64,000 nt of DNA from Siphonodentalium dalli. Its lineage: Eukaryota > Mollusca > Scaphopoda > Gadilida > Siphonodentaliidae. This document shows positions 1 to 64,000 of the stretch, in pieces (position 1 is the stretch's first letter; each line of letters begins with the position of its first letter). A program made the position numbers and the translations under genes. The notes beneath the pieces are model-generated. The model ran no database searches. It saw only the letters and a list, made by a program, of their open reading frames with translations, and was not told the DNA's origin. The DNA lies in assembly GCA_032622095.1 (NCBI GenBank), contig CP136068.1, forward strand, positions 2,085,314-2,149,313, given 5' to 3'.

Positions 1-760
1 AATTAATATCCCTCTCTGTAGAGAAATACCATGGTTTTACTTCCCCCATCTCACCTCATACCCTCCACACCTCCACCCCATGGTTACATGTAATTTGATG
101 CCTGATGATTTTATGATCGTTTGGGATTTAGTGAGGGGCTGCAGCGACACATCATGTTTTTATGCCCCTCCCAATCACACCTTCACCCTCCACCCCCTCC
201 ATCACCCCACACCCACCCCAGTTCTAATTTGAGACCTGATGATTTTATAATTGTGTGGGTTTAAGTTACTGTCCATCTTTGCAGAGTAACGCCATGTTTT
301 ACCACCCTCAACACACCTTCCATCCTCCACCACCCCACACCCACCCCAGAATTTTTTTGAGACCTGATGATTTTGTGATTATGTGGATTTACTAGTAAGT
401 TGATGCACATACATGTATCTGCAGACATGGCATCTCTGCAGAGAAACACAATGTTTTACCACCCCCATCATACCTTCTAAGTTCCACCCCCACCACACCA
501 ACCCCAGGTCTTTTTTGATGTGATGTTGTGATTGTGTGGGTTTAAGTTACTGCACCTCTCCTCTGGCTGCACAGCTGAGCACACATGGAGTCATTAATAT
601 TCACCCTCCACCCCCCCCCCCCCCCCACCACACCCACCCAGGGTCTAATTTGATGTGATGATGTTGTGATTGTGTGGATTTAAGTTTAATACTGCACCTC
701 TCCTCTGGTTGCACAGCTGAGCACACATGGTGTCATTAATATTCCCCTCTACAGATAAAT
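1..760. repeat. Degenerate tandem repeat, about 135-145 bp unit
   Basis: Five to six diverged units share the phrases GATGTTGTGATTGTGTGG, TTTAAGTTACTGCACCTC and GAGCACACATGG. The GATGATTTT/GATGTTGTG phrase recurs near 105, 239, 367, 520 and 662. A C-run lies at about 608-627. No coding signal is seen. Confidence 0.7.
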
Positions 761-1075
761 GTCTGTTTTTAATAAAACATCTACTTCTGAGTGTAAAACC
801 ATGAAATTAGCTGCAAAGTGATTGATGACAATTCTATATGGGCTAGTAATGGCAAACATATGGTTCCTGACCCAAATTAATAGTGGCAGCCCAGATGGAT
901 GGTAGATGGATGGTGGCAAAGTCAAAGAGATGTGACCGACGATTCCACTGGAATAATTTCATGTTTTCATTTACATTTACATGTACCTTTGACTAAAAAG
1001 TGTGTACATTTCTTGGCGTTCTGCCCCTTCCAGGGAATTCGTTGCAATTTGGTTGATTGGGGGGGGGGGGGGGTA
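761..1075. other. Unassigned sequence ending in a poly-G run
   Basis: No gene or repeat is recognised. The stretch ends with a run of about 15 G just before the foldback element that starts at 1076. Confidence 0.4.
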
Positions 1076-1647
1076 CAGTAATGCCCTAAGTAATAGACTC
1101 CTTAACCACAGCAGAATTATGGGTAACTTTTCAGGATTTAGTCGGAAATATGGCTTGATGCCATTCATCGGAAAGCTCTCCCCGAGAGCTTGCCGGTGAA
1201 TGGCAACAAGCCATATTTCCGACTAAATCCTGAAAAGTTACCTATAATTCTACTGTGGTTAAAGACATTATGGACTTGTTCGAGCGCGATAAATTTATAA
1301 GTTAGTTCTCAGGCTCTATGCCAACCTGGAAAATATAGCATTCTGCTAATAACACCGAAAATTTCAAAGAAATCGACCATACCACTCTAACGAAAACATC
1401 GTTTGATCCACGCTCAATTGTAAATATTTACATCTCAATTCGGGATGCAACAATCGCTGATAAACTAACGCAAACAATTTCGTCATTGCATTTAATTAAT
1501 ATATAAGAATGACAGTGTGTGTTGTCAATTTGGATTAATATTCGTAAAAATAACTACTTTGAGCAAGATTATTCTCCATTTATATTTGATCACCCTACCG
1601 GAGTGTTTCACATTACTTTAAGGAGTCGATTATTTAGAGCATTACTG
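1076..1647. mobile_element. Foldback MITE family A, copy 1, split by a nested element
   Basis: The element starts CAGTAATGCCCTAAGTAAT and ends with the inverse ...GGCATTACTG-like terminus, flanked by TA. CAGT termini and a TA target are typical of Tc1/mariner-type MITEs. The interior is a long inverted repeat (CTTTTCAGGATTTAGTCGG, then ATATGGCTTG, then CATTCATCGG, then its reverse). Its right arm is interrupted at a TTAA by the element at 1263-1617. Confidence 0.8.
1263..1617. mobile_element. TTAA-inserted element, family C, nested in MITE A
   Basis: About 355 bp sit between two TTAA copies (1259-1262 and 1618-1621). Removing the insert plus one TTAA restores the MITE A phrase CTGTGGTTAAGGAGTCGATT, so this is a clean TTAA-targeted insertion, as expected of piggyBac-type transposition. 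Relatives lie at 30479 and, reversed, at 61694-62074. Confidence 0.75.
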
Positions 1648-1659
1648 TATACTGCTGAT

Positions 1660-2160
1660 TAATGTTAGGGCTGGGCTCTGTCTCTGTATCTGTAGTTGTT
1701 ACGTCCTAGTGACCAAGGCTGGCTTTTACAGGACGGGATCGAGTAGATCCATAATTTTTCCGGGAAGTTTTTTGCCGAACCCGTGACTTCTTCGCCACGG
1801 TAGGGATCTTTAACGTGCGCACATTGTTGCACACGGGACAGCCATTAGCGTCGGCTCCCGATCCGACGGTGTGCCAAGTGTAGTGTCATCCCTGGTCATG
1901 ACATTACGAGAGGAGCAGAGGTACGAAGTTAGTCCAGTACGCATTTTTCAAATTTTTGTCTGAGATTCTTTGGCTTCTGGAATCTTTCTCAGATCACTGA
2001 TCGTGGCATCGATGATTGATTTGTGATGCCCATGGTACTGGGAATGCAGATGGCGACACAAAGTCCGACCGATATTTTGTCGGATTTGAACCCTCGACCG
2101 TGTCGAAGGTGTAGCTCAGAGATCGGCCCACAAACCAACTGAGCTATCCGCTCTCCCCAT
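1660..2160 (-). mobile_element. tRNA-derived SINE
   Basis: Read on the minus strand from about 2158, the sequence begins like a tRNA. It has a perfect A box (TAGCTCAGTTGG) and a B box (GGTTCAAATCC) spaced as in a tRNA head, then a body containing GTGCGCACGTTAAAGATCC, a phrase found in other invertebrate SINE tails. These are internal RNA polymerase III promoter elements. It is probably a retroposed SINE rather than a functional tRNA, because a non-tRNA body of about 400 bp follows. The exact ends are uncertain. Confidence 0.65.
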
Positions 2161-2351
2161 TCAGTACTCGAGATTGTATTGCATACAGACCATACAGATC
2201 ATAACCCATGTATTGGTACCAGTAGGTCACTAGAATAGGGACATATTACTTCTGTCCAGACATCGATAAACTGAGGTCTGAATGAAGTGACAGATCCTAT
2301 CACTGTGAAATTGCTTGGGACCAAGATGATTATTCATTTCTCTAAGTCTTA

Positions 2352-2452
2352 CAGTAATCGACCCCTTAACCACAGCAGAATTATGGGTAACTTTTCAGGA
2401 TTTAGTCGGAAATATGGCTTGTTGGCATTCATCGGAAAGTTCTCACTGACAG
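2352..2452. mobile_element. MITE A, half copy
   Basis: Left arm only: CAGTAATCGACCCCTTAACC through the CATTCATCGGAAAG loop side. The inverse arm is missing. Confidence 0.7.
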
Positions 2453-2654
2453 ATCACACAATCTAATGTGGCTTCTAAGCCGAAACATAAACAACCGGAA
2501 GTATCTTGAACTGTTACGCACGAATTACTTCCCTGGAATGCAACACCTCATTCTTCCACCTCTATATAAAAGTATGCGTTGGAATGGTCTATTACTCATC
2601 TGCAGGGATGTTCAGGAAATATTAGCAGATGACAGATAATACATAAAAAGTGCT

Positions 2655-2709
2655 GACGGATTCCTATTCATTCACGGATTCCTATTCATTCACGGATTCC
2701 TATTCATTG
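2655..2709. repeat. Short tandem repeat, about 19 bp x 3
   Basis: CGGATTCCTATTCATTCA is repeated about three times in direct orientation. Confidence 0.85.
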
Positions 2710-2835
2710 GTGGGAAATATTCAGATAATAAGTGGCCGTTTGTTGGAACTTACTGACTGAACATAATACATTTCCAAAGGGAACTACATGTACATGTACA
2801 ATGCACTCGATAAACTTGATAAACAATTGCAGGTG

Positions 2836-3010
2836 CAGTAATGCTCTAAATAATTGACTCCTTAACCACAGCAGAATTATGGGTAATTTTTCAGGATTTA
2901 CTAGTAGTTGGAAATATGGCTTGTTGCCATTCATTGGAAAGCTCTCACTGCGGGAAAAGTTACCCATAATCCTGCTCTGGCTAAGGAGTTGATTATTTAG
3001 GGCATTACTG
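2836..3010. mobile_element. MITE A, shortened copy
   Basis: CAGTAATGCTCTAAATAATT at the left and the inverse GGCATTACTG at the right, with the centre deleted after the GGAAAGCTCTCACTG segment. The same flanking phrase, GTACATGTACAATGCACTCG, lies on both sides (about 2787 and 3011), so the surrounding DNA is itself duplicated. Confidence 0.75.
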
Positions 3011-3229
3011 TACATGTACAATGCACTCGATCGTCAATGAGTATTTAGTACAGAAATGGTTAAACAAATTCTCTTTACTTATTTAATTTTATCACACAAT
3101 ACAGGAGACATTTTATGTTGCCTGCTCTAATACATGATAACGGCCTGCAATTCTTACTACATACTAGTATATTATACAATGTATGTCTTACGGTATATGA
3201 CGCCACCAATGCTGGCAGTTTTACTGCTA

Positions 3230-3442
3230 CAGTAATGCCCTAAATAATTGACTCCTTAACCTCAGCAGAATTATGGGTAATTTTTCAGGATTTATTCAGA
3301 AATATGGCTTGTTGCCATTCATTGGAAAGCTCTCATTGAGAGCTTTCCGATGAATGGCAACAAGCCATATTTTCGATTAAATCCTGAAAAGTTACCCATA
3401 ATTCTGCTGTGGTTAAGGAGTCGATTATTTAGGGCAATACTG
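3230..3442. mobile_element. MITE A, full-length copy
   Basis: A full inverted repeat of about 213 bp, flanked by TA. Both sides also carry a direct duplication of about 37 bp (the GCTGGCAGTTTTACTGCTA phrase, near 3211 and 3467). This is longer than a TA duplication and suggests a second event at the site. Confidence 0.8.
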
Positions 3443-3485
3443 TATATTATATGGTGCCACCAACGCTGGCAGTTTTACTGCTATT

Positions 3486-4043
3486 CAGGGGGTGCTAATT
3501 ATGATGCAATATATTCCATGTGGAAATTATACTAATAAATATTCCCTTGTTCCTTCACTTATCAGCTAATATCTCCAGTTTCTAGGAATGATCATAAAAC
3601 CAATACAGAATAGAGCAGTACAAATACTCTTATTAATACCAGTACATTATGGATGTAGGATAGATCAGTACATATGCACCGATAGCACCATGGGTGTAAA
3701 ATACACTAGTGTAGTACAGCTGGATAAATCGGGGACAACCGGGATCGTGTGCGCTGTACATACCGGTACATGTATACCAGGCACTCTTGGGATTTAGGAT
3801 GCTGTACAAGTCAGCCTAGTCACCAGACGGGATCAGACCCTCCATCGAGGGAACAGAAGTAGCAGACAATTATCATCTAGGTTTCCAAGAACGTTTGCCG
3901 AATTTTTGTTTTTCATGTACATGTATGTAATCTTTTTGCTCAGATATTTCAATTTTTTGCACAGCTATTTGGTCGCTTTAGTCATTTATATTTGATTTCC
4001 GAATCTTAATGGTGACTTCTATGTTCATTCCTTCTATGGTTGT
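3486..4043. other. Unassigned intergenic sequence
   Basis: No repeat family or convincing coding region was recognised. The short open frame at 3588-3797 has no recognisable motif. Confidence 0.4.
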
Positions 4044-4430
4044 AAGGCCGAAGAAACAAATATTTGTGGTTTGGGTTTCCTTACCGACCCTATATTAACC
4101 CCCCTACCCTAAATTGTTTGTCATGGTTTTCAAGAAAATCTATTGAATTTTTTTCTCAAAAATTTTCAACAAAAACACATTTCAGCATCTCAGAATACCA
4201 GTAGGTTGATTTCTTAGTAAAAGTATTGTGTAATATTAAAATTTATACAAAAATAATCAAAAGTAGTTTTATGTCAATCTTGCAGAGTAATACGGACATG
4301 AAAAGTCATAAGAATACATGTATGTCAAAATAAAAAAAATAAAAAATTTCAAGCCTACCTACCGACCCCATTTTTTTCCGGCTGGTAACCCAAACCAGAC
4401 ATTTAATTTTCTTTGGCCTAAAGGGTGCTG
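4044..4430. mobile_element. Inverted-repeat element, family J
   Basis: The left end AAGGCCGAAGAAACAAATAT, followed by GGTTTGGGTTTCC, is mirrored at the right by GGTAACCCAAACC and TTAATTTTCTTTGGCC. Fragments of the same family lie near 10010-10100 and 27770-27840. Confidence 0.55.
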
Positions 4431-4900
4431 GTAGCAACCACTAGCAAGAAGGCTAGCTAGCCTAGCTACTAGTACAACTTCCAGAAAAGTGAACTTTTTC
4501 AGTCTTCTTCCCCATGCTCTGGATGCCATGGCGGCCCTGGTTGTGGCACTTACTTGTAGTGGTGGACGATACATGTACTGGTATACTAGTATATTTTACA
4601 ACTACATGTACATTGTATATTCCAATTCTGATAATAATTAATTTTTTCTATTTCAGAATAAGAAAGCTTCCGTCATGTGATGAACAATTGGGATGCGTGA
4701 AGATTAAACGTTCATGTGATTGGTTTCTGTGTGTGGATTTGTTTATTTGGATGTAGCAGTTCTGTTACCATGGAGATTTTAAGTTATAAGAAGTCAGAAT
4801 GCTGAAGTGGCAAGTGTAAGTACTTTATATGCCATTTTATATTCTCCCAGTCAGTTAAAAAGTATACATCGGAATGGTCTATTCATGATTTGGAGGGATG

Positions 4901-5298
4901 TTAACCCTTTACCCAACAGAAGGGCCCTGTGCCAATGCATTCTCTTATATATGCGAGTCGACCATAGGTCGCCTCGCATATATAAGAGAATGCATTGGCT
5001 TAACACATTAAAAATTATAAAATTGTTAAAGAATGTAAGAAAAAATGGTAAAAAGTGTTAAATTTTTTTTTTTTTTATGCCAATGCATTCTCTTATATAT
5101 GCGAGGCGACCTATGGTCGACTCGCATATATAAGAGAATGCATTGGCACAGGGCATAACTAACTATCACAATGTGGTCAATGAGCCGGTTCCAATGATAT
5201 CCATATTTGTATGGTTTTATTGAGACAGACCCAAGATAATTTAGGCTGTTGAAGCTTTATTTAGCCGGTTTTGGCAGGTTTGTTGGGTAAAGGGTTAA
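4901..5298. mobile_element. TTAA-flanked MITE (piggyBac type), family P, copy 1
   Basis: Bounded by TTAACCCTTTACCCAACA and its inverse TGTTGGGTAAAGGGTTAA. A TTAA target and termini beginning CCC are piggyBac features. The interior carries two inverted copies of the 67-bp hairpin module (4932-4998 and 5080-5146) around an AT-rich spacer, then a conserved CACAATGTGGTCAATGAGCC segment. Confidence 0.8.
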
Positions 5299-7102
5299 CC
5301 CTTTGGAGAGTATCTATAACGTCATATACATGACGTCATGAGTAAATTTAACGTCAACGTCATACTCATAGCAAAATAATTATTAACAAGTTTGGGTCAA
5401 AAGTGTCCCAATAATTCGTTTTAATTTATGTGCATTTTTTGTTAACATGTGTTATCATAATCATTTGCACTTATACATTCGGGACATTATATTAATCAAA
5501 ATAAGTCCTACACAAATCATTTATAAATCATATGATTTATTGAAGTTATGTCTACATAAAATAACACTTCCTGAAACGACATATACTGTTATGCCCTAAG
5601 TAAATGACCCATTAACTGCAGTTATAATCCGTTTACAACTGCGGTTAAACCGTAACCGCACCGCAGTTATTTGCCGTAACTGCGGTGGCATCGCAGTTAC
5701 ATGCGGTTAGGTTACCGCAGTTAATAACCCTTAACCGCACGTAAACGTTAACCTTCCGGTATTTGAATATTTAATGGGAAAGAGAGGGGTACTACTCATG
5801 CATCTACCAGTGTATGTTATCGTTTTGTGTTTTAGCGATCACGGCAAAGTGGTAACTTCATAATCGACCTGGAGTTGATTGTATGTTTTTGTTATCACCA
5901 TCGGTACTCAACACGATATATTTTATGTTTTAATCCCGACTTGTTGAAAACTGTATAATTTTGACGTATATGTTCTAGTATACGTCCGTTGATCGGCTTG
6001 TGAAAAAATACATGCTTATGTTTGAAGCAAAGTAAAGTGCTGAATTTAATACTATTAATAGTACATACGCAATTCGCGAATCTAGCTGGTGTGTCACGTT
6101 TGTAGTTAATTATGTATATTTTTGATGTATACTAGTATGTAACTGGCGTGTCACGTTTGTAGTTAATTAGGATTATATAGCAACGAATGCAAGATCGGAA
6201 AACTTAAATATCGGTTTCCGATATGCGAATAATGCCCGACGTTTGAAGAGTGTGGTTGTTCCGTTTAAACGCATTTTTGTTTCCCTCACTTTACATTTAT
6301 GATGCATGTGTGGGACTCTAACCCCCACTTTATATTATTATATAATTATCCACTCGAATCCGTTTGAAATGCGTTTTATCCGTTTTGCGGTTGTTCCATT
6401 TTAAACGCGTTTCCTTACATTGAAAGTGACCGGCACTCGTCAGCTAAATTGTCGAATAATTATATTTATATATAATTATATAAATATTTATTTTATCGAT
6501 GGTTAAAGTCGAAAATGGGCCGTAAGAATTCCGATTACCCATTGGGGTTAGCCCAACTGTTATTTTCACCAAAAGGCTACTATAAAGTATACAACATTAT
6601 AATAAAAAGAAATCCAAAAATAAATAAAACACACAAAAACACTTTTATTTTTTCACACCATACATCACAATCTTCCGTTTACCCAAAACATAACATATTG
6701 GTATATGAATGTCTGTTCTATTTATCCAAAATAAAAAGAAGATCCACAACAAAAAATATTGATATTGAAAGGGATGCCATGTTATTTGTGCTAACTTGTC
6801 TAACGAGCATGGCAACTAAAACATGACACGCCATATACGCCATATGGTATTAGTATCTGTTCCATTAAGAGCGACATATACCGGTTTAACCGCGACGTAT
6901 CCGTTTTAACCGCACATTTTATTCGGTTCTCGCGTTTTAAACGAATCTTATAACCGCGGTTAGGTTAAAACGGAACGCAGTTAAACTGGGGTGCCATTTC
7001 AGTTAGATGGGCCATTTACTTAGGGCATAACAGTACATGTATGTCGTTCTACTCCTCATCCGATAGACGACATATACGTCGTTCTACTCGCCAAAGGGTT
7101 AA
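5295..7102. mobile_element. TTAA-flanked element, family G, containing element F
   Basis: The left end TTAACCCTTTGGAGAGTA matches the inverse of the right end TACTCGCCAAAGGGTTAA. It shares its left TTAA with the preceding P element, so two TTAA elements are back to back. Most of its length is the nested element F. Confidence 0.6.
5586..7033. mobile_element. TA-flanked element F, long copy
   Basis: The termini CTGTTATGCCCTAAGTAAAT and the inverse ATTTACTTAGGGCATAACAG are flanked by TA. Subterminal DNA is rich in AACTGCGGTTA-type motifs. A shorter copy lies at 28296-29266. This copy has about 470 bp extra with a 103-codon open frame (6515-6826, plus strand) that shows no recognisable domain, so I do not call it a gene. 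Confidence 0.75.
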
Positions 7103-7379
7103 GGTGAAAAAGCAGACGATAGAATATTTCCTATGGGATAACTATTCATCAATTATGCTTTAGTATAGAAAGGTTTTAAATTATCATTTTACACAGAATA
7201 TTCTTGAAATACTTGAAATTGAAATCAGTCCCAGTTTGCGAGAATGATCTGATCCAATTGTAACACTTTGGCTATCATGTGTTGGCCTATTTATTTTCAG
7301 AGGATGTTCTGTAGCAACTATTGAAGTTGTTTTAGAATTTATCCAAAAGTGTCCATTGGCTGTCCCATGTTGACCTCTT

Positions 7380-7606
7380 TTAACCCTTTCAGTGCCAAGT
7401 CCGATTTTTGTATCAACCCATAATTCCTTGATCATTTTTCAAATTTATTGATTATAATAATGTGATACATTGATGGAAAGATCTCTTAGAGCTCTTTCCA
7501 TCAATGTACGATAACACATTAATCATTATTATAATCAATAAATTTGAAAAATGATCAAGGAAATATGGGTTGATACAAAAATTGGACTTGGCACTGAAAG
7601 GGCTAA
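7380..7606. mobile_element. TTAA-type foldback element, family H, copy 1
   Basis: The left end TTAACCCTTTCAGTGCCAAG is mirrored by CTTGGCACTGAAAGGGCTAA (right TTAA decayed to CTAA). The whole element is one long inverted repeat through TGATCATTTTTCAAATTTAT. It has no 67-bp hairpin, unlike other H copies. Confidence 0.75.
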
Positions 7607-8185
7607 GGTTACAATTTGGAGCCATCTACATGTTTGGTGCCGTCATGATGATGATCATGCAAACAATATATAGAGGTCCAGACCTAATTTACTGGACGAG
7701 TTTTGTAATTTCCGCTATAAACTGGGGACGAGTTGTAGATTCTATTTATTACATGATCCAAAACATCGACACAACGTACATACATCAACAAATGGGAGGC
7801 GAAACTACCATCGGCTTCTATAAGACATGCGGTGACGTTTTACGTAACTATTCGTTGTTTGCCGCGTAAAGAAATAGTTCCGGATAAGTAAAGACTCTTT
7901 GGCACATTTAGTGGCGTATATTTAATTATATAATTTTTCAAACTCTTCATTCATGATAGATTGTTGGAAAAATATTGGAAGCCATAGTATTTTGAGACAT
8001 AGCATATGGAATGCTAATAGACCAAAAACCGGAAGTCAAAGGTCACCTGGCACTATTTCCTGTTATTAAACGAACGTTTAATATCACAATTTATAGAATG
8101 GGTTTATTGAATGGAATAAGGGTAGAATCATGTAATAAAATAATACATGTAACATGTAATAGTAATTTAACGACAGCAGTTTTAC
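7607..8185. other. Unassigned sequence
   Basis: The open frame that runs into this region from 7570 to 7869 (99 codons) starts inside the H element and has no recognised motif. No confident feature. Confidence 0.4.
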
Positions 8186-8283
8186 GTCCCATGGTATCAA
8201 ATTCTCTTGTTGGCTTCTTTATTTCTAACATGCTGCCTCAGCAAATAATGAAGTAATTCTCATGATGGGAGTTTAACTTGTTA

Positions 8284-8429
8284 CAGTAATGCCCTAAATA
8301 ATCGACTCCTTAACCACTCTCACTGAGAGCTTTCCGATGAATGGCAACAAGCCATATTTCCGACTAAATTCTGAAAAATTACCCATAATTCTGCTGTGGT
8401 TAAGGAGTCGATTATTTAGAGCATTACTG
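8284..8429. mobile_element. MITE A, internally deleted copy
   Basis: CAGTAATGCCCTAAATAATC joins directly to the right-arm loop side (CTCTCACTGAGAGCTTTCCG) and the full right arm. Confidence 0.75.
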
Positions 8430-8499
8430 TACATGTACATGAATATAATTCTCTTGTATGCTGTTTTTATTTCAATCACGCAGTACTAGTAATTCCAGG

Positions 8500-9235
8500 A
8501 TGGGAGTTACTAGTACTAGTCTAGTACATGTACATGTATGGTACATTTCACAGGGAATCACATTTACTAACTCTTGTTCGCCGTTTTTATTACAATCACG
8601 CAGCCTCAGCAAATAATGTAGTATTTCCAGGATGGGAGTTACTAGTACATGTACATGTATGGTACATTTCGTAGTTAATCACATTTACTAACTCTTGTTG
8701 GCCTCTTTATTTCTAACATGCAGCCTCAGCAAATAACTAAGTAATTCAATTTCCAGGATGGGTATTTTTTATGAACATGGTAACTCATGTTGGCCTCTTT
8801 ATTTGCGATATTTTTTATGAACATGGTAGCACATTAGGTAACTCATGTTGGCCTCTTTATTTGCGATATTAGGTAACTCATGTTGGCCTCTTTATTTGCG
8901 ATATTTTTTATGAACATGGTAGCACATTAGGTAACTCTTGTTGGCCTCTTTATTTCTATCACTTAGCCGGAATGCAGCCTCAGCAAATAATGAAGTAATT
9001 CCTGGATGATATTTTTTATGAACATGGTAGCACATTAGGTAACTCATGTTGGCCTCTTTATTTCTATCACTTAGCCGGAATGCAGCCTCAGCAAATAATG
9101 AAGTAATTCCTGGATTATATTTTTTATGAACATGGTAGCACATTAGGTAACTCATGTTGGCCTCTTTATTTCTATCACTTAGCCGGAATGCAGCCTCAGC
9201 AAATAATGAAGTAATTCGTGGATGATATTTTTATG
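8500..9235. repeat. Tandem repeat, about 108 bp unit, plus degenerate units
   Basis: The units share GGTAACTCATGTTGGCCTC, TTTCTATCACTTAGCCGG and CAGCCTCAGCAAATAATG. The phrase starts near 8930, 9038 and 9146, giving a 108-bp period. Shorter diverged units extend upstream, with an early monomer near 8190-8260. The open frame on the minus strand is a by-product of a period divisible by three. Confidence 0.85.
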
Positions 9236-9510
9236 GCCCTGGGTGATGTTCACCCTTTTAATATTGACTGTAATGCACTGACTGTGGTATCCCCCATCTG
9301 TCCATGTTAGTTTATGGGGCATGCTTCAGCATGTGTTTTATTGTTTATGGAAGCACTGATGAACTCCCCCATGGGGAGGGTATCATATAACAATTAAAAG
9401 GTCAGAGCATGTCTAACCATGTCTAACCATGTCTATATATCAATCAGGATAATAGGACTCAGGTACCATGCTGCCAACAGCTTCCATATACCAATGTCAG
9501 TACTGATACT

Positions 9511-9899
9511 TTAACCCTTTACCCAACAAACCGGCCAAAACCGGCCAAATAAAGCTTCAACAGCCTAAAATATCTTCGGTCTGTCTCAATAGAACCATAC
9601 AAATATGGATATCATTGGAACCGGCTCCTTGACCACATTGTGATAGTTACAGTTAGCCCTGTGCCAATGCATTCTCTTATATATGCGAGTCGACCATAGG
9701 TCGCCTCGCATATATAAGAGAATGCATTGGCCTAAATAAATTTTTTTTTTACCATTTTTTCTTACATTCTTTAACAATTTTATAATTTTTAATGTGTTAA
9801 GCCAATGCATTCTCTTATATATGCGAGGCGACCTATGGTCGACTCGCATATATAAGAGAATGCATTGGCACAGGGCCCTTCTGTTGGGTAAAGGGTTAA
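9511..9899. mobile_element. TTAA-flanked MITE, family P, copy 2 (inverted relative to copy 1)
   Basis: TTAACCCTTTACCCAACAAA to CTGTTGGGTAAAGGGTTAA, carrying 67-bp hairpins at 9664-9730 and 9802-9868 in inverted pairing. Confidence 0.85.
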
Positions 9900-10213
9900 G
9901 GCAATTACCAATGTTCAGGCTCAGCTCATTACATCCAATATCAGAACTACTAGTAAGAGATCTTGCAGTCAACTATAATTTTCCATGTTCCATTTTGGTG
10001 CAAAAATAGTTAAATTAAAAATATTTGTGTTTCGGGTTTCCAATCCGACCCAAATTTTAAACCTCCTACTTGAGTATATACCCTACACATTATTTCATGG
10101 TTTTCATGAAATTTTCGGAAATATTTTGTTAAAACAAAAACAAAAACATTCAAATGTCCCAGAATTGGTTTGTTTCAAAATGTGATTTTTTCAACTTTCT
10201 GACATTTTTATTG

Positions 10214-10678
10214 TTAAAGGTACTCAATCCGATCAGATGGTCCCCATACCATCAAGATACAACAACATTTCTTCAAAATACACTTTAGTTATCAGAATCG
10301 ATTCATTGCAACAAAATAATGCTAACAACTGTCAACTCTATCAAATTTCCCAAAACTTGTTATTTATCAACAATTTGTTCAACAAAATATATTTTATGGC
10401 TGTATTATCACCAATGAATCACAAAATTTGACCGTATTACCACTTAATTTTAGAGATATACATCTTCATCCGCAAGTTTGTCCGAGACCCTCCGTTTGAC
10501 CACGTGTTTCAGGGCCACATATTATTACACATCTCGAGAAATAACAAATGTCAAAAATCAATATCTGATCACTCTGCGCTTTGATGGGTGGGTTTCTCGA
10601 CTCGAATCAAATATTTTTTACCCCCGAAGCCAAAGAAATAGTAATTTAGGCGCGTCTGATCGGATTGAGTACCTTTAA
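10214..10678. mobile_element. TTAA-flanked element, family K
   Basis: A terminal inverted repeat AAAGGTACTCAATCCGATCA begins at a TTAA, and its inverse ends at a TTAA (10675-10678). The interior has no convincing coding region. Family unknown; the TTAA target suggests piggyBac-type mobilisation. Confidence 0.7.
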
Positions 10679-11095
10679 TTGATGTGGTCTCTAGATACTA
10701 GTAGCATAAATTCCGTCAGATGGTGCACCAGCTTAATTATTAAGTAGTTTTCTGTGTACATGTAGGTCCATCTAAGCTTTCCGTCTCCTAAGATAGCTGA
10801 GGCCTGGAAACCCAATAAGATAAAGTTTCAGAATTGTTTATCAATCTGATTTATTCCTCTGACCCATATATTTTTGCAATTATGAATTATTCTCCCCCAA
10901 AACCTACAATCAATATCTCTGAATTTTCTAGTTATACAAATGTCAGTTCAGTTGGCTACAGTTCACGGTGCCAATAATTCTTATGAAGACAATGTTTGTT
11001 TTGTCCCTATCCCGATTTCCCCTGAATTAGTTCATACTTCTCAATGGTACATGTCAAATACTAGTATATCTTTTATGTAGATAGATAGATTCTCT
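10679..11095. other. Unassigned sequence
   Basis: No gene or named repeat recognised. Confidence 0.4.
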
Positions 11096-11965
11096 CTCAA
11101 ACAAGCCTGATTATTGTGTGTCTGTCATTAGAATTTGTTTATAATTAACAGATAGATTTTTACCCTGTGCCAATGCATTCTCTTATATATGCGAGTCGAC
11201 CATAGGTCGCCTCGCATATATAAGAGAATGCATTGGCCTAACAATTTTTTACAATTTTAATATTTTTTTCTTGTATTCTTTAACAATTTTATAATTTCAC
11301 CCATACAGAGCCCCAGACAAACATGAGCAGACGACACTCTTCTATATGCTTCTATATATGTGTGGGGCTCCCTGCAGGGTAATGGATGTTTTTTATTTTA
11401 TGTCCTAAAAATTGTAAGAAACATTTATTTAAAAAAAATGATAAAAAATTGTTAGGCCAATGCATTCTCTTATATATGCGAGGCGACCTATGGTCGACTC
11501 GCATATATAAGAGAATGCATTGGCACAGGGTAAAAATCTATCTGTTAATTATAAACAAATTCTATAGTGGGCTAGCATCACCAAATTAACCCTCTTGGGA
11601 CCTCATTCTGCTCAGGCCTACTGATAAGATTGAAGTTCCCCAGTTGAAGTTGGTGATGTTCACCCATTAGTCACCTCGATTATGCATTTTATCTTCTGCT
11701 AATTAGGGGATATACCACCCCCCCCCCCCCCCCCCCCCCCGGTATATACTAGTACATGTAGAAACTTCCCAGACTTCCCAGACAGGAAAAAGTAATAAAA
11801 ACAATGTTAACTTGAGACTATAGCTACTTCCCAGAAGATGAGGCTTAAGCAGAATGAGGTTCCCAGAGGGTGAATTTGGTGATGCTAGCCTGCTAAATAG
11901 TGTCACTAAATTCACCCTCTGGGACCTCATTCTGAAATGATAGACACACTAAACTCAGACTTGCT
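11096..11965. mobile_element. Complex foldback element, family B, split by element E
   Basis: The outer ends contain CAAGCCTGATTATTGTGTGT at the left and AGACACACTAAACTCAGA at the right. The body holds the family phrases CTAGCATCACCAAATT, GACCTCATTCTGC, GAACTTCAATCTGATC-like sequence and the inverse block. The left arm is interrupted by element E (11131-11562). A C-run of about 30 bases lies at 11710-11740. Confidence 0.65.
11131..11562. mobile_element. TA-flanked element E with paired 67-bp hairpins
   Basis: GAATTTGTTTATAATTAACA at the left is inverted at the right, with TA on both sides. The inside holds two inverted 67-bp hairpins (11170-11236, 11457-11523) flanking a conserved core with CCCATACAGAGCCCCAGACA and ACTCTTCTATATGCTTC. 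Nested in a family B element. Confidence 0.7.
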
Positions 11966-11970
11966 CAAAA

Positions 11971-12396
11971 CCCAAAGTCGGGATTTTTTTTACCCTGTGC
12001 CAATGCATTCTCTTATATATACTAGTATATACTAGCATATACTAGTATAAGAGAATGCATTGGCTAACAATTTTTTATCATTTTTTAAAAATAAATTTTT
12101 CTTACAATTTTTAGGACATAAAATAAAAAACATCCATTACCTGCAGGGAGCCCACACATATATGGAAGCATATAGAAGAGTGTCGTCTGCTCATGTTTGT
12201 CTGGGGCTCTGTATGGGTGAAATTATAAAATTGTTAAAGAATACAAGAAAAAATTATTAAAATTGTAAAAAATTGTTAGGCCGATGCATTCTCTTATATA
12301 TGCGAGGCGACCTATGGTCGACTCGCATATATAAGAGAATGCATTGGCACAGGGTAAAAAAAATCCCAACTTACGACTGGATTTGATATGGCACAT
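11971..12396. mobile_element. Element E, second copy, core inverted
   Basis: The left end has AAGTCGGGATTTTTTTTACC and the right end its inverse, then ACTGGATTTGATATGGC. The first hairpin (12000-12064) has lost its GC centre, now replaced by ACTAGTATA-type sequence; the second is intact at 12281-12347. Confidence 0.65.
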
Positions 12397-12688
12397 GAGA
12401 TAATAAATATCCACAAGAGAATCAATATCTGAATTTTCTCGTTATATTATATACATGTATGTGTCCAATAAGTTGGCTACAAAAATCAATATAAAATTAA
12501 AAAATAAATACACCAACATTATAATTGAACAAGTTCCAAGTGGACCGGCCAGATAATTACCTACAGGTATTGTTTCCAATACCACATCAAATCACACTCA
12601 GAAGTAGGTGCAACTCTGTAACTTTTGCTCCTCAAATTTGCATGGAAATCCCCATTCAAAATTAGGCACTTGACCACCCCCTTAATTA
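12397..12688. other. Unassigned AT-rich sequence
   Basis: No feature recognised. Confidence 0.4.
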
Positions 12689-12790
12689 TTAACCCTTTCA
12701 GTGCCAAGTCCGATTTTTGTATCAACCCATATTTCCTTGATCATTTTTCAAATTTATTGATTATAATAATTTGATACAATGATGGAAAAA
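12689..12790. mobile_element. Family H element, truncated
   Basis: TTAACCCTTTCAGTGCCAAG followed by about 80 bp matching the left arm of the copy at 7380. No right end. Confidence 0.65.
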
Positions 12791-13161
12791 ATAAATTAAT
12801 GGTCGAAAACATCAGAATGTGTACCGGGTACATGTACATGTAAATTAGTGTACACTGTGTACGGTACGTGTTTGAGTGAATGTACATGTAACATACTAAA
12901 AAAATCTTTCGGAAAAAGTTCTACATCCCAGTTCAATTCTCTACCAATGCCTATGCAAACCAGTCGATTCTTAATGTACTTTTTGGTGATTATGATTCAG
13001 TCTTCCGATTAATATGAGATTTAATACTGACCAACAAGGGAATCAATTTCTCTTCTTCATATCGACATCCAATCAGTTGGCTACAAGCCTACAATCCATC
13101 CTGTCAATAACAATTCTTATTGGCCAATGTTTGTTATGAACCTGTGCTGACTTCTATTGCC
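12791..13161. other. Unassigned sequence
   Basis: Contains TACATGTA-rich stretches. The phrase CAATCAGTTGGCTACA near 13070 recurs near 13860, so this flank is part of an older dispersed or duplicated segment. Confidence 0.4.
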
Positions 13162-13614
13162 AAACAAGCCTGCAAATAGCGTGTCTGTCATTTGCAGAAT
13201 GAGGTCCCCAGAGGGTGAATTTAGTGATGCTATCCCGCACAGTGGGCTAGCATCACCAAATTCACCCTCTGGGAACCTCATTCTGCTTAAGCCCTCAACT
13301 GCTATGGTAGACCTAGGATCAGATTGAAGTTCCCCAGTTGAAGTTGGTGATGTTCACCTATTGGGCACCTCGATTATGAATTTTATCTTCTGCAAATTAG
13401 GGGATATAGAAACTTCCCAGAATGGAAAATCTAACTAAAATCAATGTTAATTTGGGACTATAGATACTTCCCAGAAGATGAGGCATAAGCAGAATGAGGT
13501 ATCCAGATGGTGAATTTGGTGATGCTAACCCGCTTTGCGGGATAGCATCACTAAATTCACCCTCTGGGGACCTCATTCTGCAAATGACAAGACACGTTAT
13601 TTGCAGGCTTGTTG
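13162..13614. mobile_element. Complex foldback element, family B, full copy
   Basis: The ends CAAGCCTGCAAATAGCGTG and an inverse terminus bracket two internal palindromes built on GAATGAGGTCCCCAGAGGG. The middle holds GAAGTTCCCCAGTTGAAGTT. Both arms are themselves hairpins, so the single strand could fold into a multi-branched structure. Confidence 0.75.
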
Positions 13615-13919
13615 CCAAATACTGTAAAGTGACGGCCACGAAACTGGAATAATAATGATTTTGTACAGCTTCTTGTATTGTATAAAAAATACAGAATTCT
13701 TCAACAAGCCGTCTTCTACAAAACCATTAAGTTGGTTGATACCATTATTTTTTGGCGATTATGAATATGTTTCCCTCCATACCCTAAAGTACTACCATAG
13801 TAAGAACCCGAGATTAACAATCTACAATGGAATCAATTTTACTTCTTTATATTGACGTCCAATCAGTTGGCTACAGACAACGCGGTGTCAATATTTCTTA
13901 TTGGACAATGTTTGCTATA

Positions 13920-14288
13920 TTAACCCTTTACCCAACAAACCGGCCAAAACCGGCCAAATAAAGCTTCAACAGCCTAAAATATCTTCGGTCTGTCTCAATA
14001 GAACCATACAAATATGGGTATCATTGGAACCGGCTCATTGACCACATTGTGATGGTTACAGTTATGCCCTGTGCCAATGCATTCTCTTATATATGCGAGT
14101 CGACCATAGGTCGCCTCGCATATATAAGAGAATGCATTGGCCATTTTTTCTTACATTCTTTAACAATTTTATAATTTTTAATGTGTTAAGCCAATGCATT
14201 CTCTTATATATGCGAGGCGACCTATGGTCGACTCGCATATATAAGAGAATGCATTGGCACAGGGCCGTTCTGTTGGGTAAAGGGTTAA
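13920..14288. mobile_element. TTAA-flanked MITE, family P, copy 3
   Basis: TTAA at both ends, CCCTTTACCCAACAAACC termini, and 67-bp hairpins at 14074-14140 and 14191-14257. The spacer between them is shorter than in the other copies. Confidence 0.85.
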
Positions 14289-14351
14289 TCCCGTTCGTAT
14301 GTCCCGTGAATTGGACTATCATTCACAATCATGTTATCCGGCCTGAGTTTA

Positions 14352-15115
14352 TGTGCCAATACGGGTACATATAACTCTTAAGGCTATCAGAACTGTTTGA
14401 TTATTTATATATAACAAAGTCAATAATGTTCAATCATCGGCATCTGGGTTTCTCTTCCTGTCGTCTGCTTGGTTTAGAGTCTTCTTCCGTCTTCATAGGT
14501 TGTGTGTGTCTGCTTGTCTTCTACTCGGTTGAGTTCCGGTTGAGTTCGTCTTCCTGTCGTCTGCTCTTCTTCTTCCTCCGTCGGCGCATCAGTGGGGCGT
14601 TGTTAGAAATACAAGAGCATAATGTTTACCTTGTATTTCCGTCCATTGCTCCACTCTGCTCTTCTAAGCGTCCGAGGGTTCGTGATGATCGCTTGTGTTG
14701 GTCAGATAGAAACTGGTTAGAACTGTCTTCTCATGTCGGCTTGTTTCTTCCTAAAATACCCAGTGTCTGCTAATGACGGCCATGTGTATTTTCACGGCGC
14801 GTCGGTTCATCGTACTTAGGGTAATTGAGTTATCGTCATCTCCCCATGGGTCCTATTAACTCTCCTGGTTTCAGTAGCTTTCTAGGCGATACATCTGGTC
14901 TTGCTAATCCTCAAGACCGTGTTCTGTTTACTCCACAAATCATTTCCCTATGTTATTGCATGGACGCTCGCTAATTCGATTTGGTGCTCAGTACTTGCGA
15001 TCTAGATGTGGTCAACAGCGACGCTGATATGTTTGGTAATCGAGCGCCCCTCTGACAGAGATTTCCTATCTTCTTCCCGGGTTGAAAGTTATGTCCCTGT
15101 GGTTGTCTTGGCACA
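14352..15115 (-). repeat. 3' LTR of Gypsy copy A
   Basis: 764 bp, starting TGTGCCAATACGGGTACATA and ending CTTGGCACA on the plus strand, so TG...CA ends with a short inverted TGTGCC/GGCACA. The purine-rich stretch adjoining it (15116-15136; minus strand AAAAAGTGAAGGAGTAA) fits a polypurine tract. The 115-codon plus-strand open frame within it also exists in the other LTRs and is not a gene. Confidence 0.9.
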
Positions 15116-15919
15116 TTACTCCTTCACTTTTTCGATTTAAAGTTGATCTTGAAATCGCAAGTCCAATTCGTCGCTGCGCAGCAGGTCGATGATTCGTCGA
15201 AGTGTTTCGCAACAGCGGCATCGGCGATGGATAGCTGGTTCGATGTCGGTCGTCTCCGTGTAGATCGGGTCGTCTGGGCGTCTCTCAGACAACTCCGACC
15301 CACTGGCTGTGACTCTTTCGGTGTAAAACTATGATTGAAATTTCATGGCGTCGTCATTTTCGTCATCATCGGATGTCGAGGTATTTTCGTCCTCAATGTC
15401 CGAGTATGGGGTAGGTTCTGACAACTGGTCGACCCTTGTTCCACCGCCATGGTCAGCCTGTAATACTCAAACGGATATTTGTGTGAGGTTTGAGAACAAA
15501 TGACACAGTCAGAATACACAATGGTTAATTTTCCAATTTATCGGTATCGCTTGAGGGTCGTCAGATCGGCCCAATACGAAAATGGAATTTACAACTAATT
15601 ATATAGATGGATTTGTTGACGAACAGTTTAAACACAAGATAAGTCGGGGTGATTGATTTCAATCATCAAAACTTATGACCGAATGTCGGGATTTATAGTC
15701 CCTATTCAACGCTTGCTATAATCATTCTGATGATTATACAACTATAATACCCTGGACATCGTTATGCAACAATTAATATTTGAAATATATGAAATGCATA
15801 AATGTCTATATACATGCAAATGATTCTGATATCCGCGCAACAATAATTACGAAGGAAATTCGGAATACATTAATATACGATACATAATTAATACTAATCC
15901 AAATCCGCCACAGATGTGG
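15116..15919 (-). other. 3' untranslated region of Gypsy copy A
   Basis: About 0.8 kb between the small membrane-type ORF and the 3' LTR. Only short open frames without motifs. Much of it is also present in copy B (33667-34330), with a replaced segment around 15335-15545. Confidence 0.6.
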
Positions 15920-16210
15920 TCAGCTTCTGACGGCTATAATTGGATATACATGTAGGCGTTCCTGAGTGTTGTCCCGGAATAGCGCAGACGGCTTTGGTGC
16001 ATCCGTCTCCATTGCTTCGTCGATGGGTTCTTTGAACACGGCATTCAGGATATCCTCAGGTCGCTGGTCTAACTGCTTACTATACATAATGGCTAACCTT
16101 GGCAACTGATGTTTAACAAATTTCCACCAGAATCGGTGGGTCAAGATAATGAAAATTACTACTGTAACTACGTTACTAGGGCAAAATACTACCATGGCCA
16201 TCTCTACCAT
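15920..16210 (-). CDS. Small single-pass membrane-type ORF downstream of pol (Gypsy copy A)
   Basis: A 96-codon frame starts at an ATG and lies 395 bp downstream of the pol stop on the same strand. The first third contains a hydrophobic stretch of about 20 residues (around residues 8-27, with VVTVVIFIIL) followed by a basic and aromatic segment (HRFWWKFVKH). The rest is a polar tail with many acidic residues. The layout suggests a short N-terminal extracellular or luminal end, one membrane span and a cytoplasmic tail. I do not recognise a family. Its position is where some Gypsy elements carry an env or accessory gene, but it is far too short for a normal Env and has no signal for cleavage or fusion. 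In copy B the same region lacks the first half of this frame. It could be a chance frame; support comes from its length, ATG and position only. Confidence 0.35.
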   Translation of the reverse strand: MVEMAMVVFCPSNVVTVVIFIILTHRFWWKFVKHQLPRLAIMYSKQLDQRPEDILNAVFKEPIDEAMETDAPKPSALFRDNTQERLHVYPIIAVRS

Positions 16211-16604
16211 TCATTGGGGTAATACTTTTTTGTTCACTAAGTCAGTCGTGAGCATATTTTCTATCGTGTTTATTTGAGCGGGGTGCGCTTAAACGCAGTA
16301 ACCCTAAGGGTGGCGGCGTGCACGTCGGCGCGGTGCTCGTTATCTCTCGGCGCGTGATTGTAAAGTTCAAAGCTTTATTTATTAAATCGCCATGCGCACG
16401 TGCCGGGTTTCATGGGGCGCGCGACCTGTCATTGATCCGAACATGACTATTTATTCGCGATTCGGTCTGGGGCGTCGGGCTAACTATTTTCAACATTTAC
16501 GAAGCCAGGTTAGACTCATCAGTCATCAATAAGACAGTTAAAAGTGGGGTCTCATTCATTCCGAAATGAAATCCAGGTAGATAGTTCGGGCGTTTCATTA
16601 TTAT
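16211..16604 (-). other. Spacer between pol and the small ORF (Gypsy copy A)
   Basis: Noncoding, partly GC-rich. Most of it, from about 16076 to 16484, is absent from copy B, apparently removed between two CTAACT repeats. Confidence 0.6.
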
Positions 16605-18172
16605 TTACATCACTGCTGCCATTGAGTACAACAGGTTTTTAAATGATTGCTTGGTTCTTATGTCACTAAGCGCTCCATTCATGAGCTGCTTACACTTGCG
16701 TGGGGCCTCACGAGGGTTTTGTTCAATGGCGGCCACTTCCATTAACTCATCCTCTGAGCTGTCATCACTCGTAAACATCTTTGTTACTTTGCGCCCGTGT
16801 CGACGAGGCGCTGGAGCGCGTCGTGCCTTGGCACTCGGCTCTGGTCTCTCGTCCGTGGACGAGTCAGGGTTTTGTAGCGGCTCTGAGCGTGCGGGTCGCG
16901 CTTTTCTACGCTGTAAGCGCATCTTAAGCTCGCTTAAAGGGACATCTTCGTCATCGGAGTCCGAACATTGTCTCCGATATCGAGCGATTACATCATCTGG
17001 TAATGGTTCTGTTTCATCGCCAGAAGACCCACCCACAGGGTTAGGGGCAGGAACGTCGCTATCTTCGTCTTCGGGGGGAACAACATACGTTTGAGCACGC
17101 TTGTTGTTGTCAGTTTTGGGGATTTCCCATTCAAGGTTGGCCTTGCGCATGTGTTCAGCATGGGATTGTGTGACTTTCCCAGTTAATTGATTCCTTACCT
17201 CGAAAGTAACGGGCGTTATTTGCTTGGTTATGCGGAAGTAAAGTTTCCATTTGCTTTCAAGTTTGCTTTCTCGTAAATGATTCTTCACATAGACGGCCTC
17301 GCCAATCTCGAATTTGGTGTCTGTGGCCTTTTTGTTAACTTTCGCTGCTTGTTGGCGTTTCGCCTGTTTCACGTGTTTGTGTACCATCATAAATGATTTA
17401 GGCTGTTGCTGTAATGTTATTTGACAATAACCTTTCCCAGCACGATTGCGTCTTCGTCCATACGTGACTGATTTTCCAACTACACTGCCGCGCCGTAGAT
17501 AAACGGTTTTATTAGTGTTGTTCACAAGTAGCAATGGGACTTGATGTCTTTTACCTAGTTCCGAAATCGAATTCCTTACCTCCAAACCGGGTTTTGATGC
17601 TAGGTAACCTTTCTTGATTTGGGCAACCTCTATTAATGTCGACTTGTGAAGAGAAGCTAAGTTTTTTGATTTTCCCATACATAAAGTCGATGTTCGGGGC
17701 TTTAAACTAACTTTGCTGGTTAATCTCAGAAGGGAAGCGATATGCGCATCTGCTTCCAAGGGGACATACACGTCACTGATCTTGAGGCATCCCAGGTCAT
17801 AATATAGTCTGACCCCCCGAGAGGTCAACCAATCCCTCCCCAAGATCATATTCCGGGTCATATCATTCGCCACATAAAATTTATGGGTTAATTTTAGTTT
17901 CGCCATTCTGAAGGTCAGTTCCACGCTACCAAGTACGCCCAGTGACTTCCCATTCACGGAGCTAAGGTTGATGTGTTCCCTAGTTAGTTTTGGTCGGAAC
18001 TGTAATGCGTCATAGACGCGTTTGTGAATCAATGATACTTCCGCTCCACTATCCACTAATGAGCGATATTTATTTTTACCTATTCTGACTAAACACGAGC
18101 TGGGGTTCCCTACAATATTTATGTTATATTTCCTCCCATTTGTGGCCTCAATGAGAGGATTCCTTAGTTTTT
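16605..18172 (-). CDS. pol: Pol remnant: protease fused in frame to integrase C-terminal tail (Gypsy copy A)
   Basis: The frame is open from the gag stop to 16605, about 520 residues. There is no natural ATG before the active site, since the codon at 18056 is GTG; entry is expected by -1 frameshifting at 18167-18173. An aspartic protease of retropepsin type comes first: DSGAEVSLIHKR with the catalytic Asp at about residue 39, then hydrophobic strands and an ILGRDWL motif. Near 17460 the protein switches abruptly from protease-proximal sequence (GKSVTY) to the end of the integrase (around TLQQQPKSFMMVHKHVKQ). A GPY/F-like module (YFRITKQITPVTFEV) follows, then a long acidic and basic disordered tail. 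RT, RNase H and the integrase zinc and DDE domains are missing, yet the frame is preserved across the join. Protease could process Gag; the element cannot copy itself. Confidence 0.8.
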
Positions 18173-18173
18173 T
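18164..18173 (-). promoter_or_regulatory. Candidate -1 ribosomal frameshift site between gag and pol (copy A)
   Basis: On the minus strand the last gag codons read GCA AAA AAC TAA. A_AAA_AAC in the gag frame is a canonical slippery heptamer, known from retroviral gag-pro junctions. A -1 slip enters the pol frame at CTA AGG AAT, which stays open through the protease. No downstream pseudoknot was verified. Confidence 0.75.
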
Positions 18174-19252
18174 GCATATGTGGGCGGGGTCATCATTCGT
18201 GGTGGTTCGTTTAATGTCGGATATCTCCGGCTGTGTCGCGGTGTATCATGGGATATGTCACGTGATCGGTTCGGCTGATCTCGGCGGATTCCCCTAGGTG
18301 GCGTTACTGGCGTGTTCCATTGCTTTTGCTTCGAATCTCCGGATTTAGAGGGGCAATTTCTAGCCAAGTGATTACTGTTGCAACCCCAGCAAGATACGTG
18401 CCTTCTGTTTTCGGTCTTAAAGGGGCAGTCGCGAGCGAAATGGTCACCTTGACACGTCCAACATTCGACTGTTCGTGGTTTAATCACCGCTTCGACATGC
18501 ACCTGTCTCGGGCGTGATCGGTGTTCACGGGTCGTGTGGTCATCGCGTGCGCATATATCGCAGGTTGTTCTCGCGCGTTTGTTTCTGAAACTATCGATTT
18601 CCATTGCTTCCGGTTCGTTTTCGTTGTAATTTTCGCGGCCCGTTCGTAGGTTGAATACCCGTCGGATCCCCATTTCCCGCATGGCGATGTCGGCTGCCAA
18701 TTTTAGTGTCTTCGGCGCATCCCTGATCAACTTCATTTTCAAACTGTCGCTTCTTAAAGCGTCAATATAAAACCCTACGAGTTGGCCTTCAACCGCGTTG
18801 ATCCCGCCGGGCTGCTCTCGGTATGCCACAATCGCGATCTCCAAAATCCGTTCGGCAAGCACATGTAAATTTTCGTTTTGTTTTTGCTTGATTTTTCTTA
18901 GCATCGAAAAGGCGAATTGAATGTCATTTATCTCGGCAAATCGACTAGATAATTCAGTTTTTGTGTCTTGCCACGTGGCGTTAGGATTCGTGGCCAAATA
19001 TCTTTGTAAAAAATCTGATACGGGGCCCGTCGCGCTCTGAAATGCCATATAGGGCTTCTTTGCTTCGTTAGCGCCGGTTAGGATCGCGCATTTTTCTATC
19101 GACTTGACCCACCCGTGGTATTTCGTGGGGTCCCCGTCAAATGACGTCACTACCTGTGTCACCGTAGTCATGGCCATTGCAGCAATTTGAGAATTGATAG
19201 ATTCTGTTAATGGGGCGAGAACACCAGCTGATTGTTGTTGTTGGGTAGCCAT
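18164..19252 (-). CDS. gag: Gag polyprotein (Gypsy copy A), intact
   Basis: 362 codons from the ATG at 19252 (MATQQQQSAG). An upstream TTG extends the frame by five codons, but the ATG is preferred. The N-terminal two thirds is the capsid-like region (FDGDPTKYHGWVKSIEKCA and ATWQDTKTELSSRF, resembling the retrotransposon gag domain that packs RNA into particles). The C-terminal part is basic with three Cys/His clusters: CDICARDDHTTREH (about residues 231-244, C2HH-like and perhaps not zinc-binding), CWTCQGDHFARDC (264-276) and CWGCNSNHLARNC (288-300). The last two are CX2CX3HX4C, one residue shorter than the usual CX2CX4HX4C knuckle. The gene ends in GCAAAAAACTAA, which places a slippery heptamer directly before its stop. 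It should assemble cytoplasmic particles and bind RNA. Confidence 0.88.
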   Translation of the reverse strand: MATQQQQSAGVLAPLTESINSQIAAMAMTTVTQVVTSFDGDPTKYHGWVKSIEKCAILTGANEAKKPYMAFQSATGPVSDFLQRYLATNPNATWQDTKTELSSRFAEINDIQFAFSMLRKIKQKQNENLHVLAERILEIAIVAYREQPGGINAVEGQLVGFYIDALRSDSLKMKLIRDAPKTLKLAADIAMREMGIRRVFNLRTGRENYNENEPEAMEIDSFRNKRARTTCDICARDDHTTREHRSRPRQVHVEAVIKPRTVECWTCQGDHFARDCPFKTENRRHVSCWGCNSNHLARNCPSKSGDSKQKQWNTPVTPPRGIRRDQPNRSRDISHDTPRHSRRYPTLNEPPRMMTPPTYAKN

Positions 19253-19360
19253 TATGATAATAAACAATTAGACTCACGTTTTGCGAATTTTCCCACACTG
19301 TTTCTGTGCACACTGTTCCTCTTCTGGCTTCACGTTGTGTCTGTGATTAGCGTTCAGATC

Positions 19361-19377
19361 CTGGCTCGAAGGCACCA
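19361..19377 (-). promoter_or_regulatory. Candidate primer binding site (copy A)
   Basis: On the minus strand TGGTGCCTTCGAGCCAG begins 11 bases inside the 5' LTR. It starts with TGG, as required to pair with a tRNA CCA end, and resembles the acceptor end of tRNA-Tyr (CTCGAAGG) with one extra base. The same sequence occurs in copy B. Primer identity is tentative. Confidence 0.5.
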
Positions 19378-19388
19378 GTTAAGAGATA

Positions 19389-20152
19389 TGTGCCAATACG
19401 GGTACATATAACTCTTAAGGCTATCAGAACTGTTTGATTATTTATATATAACAAAGTCAATAATGTTCAATCATCGGCATCTGGGTTTCTCTTCCTGTCG
19501 TCTGCTTGGTTTAGAGTCTTCTTCCGTCTTCATAGGTTGTGTGTGTCTGCTTGTCTTCTACTCGGTTGAGTTCCGGTTGAGTTCGTCTTCCTGTCGTCTG
19601 CTCTTCTTCTTCCTCCGTCGGCGCATCAGTGGGGCGTTGTTAGAAATACAAGAGCATAATGTTTACCTTGTATTTCCGTCCATTGCTCCACTCTGCTCTT
19701 CTAAGCGTCCGAGGGTTCGTGATGATCGCTTGTGTTGGTCAGATAGAAACTGGTTAGAACTGTCTTCTCATGTCGGCTTGTTTCTTCCTAAAATACCCAG
19801 TGTCTGCTAATGACGGCCATGTGTATTTTCACGGCGCGTCGGTTCATCGTACTTAGGGTAATTGAGTTATCGTCATCTCCCCATGGGTCCTATTAACTCT
19901 CCTGGTTTCAGTAGCTTTCTAGGCGATACATCTGGTCTTGCTAATCCTCAAGACCGTGTTCTGTTTACTCCACAAATCATTTCCCTATGTTATTGCATGG
20001 ACGCTCGCTAATTCGATTTGGTGCTCAGTACTTGCGATCTAGATGTGGTCAACAGCGACGCTGATATGTTTGGTAATCGAGCGCCCCTCTGACAGAGATT
20101 TCCTATCTTCTTCCCGGGTTGAAAGTTATGTCCCTGTGGTTGTCTTGGCACA
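19389..20152 (-). repeat. 5' LTR of Gypsy copy A
   Basis: 764 bp, apparently identical to the 3' LTR. Transcription should start here toward lower coordinates; no core promoter was assigned. Confidence 0.9.
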
Positions 20153-20620
20153 TTTAGTGTGCCTGTCATTTGCAGAATGAGGTCACCAGAGGGGAAATTT
20201 AGTGATGCTATCCCACACAGCGGGCAATCATCACTAAATTCACCTTCTGGGGACCTCATTCTGCTTAGTCCCCATCTTTGGAAAGTTTCTTTATTAGCAA
20301 ATTTCTATAGGAACTTCTTCACAAAGATTCACAAAGATTCTATTTCTTTTTTAGTTCAGTTTTTCTATATCCCCAAATTGGCAGACGACACATTGCATAA
20401 TCGAGGTTCCAAATGGGTGTACAGCACAATATTCACCATTTGGGAATTTCAGTCTAATACTTCAGCATCCTAGGTCTCCCACAGCAGTTGAGGCCTAAGC
20501 AGAATGAGGTTCCCAGAGGGTGAATTTAGTGAGGCAAGCTGGCTATGTGGGATAGCATCACTAAATTCACCCTCTTGGGACCTCATTCTGCTAATGACAT
20601 GCAGACACACGAAACTCAGA
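20153..20620. mobile_element. Family B element interrupted by Gypsy copy A
   Basis: Starts TTTAGTGTGCCTGTCATTTG just outside the LTR and ends CTGCTAATGACATGCAGACA. Its first bases lie at 14343-14351 on the other side of the LTR element. Internal hairpins use AGGTCACCAGAGGGGAAATT and AATGAGGTTCCCAGAGGG. Confidence 0.7.
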
Positions 20621-20852
20621 CTTGACTATCGTTTACAATGGTATAATGTGTAGCCCATCGATGTTGTGTGTATTCCAGCAATTTAATGTGTGTTCTTATT
20701 CCAATCTTGTTCCGTTACTTTTAGAGGAAATGTCGATACTCATATCATATGTCTTGTAACAAATCATTGAAATGGTTTCTCAGAGTCTGATTAAGGCTTC
20801 ACACATGATAAAAATAGTAAATCATGTATTTACATGTACATGTGAATATCTA

Positions 20853-21064
20853 CAGTAATGCTCTAAATAATCGACTTCTGAACCACAGCAGAATTATGGG
20901 TAACTTTTCGGGATTTAGTTGGAAATATGGCTTGTTGCCATTCATCGGAAAGCTCTCAGTGAGAGCTTTCTGATGAATGGCAACAAGCCATATTTCTGAC
21001 TAAATCCCGAAAAGTTACCCATAATTCTGCTGTGGTTAAGGATTCGATTATTTAGAGCATTACT
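20853..21064. mobile_element. MITE A, full-length copy
   Basis: CAGTAATGCTCTAAATAATC, a long near-perfect hairpin through AAGCTCTCAGTGAGAGCTTT, then the inverse terminus ending ATTACTA. Confidence 0.8.
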
Positions 21065-21136
21065 ATACAATGTACATGTACTGTACTATAGTACTCTACT
21101 GTACTCAAAAACCCCTGCTGTAATACTCTCTAATGT

Positions 21137-21280
21137 CTAAAACAATGTTAAACAACAGTCAATCAAGCAATCACAATCAATCAATCAAGCAATCACAATC
21201 AATCAATCAAGCAATCACAATCAATAATCAATCAATCAAGCAATCAATCAATCAAGCAACCACAATCAATCATCAGGCAA
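21137..21280. repeat. Simple repeat (CAATCAAG/CAATCA units)
   Basis: Irregular tandem array of AATCAATCAAGCAATCACAA-like units. The open frame rich in Ser, Asn, Gln and Ile is a consequence of the repeat. Confidence 0.85.
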
Positions 21281-21295
21281 TCAAATACATGTACC

Positions 21296-21570
21296 CTTCT
21301 GGACAAAACAAGTGTCCACTTAACTGCGGTGCCATTCGGCATGGTGTATTTGCCACGGTGTTCTTTCATCAAACCGAAAAAAGACAATACAAACCAGAAA
21401 TCTAACCACGGTGTACATGCCATTCGACCGTGATCGTAGTTGCCTTTCGGCCGCAGTGAACTTGCCGTTTGGCCGCAGTGTACTTGTCGTTCGGCCGCGG
21501 TGCTCAACTGCAGTTACAAACTCTGACACCGCAGTCAAACGGCAAATACACCGCGGTGGCAATGGACAAA
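21296..21570. repeat. Repeat family M, rich in GGCCGCGGT motifs
   Basis: Contains TCGTTCGGCCGCGGTGCTCA and AACTGCAGTTACAAACTCTG. A related copy in inverted orientation lies at 26404-26620 (GTTTGTAACTGCAGTTGAGC). The interior is built from short inverted CCGCGGT words and is more GC-rich than its surroundings. Confidence 0.55.
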
Positions 21571-21643
21571 ACCCTGGCAAACGAATACATGTACATGTAT
21601 GCCAGTTCTCATTCATTTGTTGTCAGATCTTCAAATACCCTGT

Positions 21644-21735
21644 GTTTCTGCTCTGACTGTTCCAATGTGCTGGGGCTTTATGAGAATGGACACATGTTTC
21701 TGCTCTGACTGTACCAATGTGCTGGGGCTTTATGA
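21644..21735. repeat. Tandem duplication, about 50 bp x 2
   Basis: TTTCTGCTCTGACTGT and CCAATGTGCTGGGGCTTTAT occur twice in succession. Confidence 0.8.
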
Positions 21736-21859
21736 ACCAGGAGAATGAGATCCAGATGTGTCTGTCAGTGAACAGGTGATCCATCTCTGATCTCTGGTAA
21801 ATGGTTGATTTTGTTGGAAGTGGTAGTTCCCAGCTACTCTGATAGTTCTACCATGAATC

Positions 21860-22131
21860 TCTACTCTAGCTAACACCCGTAGAGTACATATTCCACCACT
21901 GCAAAACCTTGGAACTTTTTGAAGTTTTGACAGGGAACGTTATAAAGTTGAAAACATAAAGCAGGGAATATATTTCTTAGTTTAGTTGGAAATATGGCTT
22001 GTTGCCATTTAATCGGAAAGCTTTCACTGAGCTTTCCGATGAATGGCAACAAGCCATATTTCGGACTAAATCCTGAAAAATTACCCATAATTCTGCTGTG
22101 GTTAGGGAGTCGATTATTTAGGGCATTACTG
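21860..22131. mobile_element. Repeat D (21860-21978) joined to a truncated MITE A (21979-22131)
   Basis: The D part (ACCCGTAGAGTACATATTCC, AACTTTTTGAAGTTTTGACA) is inverted at 58706-58820, where it again adjoins a MITE A. The MITE part lacks its left terminus and ends GGGCATTACTG. Confidence 0.6.
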
Positions 22132-22742
22132 TACCATAGTACTCATTGAAATGAGCAAACTTGTTTAAGACTCAAATAAAAACAATAAAACTGTTATCCT
22201 GTTCAATGACCCCCCCCCCCCCCCCCCCCTGTCTATGTGGAGTGTGTGATTATGGCTCTTCTATAATCTGCGAATCTGCTTTGGTGATCTCTGCTTCTAT
22301 CTTGATCAGTGTCGGACCACTTGAGATTTTATCACTGATTTCCAGTGCAGGCCCACTATATAGTGTTGTGTGTTCATAACTATAAACATTTCGAGATTGT
22401 TTCCAGGGTGTTGTGGGTGCATGGTCAGGCATTGTACCTGTAGTACCCTGCAGTTCAAGAGGTTGAGAGCCAACATGGGAGGAAGCATGCCACATGGCAT
22501 CATATTTTTATGGTGCACTCCACAAGACACATTCTGGTAAATGTCTTTAATTGTGCTGTGTATATTCATGAGCCCAAACAGTGCTTTTGATTTATACACA
22601 AACATATCCACATGTTAATCAAACGGCTTCGGGAGTATTGTGGCTTCTGGAGTATTGTGGCTTCTATTTGAGTGCTGTGTCAGTGATAAGTATCAAACAT
22701 CAGAGAACAGGATGGGTATCTGGGTACATACATGTACATGTA

Positions 22743-22955
22743 CAGTAATGCCATAAATAATCCACTCCTTAACCACAGCAGAATTATGGGTAACTTTTCA
22801 GGATTTAGTCGGAAATATGGCTTGTTGCCATTCATCGGAAAGCTCTCATTGAGAGCTTTATGATGAATGGCAACAAGCCATATTTCCGACTAAATCCTGA
22901 AAAGTTACATATAATTCTGCTGTGGTTAAGGAGTTGATTATTTAGGGCATTACTG
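22743..22955. mobile_element. MITE A, full-length copy
   Basis: CAGTAATGCCATAAATAATC to GGGCATTACTG, flanked by TA, with arms near-perfectly paired. A C-run of about 21 bases lies upstream at 22208-22229. Confidence 0.85.
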
Positions 22956-22980
22956 TACCTGTACAGGTATTGGTACAACT

Positions 22981-23380
22981 GTGCCCATGCATTCTCTTAT
23001 ATATGCGAGTCGACCATAGGTCGCCTCGCATATATAAGAGAATGCATCGGCCTAACAATTTTTTATAATTTTTTTTAAATAAATGTTTCTTACAATTTTT
23101 AGGACATAAAATAAAAAACATCCATTACCCTGCAGGGAGCCCCCCACATATATAGAAGCATATAGAAGAGTGTCGTCTGCTCATGTTTGTCTGGGGCTCT
23201 GTATGGGTGAAATTATAAAATTGTTAAAGAAAAAATTATTAAAATTGTAAAATATTGTCAGGCCAATGCATTCTCTTATATATGCGAGGCGACCTATGGT
23301 CGACTCGCATATATAAGAGAATGCATTGGCACAGGGTAAAAAAAATCCCGACTTACGACTGGATTTGATATGGCGGGTCA
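22981..23380. mobile_element. Element E, third copy, left end truncated
   Basis: 67-bp hairpins at 22984-23050 and 23263-23329 around the conserved core (TATAGAAGAGTGTCGTCTGC). The right end CCGACTTACGACTGGATTTG then GATATGGCGGGTCA matches the complete copy at 43144. The left terminus is missing. Confidence 0.7.
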
Positions 23381-24256
23381 CATATGTGCTCTCACTGTGT
23401 TTTCCTTGTCCGAAGGCCTCATACTACTCTCACGGGTTACTGGAGTAGTTTCACTTGACAGATATCATATGGATAAATAGGTCAAACTCGTATCTTATCC
23501 ACTTTATATCTTGATTATTGTTGATATACTGCTAAAAGCTTTTAGTCTATCTGGCCAGAATTATGATTTTATTTATCTCTGAACATTTATTGACCAGTAA
23601 ACACATCACAGGTGAACCATGAGATAATTAGCTTGTTTTACCCCAGGTACTAACAGGTAAATCTGGTGAAATGACTTCCTAATTGCTTCATAATTGGCTG
23701 GTTCTCCATATTTACCCCAGGTGACCCCACACATTAGGCCGATATTAAAGAAATGTTAGGCTATCTTCCCTAAATAATGGAGATATGTTTTAACAAGACA
23801 AACAGCAGAAAGCCTATGGTAAATGGATGCATGAAGATCATTCATATTTTATCCAGAACGTTGAAAAATTCTGGGTGTTTTTTTGGAGTCACCTGTCTCA
23901 AATTTTTTTTTGGTCCTCTCAAAAACTATATACATGTATTTCGGTTTTACATTGTACAGAGTTTTACACAACAAAATGCTGCAGGCATGATACTACACCT
24001 GTATATCGGTACCTGATTATAATTGTCTGAATTTGTATTTCTGTTTTGTCATGATAACATGTATACCTGTATAATTATGAGCTGCAACTTGAACTGACAT
24101 TGAAACTCCAATATTATCCACTTTCACACTACACTGTACATGTAGTTCACAGGCAAATCTACATGTATGATAGGTATGGTATACTGGTACATGTATAGAG
24201 TCTATAGACAGCATCCCTCCCCTTCAAAAACAAAAGAAACATACATGTACGTACTG
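23381..24256. other. Unassigned sequence
   Basis: AT-rich, with several open frames of 65-80 codons without recognisable motifs. No gene called. Confidence 0.4.
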
Positions 24257-24359
24257 AGAGCTTTCCAATGAATGGCAACAAGCAATTTTTCCGACTAAAT
24301 CCTGAAAAGTTACCCATAATTCTGCTGTGGTTAAGCAGTCGATTATTTAGGGCATTACT
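24257..24359. mobile_element. MITE A, right half
   Basis: GAGAGCTTTCCAATGAATGG through GGGCATTACTG. The left arm is absent. Confidence 0.7.
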
Positions 24360-25082
24360 GCATATCCACACATGGTAGAACAGTACGGCCATCTGTCTGT
24401 TGACATCTCTGCTCAATGGTCTTATAGTTTTGATTGGGTCCTAATACAACATTTTTGTATTGGCCTAATACACCCATAGGTATACATTCTTCTCTAATAG
24501 CTTCATTATGCCTCATGTCGTTCTGACAGTTTATGTTTGTAAATTGTTTCCCTGACAGACAAGAGTCCTTGTTTGACACCAGAACATTATGTCTTGTGTA
24601 GGGAGATAATTTACTCGACAGGTAAATTATCAATTGAACAACAATTGTCTCAATGACTATAGGATGTACCATACCAATGTGACAGTATGGGTGAGGTGAC
24701 GATTGTAGAGGTACCATACCAATGTGACAGTGTGTGGGGGGGGGGGGGGGGGGGAGGTGACGATCTTAGAGGTACCGTAGATTTAGGGACATCAGAGGAA
24801 GAGCAGGGGGCACATTTAACAGCCTTTACTTGACTGGTACAGCTGGTACAGGTACTTAAATATCAATTTAAATACACAAAATTTATTGTCTGAGTGACTA
24901 TCGGGATGTACTTATACCTATACCAGTGTGACAGTGTGGGGGAGGTGACGATTGTAGTCTGGTGGAGCTGCCAGTTACTCGCTGGTGGCTTTTTCGACTT
25001 TTTGAAATTTGTCCGAGCTTTTATTCCTACATTTTTAGGTCAATTTAAAAAAAAAACTTGGGTAAAATATTTAGTCCGTAAG
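24360..25082. repeat. Diverged direct repeats with a poly-G run
   Basis: CCAATGTGACAGTGTG-type and GAGGTGACGATTGTAG phrases occur near 24675, 24718 and 24920. A run of about 18 G is at 24737-24754. The rest is unassigned. Confidence 0.5.
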
Positions 25083-25157
25083 AGCAACAAGCCATACATC
25101 TGACTAAATCCTGAAAAATTTCCCATAATTCTGCTGCAGTTAAAGGGTCATTACTGT
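25083..25157. mobile_element. MITE A, fragment
   Basis: GCAACAAGCCATACATCTGA to GGGTCATTACTG; right arm only, with an internal deletion. Confidence 0.6.
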
Positions 25158-25703
25158 ATTGTTTCATGTAAATGCACTTCCATAGATCGGTCTAATAGCA
25201 TTTTTGTGATGGATCATACGTATAAACCAATCATCCCCCTTCCTCCACCCCCTCCCTCTGATTCTAGTAGCTGGTGACATAATTTTGCAATCCAAACATG
25301 TACCATTGGAACTTTACCAGTATTTAATGGTGTAGGATGTTATACAGTAAGTCTTTGGGAGCCCAGACCATGAGAGCAATTTAGCTGGTGGGCGACATAG
25401 ATTCTGCTATTAAATCATGTATAGAGTGTTATAGGTGTCTCTGAACTGAGACACTGTGTTTGATAACACTGGCAATTATGCAATGGCTGGTCTGGGAGTC
25501 CCTATGTAATCTCATGGAGACCCAAACATTAGGAGCAGTTATCGATTTTTTCCGGCTTCATTTATAGAATTGCCATCCGACTTTTCTATGGAATGTAATA
25601 CAATCACACTGATTGCTGAGGCGACACCGATTTAAACCAATTATATTCCAATTGTGTTCTGGTAGGGTGTGGTACCTCTCTCTATCTCCTTCACCTTCAA
25701 TTC
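25158..25703. other. Unassigned sequence
   Basis: No repeat or gene recognised. Confidence 0.4.
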
Positions 25704-26130
25704 TGAGTTTAGTGCACCTGTCATTTGCAGAATGAGGTCCTCAGAGGGGTAGTATCACTAAATTCACCCACTGGGTACCTCTTTCTGCTTAGGCCTCATC
25801 TTTTTTGGAAAGTTTCTTTGTCATCAAATTTATATATATAAGAAACTTTTTTGCATAGATTCTATATCTTTTTTAGTTTAGTTTCTCTATATCCCCAGAT
25901 TGGCAGATGACACATTGCATAATCGAGTTTCCCCAATGGTTGTACGTACATCGCGATATTCACCATTTGGGAACTTCAATCTGAGTCTATGTCTTCCATA
26001 GCAGATGAGGCCGTGCAGTTCCCAGAGCATGAGTTTGCTGATGCTAGCCTGCTAAGTGGGATAGTGTCACTAAATTCACCCTATGGGGACCTATATAAAT
26101 TCTGCAAATGAAAGGCACACTAAACTCAAA
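25704..26130. mobile_element. Family B element, diverged full copy
   Basis: GAGTTTAGTGCACCTGTCAT at the left and GAAAGGCACACTAAACTC at the right are terminal inverted repeats. Internal AATGAGGTCCTCAGAGGG and its partners are partly decayed. Confidence 0.7.
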
Positions 26131-26403
26131 AGTATGTGTGTGCCCAAGAATTACGGTAGCAGCCCGGGTGATACCAATGGCAGTCAAAAGATTTAATTAC
26201 AGTTCAGTGACAGTACTATAAGTACAATTCATCGAAACAATTTCCTTTCTTAATGTAAATTTTTGTAATTTTAATTTCTGACGACAATTATAGTTGTGCA
26301 GTTTGAATGGGGGTGAGGGGAAGCGAGGAGTGGTGGGGGTGGTATGCATTTAATATAACCAATCAAATATTCTGACCCCACAATGACCTCACAGAACAGC
26401 AAT

Positions 26404-26620
26404 GAACAGTGTATTTGCCATTCGGCCGCGGTGTCAGAGTTTGTAACTGCAGTTGAGCACCGCGGCCGAACGGCAACTACAACGTGGCCGAATGGCAAGT
26501 ACACCGCAGCCCAACTGTAGTTACCTGGTTGAGCCGCGGTGTGGTTGCATTTCGGCCATGGTGGCAACGCTAACTGCACCGCGGTTAAGTGGACACTTGA
26601 TTTGTCCAGCAGGGTATGCC
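26404..26620. repeat. Repeat family M, second copy (inverted)
   Basis: GTATTTGCCATTCGGCCGCG, GCACCGCGGCCGAACGGCAA and GGACACTTGATTTGTCCAGC mirror the copy at 21296-21570. Confidence 0.55.
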
Positions 26621-27310
26621 TGTAACTTACTTCTATTTGTAAAAAAAAAGCTTGACACATGGATAGACAGGTCTGCCACCCAAGTGGAGAAGGGGTGGTG
26701 GGTGGGGTTAGGAGAAGCAAGGAGTGGGAGGATTATGTATTTAAATTCTACCCCCCCCCCCCATGATCTCACAGAACGGCAATGAACTGTTACTGCAGTG
26801 TAAGTATGCATGTAACTTCTGTTTGTAAAAAAAATGCTTGACACATGGATAGACAGGTCTGTCACCCAAGTGGAGAAGGGGTATGGGGGTTAGGGAAGCG
26901 ATGAGTTGGGGTGGGTGGGTATGCATTTAACCCTTTGAGTGCCAGGGGCCGATATTATCGGCCCTAAACCTACACAATAAGTCTGTTAAAGAATATAATA
27001 AAATATATTAAAATTGTAAAAAATTGTGAAAAAAAAAAAAAAAAAAAAATTATTAAGCCAATGCATTCTCTTATATATGCGAGGCGACCTATGGTCGACT
27101 CGCATATATAAGAGAATGCATTGGCACAGGGTATATGGGTTAATACAAAAATCGAACCTGGCACTCAAAGGGTTAATATAACCAAGCAAATATTCTGCCC
27201 CCCCCCCCCAAACATATCACAGAACAGTAATGAATTGTTACTGCAGTGTAAGTATGCCTCTAACTTCTGTTTGTTAAAAAAATCTTGACACATGGATAGA
27301 CAGGTCTCAA
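26614..27310. repeat. Three dispersed direct copies of an 80-90 bp segment
   Basis: The phrase AACTTCTGTTTGTAAAAAAA, then TTGACACATGGATAGACAGG, occurs near 26630, 26815 and 27260, each preceded by a C-run-rich segment. The middle interval contains the family H element. Confidence 0.65.
26927..27176. mobile_element. TTAA-type element, family H, with one 67-bp hairpin
   Basis: TTAACCCTTTGAGTGCCAGG to CCTGGCACTCAAAGGGTTAA, both TTAA intact. The inside has a GCCGATATTATCGGC palindrome, an AT-rich spacer with a long A-run (about 27030-27049) and the hairpin at 27058-27124. Confidence 0.85.
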
Positions 27311-27490
27311 CTTTAATGACTTGTTTCCTCTGACCCATATGAAACCGAGATAACATCATGGTCTTTGTCCTTTGTTGGGGGTACAACCTTGTTTGTTTTT
27401 ACCACTTGACTTATAAACTTATTTACAATACATTTCAGGTTTAAATGGGAGGGGGTCAATTTTAAATAGATAGACTTGACTTACTGAAGG
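27177..27490. other. Unassigned sequence with a short C-run
   Basis: Apart from the third copy of the 80-90 bp direct repeat near 27240-27310, nothing is recognised. Confidence 0.4.
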
Positions 27491-27496
27491 TGTTTT

Positions 27497-27952
27497 AAAG
27501 GGGTACTCTACACTAAATCCGGCCATTTATGGGACCATCTCCTTTTATAGTCAACAGAATATACATGTACATGTACTCAATAAATGAATTCAATTTTACC
27601 ATAGTACATGTACATTGGGTTAGATTTTGTAATGATTTCCCACCATGATAATTTCTTGGGCCAATTTCTTTAATTTGTCATTCAGACCATATGAAAAACC
27701 AACAGATTTTTTTAACATTGATAAATGACTTCTTTTTTATAGTTTATTTGTTGTTGAAAAACAAAAACAATTTTAGAGTAGGAGGTTCAAAATAGGGTTT
27801 CTAGGGAAACGCCAACCACAAATATGTTTTTCTTTAGCCTTAAATCAATGCAAAACAGTCTGGAACCCTTAAAGGGGTGCTGTACACTAAATCCGGCAAT
27901 TTATGGGACCATCTCCTTTTATACTCAACAGAATACATGCAATAAATGAATG
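27497..27952. repeat. Direct duplication of an 80-bp segment
   Basis: CACTAAATCCGG, then ATTTATGGGACCATCTCCTT, occurs near 27510 and 27886 with nearly the same flanks. Confidence 0.75.
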
Positions 27953-27981
27953 AACTTAGGCATGGATTAGTGCAAAATATA

Positions 27982-28112
27982 ATCAAGCCTGAAAATAGCG
28001 TGTCTGTCATTTACAGAATGAGGTCCCCAGAGGGTGAATTTAGTGACGCTATCCCGCACAATGGGCTAGCATCACCAAACTCACCCTCTGGGAACCTCAT
28101 TCTGCTTAGGCC
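27982..28112. mobile_element. Family B element, left half
   Basis: AATCAAGCCTGAAAATAGCG, then a hairpin on AATGAGGTCCCCAGAGGG and CCTCTGGGAACCTCATTC; the remainder is missing. Confidence 0.65.
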
Positions 28113-28295
28113 CTTTACTCTAAAAATGTTTTTGTTTTTCAACAACAAATAAACTATAAAAAAAAGAAGTAATTTATCAATGTTAAAAAAATCTGTTGGT
28201 TTTTCATATGGTCTGAATGATAATTAAAGAAATTGGCCCAAGAAATTATCATGGTGGGAAATCATTACAAAATCGAACCCAATGTACATGTACTA

Positions 28296-29266
28296 CTGTT
28301 ATGCCCTAAGTAAATGACCCATTAACTGCAGTTATAATCCGTTTACAACTGCGGTTAAACCGTAACCGCACTGCAGTTATTTGCCATAACTGCGGTGGCA
28401 TCGCAGTTACATGCGGTTAGTTAACCGCAGTTAATAACCCTTAACTGCGGTTACACTGCATGTAAACGTTAACCTTCCGGTATTTGAATATTTAATGGGA
28501 AAGAGAGGGGTACTACCCATGCATCTACAAGTGTATGTTATAGTTTTGTGTTTTAACGATCACGGCAAAGTGGTAACTTCATAATCGACCAGGAGTTGAT
28601 TGTATGTTTTTGTTATCACCATCGGTACTCAACACGATATATTTTATGTTTTAATCCCGACTTGTTGAAAACTGTATAATTTTGACGTATACATGTATGT
28701 TCTAGTATATGTCCGTTGTTCGGCTTGAGAAAAAATACATGCTTATGTTTGAAGCAAAGTAGAGTGCTGAATTTAATACTAGTAATAGTACATACGCAAT
28801 TCGCGAATCTAGCTGGCGTGTCACGTTTGTAGTTAATTATGATTATAGCAACGAATGCAAGATCGGAAAACTTAAATATCGGTTTCCGATATCCGAATAA
28901 TGCCCGACGTTTGAAGAGTGCGGTTGTTCCGTTTAAACGCATTTTTGTGTCCCTCACTTTACATTTATGATGCATGTGTGGGACTCTAACCCCCACTTTA
29001 TATTATTATATAATTATCCACTCGAATCCGTTTGAAATTCAGTGGCCATTTGATCCGTTTTTTCCGTTTTGCGGTGGTTCCATTTTAAACGCGTTTTCCT
29101 TACATTGAAAGTGACCGGCACTCGTCAGCTAAATTGTCGAATAATAAATTTATTCGGTTCTCTTGCGTTTTAAACACATCTTATAACCGCGGTTAGGTTA
29201 AAACGGAACGCAGTTAAACTGGGGTGCCACTTCAGTTAGATGGGCCATTTACTTAGGGCATAACAG
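28296..29266. mobile_element. TA-flanked element F, short copy
   Basis: CTGTTATGCCCTAAGTAAAT and its inverse, flanked by TA (28294-28295 and 29267-29268). Closely similar to 5586-7033 but lacks about 470 bp corresponding to 6450-6900. The 126-codon minus-strand frame inside has no recognisable motif. Confidence 0.8.
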
Positions 29267-29285
29267 TATGGTAAAATTGAATTTC

Positions 29286-30006
29286 TCAGAATTGGAATTA
29301 TGCATCCCAAAATAGACCTTCTTGCCACATTCTTAGTTATAGTATGGAAAACTCCCAACAAATCCTATTTTCCAAAAGCATATCACACCGCTGAATATTA
29401 TATTGGTAGCAGAGCTTTCGGTCGCCATATGGTCTAAATGATAAATTACAGAAATCAACTTGAAAAATTGCCATCATGGGAAATTGCCAGCATATGTTCT
29501 CCACAGATAACTTTATCAATAGTCATCAGCTCATTAATATGTAAATAATTGCTCTAATTTGCATAAACTGATGAGCTGATTTTAATCAATGTGCACATGT
29601 TGCTTGACACTGGTTGATCAAAATCAGCCTTAATTGCTCCCAAATCCATTCAATTGTTTTGATAAATTATTAAACGGGATATTCATAGCAGTGGATTTTT
29701 CCAATAATCGTTGACACTTTATGGTCAGCGTGGCCCGATTACCCCTGGACGTGACCTCTGTCATGACGAGTCATTGATGACTAATGCTGGACCATGTCCA
29801 TGTGACAAATGGAACATTCACCGACTGCCCTCTGCTAATTGTTTGTCCGTCTAAAGTGATATTGAAATACTTGAATGATTGTTTGCGGTGTTTAGTCATA
29901 GTGATAATATAGTGATACTCTATACAATGATGATCTTTAAGTGTTTGTAAGTGTTTAAGTGTAGGTATCAGCGTTTAGTCACAGTGATACTCTTCAACGA
30001 TGGGCT
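29286..30006. other. Unassigned sequence
   Basis: No gene. Short GTGTTTAAGTG-type and TTAGTCATAGTGATA-type phrases recur imperfectly near 29890-30000. Confidence 0.4.
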
Positions 30007-30482
30007 TTAATCCTTTGAGATGAGATCGGCCCCAATTTACAGTCTGTAAAATCGGCCCAAAAAAAATAAAACATTATTTTTTTATTTTATTTTTAGATTT
30101 TTTTGTTTTTTGGGTTGAATTTTTTTTGGGTATGCTTAAGCATGATATAGCGAATTTAAAAACAAACTGGTTAAAACCTTAGGGGCATGTTATAACTCAA
30201 AACTATCACCAAGTATTCATAGTCATAATTTTGATGCCCATGAAAAACGTAAGATTCCCTGGCACTAAACCTACAAAATAAGTCTGTTAAAGAATATAAG
30301 AAAAAATTATTAATATTGTAAAAGATTGTAAAAAATAATAACAAATGATGAAAAATTGTTAGGCCAATGCATTCTCTTATATATGCGAGGCGACCTATGG
30401 TCGATTCGCATATATAAGAGAATGCATTAGCTCAGGGTATATGTGTTGATACAAAAATCGGACCTGGCACTGAAAGGGTTAA
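30007..30482. mobile_element. TTAA-type element, family H, with one 67-bp hairpin
   Basis: TTAATCCTTTGAGATGAGAT at the left and GACCTGGCACTGAAAGGGTT, then AA, at the right. Hairpin at 30364-30430. Its right TTAA is shared with the next element. Confidence 0.75.
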
Positions 30483-30960
30483 GGACATATTATGTACTTG
30501 TCCGAGTGCACTAAACTGTAAGTTACATGTAGTACTCAGGCACTCTACATTGGAGGAATGTAGCATTCTACCAACCTCGCCGAAAATCTCAAGCAAATTA
30601 ACTGTACTTCTTCAAAGAAAACGCTCATGAATGTAGCATTCTACCAACCTTGCCGAAAATCTCAAGAATGTAGCATTCTACCAACCTCGCCGAAAATCTC
30701 AAGAATGTAGCATTCTACCAACCTCGCCGAAAATCTCAAGAATGTAGCATTCTACCAACCTCGCCGAAAATCTCAAGCAAGTTAACTGTACTTCTTCAAA
30801 GAAAACATTGTTTGAACTATGCTCGTTTGTAAATATATTCCTTCTCGATTCGGGATGGAACTATCGCCGATAAACTAATAAAAATGATTTCGCCATCGAG
30901 TATCACTGCATTCACCCACTGTCATTCTTTCTAATATGAATTATAATGTAGCAATTCTTG
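30479..30960. mobile_element. TTAA-type element, family C, expanded by an internal 37-bp tandem repeat
   Basis: Starts TTAAGGACATATTATGTACT, matching the nested copy at 1263. At about 30563-30780 the unit AATGTAGCATTCTACCAACC, then TCGCCGAAAATCTCAAG, is repeated four to five times, where other copies have it once. The far end is diverged. Confidence 0.7.
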
Positions 30961-30999
30961 CATACCGTTACATGTAGTTCAGACATCTTGTTTTCTGCA

Positions 31000-31730
31000 C
31001 AAGCCTTGCAATAATAGTGTGTCTGTCATTTGCAAAATGAGGTCCCAAAGGGTGAATTTAGTGGCACTATCCCGCATAGCGGGGCTAGCATCACCAAATT
31101 CACCCTCTGGGGACCTTATTCTGCTTAGTCCTCTGGGAATTATCTACAGCCTCAAATTTACAATTTTTTACTGACTTTTCCCTTCTGTCCAGTTTCTTTG
31201 CAGTGGGCTTGCATCGCCAAATTAACCAACTGGGGACCAGGGTAGTTTCCAGGCCAGTTTTGGTACCTGTAACAGGTGTGGGCGCCCAAATTCCCGGAGC
31301 CCAAAAAACAGTTATAAAGTTACTCCATCCCATACCTTCCCCCAACTTAGGGTTGCAGCCTTCTGAAATGACATTGGCATATAAAACAGGTGTCCCCAAA
31401 TAATTACTGGAAACTACACTGCTGGGGACCTCATTCTGCTTAGGCCTCATCTTCTGGTAAGTAACTTTTGTCTCAAATTAACATTGTGTTGGTTGCTTTT
31501 CCCCTTCTGGGAAGTTTCTACTAGTATATCCCCTAATTCGCAGAAGATAAAATGCATAATCAAGGTGATTTATGGCTGAACATCAACAACTTCAACTGGC
31601 TGAACTGGGGAAGTTTAATCTGATTCAGGGTCTCCCATAGCAGTTGATGCCTAAGCAGTGGGGGATAGGGTCACTAAATTCAACCTCTGGGGACCTCATT
31701 CTGCAAATTACAGACACACTAAACTCATGC
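31000..31730. mobile_element. Family B element with a nested hAT-like MITE
   Basis: CAAGCCTTGCAATAATAGTG to CAGACACACTAAACTCAT, with the family hairpins. The middle is interrupted at 31238-31421 by a short inverted-repeat element. Confidence 0.7.
31238..31421. mobile_element. hAT-like MITE with 8-bp target duplication
   Basis: 184 bp with terminal inverted repeats CAGGGTAGTTTCCAG and CTGGAAACTACACTG, flanked by CTGGGGAC on both sides (31230-31237 and 31422-31429). An 8-bp duplication fits hAT. Removing it restores the family B phrase CTGGGGACCTCATTCTGC. Confidence 0.85.
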
Positions 31731-32149
31731 TATCATGTCACCAAGTACTGGTAGAGCTGCAGAACATGGATAATATTAGGGCTTAAGTGATCAATCTGAA
31801 AATCTTAACCTACCAGGAAATGATGACAGGCTTTTGCACTCAGACATGTCTGTGGTGTCACTGAGTACACACAGATAACATGCTATAGGACGGTCCATTG
31901 ATCTGGCATTAATAACACCCCCTGGAATTAATATGCTGGGAATCATTTGCATGAACAGATCAATTGAAGCATGTTTTAGCTCAATGTTAATGGCTGGTAA
32001 TTAACTGTCCTTCATAATACATGTATTTTCATAATGAAGACCCCCAGACAAGTCACACAGATACGATGAACTTGAGGCAATAAAGACCCGCCCCATGTCA
32101 GACAATGATCGTACATTGTAGGTGCTGAAAGCATCCATGGGCAAGTACT
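31731..32149. other. Unassigned sequence
   Basis: No gene or repeat recognised. Confidence 0.4.
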
Positions 32150-32225
32150 CTACTGCCATAAGTAAATGACTCATAGAACCGGGTGGCACCCCAGTTAGAC
32201 CACATTGAACCCCGTTAGACTTTAA
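32150..32225. mobile_element. Element F, terminal fragment
   Basis: CTGCCATAAGTAAATGACTC and GGCACCCCAGTTAGACC resemble an element F end; the rest is missing. Confidence 0.4.
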
Positions 32226-32360
32226 ACGTGGTTATAAACCGCAAGACAACCAAAGTATTGTGTGTGGTTAAAACGCATGTAATCATCAACTGGTATGAAA
32301 CGATAACTTCCAGTACAATTGCGAAACAAATGACACAGTTAGCAGTTGGCTAGTATATCA

Positions 32361-32540
32361 GCAGTCAAGGAATACATGTATAACCAGGGAACGTTTACTG
32401 CATATAATCGCGGTGCCACATCAGTCAAGGAATACATGTATAACCAGGGTACGTTTACCGCATATAATCGCGGTGCCACATCAGTCAAGGGATATAACCA
32501 GGGTTCCTTAACCGCATATGATCATGGTGTACCGTATGTC
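32361..32540. repeat. Tandem repeat, 60 bp x about 2.7
   Basis: CAGTCAAGGAATACATGTAT, then AACCAGGG and TATAATCGCGGTGCCACAT. Units start at 32361, 32421 and 32481. The 20-residue periodic open frame follows from the 60-bp period. Confidence 0.9.
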
Positions 32541-32630
32541 GACCCCGAGACGTAATAATGACACATAGATATGGATACCAATCTTTAATGTATGAAGTAT
32601 TAGATAATACACAATCAATGTATACAACTA

Positions 32631-32757
32631 CAGTAATGCCCTAAATAATCGACTCCTTAACTTTAGCAGAATTATGGGTAATTGTTCAGGATTTAGTCGG
32701 AAATATGGCTTGTTGCCAAAATATGGTTTGTTGCCATTGATAGGAAAGCTCTCAGTA
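32631..32757. mobile_element. MITE A, left half
   Basis: CAGTAATGCCCTAAATAATC to the GGAAAGCTCTC loop side, with a small internal duplication of the AATATGG-TTGTTGCCA segment. Confidence 0.7.
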
Positions 32758-32764
32758 AGTGCTC

Positions 32765-32893
32765 AATTATAAAACCATTATAAAACCATTATAAAACCAT
32801 TATAAAACCATTATAAAACCATTATAAAACCATTATAAAACCATTATAAAACCCTTGTAAAACCATTATAAAACCATTATAAAACCATTATAG
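32765..32893. repeat. Microsatellite-like tandem repeat, about 12 bp x 10
   Basis: CATTATAAAAC units lie directly upstream of the left LTR of Gypsy copy B. Confidence 0.9.
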
Positions 32894-32901
32894 TCAGTAA
32901 A

Positions 32902-33666
32902 TGTGCCAATACGGGTACATATAACTCTTAAGGCTATCAGAACGGTTTGATCATTTATATATAACAAAGTCAATAATGTTCAATCATCGGTATCTGGGTT
33001 TCTCTTCCTGTTGTCTGCTTGGGTTGGGATCTTCTTCCGTCTTCATAGGTTGTGTGTGTCTGCTTGTCTTCTACTCGGTTGAGTTCCGGTTGAGTTCGTC
33101 TTCCTGTCGTCTGCTCTTCTTCTTCCTCCGTCGGCGCATCAGTGGGGCGTTGTTAGAAATACAAGAGCATAATGTTTACCTTGTATTTCCGTCCATTGCT
33201 CCACTCTGCTCTTCTAAGCGTCCGAGGGTTCGTGATGATCGCTTGTGTTGGTCAGATAGAAACTGGTTAGAACTGTCTTCTCATGTCGGCTTCTTCTTCC
33301 TAAAATACCCAGTCTCTGCTAATGACGGCCATGTGTATTTTCACGGCGCGTCGGTTCATCGTACTTAGGGTAATTGAGTTATCGTCATCTCCCCATGGGT
33401 CCTATTAACTCTCCTGGTTTCAGTAGCTTTCTAGGCGATACATCTGGTCTTGATAATCCTCAAGACCGTGTTCTGTTTACTCCACAAATCATTTCCCTAT
33501 GTTATTGCATGGACGCTCGCTAATTCGATTTGGTGCTCAGTACTTTTGTGATCTAGATGTGGTCAACAGCGACGCTGATATGTGTGGTAATCGAGCGCCC
33601 CTCTGACAGAGATTTCCTATCTTCTTCCCGGGTTGAAAGTTATGTCCCTGTGGTTGTCTTGGCACA
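32902..33666 (-). repeat. 3' LTR of Gypsy copy B
   Basis: 765 bp, TGTGCCAATACGGG to CTTGGCACA. It differs from the copy A LTRs at about ten shared positions (for example GAACGGTTTGATCATTTA against GAACTGTTTGATTATTTA), marking a distinct subfamily. Confidence 0.9.
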
Positions 33667-34578
33667 TTACTCCTTCACTTTTTCGATTTAAAGTTGATCT
33701 TGAAATCGCAAGTCCAATTCGTCGCTGCGCAGCAGGTCGATGATTCGTCGAAGTGTTTCGCAACAGCGGCATCGGCGATGGATAGCTGGTTCGATGTCGG
33801 TCGTCTCCGTGTAGATCGGGTCGTCTGGGCGTCTCTCAGACAACTCCGACCTACTGGCTGTGACTCTTTGGGTGTAAAACTATGATTGAAATCGCATGGC
33901 GTTGTCGTATTCATTTCGGTCCGGGTCGTTATTTTCTATTGTTGGTTGTGGGTGGGGTCGGCATTCGGATTAGGGGTCGTCAGATCGGCCCAATACGAAA
34001 ATGGAATTTACAACTAATTATATAGATGGATTTGTTGACGAACAGTTTAAACACCAGATAAGTCGGGGTGATTGATTTCAATTATCAAAACGTATGACTG
34101 AATGTCGGGATTTATAGTCCCTATTCAACGCTTGCTATAATCATTCTGATGATTATACAACTATAATACCCTGGACATCGTTATGCAACAATTAATATTT
34201 GAAATATATGAAATGCATAAATGTCTATATACATGCAAATGATTCTGATATCCGCGCAACAATAATTACGGAGGAAATTCGGAATACATTAATATACGAT
34301 ACATAATTAATACTAATCCAAATCCGCCACAGATGTGGTCAGCCTCTGACGGCTATAATTGGATATACATGTAGGCGTTCCTGAGTGTTGTCCCGGAATA
34401 GCGCAGACGGCTTTGGTGCATCCGTCTCCATTGCTTCGTCGATGGGTTCTTTGAACACGGCATTCAGGATATCCTCAGGTCGCTGGTCTAACTATTTTCA
34501 ACATTTACGAAGCCAGGTTAGGTTTGCCAATAAGCCAGTTAAGGGTAGGGTCGCATTTCTTCTGTAATGGACCCCAGG
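33667..34578 (-). other. 3' untranslated region of Gypsy copy B
   Basis: Matches the copy A 3' region in two blocks. The small membrane-type ORF is broken: only its C-terminal half remains (about 34370-34490), because the region matching 16076-16484 of copy A is deleted at a CTAACT repeat. Confidence 0.65.
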
Positions 34579-35288
34579 TCACTGTTTCGAGCACTCTATT
34601 ATTATCGCTGATAGCAGGGCTTGAAGCGACGGTTTGCCTATTAAGTTGATGCTCGCTCCATTCATGAGCTGCTTACACTTGCGAGGGGCCGGTACGGGCC
34701 TAGATTCACGAGGGTTTTGTTCAATGGCGGCCACTTCCATTAACTCATCCTCTGAGCTGTCATCACTTGTAAACATCTTTGTTACTTTGCGCCCGTTTCG
34801 ACGAGGCGCTGGAGCGCGTCGTGCCTTGGCACTCGGCTCTGGTCTCTCGTCCATGGACGAGTCAGGGTTTTTGTAGCGGCTCTGAGCGCGCGAGTCGCGT
34901 CTTTCTACGCTGTAAGCGCATCTTAAGCTCGCTTAAAGGGACATCTTCGTCATCGGAGTCCGAACATTGTCTCCGATATCGAGCGATTACATCATCTGGT
35001 AATGGTTCTGTTTCATCGCCAGAAGACCCACCCACAGGGTTAGGGGCAGGGAACGTCGCTATCTTCGTCTTCGGGGGGAACAACATACGTTTGAGCACGC
35101 TTGTTGTTGTCAGTTTTGGGGATTTCCCATTCCAGGTTGGCTTTGCGCATATGTTCAGCATGGGATTGTGTGACTTTCCCAGTTAATTGATTCCTTAACT
35201 CGAAAGTAACGGGCGTTATTTGCTTGGTTATGCGGAAGTAGGGTTTCCATTTGCTTTCAAGTTTGCTTTTTCGTAAATGATTCTTCAC
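34579..35288 (-). pseudogene. pol: Integrase C-terminal tail, frameshifted (Gypsy copy B)
   Basis: Carries the GPY/F-like segment (YFRITKQITPVTFELRN) that usually closes a Ty3/Gypsy integrase, then an acidic stretch and a basic, Ser/Asp-rich tail, as in copy A. Breaks occur near 35050 and near 34860-34900, splitting it into three frames. The last 30 residues differ from copy A, where the two elements diverge sharply. Confidence 0.75.
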
Positions 35289-36330
35289 ATAGACGGCCTC
35301 GCCAATCTCGAATTTGGTGTCTGTGGCCTTTTGTTAAATTTCGCTGCTTGTTGGCGTTTCGCCTGTTTCACGTGTTTGTGTACCATCATAAAGGATTTGT
35401 GCTGTTGTTGCAGAGCTATCTGATGGTAATCTTCTCCCGCGTATTTACGCCTGGGTTTTAGGAGATTGTCTATTGGGAACACGACGTCTCGGTTGTACAA
35501 CAAGAAAAAGGGGGAGAATTTTGAAGTTTCATTTTTGTTAAATCGAATCGCAGCTAGTGCTTGATTTAAATGGACGTCCCACGTGTTTATTTGGTCTGCC
35601 ACTTTCTTTGAGACAATGTCTTTAAAAGTCCTGTGAAATCTCTCTACTCTACTGTTGCTCTGGGGGTGATAATAAGACGTAGTCACGTGGTGAATGTTCA
35701 AAGCCTTCAGAGTGTCCCCTGACCTTGTAATTAATGTTCTCACTGCCGTTATCGGTTATTATTTCTAGAGGGCATCCATGTCGCGGGAATATCTCGTCGA
35801 TCAAGAGATGAACAACGTTATCGGCTGACTTGTCCTTGACCGGAAAACGCTTCTGCCCACCCGCTATATAAGTCTATGAAGCTGATAATGTAGCGGTTAC
35901 CCGATAGCGACGTGGGGTAGGGCCCTGATAGGTCCAACCCAATTTTGGCAAAAGGGTAGGGGGGCGTGTCCGTTATTTGCATTTTAGGGGATTGTTTTTG
36001 CAGAGACCTGACTTGGCAGGTCACGCACTTTCCAACGTAACAGTTTAGTTCCCTTGTACAGTCTGGGCCAAAAATATTTCGACCTAATCGCATCATGCGT
36101 TTTGTCTACTCCCACGTGGCCGTTATCATCGTGGTATTGTTGGATTATGTTGGTTTGAAGATGTGCGGGCACCCAAAGGGGCGTGGGGTCGGTTCTGCGT
36201 CAGCACTCGAGAGGTAATAGAGTACCCCGTCAATCATCAAGTGTTTGTCATTCCGGGTGTCCTCGCCTTTGTCGAGGGCCTCCAGAACTGACGCAATTTC
36301 CGGGTCTTTCTTTTGTTCCTCAAGCATGTT
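35285..36330 (-). pseudogene. pol: Integrase zinc and catalytic domains, frameshifted (Gypsy copy B)
   Basis: The order on the minus strand is an HHCC-type zinc region (HLQTNIIQQYHDDNGHVG, later CYVGKCVTCQ), then a DDE core with the first catalytic Asp in KIGLDLSGPYPTSL, and the final Glu in YYHPQSNSRVERFHRTFKD. This enzyme inserts the cDNA into the genome. At least three frame changes (near 36170, 35990-36100 and 35740) prevent one continuous product, and the middle Asp region (35744-35817) is out of frame with both sides. Confidence 0.85.
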
Positions 36331-36990
36331 GAAGCCTGGCTTGTTGAACAGTAGATTAGTAGGTTGGTAAGCCTGACCAATTTGAGTTTTATTCGGGCAG
36401 TTCCTTTGGGGTTACCTCGCAGCTTGCGAAGTCTTTGGGTTTTAAATCGAGACGAATTCAAGGCGGCGATTTCCGCTTGGGTCTCGGCGACAGTAAAGTT
36501 ATTGTCGTTGATATCTACCTCTACTTCTGCCTTCTCTTGTTCCGTATAAGCATTAGGTGGCGTTCGACTGAGCAGGTCTGCGCAGTGATTATCTGGGCCA
36601 GCTATGTACTCAATGTTACAGTTATATCCAGTTATGCCCAAAGCCCACTGTTGAATTTTCTTGTTCTGCATGGGGGATTCCAAGAGATACTTCAATGGTT
36701 TATGATCTGTTTTTATCGTGAAAGTGGCGTTATGAAGGTAATGGTCCCAACCTTTGTAATGCGAAGTGAATTGCATATGCCTCTTTCTCCACAGTTGGCC
36801 ATCGGGTTTGAGTATCACCAAGTTTGTGTGAGAGATAATAAATTGGTTCTTCAACGCCATCTGAGCCCAACTGGGTCAGACAGGCACCGATGCAAAGGTC
36901 GCTTGCATCAGTATACAATGTATAGGGCGTGGCCGTATTTGGGTAGGCCAGGAGAGGCACTGCCGTGAGATTTTCTTTTAGTTTGTCAAA
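36331..36990 (-). pseudogene. pol: RNase H domain, frameshifted (Gypsy copy B)
   Basis: Contains the Ty3/Gypsy RNase H signature YTLYTDASDLCIGACLTQ with the catalytic Asp, then WPTVEKEAYAIHFALQR with the Glu, FTIKTDHKPLKYLLES, and the closing GPDNHCADLLSR. It would degrade the RNA strand of the cDNA hybrid. The domain is read across two overlapping frames, broken near 36740-36780. Confidence 0.85.
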
Positions 36991-37830
36991 CGAAATTTGG
37001 CAAGCTTGGTCCCATTTGAATTTGGCATATTTTTTTTGTAAGCTGTACCAAAGGTTCAGCGATTTGCGAAAATGAGGGGACAAATCTGCGGTAGTAGTTG
37101 CTCATGCCAATGAAGGAACGTACTTCTTTTACTGATGTTGGGGGCACAAGCGACCGGATGGCCTTGACCTTGTCGGGGTCAGGTCGGACGCCGTCGGGTA
37201 TCAATTATAAAACCCAAATACCGTGTTTCTTGCTTTAGGAATTGGCACTTTTTTAATTTTAATTTCAGTGTATGTTGGCGCAACTTGTCAAAGACTTTCT
37301 GGATATGTTCCAAGTGTAATTCTAGGGACTCGCTGTAGATGAGGACGTCGTCTAAGTAGGCAATGGCGTAATCACCCATCCCACATAACACCTGGGCCAT
37401 CAGCTGGGAGAAAACCCCCTCCAGCGTTCCGGAGCCCAAAAGGCATGGAGTTGAATTCAAAAAGACCTCCGGTGGCAAGCGAATGCCGTCTTTTGCTTGT
37501 CCTCCTCTGCGACCTGGCACTGCCAATAACCGCTTTTGAGATCGATAGCGGGTGAAGAATTTAGATTTTCCAAGAAGTGCCAAAATATCGTCGATAACCG
37601 GAAGTGGGTATGACATAGGTTTGGTTTACGGCATTTAATTGCCTGAAGTCGACGCAAAATCGTTTGGTGCCATCGCGCTTATCAACCATAACAATCTGGA
37701 CTTGAGTAAGGACTCGAACTCGGCCTGATAATGTCTGCTTCTAGCATATCATTTATGGCAACGTCAACCACCGGTCGTTTATTCAAAGGGGTGCGATACG
37801 GGCGAAGTTTTATTGGAGGGTGGTTTCCCG
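36991..37830 (-). pseudogene. pol: Reverse transcriptase domain, frameshifted (Gypsy copy B)
   Basis: Seen in successive pieces: the N-terminal fingers (NDMLEADIIRPSSSPYSSP), KRDGTKRFCVDFRQLNA, SYPLPVIDDILALLGKSK, IDLKSGYWQCQVAEEDK with the first catalytic Asp, and AIAYLDDVLIYSES with the YLDD active site. The thumb begins with EVRSFIGMSNYYRRFVPSF. The order is typical of Ty3/Gypsy. Breaks near 37690, 37560-37610, 37200 and 37075 mean that no active enzyme can be made from this copy as assembled. Confidence 0.88.
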
Positions 37831-38834
37831 TGTCGATATGCATTTTGACTGTGCTCGTCTGTGTCAGCTCGGTATCTTTGTCGGCAAAGATGTCCGAGTT
37901 GGACTTCAACAATTTTATCAGTGTTTCTCGGTATCGCTCTGGGCACGAAACTTCGGCCAAATTTAATCTTTTCTCGCCGGTAGCGCGCGCTGACCTAGAG
38001 TTGTCTACCCTGTTATGGCCGGCGCGTCTAAGGGCGTAGCCATCGTCGCGGTAATTACGGGTCGTCGGGAACTGGGAGCTTTGTGACAAAGAGTTAATTT
38101 CGCGGCTGGTTCCAGGGTCACACACTACCGTCTTGCCGATTACACTGCCCCGTCGTAGGCGAAACGTTTTGTTCGTGTTATTGACGAGTAATACCGGGAC
38201 CTTGTTCCTCTTGCCCACCCCAGAAATGGAGCTGCCGATTTCCAGACCGGGTTCTGACGCTAGGTAGCCTGTCTCGATTTGGGCCACCTCTACTAATGTC
38301 GACTTGCGAAGAGAAGCTAAGTTTTTTGATTTTCCCATACATAAAGTTGATGTTTGAGGCTTTAAGCTAACCTTGCTGGTCAATCTCAGCAGGGAAGCTA
38401 TGTGCGCGTCCGATTCCAATGGGACGTACACGTCACTGACCTTGAGGCATCCCAGATCATAATATAGTCTGACCCCCCGAGAGGTCAACCAATCCCTCCC
38501 CAAGATCATATTCCGGGTCATATCATTCGCCACATAAAATTTATGGGTTAATTTTAGTTTCGCCATTCTGAAGGTCAGTTCCACGCTACCAAGTACGCCC
38601 AGTGACTTCCCATTCACGGAGCTAAGGTTGATGTGTTCCCTAGTTAGTTTCGGTCGGAACTGTAATGCGTCAATAGACGCGTTTGTGAATCAATGATACC
38701 TCCGCTCCACTATCAACTAATGAGCGATATTTATTTTTACCTATTCTAACTAAACAGGAGCTGGGGTTCCCTACAATATTTATGTTATATTTCCTCCCAT
38801 TTGTGGCCTCAATGAGAGGATTCCTTAGTTTTTT
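37831..38834 (-). pseudogene. pol: Protease and RT-connecting region, frameshifted (Gypsy copy B)
   Basis: Homologous to the copy A protease, including the ILGRDWL-type motif. A one-base insertion near 38671, relative to copy A, falls just after the catalytic DSG region and breaks the frame. Downstream, about 311 codons stay open through a basic linker to the RT fingers. The gag-pol slippery heptamer is conserved (plus strand GTTTTTT at 38828-38834). Confidence 0.8.
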
Positions 38835-39893
38835 GCATATGTGGGCGGGGTCATCATTCGTGGCGGTTCGTTTAATGTCGGATATCTCCGGCTGTGTCGC
38901 GGTGTATCATGGGATATGTCACGTGATCGGTTCGGCTGATCTCGGCGGATTCCCCTAGGTGGCGTTACCGGCGCGTTCCATTGATTTCGCTTCGAACCTC
39001 CGGATTTGGAGGGGCAATTTCTAGCTAAGTGGTTACCTTCGCAAACCCAGCAAGATACGTGCCTCCGGTTTTCGGTCTTAAAGGGGCAGTCGCGATCGAA
39101 ATGATCACCTTGACACGTCCAACATTCGACCGTTCGTGGTTTAACCACCGCATCGACATGCACCTGTCTCGGGCGTGATCTGTGTTCTCGGGTCGTGTGA
39201 TTATCGCTTGCGCACACATCGCAGGTTGTTCTCGCGCGTTTGTTTCTGAAACTATCGATTTCCATTGCTTCCGGTTCGTTTTCGTTGTAATTTTCGCGGC
39301 CCGTTCGTAGGTTGAATACCCGTCGGATCCCCATTTCCCGCATGGCGATGTCGGCTGCCAATTTCAGTGTCTTCGGCGCATCCCTGATCAACTTCATTTT
39401 CAAACTGTCGCTTCTTAAAGCGTCAATATAAAACCCTACGAGTTGGCCTTCAACCGCGTTGATCCCACCGGTTTGCTCTCGGGATCTCCAAAATCCGTTC
39501 GGCAAGCACATGTAAATTTTCGTTTTGTTTTTGCTTGATTTTTCTTAGCATCGAAAAGGCGAATTGAATGTCATTTATCTCGGCAAATCGACTAGATAAT
39601 TCAGTTTTTGTGTCTTGCCACGTGGCGTTAGGATTCGTGGCCAAATATCTTTGTAAAAAATCTGATACGGGGCCCGTCGCGCTCTGGAATGCCATATAGG
39701 GCTTCTTTGCTTCGTTAGCGCCGGTTAGGATCGCGCATTTTTCTATCGACTTGACCCACCCGTGGTATTTCGTGGGGTCCCCGTCAAATGACGTCACTAC
39801 CTGTGTGACCGTAGTCATGGCCATTGCAGCAATTTGAGAATTGATAGACTCTGTTAATGGGGCGAGAACACCAATTGATTGTTGGGTAGCCAT
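38825..39893 (-). pseudogene. gag: Gag with a 14-bp deletion (Gypsy copy B)
   Basis: ATG at 39893 (MATQQSIG). It is more than 95% like the copy A Gag by eye, with the same capsid-like region and Cys/His clusters CDVCASDNHTTREH, CWTCQGDHFDRDC and CWVCEGNHLARNC. Relative to copy A, 14 bases are missing near 39482, so the frame breaks after the capsid-like region and the nucleic-acid-binding half is out of frame. Otherwise it would be the structural protein of the particle. Confidence 0.85.
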
Positions 39894-40000
39894 TATGATA
39901 ATAAACAATTAGACTCACGTTTTGCGAATTTTCCCACACTGTTTTTTTCCACACTGTTCCTCTTCTGGTTTCACGTTGTGTCTGTGATTAGCGTTCAGAT

Positions 40001-40018
40001 CCTGGCTCGAAGGCACCA
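40001..40018 (-). promoter_or_regulatory. Candidate primer binding site (copy B)
   Basis: Same minus-strand sequence as in copy A, TGGTGCCTTCGAGCCAGG, about 11 bases inside the 5' LTR. tRNA-Tyr-like match, tentative. Confidence 0.5.
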
Positions 40019-40029
40019 GTTAAGAGATA

Positions 40030-40794
40030 TGTGCCAATACGGGTACATATAACTCTTAAGGCTATCAGAACGGTTTGATCATTTATATATAACAAAGTCA
40101 ATAATGTTCAATCATCGGTATCTGGGTTTCTCTTCCTGTCGTCTGCTTGGGTTGGGATCTTCTTCCGTCTTCATAGGTTGTGTGTGTCTGCTTGTCTTCT
40201 ACTCGGTTGAGTTCCGGTTGAGTTCGTCTTCCTGTCGTCTGCTCTTCTTCTTCCTCCGTCGGCGCATCAGTGGGGCGTTGTTAGAAATACAAGAGCATAA
40301 TGTTTACCTTGTATTTCCGTCCATTGCTCCACTCTGCTCTTCTAAGCGTCCGAGGGTTCGTGATGATCGCTTGTGTTGGTCAGATAGAAACTGGTTAGAA
40401 CTGTCTTCTCATGTCGGCTTCTTCTTCCTAAAATACCCAGTCTCTGCTAATGACGGCCATGTGTATTTTCACGGCGCGTCGGTTCATCGTACTTAGGGTA
40501 ATTGAGTTATCGTCATCTCCCCATGGGTCCTATTAACTCTCCTGGTTTCAGTAGCTTTCTAGGCGATACATCTGGTCTTGATAATCCTCAAGACCGTGTT
40601 CTGTTTACTCCACAAATCATTTCCCTATGTTATTGCATGGACGCTCGCTAATTCGATTTGGTGCTCAGTACTTTTGTGATCTAGATGTGGTCAACAGCGA
40701 CGCTGATATGTGTGGTAATCGAGCGCCCCTCTGACAGAGATTTCCTATCTTCTTCCCGGGTTGAAAGTTATGTCCCTGTGGTTGTCTTGGCACA
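40030..40794 (-). repeat. 5' LTR of Gypsy copy B
   Basis: 765 bp and nearly identical to 32902-33666. TAAA follows as target duplication. Confidence 0.9.
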
Positions 40795-41334
40795 TAAATA
40801 TACTTCAGATATGTTGTTTGGATATATGCTTACTGGGACAAAACTAGGGAGAAGTGGCCCATTATAGGGAGAAGATGTCTCCCAAGTACAAGCACCTTAT
40901 GTCAACCCCTGGGACTGAGCCACAGAGAGATGGTCCACCTCACATGGACCACCTGACATACACTAGGCCAAAACGAAGAATACCTGTGTTTAGGGTAACC
41001 CGCCCGCCCCTACTCAAAACCTGCCGCCAAATTCCATTTTATCGTTTTTCAAAAATTTCCTCCGACTTCATTTTATTTTTTTGTAATTAGGAATTCGCGA
41101 CTACGGAATTAGCTTAAACAAGTAAACCATTTCCTTGCAAATATCGTCAATTCACGAAAAACGGAAGTGCTGCCATTGTTGTTGTAGTATATTCGTATTT
41201 ACCCTCGTCATTGTTCGGCAAACCTCGCCGATTTCTCGAAAGCGGAAACCAGAAAACACATGGACCACCTGACATACACTAGCATGGTCACTGAACACCG
41301 GTATCTGTCCCTATCCCCCCTGCTCTGGCATCCC
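40795..41334. other. Unassigned sequence up to the assembly gap
   Basis: The phrase ACCACCTGACATACACTAG occurs twice (about 40956 and 41264). No gene seen. Confidence 0.4.
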
Positions 41335-41434
41335 NNNNNNNNNNNNNNNNNNNNNNNNNNNNNNNNNNNNNNNNNNNNNNNNNNNNNNNNNNNNNNNNNN
41401 NNNNNNNNNNNNNNNNNNNNNNNNNNNNNNNNNN
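41335..41434. other. Assembly gap (100 N)
   Basis: Exactly 100 N, the usual size for a gap of unknown length. Open frames crossing it are meaningless. Confidence 0.99.
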
Positions 41435-42065
41435 ACGGACATTTCCCAACCGGACATTTCCCCACTTTCTTCTTTTAAATCATTAAATATTAATTATCCT
41501 TGCGAAAATATCTAAGTGACATCTCTGGAAACTAATAACTTAATATTGTTACGCCATTATCAAATTACAATCTGTCATAAACGCATGGATATTATTTTGA
41601 ATGTATCGGTATTGACGAAAAATAGCGACAAAATATCTGTCGTGATTCACATTTGGCTGATTAAGCTATTGTCTTACACTTGGTGCTCATAAACCTTGGC
41701 CGTCATAAATACAATGTCATCATAAACATGCATTGTGCAGGAGCCCCGTGAGTGACCATACAGACAATGGGGGATTAGCGGATTAAATGTAAAATAATGA
41801 TATGACCTTTTGCTGTTTCGTGCAGAGTGACGGGTTTCCCTTTGTACTGTCCGCAATCGGGTTTCGGGTTTCCACGTACGTATACGATGTTTTCGGACAA
41901 GATCGTTCACATCACAGAATTAAAAACCCACTTGCCAAAAATTCATGCTTCCAGTCTCTATTTGGGGTCAAAAAAAGTTTAGCCAAAAGTTTAGCCAAAT
42001 GAAATTTTTATTAGCCAAATTCGAAAAAGATTAGCCATTGGCTAATTTGGCTACCGACAGCGCGA
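41435..42065. other. Unassigned sequence after the gap
   Basis: Starts with a GGACATTTCCC doublet. Near 41970-42050 the word TTAGCCAAA recurs several times. No gene called. Confidence 0.4.
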
Positions 42066-42113
42066 ACACTGTTTAGAGCCGATGAGGTCGGCCCCTGGCA
42101 CTCAAAGGGTTAA
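42066..42113. mobile_element. Family H element, right-end fragment
   Basis: GCCGATGAGGTCGGCCCCTG, then GGCACTCAAAGGGTTAA, matches the right end at 62250-62522. Confidence 0.65.
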
Positions 42114-42501
42114 AACAATAGTAACACTTAATCATGGTACATCGCTTAATGTTATTATACAATGTATAGATATGGGTGAAAAATCCATCACCACCCTGCA
42201 ACTTACATTTTTTGGAGAATTGTTTAGAAACTGTACAGGCCTTGTTTTACCTGAGTTATGGCCCTTAGTTCTGAGTTATGGTTATTTATATATATATATA
42301 GGAGATATGGCACAGTAGCATGTTATATTTACGCCTCCAAAACATGCCCAGCATTGCTCTTTGAACATGCTTGGGACTATAAAACACACAAGGCGCCTAT
42401 TTTTAGAAGCAAATTTAATTTTTGAGACAGTGCAAATTTTGTGGGGATTGGGTCTCTTCCTGACATTTGAGTATGAAGCTGACATTTAATGGTGCCCGAA
42501 G
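42114..42501. other. Unassigned sequence
   Basis: A short (TA)n run at 42286-42300. No gene recognised. Confidence 0.4.
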
Positions 42502-42690
42502 TATACAACCCTTTAACCACAGCGGAATTATGGGAAATTTTTCAGGATTTAGTCAGAAATATGGCTTGTTGCCAGTCATCAGAACGAGAGCTTTCCGATG
42601 AATTGTAACAAGCCATATTTCCGACTAAATCCTGAAAAATTTCCCATAATTCTGCTGTGGTTTAGGGGTCGATTATTCAGGACATTACTG
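42502..42690. mobile_element. MITE A, left terminus missing
   Basis: CCCTTTAACCACAGCGGAAT to GGACATTACTG, flanked by TA at the right; both arms are largely present. Confidence 0.75.
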
Positions 42691-42716
42691 TATATTTTGC
42701 TATCAGGGCAATATTT

Positions 42717-43090
42717 TAGGGCTGCAATGATACACTTGGGTCATGATACGATATGAATCACGATACATGATCAACGATACGATACGTATCGCAACACACT
42801 AAATTAGTGTTTCCAAATTAATCAGAAACAATAAGTTTATAACTGGACTGGAGGTAGAGTTCTTTTTAAACTAAAATGGAGTTTAATTATTGGCTAGATG
42901 AGTCAAATATACATAGTATACATGTAAACTGGAGAGGTAATTGCATATTTTGTATTTTACACCAGCCCATCTTCAGACATTACTTGCCATCATGTATCGC
43001 GATACACATGACATGATACATGTATGATACACGTATCGTTTGAAAGTCTATCGCGATATATTGAATTCACAATGACTCGTTGCAGCCCTA
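42717..43090. mobile_element. hAT-like MITE (TAGGGCTGCAA termini)
   Basis: 374 bp with ends TAGGGCTGCAATGA and the inverse of TAGGGCTGCAACGA. The flanks CAATATTT (42709-42716) and CAACATTT (43091-43098) are an 8-bp target duplication with one difference. The interior has inverted GATACGTATCG/TATCGCGATA segments. These termini are known from hAT MITEs in other animals. Confidence 0.85.
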
Positions 43091-43143
43091 CAACATTTCA
43101 GTCACATTTCTGTTTTTATTATGAAATTAGTCATATACATGTA

Positions 43144-43537
43144 TGACCCGCCATATCAAATCCAGTCGTAAGTCGGGATTTTTTTTACCCTGTGCCAATG
43201 CATTCTCTTATATATGCCTCGCATATATAAGAGAATGCATTGGCCTAACAATTTTAATAATTTTTTCTTGTATTCTTTAACAATTTTATAATTTCACCCA
43301 TACAGAGCCCCAGACAAACATGAGCAGACAACACTCTTCTATATGCTTCTATATATGTGTGGGGCTCCCTGCCGTGTAATGGATGTTATTTTTAAAAAAT
43401 GATAAAAAATTGTTAGGCCAATGCATTCTCTTATATATGCGAGGCAACCTATGGTCAACTCGCATATATAAGAGAATGCATTGGCACAGGGTAAAAAAAA
43501 AATCCCGACTTACGACTGGATTTGATATGGCGGGTCA
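43144..43537. mobile_element. Element E, complete copy
   Basis: TGACCCGCCATATCAAATCC and its inverse, flanked by TA. Hairpins at 43195-43242 (centre deleted) and 43418-43484. The best reference for the family's true ends. Confidence 0.85.
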
Positions 43538-43773
43538 TATACTAGTATAATTAGAGCCACCCCCTCCTCAGTGGCTCAAAGATGGCCTTAAATCAATGTT
43601 ATAGGGTGAGTTCCGGACAACTTCATAAAGAGATTAAGACACTGAGTCTTGCTGCTTCCAGCTATATATCTTCATTAACCTATTATACTAAGTACTAGTA
43701 GGCTGCCATATGGAGGAGTTATTAATCAAGTCAGGACCATGCTTTATGACCTAGCCCTAGATAAGGTTTAGTG

Positions 43774-44147
43774 CAGGGGCGCCGGAAGCATCCAAGGGCA
43801 GGGGGGGCAGAGCCTACAAAAAGGGCACTTTTCCGCAAAAAAGAGCATTTTCTCTGCAAACTCGGGAAAATAACCATAAATTCATTGTGGCAAAAATCCC
43901 TATTTTAATGGTATTTGTCGGTTTTTATGGCCGTTTTGTGATAAAATTGACAAAAAATTAATATTCCTTGTGAATTGGTGGTATTTGGACCAAAAAAGTC
44001 ACATTTTGCAATAAAAACACGAGATTAAACACACAAAAAGCATTTTCTGTCTCCAGAAAAAGGGCAAGTCCTGCCCCCGCTCGCCCCCCTTGGTCAAGGG
44101 CAGGGGGGTCAGCTGCCCCCTCTGCCCCCCCTCTTCCGGCGCCCCTG
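43774..44147. mobile_element. hAT-like MITE (CAGGGGCGCCGGAAG termini)
   Basis: 374 bp with ends CAGGGGCGCCGGAAG and CTTCCGGCGCCCCTG, and a perfect 8-bp duplication GTTTAGTG on both sides (43766-43773 and 44148-44155). No coding capacity. Confidence 0.92.
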
Positions 44148-44338
44148 GTTTAGTGGAAAACTAAACAGCCCCTGTGCCCCTGTGTGTGTGTCCAAACACT
44201 CTTAGGATGTCTGGAAATCCAATCTTCATCAGTGTACTGTTCATGCTGAGCTAAAGAATTTATAAAATAAATATTTAGGGAATATAAGCAGGTTTGCCTT
44301 ATAAACATAAACCATCTAATCTCGGTCCCTGTGTTAAA

Positions 44339-44700
44339 GATCAAGGCCAGCACTCTTATACATTGTCTACTCCAGGCTCCAGCGTGCAAATAGTGTGTCT
44401 GTCAAATGCAGAATGAGGTCTCCAGAGTGTGAATTTGGTGATGCTAGCCCGCTGTGACCACATTGTGATGGTTACAGTTATGCCCTTTGCCAATGCATTA
44501 TCTTATATATGCGAGTCGACCATAGGTCGCCTCGCATATATAAGAGAATGCATTGGCACAGGGCCGTTCTGTTGGGTAAAGGGTTAAAGATCAAGGCCAG
44601 CACTCTTATACATTGTGTATTCCAGCCTCCAGCCTGCAAATAGTGTCTGTCAAATGCAGAATGAGGTCCCCAGAGGGTGAATTTAGTGATGCTACCCCCG
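44339..44700. repeat. Direct duplication of 110 bp around a family P fragment
   Basis: GATCAAGGCCAGCACTCTTA is at about 44340 and 44588, each followed by a family B left end. Between them is the right end of a family P MITE (44455-44587, hairpin 44490-44556, TTAA at 44584). Confidence 0.75.
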
Positions 44701-45365
44701 CTAGCCTGTGGCTAGCATCACCAAATTCAACCTCTGGGAACCTCATTCTGCTTTAGGCCTCATCTTATGGGAATATCTATATTCTCAAACTAACATTGTT
44801 TTTAGGCAAAAAAATCGAGAAAAAACTCCAGAGAAGACCTTCAACACTCAGAAGATAACCTGCAGTATAGGTCTAGCACTTTCGTTAGTGTTTAATTTCA
44901 TCAGGACCGAGTTTGGCGTGTGATTTTTTGAGGATTTTGCTCGCCTTATATACTGTTTGTTATGAGTCTACAATTTTATTGGTCAGTGTAGAAGGGTCAA
45001 GGGGTTGTGAAAAGGATGCTCGGAAATGCGGGTAACAAATGCGGGTAAGGGGTTCGTATTGGTGTTTAGCCTGTGTGGTGTAGAGCATTTTAAATGCGGG
45101 TAATTGGTGTGGGTAATCAACGTGGTGATGGTGGTTATGCATGACATTGTTTTTAGTTCTTTTCCCTTCTGTTCAGTTTCTACATGTGCATATCCCCCAA
45201 TTTGCAGAAGTTCAACTGGGGAACTTCAATCTGATCCTAAGCTTATCCTAGGTCTCCTATAGCAGTTGAGGCCTAAGCAGAATGAGGTTCCCAGAGGGTG
45301 AATTTAGTGATGCTAGACTTCTAGGGACCTCATTCTGCAAATGACAGACACACTATTTGCAGGCT
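44630..45365. mobile_element. Family B element interrupted by a retroposon-like insertion
   Basis: CCTGCAAATAGTGTCTGTCA to GACACACTATTTGCAGGCTT are terminal inverted repeats. The AACATTGTTTTTAG segment of the body is duplicated around the insertion at 44806-45143. Confidence 0.7.
44806..45143 (-). mobile_element. 338-bp insertion with 13-bp target duplication
   Basis: ACATTGTTTTTAG flanks it exactly (44793-44805 and 45144-45156). A 13-bp duplication is typical of target-primed retroposition. The sequence has a 60-codon minus-strand frame without a recognised domain and three ATGCGGGTAA-like words. The source element is unknown. Confidence 0.65.
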
Positions 45366-45484
45366 TGGCCAGCTTATTATTTATTCATAAGGAACAGGAA
45401 ATAATGATATAGATCCAGACACGGAGTCTGTACTCCAGCAGTGTTCAGCCATAAATCTTCATTGACCTACAGACTGGCATACCA

Positions 45485-45600
45485 ATGGGCTGCCCCCCCC
45501 CCCCCCCCCCCGGCAGTCGCTTTGAACAACGGACATCCTAACAGATTAACCCTTTACCCAACAAACCGGCCAAAAACAATGGGCTGCCCCCCCCCCTTGA
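45485..45600. repeat. Two C-runs around a family P terminal fragment
   Basis: AATGGGCTGCCCCCC is repeated near 45485 and 45578. TTAACCCTTTACCCAACAAA, then CCGGCC, lies between (45546-45573). Confidence 0.6.
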
Positions 45601-45751
45601 AGTGCCTTGAAGTGATCTTTTACAGCACTAACCAATGAACTAGCACATGCTCTGTGCCATAACCAATGGAATGGAGCCATTATGGAGGGAATCTACAGAT
45701 CTAGAGATATACAATGTATGAAGAATACATGAGAATGAATCTCTCAGCGTT

Positions 45752-47621
45752 CAAGACCAGAGCTGTGTTAAAGACCAGGACTGTCTCCATGATCAGGACT
45801 GTGTTAAATACCAGAGCTGTGTTAAAGACCAGGACTGTCTCCATGATCAGGACTGTGTTAAATACCAGAGCTGTGTTAAAGACCAGGACTGTGGTAAAGA
45901 CCAGGACTGTGTTAAAGACCAGGACTGTGTTAAAGACCAGGACTGTGTTAAAGACCAGGACTGTGTTAAAGACCAGGACTGTGGTAAAGACCAGGACTGT
46001 GTTAAAGACCAGGACTGTGTTAAAGACCAGGACTGTGTTAAAGACCAGGACTGTGGTAAAGACCAGGACTGTGTTAAAGACCAGGACTGGGTTAAAGACC
46101 AGGACTGTGTTTAAGACCAGGACTGTGTTAAAGACCAGGACTGTGTTAAAGACCAGGACTGTGTTAAAGACCAGGACTGTGTTAAAGACCAGGACTGTGG
46201 TAAAGACCAGGACTGTGTTAAAGACCAGGACTGTGTTAAAGACCAGGACTGTGTTAAAGACCAGGACTGTGGTAAAGACCAGGACTGTGTTAAAGACCAG
46301 GACTGGGTTAAAGACCAGGACTGTGTTTAAGACCAGGACTGTGTTAAAGACCAGGACTGTGTTAAAGACCAGGACTGTGTTAAAGACCAGGACTGTGTTA
46401 AAGACCAGGACTGTGTTAAAGACCAGGACTGTGGTAAAGACCAGGACTGTGTTAAAGACCAGGACTGTGTTAAAGACCAGGACTGTGTTAAAGACCAGGA
46501 CTGTGGTAAAGACCAGGACTGTGTTAAAGACCAGGACTGGGTTAAAGACCAGGACTGTGTTTAAGACCAGGACTGTGTTAAAGACCAGGACTGTGTTAAA
46601 GACCAGGACTGTGTTAAAGACCAGGACTGTGTTAAAGACCAGGACTGTGGTAAAGACCAGGACTGTGTTAAAGACCAGGACTGTGTTAAAAACCAGGACT
46701 GTGTTAAAGACCAGGACTGTGGTAAAGACCAGGACTGTGGTAAAGACCAGGACTGTGTTAAAGACCAGGACTGTGTTAAAGACCAGGACTGTGTTAAAGA
46801 CCAGGACTGTGTTAAAGACCAGGACTGTGTTAAAGACCAGGACTGTGGTAAAGACCAGGACTGTGTTAAAGACCAGGACTGTGTTAAAGACCAGGACTGG
46901 GTTAAAGACCAGGACTGTGTTAAAGACCAGGACTGTGGTAAAGACCAGGACTGTGGTAAAGACCAGGACTGTGTTAAAGACCAGGACTGTGTTAAAGACC
47001 AGGACTGTGGTAAAGACCAGGACTGTGTTAAAGACCAGGACTGTGTTAAAGACCAGGACTGGGTTAAAGACCAGGACTGTGTTAAAGACCAGGACTGTGT
47101 TAAAGACCAGGACTGTGTTAAAGACCAGGACTGGGTTAAAGACCAGGACTGTGTTAAAGACCAGGACTGGGTTAAAGACCAGGACTGTGTTAAAGACCAG
47201 GACTGTGTTAAAGACCAGGACTGTGTTAAAGACCAGGACTGGGTTAAAGACCAGGACTGTGTTAAAGACCAGGACTGGGTTAAAGACCAGGACTGTGTTA
47301 AAGATCAGGACTGTGGTAAATACCAGAGCTGTGTTAAAGACCAGGATTGTCTCCATGATCAGGACTGTGTTAAATACCAGAGCTGTGTTAAAGACCAGGA
47401 CTGTCTCCATGATCAGGACTGTGTTAAATACCAGAGATGTGTTAAAGACCAGGACTGTCTCCATGATCAGGACTGTGTTAAATACCAGAGCTGTGTTAAA
47501 GACCAGGACTGTCTCCATGATCAGGACTGTGTTAAGGACCAGGACTGTCTCTATGATCAGGACTGTGGTAAATACCAGAGATGTGTTAAAGACCAGGATT
47601 GTCTCCATGATCAGGACTGTG
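45752..47621. repeat. 18-bp minisatellite, left block (about 104 units)
   Basis: The unit is GTTAAAGACCAGGACTGT, with variants GTGG, GGGTT and GTTTAAG. At both ends of this block a 54-bp higher-order unit (three variants: AAATACCAGAGCTGTGTT, AAAGACCAGGACTGTCTC and a CATGATCAGGACTGTG type) replaces the plain unit. The period is a multiple of three, so long frames stay open on both strands; they are not genes. The array continues at 56056 beyond the palindromic element. Confidence 0.95.
47616..47621. other. Left 6-bp target site duplication of the palindromic element
   Basis: ACTGTG here and at 56056-56061. Joining the flanks with one copy gives the uninterrupted minisatellite phrase CAGGACTGTGTTAAATACC. 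Confidence 0.85.
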
Positions 47622-47639
47622 AGAAGAATAGGGGGCTCG

Positions 47640-48843
47640 TTAGCCTCACATCTAAAAATAGAATCTTTGGGGTCTAAAATTGGTTGTACTAAAATATTCC
47701 CAAAATATCAAAAACCCAAAAATTATTTTTCCAAATAAAATTTCAAAACTTCCAAAATTTATTTTTTCCAAAAAATTTAAAAACTTCCAAAAAATTTCAA
47801 AACCCTAAAATTTCCAAACTTCCAAATTATCAAAACCCTCAAAATTATTTCTCTAAAAAAAGTTTAAATAAAAAAAATTATAACGAGTTTTCGGTTTCTG
47901 ATAAACTCGATATTAAAAAATGTCGAATGTTAAATTATTTGCGTGTAATATCTTTCGTTATTTTTTGTTCAAATATTTTTCATGAATTTATTAATCGATG
48001 TTTAGAAATAGCTTTATTGGACATTGTGACCATCGATATGAATGCATACATTCCAGTGTTTTATCGGACGCAGTTCATATAATTGTCATACCTGAAAATA
48101 CACACCATTACTTTTTACATAAATAATAAAGAGCGTTTATTCTTTACTTATCTCTATATGAAGTTATTGAGTATATGACAGGCGTGTATTTTCGTCAATT
48201 ATTGGAAGTATTCAAATGTACTATGTTGAATCCCTAACGGTCGAAAATTGTAATGTGAAATTAGAACCCTCCAGAATGAATTGTCATATTGAATGAATGA
48301 TGATTTAATCTCAGCCATTTTTACATGGAACATGAGCGATGTACACTCAATCACACACGCCACATTGGTGTTAACAATGTGTCTTTCACACCTTTGCTTT
48401 ACCAAATGAATTATATTATTTCCCCGGTCACAGCTATATGGTATTCAGAAAACAAATCGATTTAATGTCTGAACAAAACGAGTTAGTATCAATTAAGGTT
48501 GATAAACTGTGTCATTCACACGATAATTAGTTAGCCAAAAACATGCATACATATTACGTCAGGTCGTGAGACACTCAATTATACAAATTGCTTTGATGAC
48601 ATTGTTATAACAACATTACGTAATAACCCCTTATCACTCCATTCACACTTACGACCATTTTGTATACCGAAACTACAGGTAGCACCGATGATGTAACATT
48701 ATATCACTGCTATTGTACCAATGATAGATTCAGACATGTTCCATGTTTAGAGAAATAGATAATCTGCAGGTGTTCACTTGACAAGAGATTTTGTACACTC
48801 AATCACAGACCAACGTGATAATACCAGCCCACACCCAACCCCC
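47640..48843. other. Outer part of the left arm, no recognised gene
   Basis: The terminal 250 bp are very A-rich with repeated CCAAAA words, followed by AT-rich DNA. A 68-codon frame (48199-48405, minus) recurs in the mirror arm only because the arms are copies. No motif seen. Confidence 0.5.
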
Positions 48844-48845
48844 AA

Positions 48846-48897
48846 GTTACCTATAATTCTGCTGTGGTTAAGCCACAACAACAACAACAACAACACC

Positions 48898-48928
<31 letters not shown>

Positions 48929-49080
48929 GTCACCAAGCGACATAACATCCTGTTTTGATGATCCAATGGCCAATGTCCATGAAGATTTTATTTCCGATGC
49001 AAGTCATATTTCAGACTAACTCCTGAAAAGTTACCTATAATTCTGCTGTGGTTAAGCAGTCCATTATTTAGGGCATACCT
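48846..49080. mobile_element. Rearranged MITE A remnants enclosing an ATPase gene fragment (left arm)
   Basis: A piece of MITE A arm (GTTACCTATAATTCTGCTGT) leads into a CAA-repeat and about 70 bp matching the ATPase coding sequence just after its polyglutamine (encodes SDITSCFDDPMANVHEDF). A right MITE A arm follows, ending GGGCATACCTG. The ATPase fragment runs opposite to the intact gene of this arm and has a few base differences. Confidence 0.8.
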
Positions 49081-49240
49081 GTATGTAGGCCTACCAGTGG
49101 ATGAATAGTCTGCCGGAGAAGTACTGTGTAGACAGGTCTTGTCGGTAAGAAAGTCAGACGAGTAGTGAAGGCTCGGCTATTAAAACATAGTAATGCGATA
49201 GCGAACATCAAACGAGTCTGCGCACGCATATCTGTCAAAG

Positions 49241-49335
49241 GATACAAGGGCAGTCATTGGTCAATTTATCCCCGGTGTCAGCTCAGTACAATGGCAGTCA
49301 TTGGTCAATTTATCCCCGGTGTCAGCTCAGTACAC
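49241..49335. repeat. 41-42 bp tandem duplication in the left arm
   Basis: GGCAGTCATTGGTCAATTTA, then TCCCCGGTGTCAGCTCAGTACA, occurs twice. The mirror copy is at about 54340-54430. Confidence 0.85.
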
Positions 49336-49671
49336 AATCGGCACGAAGCCGGAGGTCATAATTACTCTTACGAATGAAGAGCGTTGAACATATACGAAAT
49401 TATTACACGAATGAACTGAAATTTATATTTCACATCTTACCAACAACAGATACAGACATAGTCATAGTGTTATATTATCTTACATGTACCCATGCTATGA
49501 CATACTTAAAGGGGGATAATGCACACACGGTGTGTGGAATGTTAAAGTGACACGAGGTAAGGGACGTTATGTAATATTGGTGTGTGAATATTAAAGGAGC
49601 ATTCTCGCTATACAAACCCCCCTCCCCACTTATAGATATATAACGAAGACGAGAATAACATGTTGATGAAG

Positions 49672-49677
49672 TTTATT
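49672..49677 (-). terminator. Polyadenylation signal of the left ATPase gene
   Basis: AATAAA on the minus strand, about 6 bases past the stop codon. Mirrored at 53994-53999 in the right arm. Confidence 0.65.
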
Positions 49678-49682
49678 GAAAT

Positions 49683-51222
49683 TTAATCATTGTCTGAATC
49701 TTCGACCGTTAGATTTACTTCTAAGAGTTTCTTGAATTTTCTCATCGCTTCATCTGCAGCCCATTCATTATTATATCCGCGTTTGGTCAGTTTGACCATT
49801 TTCTTCATGATCGTGTTATGTATGGGTGATGTTTTCAATCGATACTGGTATTCTATTAATCGTCTATAACTTTTGAGAAACAGAACAAACTCTGTGTCGA
49901 TGGTATCCTCTTTTCCCGACATGCTCTCATCTCCCGAAATGCTCTCTTCTTCTTTCACATCAGTGGTGACGCGTTTCATCATACTTTTGAATGTGTCCAT
50001 CTCGTTGACACATCGCGCAGCTTTCTTAAGACCGAATACCGTTCTACTACCGACGACATTACCATCTTTTGAATCTGATAGCGTTCCTCGTTCATCTTCA
50101 TCTGTATCTTCTCCGAAGAGAGTTGTTTTTGTCTCGGACATAGCTCCGTGTTCATCCGGGTCCTCAGTTAATTTTCGTTTTAACTTATTTTCTTGACACC
50201 AGTTTTTTACGTGTCTCTGAACATCATAATGATCTGCGAACAAAAGCCCGCATTCATTACAAGGGTACGACATGTCTTCTCGAATGTCTATACGTTTCTT
50301 CTTATTAATTTCATCGAGCTCACCAGGTGGCCGTATGTCGTTAGTATAGTCATTATGTTGACCCTGGGGCACAATATAATTATATGTTATGCCCTTCTGT
50401 TGACCAGGGAGTTCTCTGTCATCGTATTTCATCGCATTCTGTTGACCCAGGGTCTCAGTGTCTTTTGTATGTTTTTTCATCCCACTCTGTTCATCTGGGT
50501 GTTCTCTGTCTTTTTGGAGATTATATTTCATGCCATTCCATTCACCCCTATGTTGGTTCGTGTCCTCTTTTAGTACATTCTGTCGCAGACGTAATGTGTC
50601 CGGTGTTGCGGCTTTTAAATCCACAAGTAGGTAACCGTACGGTTCACTCGTCGCTTCCGAAAACTCTCGAACCATACGCTGAGGACATTCAGGATACATC
50701 TGTCTTGATAATGTTGAAATTAATCCCTTGTCGATTGGGTTATTGAACAATACCAAATATTGACAATTTCGTCGTTGCGTTGGATCTTTGTTGTAGTAGA
50801 AATTCTGGTTCAAACTTATCAAAGATAAGTTCAAATGGTGACTTCCTTCGGAATGCAAATCATTAACTCTCTGGTCTTTTGATGAAGTTTGCATCAAGTC
50901 ATCGAGTATAACTAGATTTTTATACCGGGGGTTGATAAGCGAATCCAAGTTTGCTGGTATTCCTCGTATAAAGTTGACCTGAGGGGTGACGGTATACTTT
51001 AATTCGTCATATAGGGGCTGCCAATATTTATAAAACCATATTATTCTGTCAGGTGCGGGTGATATTTTTGAGGCAGACTTTTGTAGTAAGGTTTTCACGA
51101 AGTATGTCTTACCACAAGATGTCGGTCCACTTACACATGCCGTGAATGGATGCTTGAAAATAAAATCTTCATGGACATTGGCCATTGGATCATCAAAGCA
51201 GGATGTTATGTCGCTTGGTGGC

Positions 51223-51268
<46 letters not shown>

Positions 51269-51437
51269 GGGGGTGATGATACTGTTGTTGTTGTTGTTGT
51301 TGTTGTTGTTGTGGCTGATGATACTGTTGTTGTTGCTGTTGTTGTTGTTCTGAAGGCGTGTGTTTAACTTTGATATGACGCTTCAAACTATCTTGCCAAG
51401 CATAGACACTTAAGCACTCTTCACATTGATACTTCAT
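49683..51437 (-). CDS. Zinc-finger/polyQ packaging-type ATPase, left arm (intact)
   Basis: 584 codons from the ATG at 51437. Order: a C2H2 finger (CEECLSVYAWQDSLKRHIKVKH, residues about 5-26, shown in shortened family form CX2CX12HX4H), then three glutamine tracts of 8, 10 and 16 residues separated by YHQP and YHHP (31-72), then the ATPase core. Walker A is SGPTSCGKT (about 103-111) and Walker B is NLVILDDLM (174-182). A conserved polar segment LSLISLNQNFYYN follows, as in poxvirus A32-like/FtsK-HerA packaging ATPases used by Polintons and related viruses to move DNA into capsids. A second Cys/His cluster (CNECGLLFADHYDVQRH..., C2HC-like) lies near residue 390. The C-terminus is acidic, ending in a basic, helical-looking segment. 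The gene is followed at once by AATAAA on its strand. The zinc fingers and polyQ are unlike a minimal Polinton ATPase. Function is inferred from motifs. Confidence 0.85.
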
Positions 51438-52237
51438 TTAACTAGTTCAGGCTGTCGTTCACAACGTCTCTTAGTGTTGTTTGTACTGGATACAAATTTA
51501 TCACATTAGCTACAATACAACCTACCTATCCAAATGTCAATGCAATTATGAGTGATTTCAATATGAACACTCTATTATATAGATATGTGTAACCTGGTGA
51601 CTGACATGATGATACAGTTATGCACTAAATAAAGGACTGCTTAACCACAGCAGAATTATAGGTAACTTTTCAGGAGTTAGTCGGAAATATGGCTTGTTGC
51701 CATTCATCGGAAAGCTCTCGCCGCCGGCGGCATTGCGGTGGTGTTGTTGTTGTTGTTGTTGTTGTTGTTGTGACGCCGGCGGCGGCGGCGGCATTGCAGT
51801 ATTTTACTGCGGGGGTCCGCCGGCGGCGGACCCCGGCGGCGGCGGCGGCACCGCCGCCGCAGTAAAATACCGCAATGCCGCCGCCGCCGCCGCCGCCGGC
51901 GTCACAACAACAACAACAACAACAACAACAACACCACCGCAATGCCGCCGGCGGCGAGAGCTTTCCGATGAATGGCAACAAGCCATATTTCCGACTAACT
52001 CCTGAAAAGTTACCTATAATTCTGCTGTGGTTAAGCAGTCCTTTATTTAGTGCATAACTGTATCATCATGTCAGTCACCAGGTTACACATATCTATATAA
52101 TAGAGTGTTCATATTGAAATCACTCATAATTGCATTGACATTTGGATAGGTAGGTTGTATTGTAGCTAATGTGATAAATTTGTATCCAGTACAAACAACA
52201 CTAAGAGACGTTGTGAACGACAGCCTGAACTAGTTAA
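51438..52237. promoter_or_regulatory. Divergent promoter region at the palindrome centre
   Basis: About 800 bp separate the two ATPase start codons. On each side a TATA-like TATATAATAG (about 51572-51581 on minus, 52094-52103 on plus) stands about 135-145 bp upstream of the ATG. The middle is the expanded MITE A. Promoter function is inferred. Confidence 0.45.
51615..52060. mobile_element. MITE A at the palindrome centre, expanded with (CAA)n and GCC-rich DNA
   Basis: CAGTTATGCACTAAATAAAG to the inverse ending GCATAACTG, flanked by TA. Between the usual arms lie about 230 bp built of GCCGCCGGCGG blocks, (GTT)n/(CAA)n tracts and the core GGGTCCGCCGGCGGCGGACC at about 51812. It is a strong local GC peak and hairpin. 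Confidence 0.85.
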
Positions 52238-52409
52238 ATGAAGTATCAATGTGAAGAGTGCTTAAGTGTCTATGCTTGGCAAGATAGTTTGAAGCGTCAT
52301 ATCAAAGTTAAACACACGCCTTCAGAACAACAACAACAACAGCAACAACAACAGTATCATCAGCCACAACAACAACAACAACAACAACAACAACAGTATC
52401 ATCACCCCC

Positions 52410-52449
<40 letters not shown>

Positions 52450-53988
52450 GCCACCAAGCGACATAACATCCTGCTTTGATGATCCAATGGCCAATGTCCA
52501 TGAAGATTTTATTTTCAAGCATCCATTCACGGCATGTGTAAGTGGACCGACATCTTGTGGTAAGACATACTTCGTGAAAACCTTACTACAAAAGTCTGCC
52601 TCAAAAATATCACCCGCACCTGACAGAATAATATGGTTTTATAAATATTGGCAGCCCCTATATGACGAATTAAAGTATACCGTCACCCCTCAGGTCAACT
52701 TTATACGAGGAATACCAGCAAACTTGGATTCGCTTATCAACCCCCGGTATAAAAATCTAGTTATACTCGATGACTTGATGCAAACTTCATCAAAAGACCA
52801 GAGAGTTAATGATTTGCATTCCGAAGGAAGTCACCATTTGAACTTATCTTTGATAAGTTTGAACCAGAATTTCTACTACAACAAAGATCCAACGCAACGA
52901 CGAAATTGTCAATATTTGGTATTGTTCAATAACCCAATCGACAAGGGATTAATTTCAACATTATCAAGACAGATGTATCCTGAATGTCCTCAGCGTATGG
53001 TTCGAGAGTTTTCGGAAGCGACGAGTGAACCGTACGGTTACCTACTTGTGGATTTAAAAGCCGCAACACCGGACACATTACGTCTGCGACAGAATGTACT
53101 AAAAGAGGACACGAACCAACATAGGGGTGAATGGAATGGCATGAAATATAATCTCCAAAAAGACAGAGAACACCCAGATGAACAGAGTGGGATGAAAAAA
53201 CATACAAAAGACACTGAGACCCTGGGTCAACAGAATGCGATGAAATACGATGACAGAGAACTCCCTGGTCAACAGAAGGGCATAACATATAATTATATTG
53301 TGCCCCAGGGTCAACATAATGACTATACTAACGACATACGGCCACCTGGTGAGCTCGATGAAATTAATAAGAAGAAACGTATAGACATTCGAGAAGACAT
53401 GTCGTACCCTTGTAATGAATGCGGGCTTTTGTTCGCAGATCATTATGATGTTCAGAGACACGTAAAAAACTGGTGTCAAGAAAATAAGTTAAAACGAAAA
53501 TTAACTGAGGACCCGGATGAACACGGAGCTATGTCCGAGACAAAAACAACTCTCTTCGGAGAAGATACAGATGAAGATGAACGAGGAACGCTATCAGATT
53601 CAAAAGATGGTAATGTCGTCGGTAGTAGAACGGTATTCGGTCTTAAGAAAGCTGCGCGATGTGTCAACGAGATGGACACATTCAAAAGTATGATGAAACG
53701 CGTCACCACTGATGTGAAAGAAGAAGAGAGCATTTCGGGAGATGAGAGCTGTCGGGAAAAGAGGATACCATCGACACAGAGTTTGTTCTGTTTCTCAAAA
53801 GTTATAGACGATTAATAGAATACCAGTATCGATTGAAAACATCACCCATACATAACACGATCATGAAGAAAATGGTCAAACTGACCAAACGCGGATATAA
53901 TAATGAATGGGCTGCAGATGAAGCGATGAGAAAATTCAAGAAACTCTTAGAAGTAAATCTAACGGTCGAAGATTCAGACAATGATTAA
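52238..53988 (+). pseudogene. Zinc-finger/polyQ packaging-type ATPase, right arm (frameshifted C-terminus)
   Basis: The mirror copy of the left-arm gene. The first finger, glutamine tracts (9, 10 and 14 residues), Walker A (GPTSCGKT), Walker B (LVILDDLM) and second Cys/His cluster are all intact. Relative to the left arm, one base is missing near 53749-53750, so the frame ends at 53815 (525 residues) with a changed last stretch. The remaining C-terminal coding sequence runs on out of frame to the stop equivalent at 53986-53988, followed by AATAAA. The truncated product keeps the whole ATPase core, so it might still fold. Whether the indel is real or an assembly error cannot be told from sequence alone. 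Confidence 0.8.
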
Positions 53989-53993
53989 ATTTC

Positions 53994-53999
53994 AATAAA
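53994..53999 (+). terminator. Polyadenylation signal of the right ATPase gene
   Basis: AATAAA just after the original stop position; mirror of the left arm. Confidence 0.65.
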
Positions 54000-54593
54000 C
54001 TTCATCAACATGTTATTCTCGTCTTCGTTATATATCTATAAGTGGGGAGGGGGGTTTGTATAGCGAGAATGCTCCTTTAATATTCACACACCAATATTAC
54101 ATAACGTCCCTTACCTCGTGTCACTTTAACATTCCACACACCGTGTGTGCATTATCCCCCTTTAAGTATGTCATAGCATGGGTACATGTAAGATAATATA
54201 ACACTATGACTATGTCTGTATCTGTTGTTGGTAAGATGTGAAATATAAATTTCAGTTCATTCGTGTAATAATTTCGTATATGTTCAACGCTCTTCATTCG
54301 TAAGAGTAATTATGACCTCCGGCTTCGTGCCGATTGTGTACTGAGCTGACACCGGGGATAAATTGACCAATGACTGCCATTGTACTGAGCTGACACCGGG
54401 GATAAATTGACCAATGACTGCCCTTGTATCCTTTGACAGATATGCGTGCGCAGACTCGTTTGATGTTCGCTATCGCATTACTATGTTTTAATAGCCGAGC
54501 CTTCACTACTCGTCTGACTTTCTTACCGACAAGACCTGTCTACACAGTACTTCTCCAGGAGACTATTCATCCACTGGTAGGCCTACATACAGG

Positions 54594-54742
54594 TATGCCC
54601 TAAATAATGGACTGCTTAACCACAGCAGAATTATAGGTAACTTTTCAGGAGTTAGTCTGAAATATGACTTGCATCGGAAATAAAATCTTCATGGACATTG
54701 GCCATTGGATCATCAAAACAGGATGTTATGTCGCTTGGTGAC

Positions 54743-54779
<37 letters not shown>

Positions 54780-54832
54780 GGTGTTGTTGTTGTTGTTGTT
54801 GTGGCTTAACCACAGCAGAATTATAGGTAACT
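54594..54832. mobile_element. Rearranged MITE A remnants enclosing an ATPase fragment (right arm mirror)
   Basis: Mirror of 48846-49080: CAGGTATGCCCTAAATAATG, MITE arm, ATPase fragment on the minus strand, GTT-repeat, then MITE arm piece. The MITE part here reads CTAAATAATGGACTGCTTAA. Confidence 0.8.
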
Positions 54833-56037
54833 TGGGGGTTGGGTGTGGGCTGGTATTATCACGTTGGTCTGTGATTGAGTGTACAAAATCTCTTGTCAAG
54901 TGAACACCTGCAGATTATCTATTTCTCTAAACATGGAACATGTCTGAATCTATCATTGGTACAATAGCAGTGATATAATGTTACATCATCGGTGCTACCT
55001 GTAGTTTCGGTATACAAAATGGTCGTAAGTGTGAATGGAGTGATAAGGGGTTATTACGTAATGTTGTTATAACAATGTCATCAAAGCAATTTGTATAATT
55101 GAGTGTCTCACGACCTGACGTAATATGTATGCATGTTTTTGGCTAACTAATTATCGTGTGAATGACACAGTTTATCAACCTTAATTGATACTAACTCGTT
55201 TTGTTCAGACATTAAATCGATTTGTTTTCTGAATACCATATAGCTGTGACCGGGGAAATAATATAATTCATTTGGTAAAGCAAAGGTGTGAAAGACACAT
55301 TGTTAACACCAATGTGGCGTGTGTGATTGAGTGTACATCGCTCATGTTCCATGTAAAAATGGCTGAGATTAAATCATCATTCATTCAATATGACAATTCA
55401 TTCTGGAGGGTTCTAATTTCACATTACAATTTTCGACCGTTAGGGATTCAACATAGTACATTTGAATACTTCCAATAATTGACGAAAATACACGCCTGTC
55501 ATATACTCAATAACTTCATATAGAGATAAGTAAAGAATAAACGCTCTTTATTATTTATGTAAAAAGTAATGGTGTGTATTTTCAGGTATGACAATTATAT
55601 GAACTGCGTCCGATAAAACACTGGAATGTATGCATTCATATCGATGGTCACAATGTCCAATAAAGCTATTTCTAAACATCGATTAATAAATTCATGAAAA
55701 ATATTTGAACAAAAAATAACGAAAGATATTACACGCAAATAATTTAACATTCGACATTTTTTAATATCGAGTTTATCAGAAACCGAAAACTCGTTATAAA
55801 TTTTTTTATTTAAACTTTTTTTAGAGAAATAATTTTGAGGGTTTTGATAATTTGGAAGTTTGGAAATTTTAGGGTTTTGAAATTTTTTGGAAGTTTTTAA
55901 ATTTTTTGGAAAAAATAAATTTTGGAAGTTTTGAAATTTTATTTGGAAAAATAATTTTTGGGTTTTTGATATTTTGGGAATATTTTAGTACAACCAATTT
56001 TAGACCCCAAAGATTCTATTTTTAGATGTGAGGCTAA
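54833..56037. other. Outer part of the right arm, no recognised gene
   Basis: Mirror of 47640-48843; AT-rich, with T-rich TTTTGG words near the end. Confidence 0.5.
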
Positions 56038-56055
56038 CGAGCCCCCTATTCTTCT

Positions 56056-56645
56056 ACTGTGTTAAATACCAGAGATGTGTTAAAGACCAGGATTGTCTCC
56101 ATGATCAGGACTGTGTTAAATACCAGAGCTGTGTTAAAGACCAGGACTGTCTCCATGATCAGGACTGTGTTAAATACCAGAGATGTGTTAAAGACCAGGA
56201 CTGTCTCCATGATCAGGACTGTGTTAAATACCAGAGCTGTGTTAAAGACCAGGACTGTCTCCATGATCAGGACTGTGTTAAGGACCAGGACTGTCTCTAT
56301 GATCAGGACTGTGGTAAATACCAGAGCTGTGTTAAAGACCAGGATTGTCTCCATGATCAGGACTGTGTTAAATACCAGAGATGTGTTAAAGACCAGGATT
56401 GTCTCCATGATCAGGACTGTGTTAAATACCAGAGCTGTGTTAAAGACCAGGACTGTCTCCATGATCAGGACTGTGTTAAATACCAGAGATGTGTTAAAGA
56501 CCAGGACTGTCTCCATGATCAGGACTGTGTTAAATACCAGAGCTGTGTTAAAGACCAGGACTGTCTCCATGATCAGGACTGTGTTAAGGACCAGGACTGT
56601 CTCTATGATCAGGACTGTGGTAAATACCAGAGCTGTGTTAAAGAC
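56056..56645. repeat. 18-bp minisatellite, right block (about 33 units)
   Basis: Same array and orientation as the left block, mostly the 54-bp higher-order form. Begins with the second ACTGTG copy. Confidence 0.95.
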
Positions 56646-56739
56646 TATGCAGGGCAAACATTTAATAAATTCTCCTACATTGGAAGCAGGAAACAGAGAG
56701 ATAGAACCAGACACATCTGCACCCAACTATAAATCTCTA

Positions 56740-57010
56740 TTGACATAAAGATAGGGGCTGACATAAAGATAGGGGCTGACATAAAGATAGGGGCTAACAT
56801 AAAGATAGGGGCTGACATAAAGATAGGGGCTGGCATAAAGATAGGGGTTATTATGTAGTATACATGTAGGATCTCTATAGACATAAATATAGGGGCTGGC
56901 ATAAAGATAGGGGCTGGCATAAAGATAGGGGCTGGCATAAAGATAGGGGCTGGCATAAAGATAGGGGCTGACATAAAGATAGGGGCGGGCATAAAGATAG
57001 GGGCTGGCAT
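56740..57010. repeat. 18-bp tandem repeat, about 14 units
   Basis: GACATAAAGATAGGGGCT with GGCATAAAG variants, interrupted near 56845-56880 by TTATTATGTAGTATACATG. Unrelated in sequence to the neighbouring 18-bp array, despite equal period. Confidence 0.95.
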
Positions 57011-57154
57011 ATGGAGGGGTTATTATGTAGTATAGAGGTGACTTTATTACGTTCATAAGATACTAGTACAGCTCAATTGAAAACTATCCTTCTTCTGGTG
57101 GCTTTATGCTGCTAACCCAGACATAAAGGCTCCATGAAAATCTATTCATCAAAT

Positions 57155-57606
57155 CTATACATAAATCTATACATCCTAGGTGTATCCAAACCCACAGGGA
57201 GCCTCACACAGATAGAAGCGTGTACTATGGAGTGTCATCTGCTCCAATCTATGTGGGGCTCCCTACAGGATACATAAATCTATACATCCTAGGTGTATCC
57301 AAACCCACAGGGAGCCTCGCACAGATAGAAGCGTGTACTATGGAGTGTCATCTGCTCCAATCTATGTGGGGCTCCCTACAGGATACATAAATCTATACAT
57401 CCTAGGTGTATCCAAACCCACAGGGAGCCTCACACAGATAGAAGCGTGTACTATGGAGTGTCATCTGATCCAATCTATGTGGGGCTCCCTACAGGATACA
57501 TAAATCTATACATCCTAGGTGTATCCAAACCCACAGGGAGCCTCACACAGATAGAAGCGTGTACTATGGAGTGTCATCTGCTCCTATCTATGTGGGGCTC
57601 CCTACA
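57155..57606. repeat. 113-bp tandem repeat x 4
   Basis: GGATACATAAATCTATACAT starts at 57268, 57381, 57494 and 57607. Each unit has an internal inverted AGGGAGCC/GGCTCCCT pair and GATAGAAGCGTGTACTATGG, resembling the core of element E (GGGAGCC...TATAGAAG...GTCTGCTC...GGGGCTCCCTG). Confidence 0.92.
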
Positions 57607-58044
57607 GGATACATAAATCTATACATCCTAGGTGTATCAGAACCAACTAAGATGTCTAAAACTGCCTGGTGATAACAAACCATCTCTCTTTGTGGGTTAA
57701 AGATTAAGGGTATCTTTGAATACAATTCCAACACATTTTATTCATGAAGAGGCAGGAAATAGAAGAGAGGATTTCAGACACAAAGTCTGGACTCCAGTGG
57801 TCTGTGGCTCTGTCTCTTTGAAAAGCTGACGATAATCATATCGGATGTACCGTATGTCTCTAGATGTGTCCATTATATATCATTTCTACCACAACGCGGC
57901 ATTCCCAACATGATGTAATAAACCGTTTCCAAATATGGAGTGAATTCCTAGCGTAGTAAATGTTTGTGAGAATCATAGTATTTAGAGATAGTTATAAAAA
58001 CAACAAGATGAGAAAGTAAATGAATAATCAGTTCTACAGATATA
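57607..58044. other. Unassigned sequence
   Basis: No gene or repeat recognised. Confidence 0.4.
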
Positions 58045-58357
58045 AGGAGAAACCTAGGATCAGATTGAAGTTCCCCAGTTGAAATTCACCCATTGGGCAC
58101 CTCAATTATGAATTTTATCTTCTGCAAATTAGGGGATATAGAAACTTCCTAGAAGGGAAATGTACATGTAACTAAAAAAAATCTTAATTTGATACTATAG
58201 ATACATGTACTTCCCAGAAGATGAAGCCTAAACAGAATGAGGTCTCCAGAGGGTGTATTTGGTGATGCTAGCCCACTGTGCGGGATAGCATCACTAAATT
58301 CACCCTCTGGGGACCTCATTCTGCAAATGACAGACACGCTATTTGCAGGCTTGATAA
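58045..58357. mobile_element. Family B element, right half
   Basis: GATCAGATTGAAGTTCCCCA, then the AATGAGGTCTCCAGAGGG hairpin, ending GACACGCTATTTGCAGGCTT. Confidence 0.7.
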
Positions 58358-58598
58358 TCAGTCATGAATATCATTGACTGATAAAAACTTGACCTCTGTG
58401 AAGCCATAAACCAATGGAATCTCGCATAGTCTGTGCCACTCTCCAATGAAATGGAGGGAATCCCTACAATACAGAAACTAATTTAATAGAGACATCTAGA
58501 GACGTACATTGTACATGTCCATCTGATAGGAGTTTCCTCAGAGACTGCCTATTGCTATAAATCTCCTTTGACCTTATAAGACATTGACATGGCCCCCA

Positions 58599-58820
58599 CT
58601 GCGAGCTTTCCAATGAATGGCAACAAGCCATATTTCCGGCTAAATCCTGAAAAGTTACCCAAAATTCTGCTGTGGTTAAGGAGTCGATTATTTAGGGCAT
58701 TACTGTATTAACTAAGAAATATGTTCCCTGCGTTATTTTTTCGACTTTATAAGGTTCCCTGTCAAAACTTCAAAAAGTTCCCATGTTTTGAACTGGTGGA
58801 ATATGATCTCTACGGGTGTT
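58599..58820. mobile_element. MITE A right half (58599-58705) joined to repeat D
   Basis: GAGCTTTCCAATGAATGGCA to GGGCATTACTG, then D (AAGAAATATGTTCCCTGCG to TACGGGTGTTAGCC), the inverse arrangement of 21860-22131. Confidence 0.6.
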
Positions 58821-58828
58821 AGCCATTG

Positions 58829-59273
58829 TAGGTTACACAGGTGTAAATGTTTTCCATAGGCCTCAGTGCCAACGTTTTAGCGTATACTATTGGCAAGATA
58901 AACATTTGGTCCAAAATTTTCTTTAAATCTGAAAAATTGACACTTTGGGAAACTTTTTGCAAAAAAAAATCAGGTACGACAGGCAGGGAATTCACCTTTA
59001 AATCTTGTGTTTTCCTAACTAGTGTCAGAACCGCATAAAAAAATACTGTCATATTTTAGACCACAACAAAAAATTCAAACTTCACTACAGAGAGTTAATT
59101 CCTGTGCCAATAGCTATTTTTCCAGTGGGAAACCATAGGGAAGAGGTGTGATAATTGTTTTATGCCAAAAGCACACAAGGCTATTGACCAATTGTCTATT
59201 TTATTCTCTCCTATATATTCCTCCCGCATCCGCTAGAGGTCTCTCCGAACCTTATTTACACCAGTGTAACCTA
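58829..59273. mobile_element. Inverted-repeat element N, copy 1
   Basis: Ends TAGGTTACACAGGTGTAAAT and ATTTACACCAGTGTAACCTA-like. About 445 bp, no coding capacity beyond short frames. Confidence 0.75.
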
Positions 59274-60165
59274 AAGCGATAGCCCGCTTTTTCGCGGAAT
59301 AATTGTAACTCCCTACATTTCTTCAGAATTGCCCATCAATGGAAAAAATGTGTTCAAAAACAATATCACTTCTGTGGTTCTTTATTTATCACAAACAATT
59401 TAACCCCACCCCCTTTAACACATTATTCATCAAAAAAGCACAAATTTCCACCGCAGGTCATGTTCAGGCCCCATTTTCACACAGTTTTTGGGGTCTGGTG
59501 TTGCAAACTTGGCTCAGCTATGGAAGACTGTACAATATCCTTTCCATGAGAGAAATTCTGGTAATGTGAGGTCATTGAGTCCAGATTTGAGCAGCTGAGC
59601 ATGAAGCACATGACTTTATCAGCACATGGAAGACTAAAATATGATATTTTCATGTCTGCAAGGGTGATCCGAGATAACTGAATGTGGGTGTATATTGAAT
59701 TAGTTGAACAAAAATATGCTCTCTTTGAAGTGCTGAAGCATTTTCTTAAATGTGTCCAAGTTTTAGTGCTATTAACCTTCAAATGACCATACCCACCAGT
59801 GGAAATGACTAACTTGTATGTATCTGTATATCACTGGTTATAAAATCCAAAATACTTGTCAGATTAGCTTCTTATAACAAGTGATATGTGTCTCATTGAC
59901 ATGCTCATGTTATGTGGTCATTTGCATTATCATGTGACTACTACCACCTTGAAAAAAATGAAAATACCTTGAAAAATTGGCAATTTTTATGAAAAAATCA
60001 TACTATTTTTGGCTGATGTAAGAGCAAGAAGACATCAGCAGTAAGAATAGCTACACCATGCATGAGAGATTCGTTGGAGTGAAAGACCAGGCTGTTAAAA
60101 ATGCAATAAAATACTTTAAAGTGACTCCCAGGAATCAAAAAGGCCAAAAAGCTCATTTTCCCCTT
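59274..60165. other. Segment between two N elements, no recognised gene
   Basis: About 890 bp with a 101-codon minus-strand frame (59477-59782) lacking motifs. It could be the interior of a larger element bounded by the N copies. Confidence 0.4.
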
Positions 60166-60618
60166 TAGGTTACACAGGTGTAAATGTTTTCCATAGGCCT
60201 CAGTGCTAACGTTTTAGCGTATACTATTGGCAATATAAACATTTGGTCCAAAATTTTCTTTAAATCTGAAAAATTGACACTTTGGGAAACTTTTTGCAAA
60301 AAAAAATCAGGTACGACAGGCAGGGAATTCGCCTTTAAATCTTGTGTTTTCCTAACTAGTGTCAGAACCGCATAAAAAAATACTGTCATATTTTAGACCA
60401 CAACAAAAGTTCAAACTTCACTACAGAGGGTTAATTCCTGTGCCAATGGCTATTTTACCAGTGGGAAACCATAGGGAAGAGGTGTGATAATTGTTTTATG
60501 CAAAAAGCACACAAGGCTATTGACCAATCAGGGCCCAGTGTCTATTTAATTCTCTCCTATATATTCCTCCCGCATCCGCTAGAGGTCTCTCCGAACCTTA
60601 TTTACACCAGTGTAACCT
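60166..60618. mobile_element. Inverted-repeat element N, copy 2 (direct)
   Basis: Same orientation as copy 1 and about 95% alike by eye. Carries about 12 extra bases (CAGGGCCCAG region, about 60528-60540) that copy 1 lacks. Confidence 0.8.
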
Positions 60619-60690
60619 GTAGATATTCCTAGCATGATGGAGACTGCAGCCATAAATCTGCTTTGACCTACAGACTGGGGCAGTCATCAA

Positions 60691-60967
60691 GCCTGCAAAT
60701 AGCGTGTCTGTCATTTGCAGAATGAGGTCCCCAGAGGGTGAATTTAGTGACACTACCCCGTATAGCAGGCTAGCATCACTAAATTCACCCTCTGGGGACC
60801 TCATTCTGCTTAGGCCCTCAACTGCTATGGTAGACCTACGATCAGATTGAAGTTCCCCAGTTAAAGTTGGTGATGTTCACCCATTGGGCACCTCAATTAT
60901 GAATTTTATCTGCTGCAAATTAGGGGATCTAGAAACTTCCCAGAAGGGAAAATGTAACTAAAAACAA
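60691..60967. mobile_element. Family B element, left half
   Basis: TCAAGCCTGCAAATAGCGTG, hairpin, GATCAGATTGAAGTTCCCCA, ending in AGAAACTTCCCAGAAGGG. Confidence 0.7.
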
Positions 60968-61030
60968 CAAACTGGCAGACATACATTTGTATGGAGTACA
61001 TGTTCTAACCTACAGATTGGGGCAGACATA

Positions 61031-61223
61031 CAGTAATGCCCTAAGTAATGGACTCCTTAACCAGAGCAGAATTTGGGTAACTTTTCAGGATTTAGTCGGA
61101 AATATGGCTTGTTGCACTGAGAGCTTTTCGATTAATGGCAACAAGCCATATTTCCGACTAAATCCTGGAAAATTACCCATAATTATGCTGTGGTTAAGGA
61201 GTTGATTATTTAGGGCATTACTG
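61031..61223. mobile_element. MITE A, copy with shortened loop
   Basis: CAGTAATGCCCTAAGTAATG to GGGCATTACTG, flanked by TA. Confidence 0.8.
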
Positions 61224-61693
61224 TATTACTGTATGGTCTGCAGCCATGAATCTGCTCTGACCTACAGACTGGGGCAGACATATGGAGGGGTTATTAATTG
61301 TGAGGTGGCTTTATGCTGGTATCCTAGATAAGGCTCTCTGAGAGCTGCTTTACCTCTGATAAGAGCTATATTCCTGGCCCACTACTACTAATGGTGTGAT
61401 AAGAATAACAGAGCTGTTTGTAGCCAACAGAAGGTTATTTCTAGTGTTATGACAAGCACAGATGTCCAATAAAATTCATTTACACCCAACATTGTAGATG
61501 TAATAGCTAGATGCACATACCAATACATGTACCCAACCCAAAATGTAGCCAACAGATGTTATTATTATTTTTATGACAAGCACATATGCCCAATATCCCC
61601 CCCCCCCACACACCCACCATAGTACAATGTACATGTAATTTAAAGGCATACCAGTACATGTTCATAGTGTTGGGGAAATATTTTTAAAATTTA
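61224..61693. other. Unassigned sequence with a short C-run
   Basis: GTAGCCAACAGA is repeated near 61412 and 61543 with similar flanks, indicating a diverged duplication. No gene. Confidence 0.4.
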
Positions 61694-62074
61694 TTAAAAG
61701 GATGTAAAACACTACAGTAGGGTGATCAAACAAAGTGGGAATAATCTTGCTCAAAGTAGTTATTTTTTACGATTATTTATCAAGATACATGCCGTCATTC
61801 TTATATATTAATTAAATGCAATGACACTCGATGGCGAAATCATTTGTGTTACCGGTAGATTATCGCCGACAGTTGCGTCCCGAATCAAGATGTATATATT
61901 TACATTTGAACGTAGTTCAGACGATGTTTTCTATGGAGTGGTATGACAGATTTCGTTGCAATTTTCGGTGATGTTAGTAGAATGCTACATGTATATTCCC
62001 CAGGTTGGCATAGCGCCTGAGTACTAGTTACTTAGCAATTGCACGCACCCGACAAGTCCATAATATGACTTTAA
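61694..62074. mobile_element. TTAA-flanked element, family C, reversed copy
   Basis: TTAA at both ends (61694-61697 and 62071-62074). AGGGTGATCAAACAAAGTGG and GACAAGTCCATAATATGACT match, inverted, the copy at 1263-1617. Confidence 0.75.
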
Positions 62075-62249
62075 AGACTTAATTGTGATACAAATTGTCC
62101 ATTCCATCTGGAATTGAGGGACATAAGGTAAATAATGCTCTTATATAGAAGCGTCCGGCGGCAATCCGGCCCTATGTTAAAGAAGTGCTTATGGTGTGCT
62201 TATGACATCTTCATCACCCAACACCCCACTGTGTCTGAGCTACATGTAT

Positions 62250-62522
62250 TTAACCCTTTGAGTGCCAGGTCCGATTTTTGTATCAACCCATATACCATGT
62301 GCCAATGCATTCTCTTATATATGCGAGTCGACCATAGGTCGCCTCGCATATATAAGAGAATGCATTGGCCTAACAATTTTTCATCATTTGTTATTCTTTT
62401 TTACAATTTTAACAATTTTAATAATTTTTTAAAAATAAAAAATGTTTTTATTTTTTTAGGGCCGATTTTACAGACCGTAAATTAGGGCCGATGAGATCGG
62501 CCCCTGGCACTGAAAGGGTTAA
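62250..62522. mobile_element. TTAA-type element, family H, with one 67-bp hairpin
   Basis: TTAACCCTTTGAGTGCCAGG to CCTGGCACTGAAAGGGTTAA. Hairpin 62302-62368, then AGGGCCGATTTTACAGACCG. Confidence 0.85.
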
Positions 62523-62623
62523 ACCTTGAATTTATTCGCTGAGCTTCTGAGAAAGTCTATCCCAATTCAGACCCTGGATGAACCCTATGAGATATAGTGT
62601 CAAAACGGGTCATGACCAATATA

Positions 62624-62660
62624 CAGTAATGTCCTAAATAATCGAACCCCTTAACCACAG
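62624..62660. mobile_element. MITE A, terminal fragment
   Basis: CAGTAATGTCCTAAATAATC, then the CCTTAACCACAGCAG phrase; the remainder is replaced by the minisatellite. Confidence 0.6.
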
Positions 62661-62679
62661 CAGAATTACATGTATGGGT

Positions 62680-63040
62680 TATAATGGGGGGGTTATAATG
62701 ACAGGAGATATGTGCGGGGGGGGTATAATGACAGGAGATATGTGCAGGGGGTATAATGACATGAGATATGTGCGGGGGGTATAATGACAGGAGATACATG
62801 TATGTGCGGGGGTATAATGACAGGAGATATGTGCGGGAGGGGGGTATAATGACAGGAGATATGTGCGGGGGGGTATAATGACAGGAGATATGTGCGGGGG
62901 GGTATAATGACAGGAGATATGTGCGGGGGGGTATAATGACAGGAGATATGTGGGGGGGGGGGTATGACAGGAGATATGTGCGGGGGGGGTATAATGACAG
63001 GAGATATGTGCGGGGGGGGGGGGTATAATGACAGGAGATA
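62680..63040. repeat. G-rich minisatellite, about 28-31 bp x 12
   Basis: GTATAATGACAGGAGATATG, then TGCGGGGGG with variable G-run length. The long minus-strand frame is a by-product. G-runs on one strand could form quadruplexes. Confidence 0.92.
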
Positions 63041-63245
63041 TGTGAAACATTTGTAATCTACCTGTTGACGAGTGACAACAGGTGTGCAGACAGATCAGGG
63101 AAACCCCCACATGAACAAAGCATGAATAATGATTTATGAGCAGCAGACACTGATTCACTGCAGCCACATGATTTTATCAGGTATGAGCACAGCACTGGGC
63201 ATGCTATATGTATTTATTTTCTTTGAATATGGGATCTTTCTTCAC
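63028..63245. repeat. Direct duplication, copy 1
   Basis: GAGATATGTGAAACATTTGT, CTACCTGTTGACGAG and TTCACTGCAGCCACATG recur at 63740-63940. Confidence 0.8.
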
Positions 63246-63261
63246 TGAATTTGAGTTGGAG

Positions 63262-63607
63262 TTAACCCTTTACCCAACAAACCGGCCAAAACCGGCCAAA
63301 TAAAGCTCCAACAGCCTAAAATATCTTCGGTCTGTCTCAATAGAACCATACAAATATGGATATCATTGGAACCAGCTCCTTGACCACATTGTGATGGTTA
63401 CAGTTATGCCCTGTGCCAATGCATTCTCTTATATATGCGAGTCGACCATAGGTCGCCTCGCATTTTTTCTTACATTCTTTAACAATTTTATAATTTTTAA
63501 TGTGTTAAGCCAATGCATTCTCTTATATATGCGAGGCGACCTATGGTCGACTCGCATATATAAGAGAATGCATTGGCACAGGACCGTTCTGTTGGGTAAA
63601 GAGTTCA
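63262..63607. mobile_element. TTAA-type MITE, family P, copy with decayed right end
   Basis: TTAACCCTTTACCCAACAAA to CTGTTGGGTAAAGAGTTC. First hairpin truncated (63416-63464), second intact (63510-63576). Confidence 0.8.
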
Positions 63608-63739
63608 TATAAACAAGAACTTAAATTTAAGCTTCTAGAAATTTAATCTTCATTCAGTTTTTTCTACAAACTAAGATTGATTGTGTGACAACAATTGCTA
63701 CTATTGTTAGGTTTAGCATTCTAATATCTTATCTTATGA

Positions 63740-63940
63740 ACAAATGACACGAGATATGTGAAATATTTGTAATCTACCTGTTGACGAGCCGATAACAGGT
63801 GTGAAAACATATCAGGGAAAGCCCCACGGACAAGGCATGAATAATGATGTGGGCAGCAGACAGACTGATTCACTGCAGCCACATGGTGTTATCAGGTATG
63901 ATGTAAAACCATGGGCATTCTATTCATTTTCTTCAAGATA
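63740..63940. repeat. Direct duplication, copy 2
   Basis: Diverged copy of 63028-63245; the family P element lies between the copies. Confidence 0.8.
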
Positions 63941-64000
63941 TGCACATGATATCGATAATTATACTTGGTCATTTACGCTCCTATCAGCTTAGCCCACACC

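What the first reader, a model, noticed from the sequence alone, without database searches (positions are those of the whole stretch)
47622..56055. An 8.4-kb palindromic Polinton-like element that carries only a duplicated packaging ATPase
Seen: two arms of about 4.2 kb mirror each other from terminus to centre. The termini begin AGAAGAATAGGGGG and are flanked by a 6-bp duplication. Each arm has a Walker A/B ATPase gene with its own AATAAA. Known: Polintons have AG-starting inverted termini and 6-bp duplications, encode an A32-like ATPase, and are thought to replicate by protein-primed synthesis. Inferred: a snap-back (panhandle) intermediate doubled one half of a Polinton into a palindromic, defective form that still integrates when integrase is supplied by a full element. 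A lineage of such dimeric ATPase-only elements would be a new type of Polinton parasite or of captured ATPase gene.
Basis: partly seen in the sequence, partly recalled or inferred. Interest (0 to 1): 0.92.

Follow-up and report, generated by a model that had tools for sequence, protein, structure and literature searches.

The report
Palindromic satellite family of a Polinton
In what looks like a mollusc genome, a family of mirror-image mobile elements shares the ends of a large virus-like transposon (a Polinton), often carries its own DNA-packaging motor gene, and seems to be copied through a hairpin, which would make it a new sort of parasite of a genomic virus.

Summary
In detail: 47622-56055 is an 8,434-bp palindrome with (AGA)2 tips and a 6-bp duplication that the phase of the flanking minisatellite confirms. 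It is not alone. Of the 26 loci with these ends that a capped search of its genome listed, 18 are palindromes (one a 20.5-kb concatemer), 7 are helper-type elements and 1 is a single arm. Of 16 palindromes read end to end, 13 have perfect, different 6-bp duplications. The helper (about 16 kb) encodes PolB and integrase; its right end matches the palindrome arm at 97% over 1.15 kb. The inner 3 kb is not the helper's: the C2H2-flanked packaging ATPase is about 30% identical to the helper's ATPase. Arms of one element are 0-0.4% apart in 13 of 14, closer than to other arms, while the helper's two ends differ by 13-15%. The centre is a conserved T-shaped hairpin (17 of 18) with an inherited stem mismatch (13 of 15). 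Best reading: a satellite lineage that uses helper ends and is inherited through a snap-back hairpin. The hairpin step, helper dependence and the ATPase's role are inferred.

The parts
47622..56055 (.). whole palindromic element, 8,434 bp
   Evidence: two ends plus 6-bp duplication
47616..47621 (.). left copy of the 6-bp target duplication (ACTGTG)
   Evidence: phase of the 306-bp higher-order repeat gives 6 bp
56056..56061 (.). right copy of the 6-bp target duplication (ACTGTG)
47622..47627 (+). left tip AGAAGA = (AGA)2, a short terminal repeat of the kind thought to serve jumping-back in protein-primed replication
   Evidence: sequence; end motifs of vertebrate Mavericks in PMC8097293
56050..56055 (-). 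right tip, (AGA)2 on the minus strand
47622..48775 (+). left arm portion shared with the right end of the helper Polinton (97.3%)
   Evidence: arm 1-1154 against L030
54902..56055 (-). mirror of the helper-like end on the right arm
   Evidence: mirror of the left arm
49683..51437 (-). C2H2-ATPase-C2H2-helical protein, 584 aa, intact
   Evidence: core fold
52238..53815 (+). mirror copy of the ATPase gene, truncated to 525 aa by a frameshift near its 3' end
48882..48993 (+). outlying inverted fragment of the ATPase 5' part (97.3% to 51158-51269)
54678..54802 (-). mirror of that fragment on the right arm
   Evidence: I6
49000..49083 (-). half copy of a host palindromic MITE, sharing variants with the central copy
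51613..51719 (+). MITE arm left of the centre (107/107 identical to its mirror)
51956..52062 (-). MITE arm right of the centre
51791..51878 (.). conserved central T-shaped hairpin: 19-bp stem with one A:C mismatch and two GC-rich cross-arms
51812..51834 (.). first cross-arm hairpin, 10-bp stem and 3-nt loop
51836..51860 (.). second cross-arm hairpin, 10-bp stem
45749..47621 (.). host minisatellite (18-bp unit) into which the element is inserted, left side
56056..56645 (.). same minisatellite, right side

Best explanation
It is one copy of a multi-copy lineage of palindromic satellites of a Polinton. The arms end in a terminal sequence shared with the helper Polinton, so the helper's protein-primed DNA polymerase and integrase can act on them (inferred). 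A strand displaced from a palindrome folds on itself into a hairpin of about 4.2 kb, with one duplex end (the origin AGAAGA) and a T-shaped tip. Priming at that single end and copying around the tip restores the 8.4-kb duplex, which is then integrated with a 6-bp duplication (inferred). In the hairpin the two arms are paired with each other, so they are made alike in every cycle, while the tip is passed on unchanged and keeps its asymmetry. The gene in the arms encodes an FtsK-HerA-type packaging ATPase between C2H2 zinc fingers, possibly a way to direct satellite DNA into helper particles (weakest, inferred step). Shown: the family, its ends and duplications, the helper, arm homogeneity, the conserved asymmetric centre, and signs of coding constraint.
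Against: No replication intermediate or particle has been seen. Covariation in the centre is weak: 1 of 36 pairs changed on both sides, so its conservation may be of sequence as much as of fold. The exact centre motif matches 182 times, and only a few of those places are known to lie in palindromes; it may also exist as a stand-alone repeat. Two of 15 centres lack the mismatch (L014, L024). L022 has arms 7.7% apart at the ends, and one end column differs between arms in four elements. Five loci (L012, L013, L021, L022 and the L031-L033 concatemer) lack the ATPase domain, so packaging by this ATPase cannot be the family's common trick. Whole-gene dN/dS is only 0.43-0.65, the N-terminal comparison rests on 28 codons with saturated dS, and a few within-version values are high (C-terminus WIN-L027 1.0, core L009-L010 0.55, both on very few changes).
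Confidence: 0.66

Rival explanations
1. The palindrome arose once and spreads as ordinary double-stranded DNA with helper enzymes; arms stay alike because of gene conversion between them after integration in the chromosome.
For: Long palindromes in chromosomes are known to undergo arm-to-arm conversion (recalled). Arms are homogeneous along their whole length in most copies.
Against: The helper's long inverted ends in the same genome are 13-15% apart in two copies, although they too are inverted repeats (but about 16 kb apart). The stem mismatch and cross-arm asymmetry survive at the point where conversion should be easiest.
Confidence: 0.2
2. Each palindrome is made afresh by fold-back of a single-armed or half element at a GC-rich tract, and the lineage is a series of independent accidents.
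For: L040 is a palindrome of the helper's polymerase half with a 214-bp unmirrored spacer, so the event does happen. L025 is a single arm. Foldback priming at short inverted repeats is documented in yeast (PMC10622511, passages).
Against: 17 of 18 satellites share one and the same centre, asymmetry included, and L012, L022 and L031 share two extra stem mismatches. Independent accidents would give different centres, as L040 does.
Confidence: 0.1
3. The central hairpin is only a dispersed GC-rich foldback repeat that happened to sit in the founder, and its conservation reflects recent common descent, not function.
For: 182 exact motif matches genome-wide, some less than 2 kb apart. A host palindromic MITE also borders the window's centre.
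Against: Type B palindromes, whose C-terminal protein is 63-79% identical to the window's, keep the same tip. The reversed control pattern has 0 matches, so the motif is not mere base composition.
Confidence: 0.25
4. Assembly artefact.
For: Palindromes are a known product of fold-back reads (recalled).
Against: The mirror stops at the element ends with a 6-bp duplication supported by repeat phase; 13 palindromes have perfect, different duplications; arms carry private differences.
Confidence: 0.01

Closest known systems
Polinton/Maverick (self-synthesising transposon, polintovirus)
   Same: 6-bp target duplication, short repeated tip motif starting AG, long inverted ends shared with an autonomous-type copy in the same genome
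   Different: no polymerase, integrase or capsid gene recognised; whole element is one palindrome; ATPase unlike the helper's
Deletion derivative of the kalilo linear plasmid (protein-primed, Neurospora)
   Same: a protein-primed linear replicon with a derivative reported to form hairpin and duplex DNA
   Different: known here from its title only (reference 47 of PMC11071308; paper not held); that it is palindromic is recalled; not an integrated gene-carrying family
Snap-back genomes of adeno-associated virus (defective particles)
   Same: double-stranded genomes in snap-back configuration carrying part of the viral genes (abstract of PMC8235507); terminal hairpin of a similar T plan (recalled)
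   Different: no protein-primed end, no packaging ATPase of this kind, not a chromosomal multi-copy family (recalled)
Tetrahymena rDNA palindrome and foldback-primed inverted duplications
   Same: palindrome built from short inverted repeats (passages of PMC5182062 and PMC10622511)
   Different: host chromosomes, not a transmissible element
Phage and giant-virus satellites (phage-inducible islands, virophages; recalled)
   Same: dependence on a helper and redirection of packaging, if the inference is right
   Different: no capsid gene recognised, palindromic genome, animal genome

Membership tests
Polinton/Maverick | 6-bp target site duplication | tested here: met
   perfect in 13 of 16 palindromes read end to end
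Polinton/Maverick | short repeated tip motif starting with AG | tested here: met
   AGAAGA at both tips of all 16 read end to end; published vertebrate motifs are (AGT)2, (AG)3 and (AC)3A
Polinton/Maverick | encodes protein-primed PolB and rve integrase | tested here: not met
   none recognised in the element. It is therefore not filed as a Polinton but as a non-autonomous satellite of one
Non-autonomous partner of a Polinton | ends shared with an autonomous-type element of the same genome | tested here: met
Non-autonomous partner of a Polinton | mobilised by the partner's enzymes | not testable with these tools
   inferred from shared ends and equal duplication length
FtsK-HerA / A32-like packaging ATPase | Walker A and B in the family fold | tested here: met
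FtsK-HerA / A32-like packaging ATPase | packages DNA into a capsid | not testable with these tools
   no capsid gene recognised in the element
Parvovirus-type hairpin telomere | T-shaped fold with two cross-arms on a stem (definition recalled) | tested here: met
   (predicted fold only)
Parvovirus-type hairpin telomere | Rep-type nickase gene (definition recalled) | tested here: not met
   no such Pfam hit in the window element
Virophage-type satellite virus | own capsid genes (definition recalled) | tested here: not met
   none recognised

The most novel reading that the evidence does not exclude
A hybrid replicon: a satellite whose genome is a 4.2-kb linear molecule with one Polinton-type protein-primed end and one parvovirus-like T-shaped hairpin telomere, living in chromosomes as its dimer, exchanging ends with different helper lineages, and carrying a zinc-finger packaging motor to enter helper particles.
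Probability: 0.4. Interest if true: 0.95.

Novelty: new variant of a known kind. Interest (0 to 1): 0.88.

Why it matters
Polintons are thought to be integrated viruses, but Maverick particles have not been observed according to the abstract of PMC8097293 (search listing). A young helper with at least 51 nearly identical polymerase copies beside an abundant satellite family gives a natural system in which Polinton replication, mobilisation in trans and packaging can be looked for directly. The palindromes may also work as dated records: if arms are identical at insertion, arm divergence dates each copy, as with retroviral long terminal repeats. The link between a protein-primed type of end and a hairpin tip bears on how parvovirus-Polinton hybrids such as bidnaviruses could arise.

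Full report
What was checked first. The palindrome is real and complete: 47622-56055 against its reverse complement gives 99.17% over 8,462 columns, and the arms differ outside the centre by only a handful of changes. Because the element sits in a minisatellite that is full of ACTGTG, the 6-bp duplication could have been a trick of the repeat. The 306-bp higher-order period of the minisatellite allows a proper test: of duplication lengths from -160 to 159, 6 bp fits at 99.2% and 99.6%, the next best at 90.8% and 90.4%. The mirror does not extend into the flanks.

The genome. After many busy answers the whole-genome search worked: 2.23 Gb in 9 contigs, 47 matches to the terminal 201 bases, with only 40 of 1,683 candidates scored, so counts are lower bounds. 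The matches fall in 26 loci including the window, and I examined all 26 (20, 5). Eighteen are palindromes, seven are helper-type (L020, L026, L028, L029/30, L034/35, L036, L037; the last two assigned by protease hits and polymerase positions), and one (L025) is a single arm. Five of the seven helper loci were fetched only in part, and L024 was read at one end only. Geometric halves of the 14 palindromes first read end to end are 99.0-99.8% identical in 11, gaps not counted; L017, L022 and L023 give 93.3, 96.6 and 94.5%. Two more were completed later. Perfect 6-bp duplications: 13 of 16, all different; one mismatch in L018 and L023; none in L016. A 20,554-bp locus (L031-L033) is a concatemer of about three palindromic units with one pair of ends and the duplication AACGAA.

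The helper. L029/L030 (16,037 bp, duplication AATAAT) encodes PolB, rve integrase with chromodomain, an adenain-like protein just under its cut-off, a 198-aa ATPase with weak AAA and A32 matches below cut-off, and, unexpectedly, a TATA-binding protein (3e-32) and a PC4 coactivator (4e-15). A 371-aa protein stands where a capsid protein could be, but no Pfam family was met, so that is not shown. At least 51 polymerase copies are 99-100% identical, 50 of them without a stop (51 of 2,231 candidates scored). The helper's ATPase is about 30% identical to the satellite's.

Arms behave as one. Over the first 1,000 bases, arms of one element are 0-0.4% apart in 13 of 14 (L022 7.7%); in those 13 the two arms are sisters in the tree, and the nearest foreign arm, measured from the left arm, is farther away (0.7-9.1%). 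The helper's two ends differ by 14.6% and 13.5% in two copies, and one helper's left end is 1.1% from the end of another helper. Different palindromes carry ends resembling different helpers, so ends seem to have been exchanged, and in both arms at once (inference). Of 26 arm differences in 13 elements, one column is shared by four elements, a small item against strict homogeneity.

The centre. The middle of the palindromes is a conserved T-shaped hairpin: a 19-bp stem and two GC-rich cross-arms. It was found in 17 of 18 palindromes (L016 and L021 atypical; L017 half only) and in none of the fetched helper DNA. In 13 of 15 aligned centres the same stem position is A opposite C, or G opposite T when the element lies the other way round; L014 and L024 have a proper pair there. 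The next 1,400 bp on each side mirror at 99.4-100% in 14 of 15, gaps not counted (L023 over only 486 positions; L019 84%). L012, L022 and L031 share the same three stem mismatches. An asymmetry that is inherited where everything around it is made symmetric is what a hairpin tip would show. Pairwise covariation is slight, 1 of 36 pairs. An exact pattern of the centre matches 182 times, 85 and 97 on the two strands (at least two places match on both), 0 for the reversed control; only part of the places was listed, and the window's own centre, with one more G, is not among them. Five listed places are the centres of L009, L010, L011, L015 and L018 and one lies between two ATPase genes; for the others the flanks could not be fetched, so some may be stand-alone repeats.

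The proteins. The ATPase census scored 75 of 7,581 candidates as copies 98-100% identical (three of them without the first residues in the main match); 66 of 75 have no stop; 27 adjacent pairs were found and all 27 are divergent, 25 of them 629-1,083 bp apart. Nine pairs among 7 of 11 ORFs of 560 aa or more were compared (NG86): the N-terminal finger comes in two versions (dN 0.48-0.50, dS 1.47, 28 codons) and the C-terminal part in at least two (dN about 0.53, dS about 1.0), ratios 0.32-0.54. Whole-gene ratios are 0.43-0.65, and a few values resting on very few changes are higher. This suggests constraint but is not a strong test. Type B loci (L012, L013, L021, L022, L031-L033) encode only a C2H2 plus helical protein of 179-200 aa, so that module rather than the ATPase is the wider shared part.

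How it may arise. L040 shows a comparable event in the helper: its polymerase half doubled into a palindrome (arms 99.65% over 4.8 kb; the outer ends were not read) around a 214-bp unmirrored spacer at the helper's GC-rich middle. Foldback priming at inverted repeats is documented (PMC10622511, passages). The satellites could be an old product of such an event that gained a hairpin tip able to be inherited (inference). Mechanism after that: see Best explanation; shown and inferred steps are separated there.

Verdict. Its source for the gene and its 'ATPase-only' label need correction.

Noticed in passing
L029:7000-7521 and L029:7536-8186: The helper Polinton carries a TATA-binding protein gene (PF00352, 3e-32) and a PC4 transcription coactivator gene (PF02229, 4e-15).
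   Followed up: no
L040:1-9859: Palindrome of the helper's polymerase half with a 214-bp spacer; a second convergent polymerase pair at C1:95380956-95388738 could not be fetched.
   Followed up: partly
L031-L033: 20.5-kb concatemer of palindromic units with one pair of ends and one 6-bp duplication.
   Followed up: partly
window 1074-62668, many places: Host palindromic MITE of about 220 bp starting TACAGTAATGCCC; 9 head-to-head pairs outside the element, 7 of which were compared, arms 88-94% alike.
   Followed up: partly
window 14375-19810 and 32925-40496: Two related retroelement copies, gypsy-like as read by eye (no family search), on the minus strand and flanked by near-identical open frames.
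   Followed up: no
window 41335-41434: Run of 100 N, probably a scaffold gap.
   Followed up: no
L025:6789-9964: Single satellite arm with an ATPase gene but no mirror; a possible monomer or a deletion product.
   Followed up: no
L009, L010, L011, L018, L023, L027 against WIN, L014-L017, L019, L024: Two versions of the N-terminal zinc finger (MKHQCSIC, MKYQCEEC) and at least two of the C-terminus occur in several combinations around a nearly invariant ATPase core, as if modules were exchanged.
   Followed up: partly
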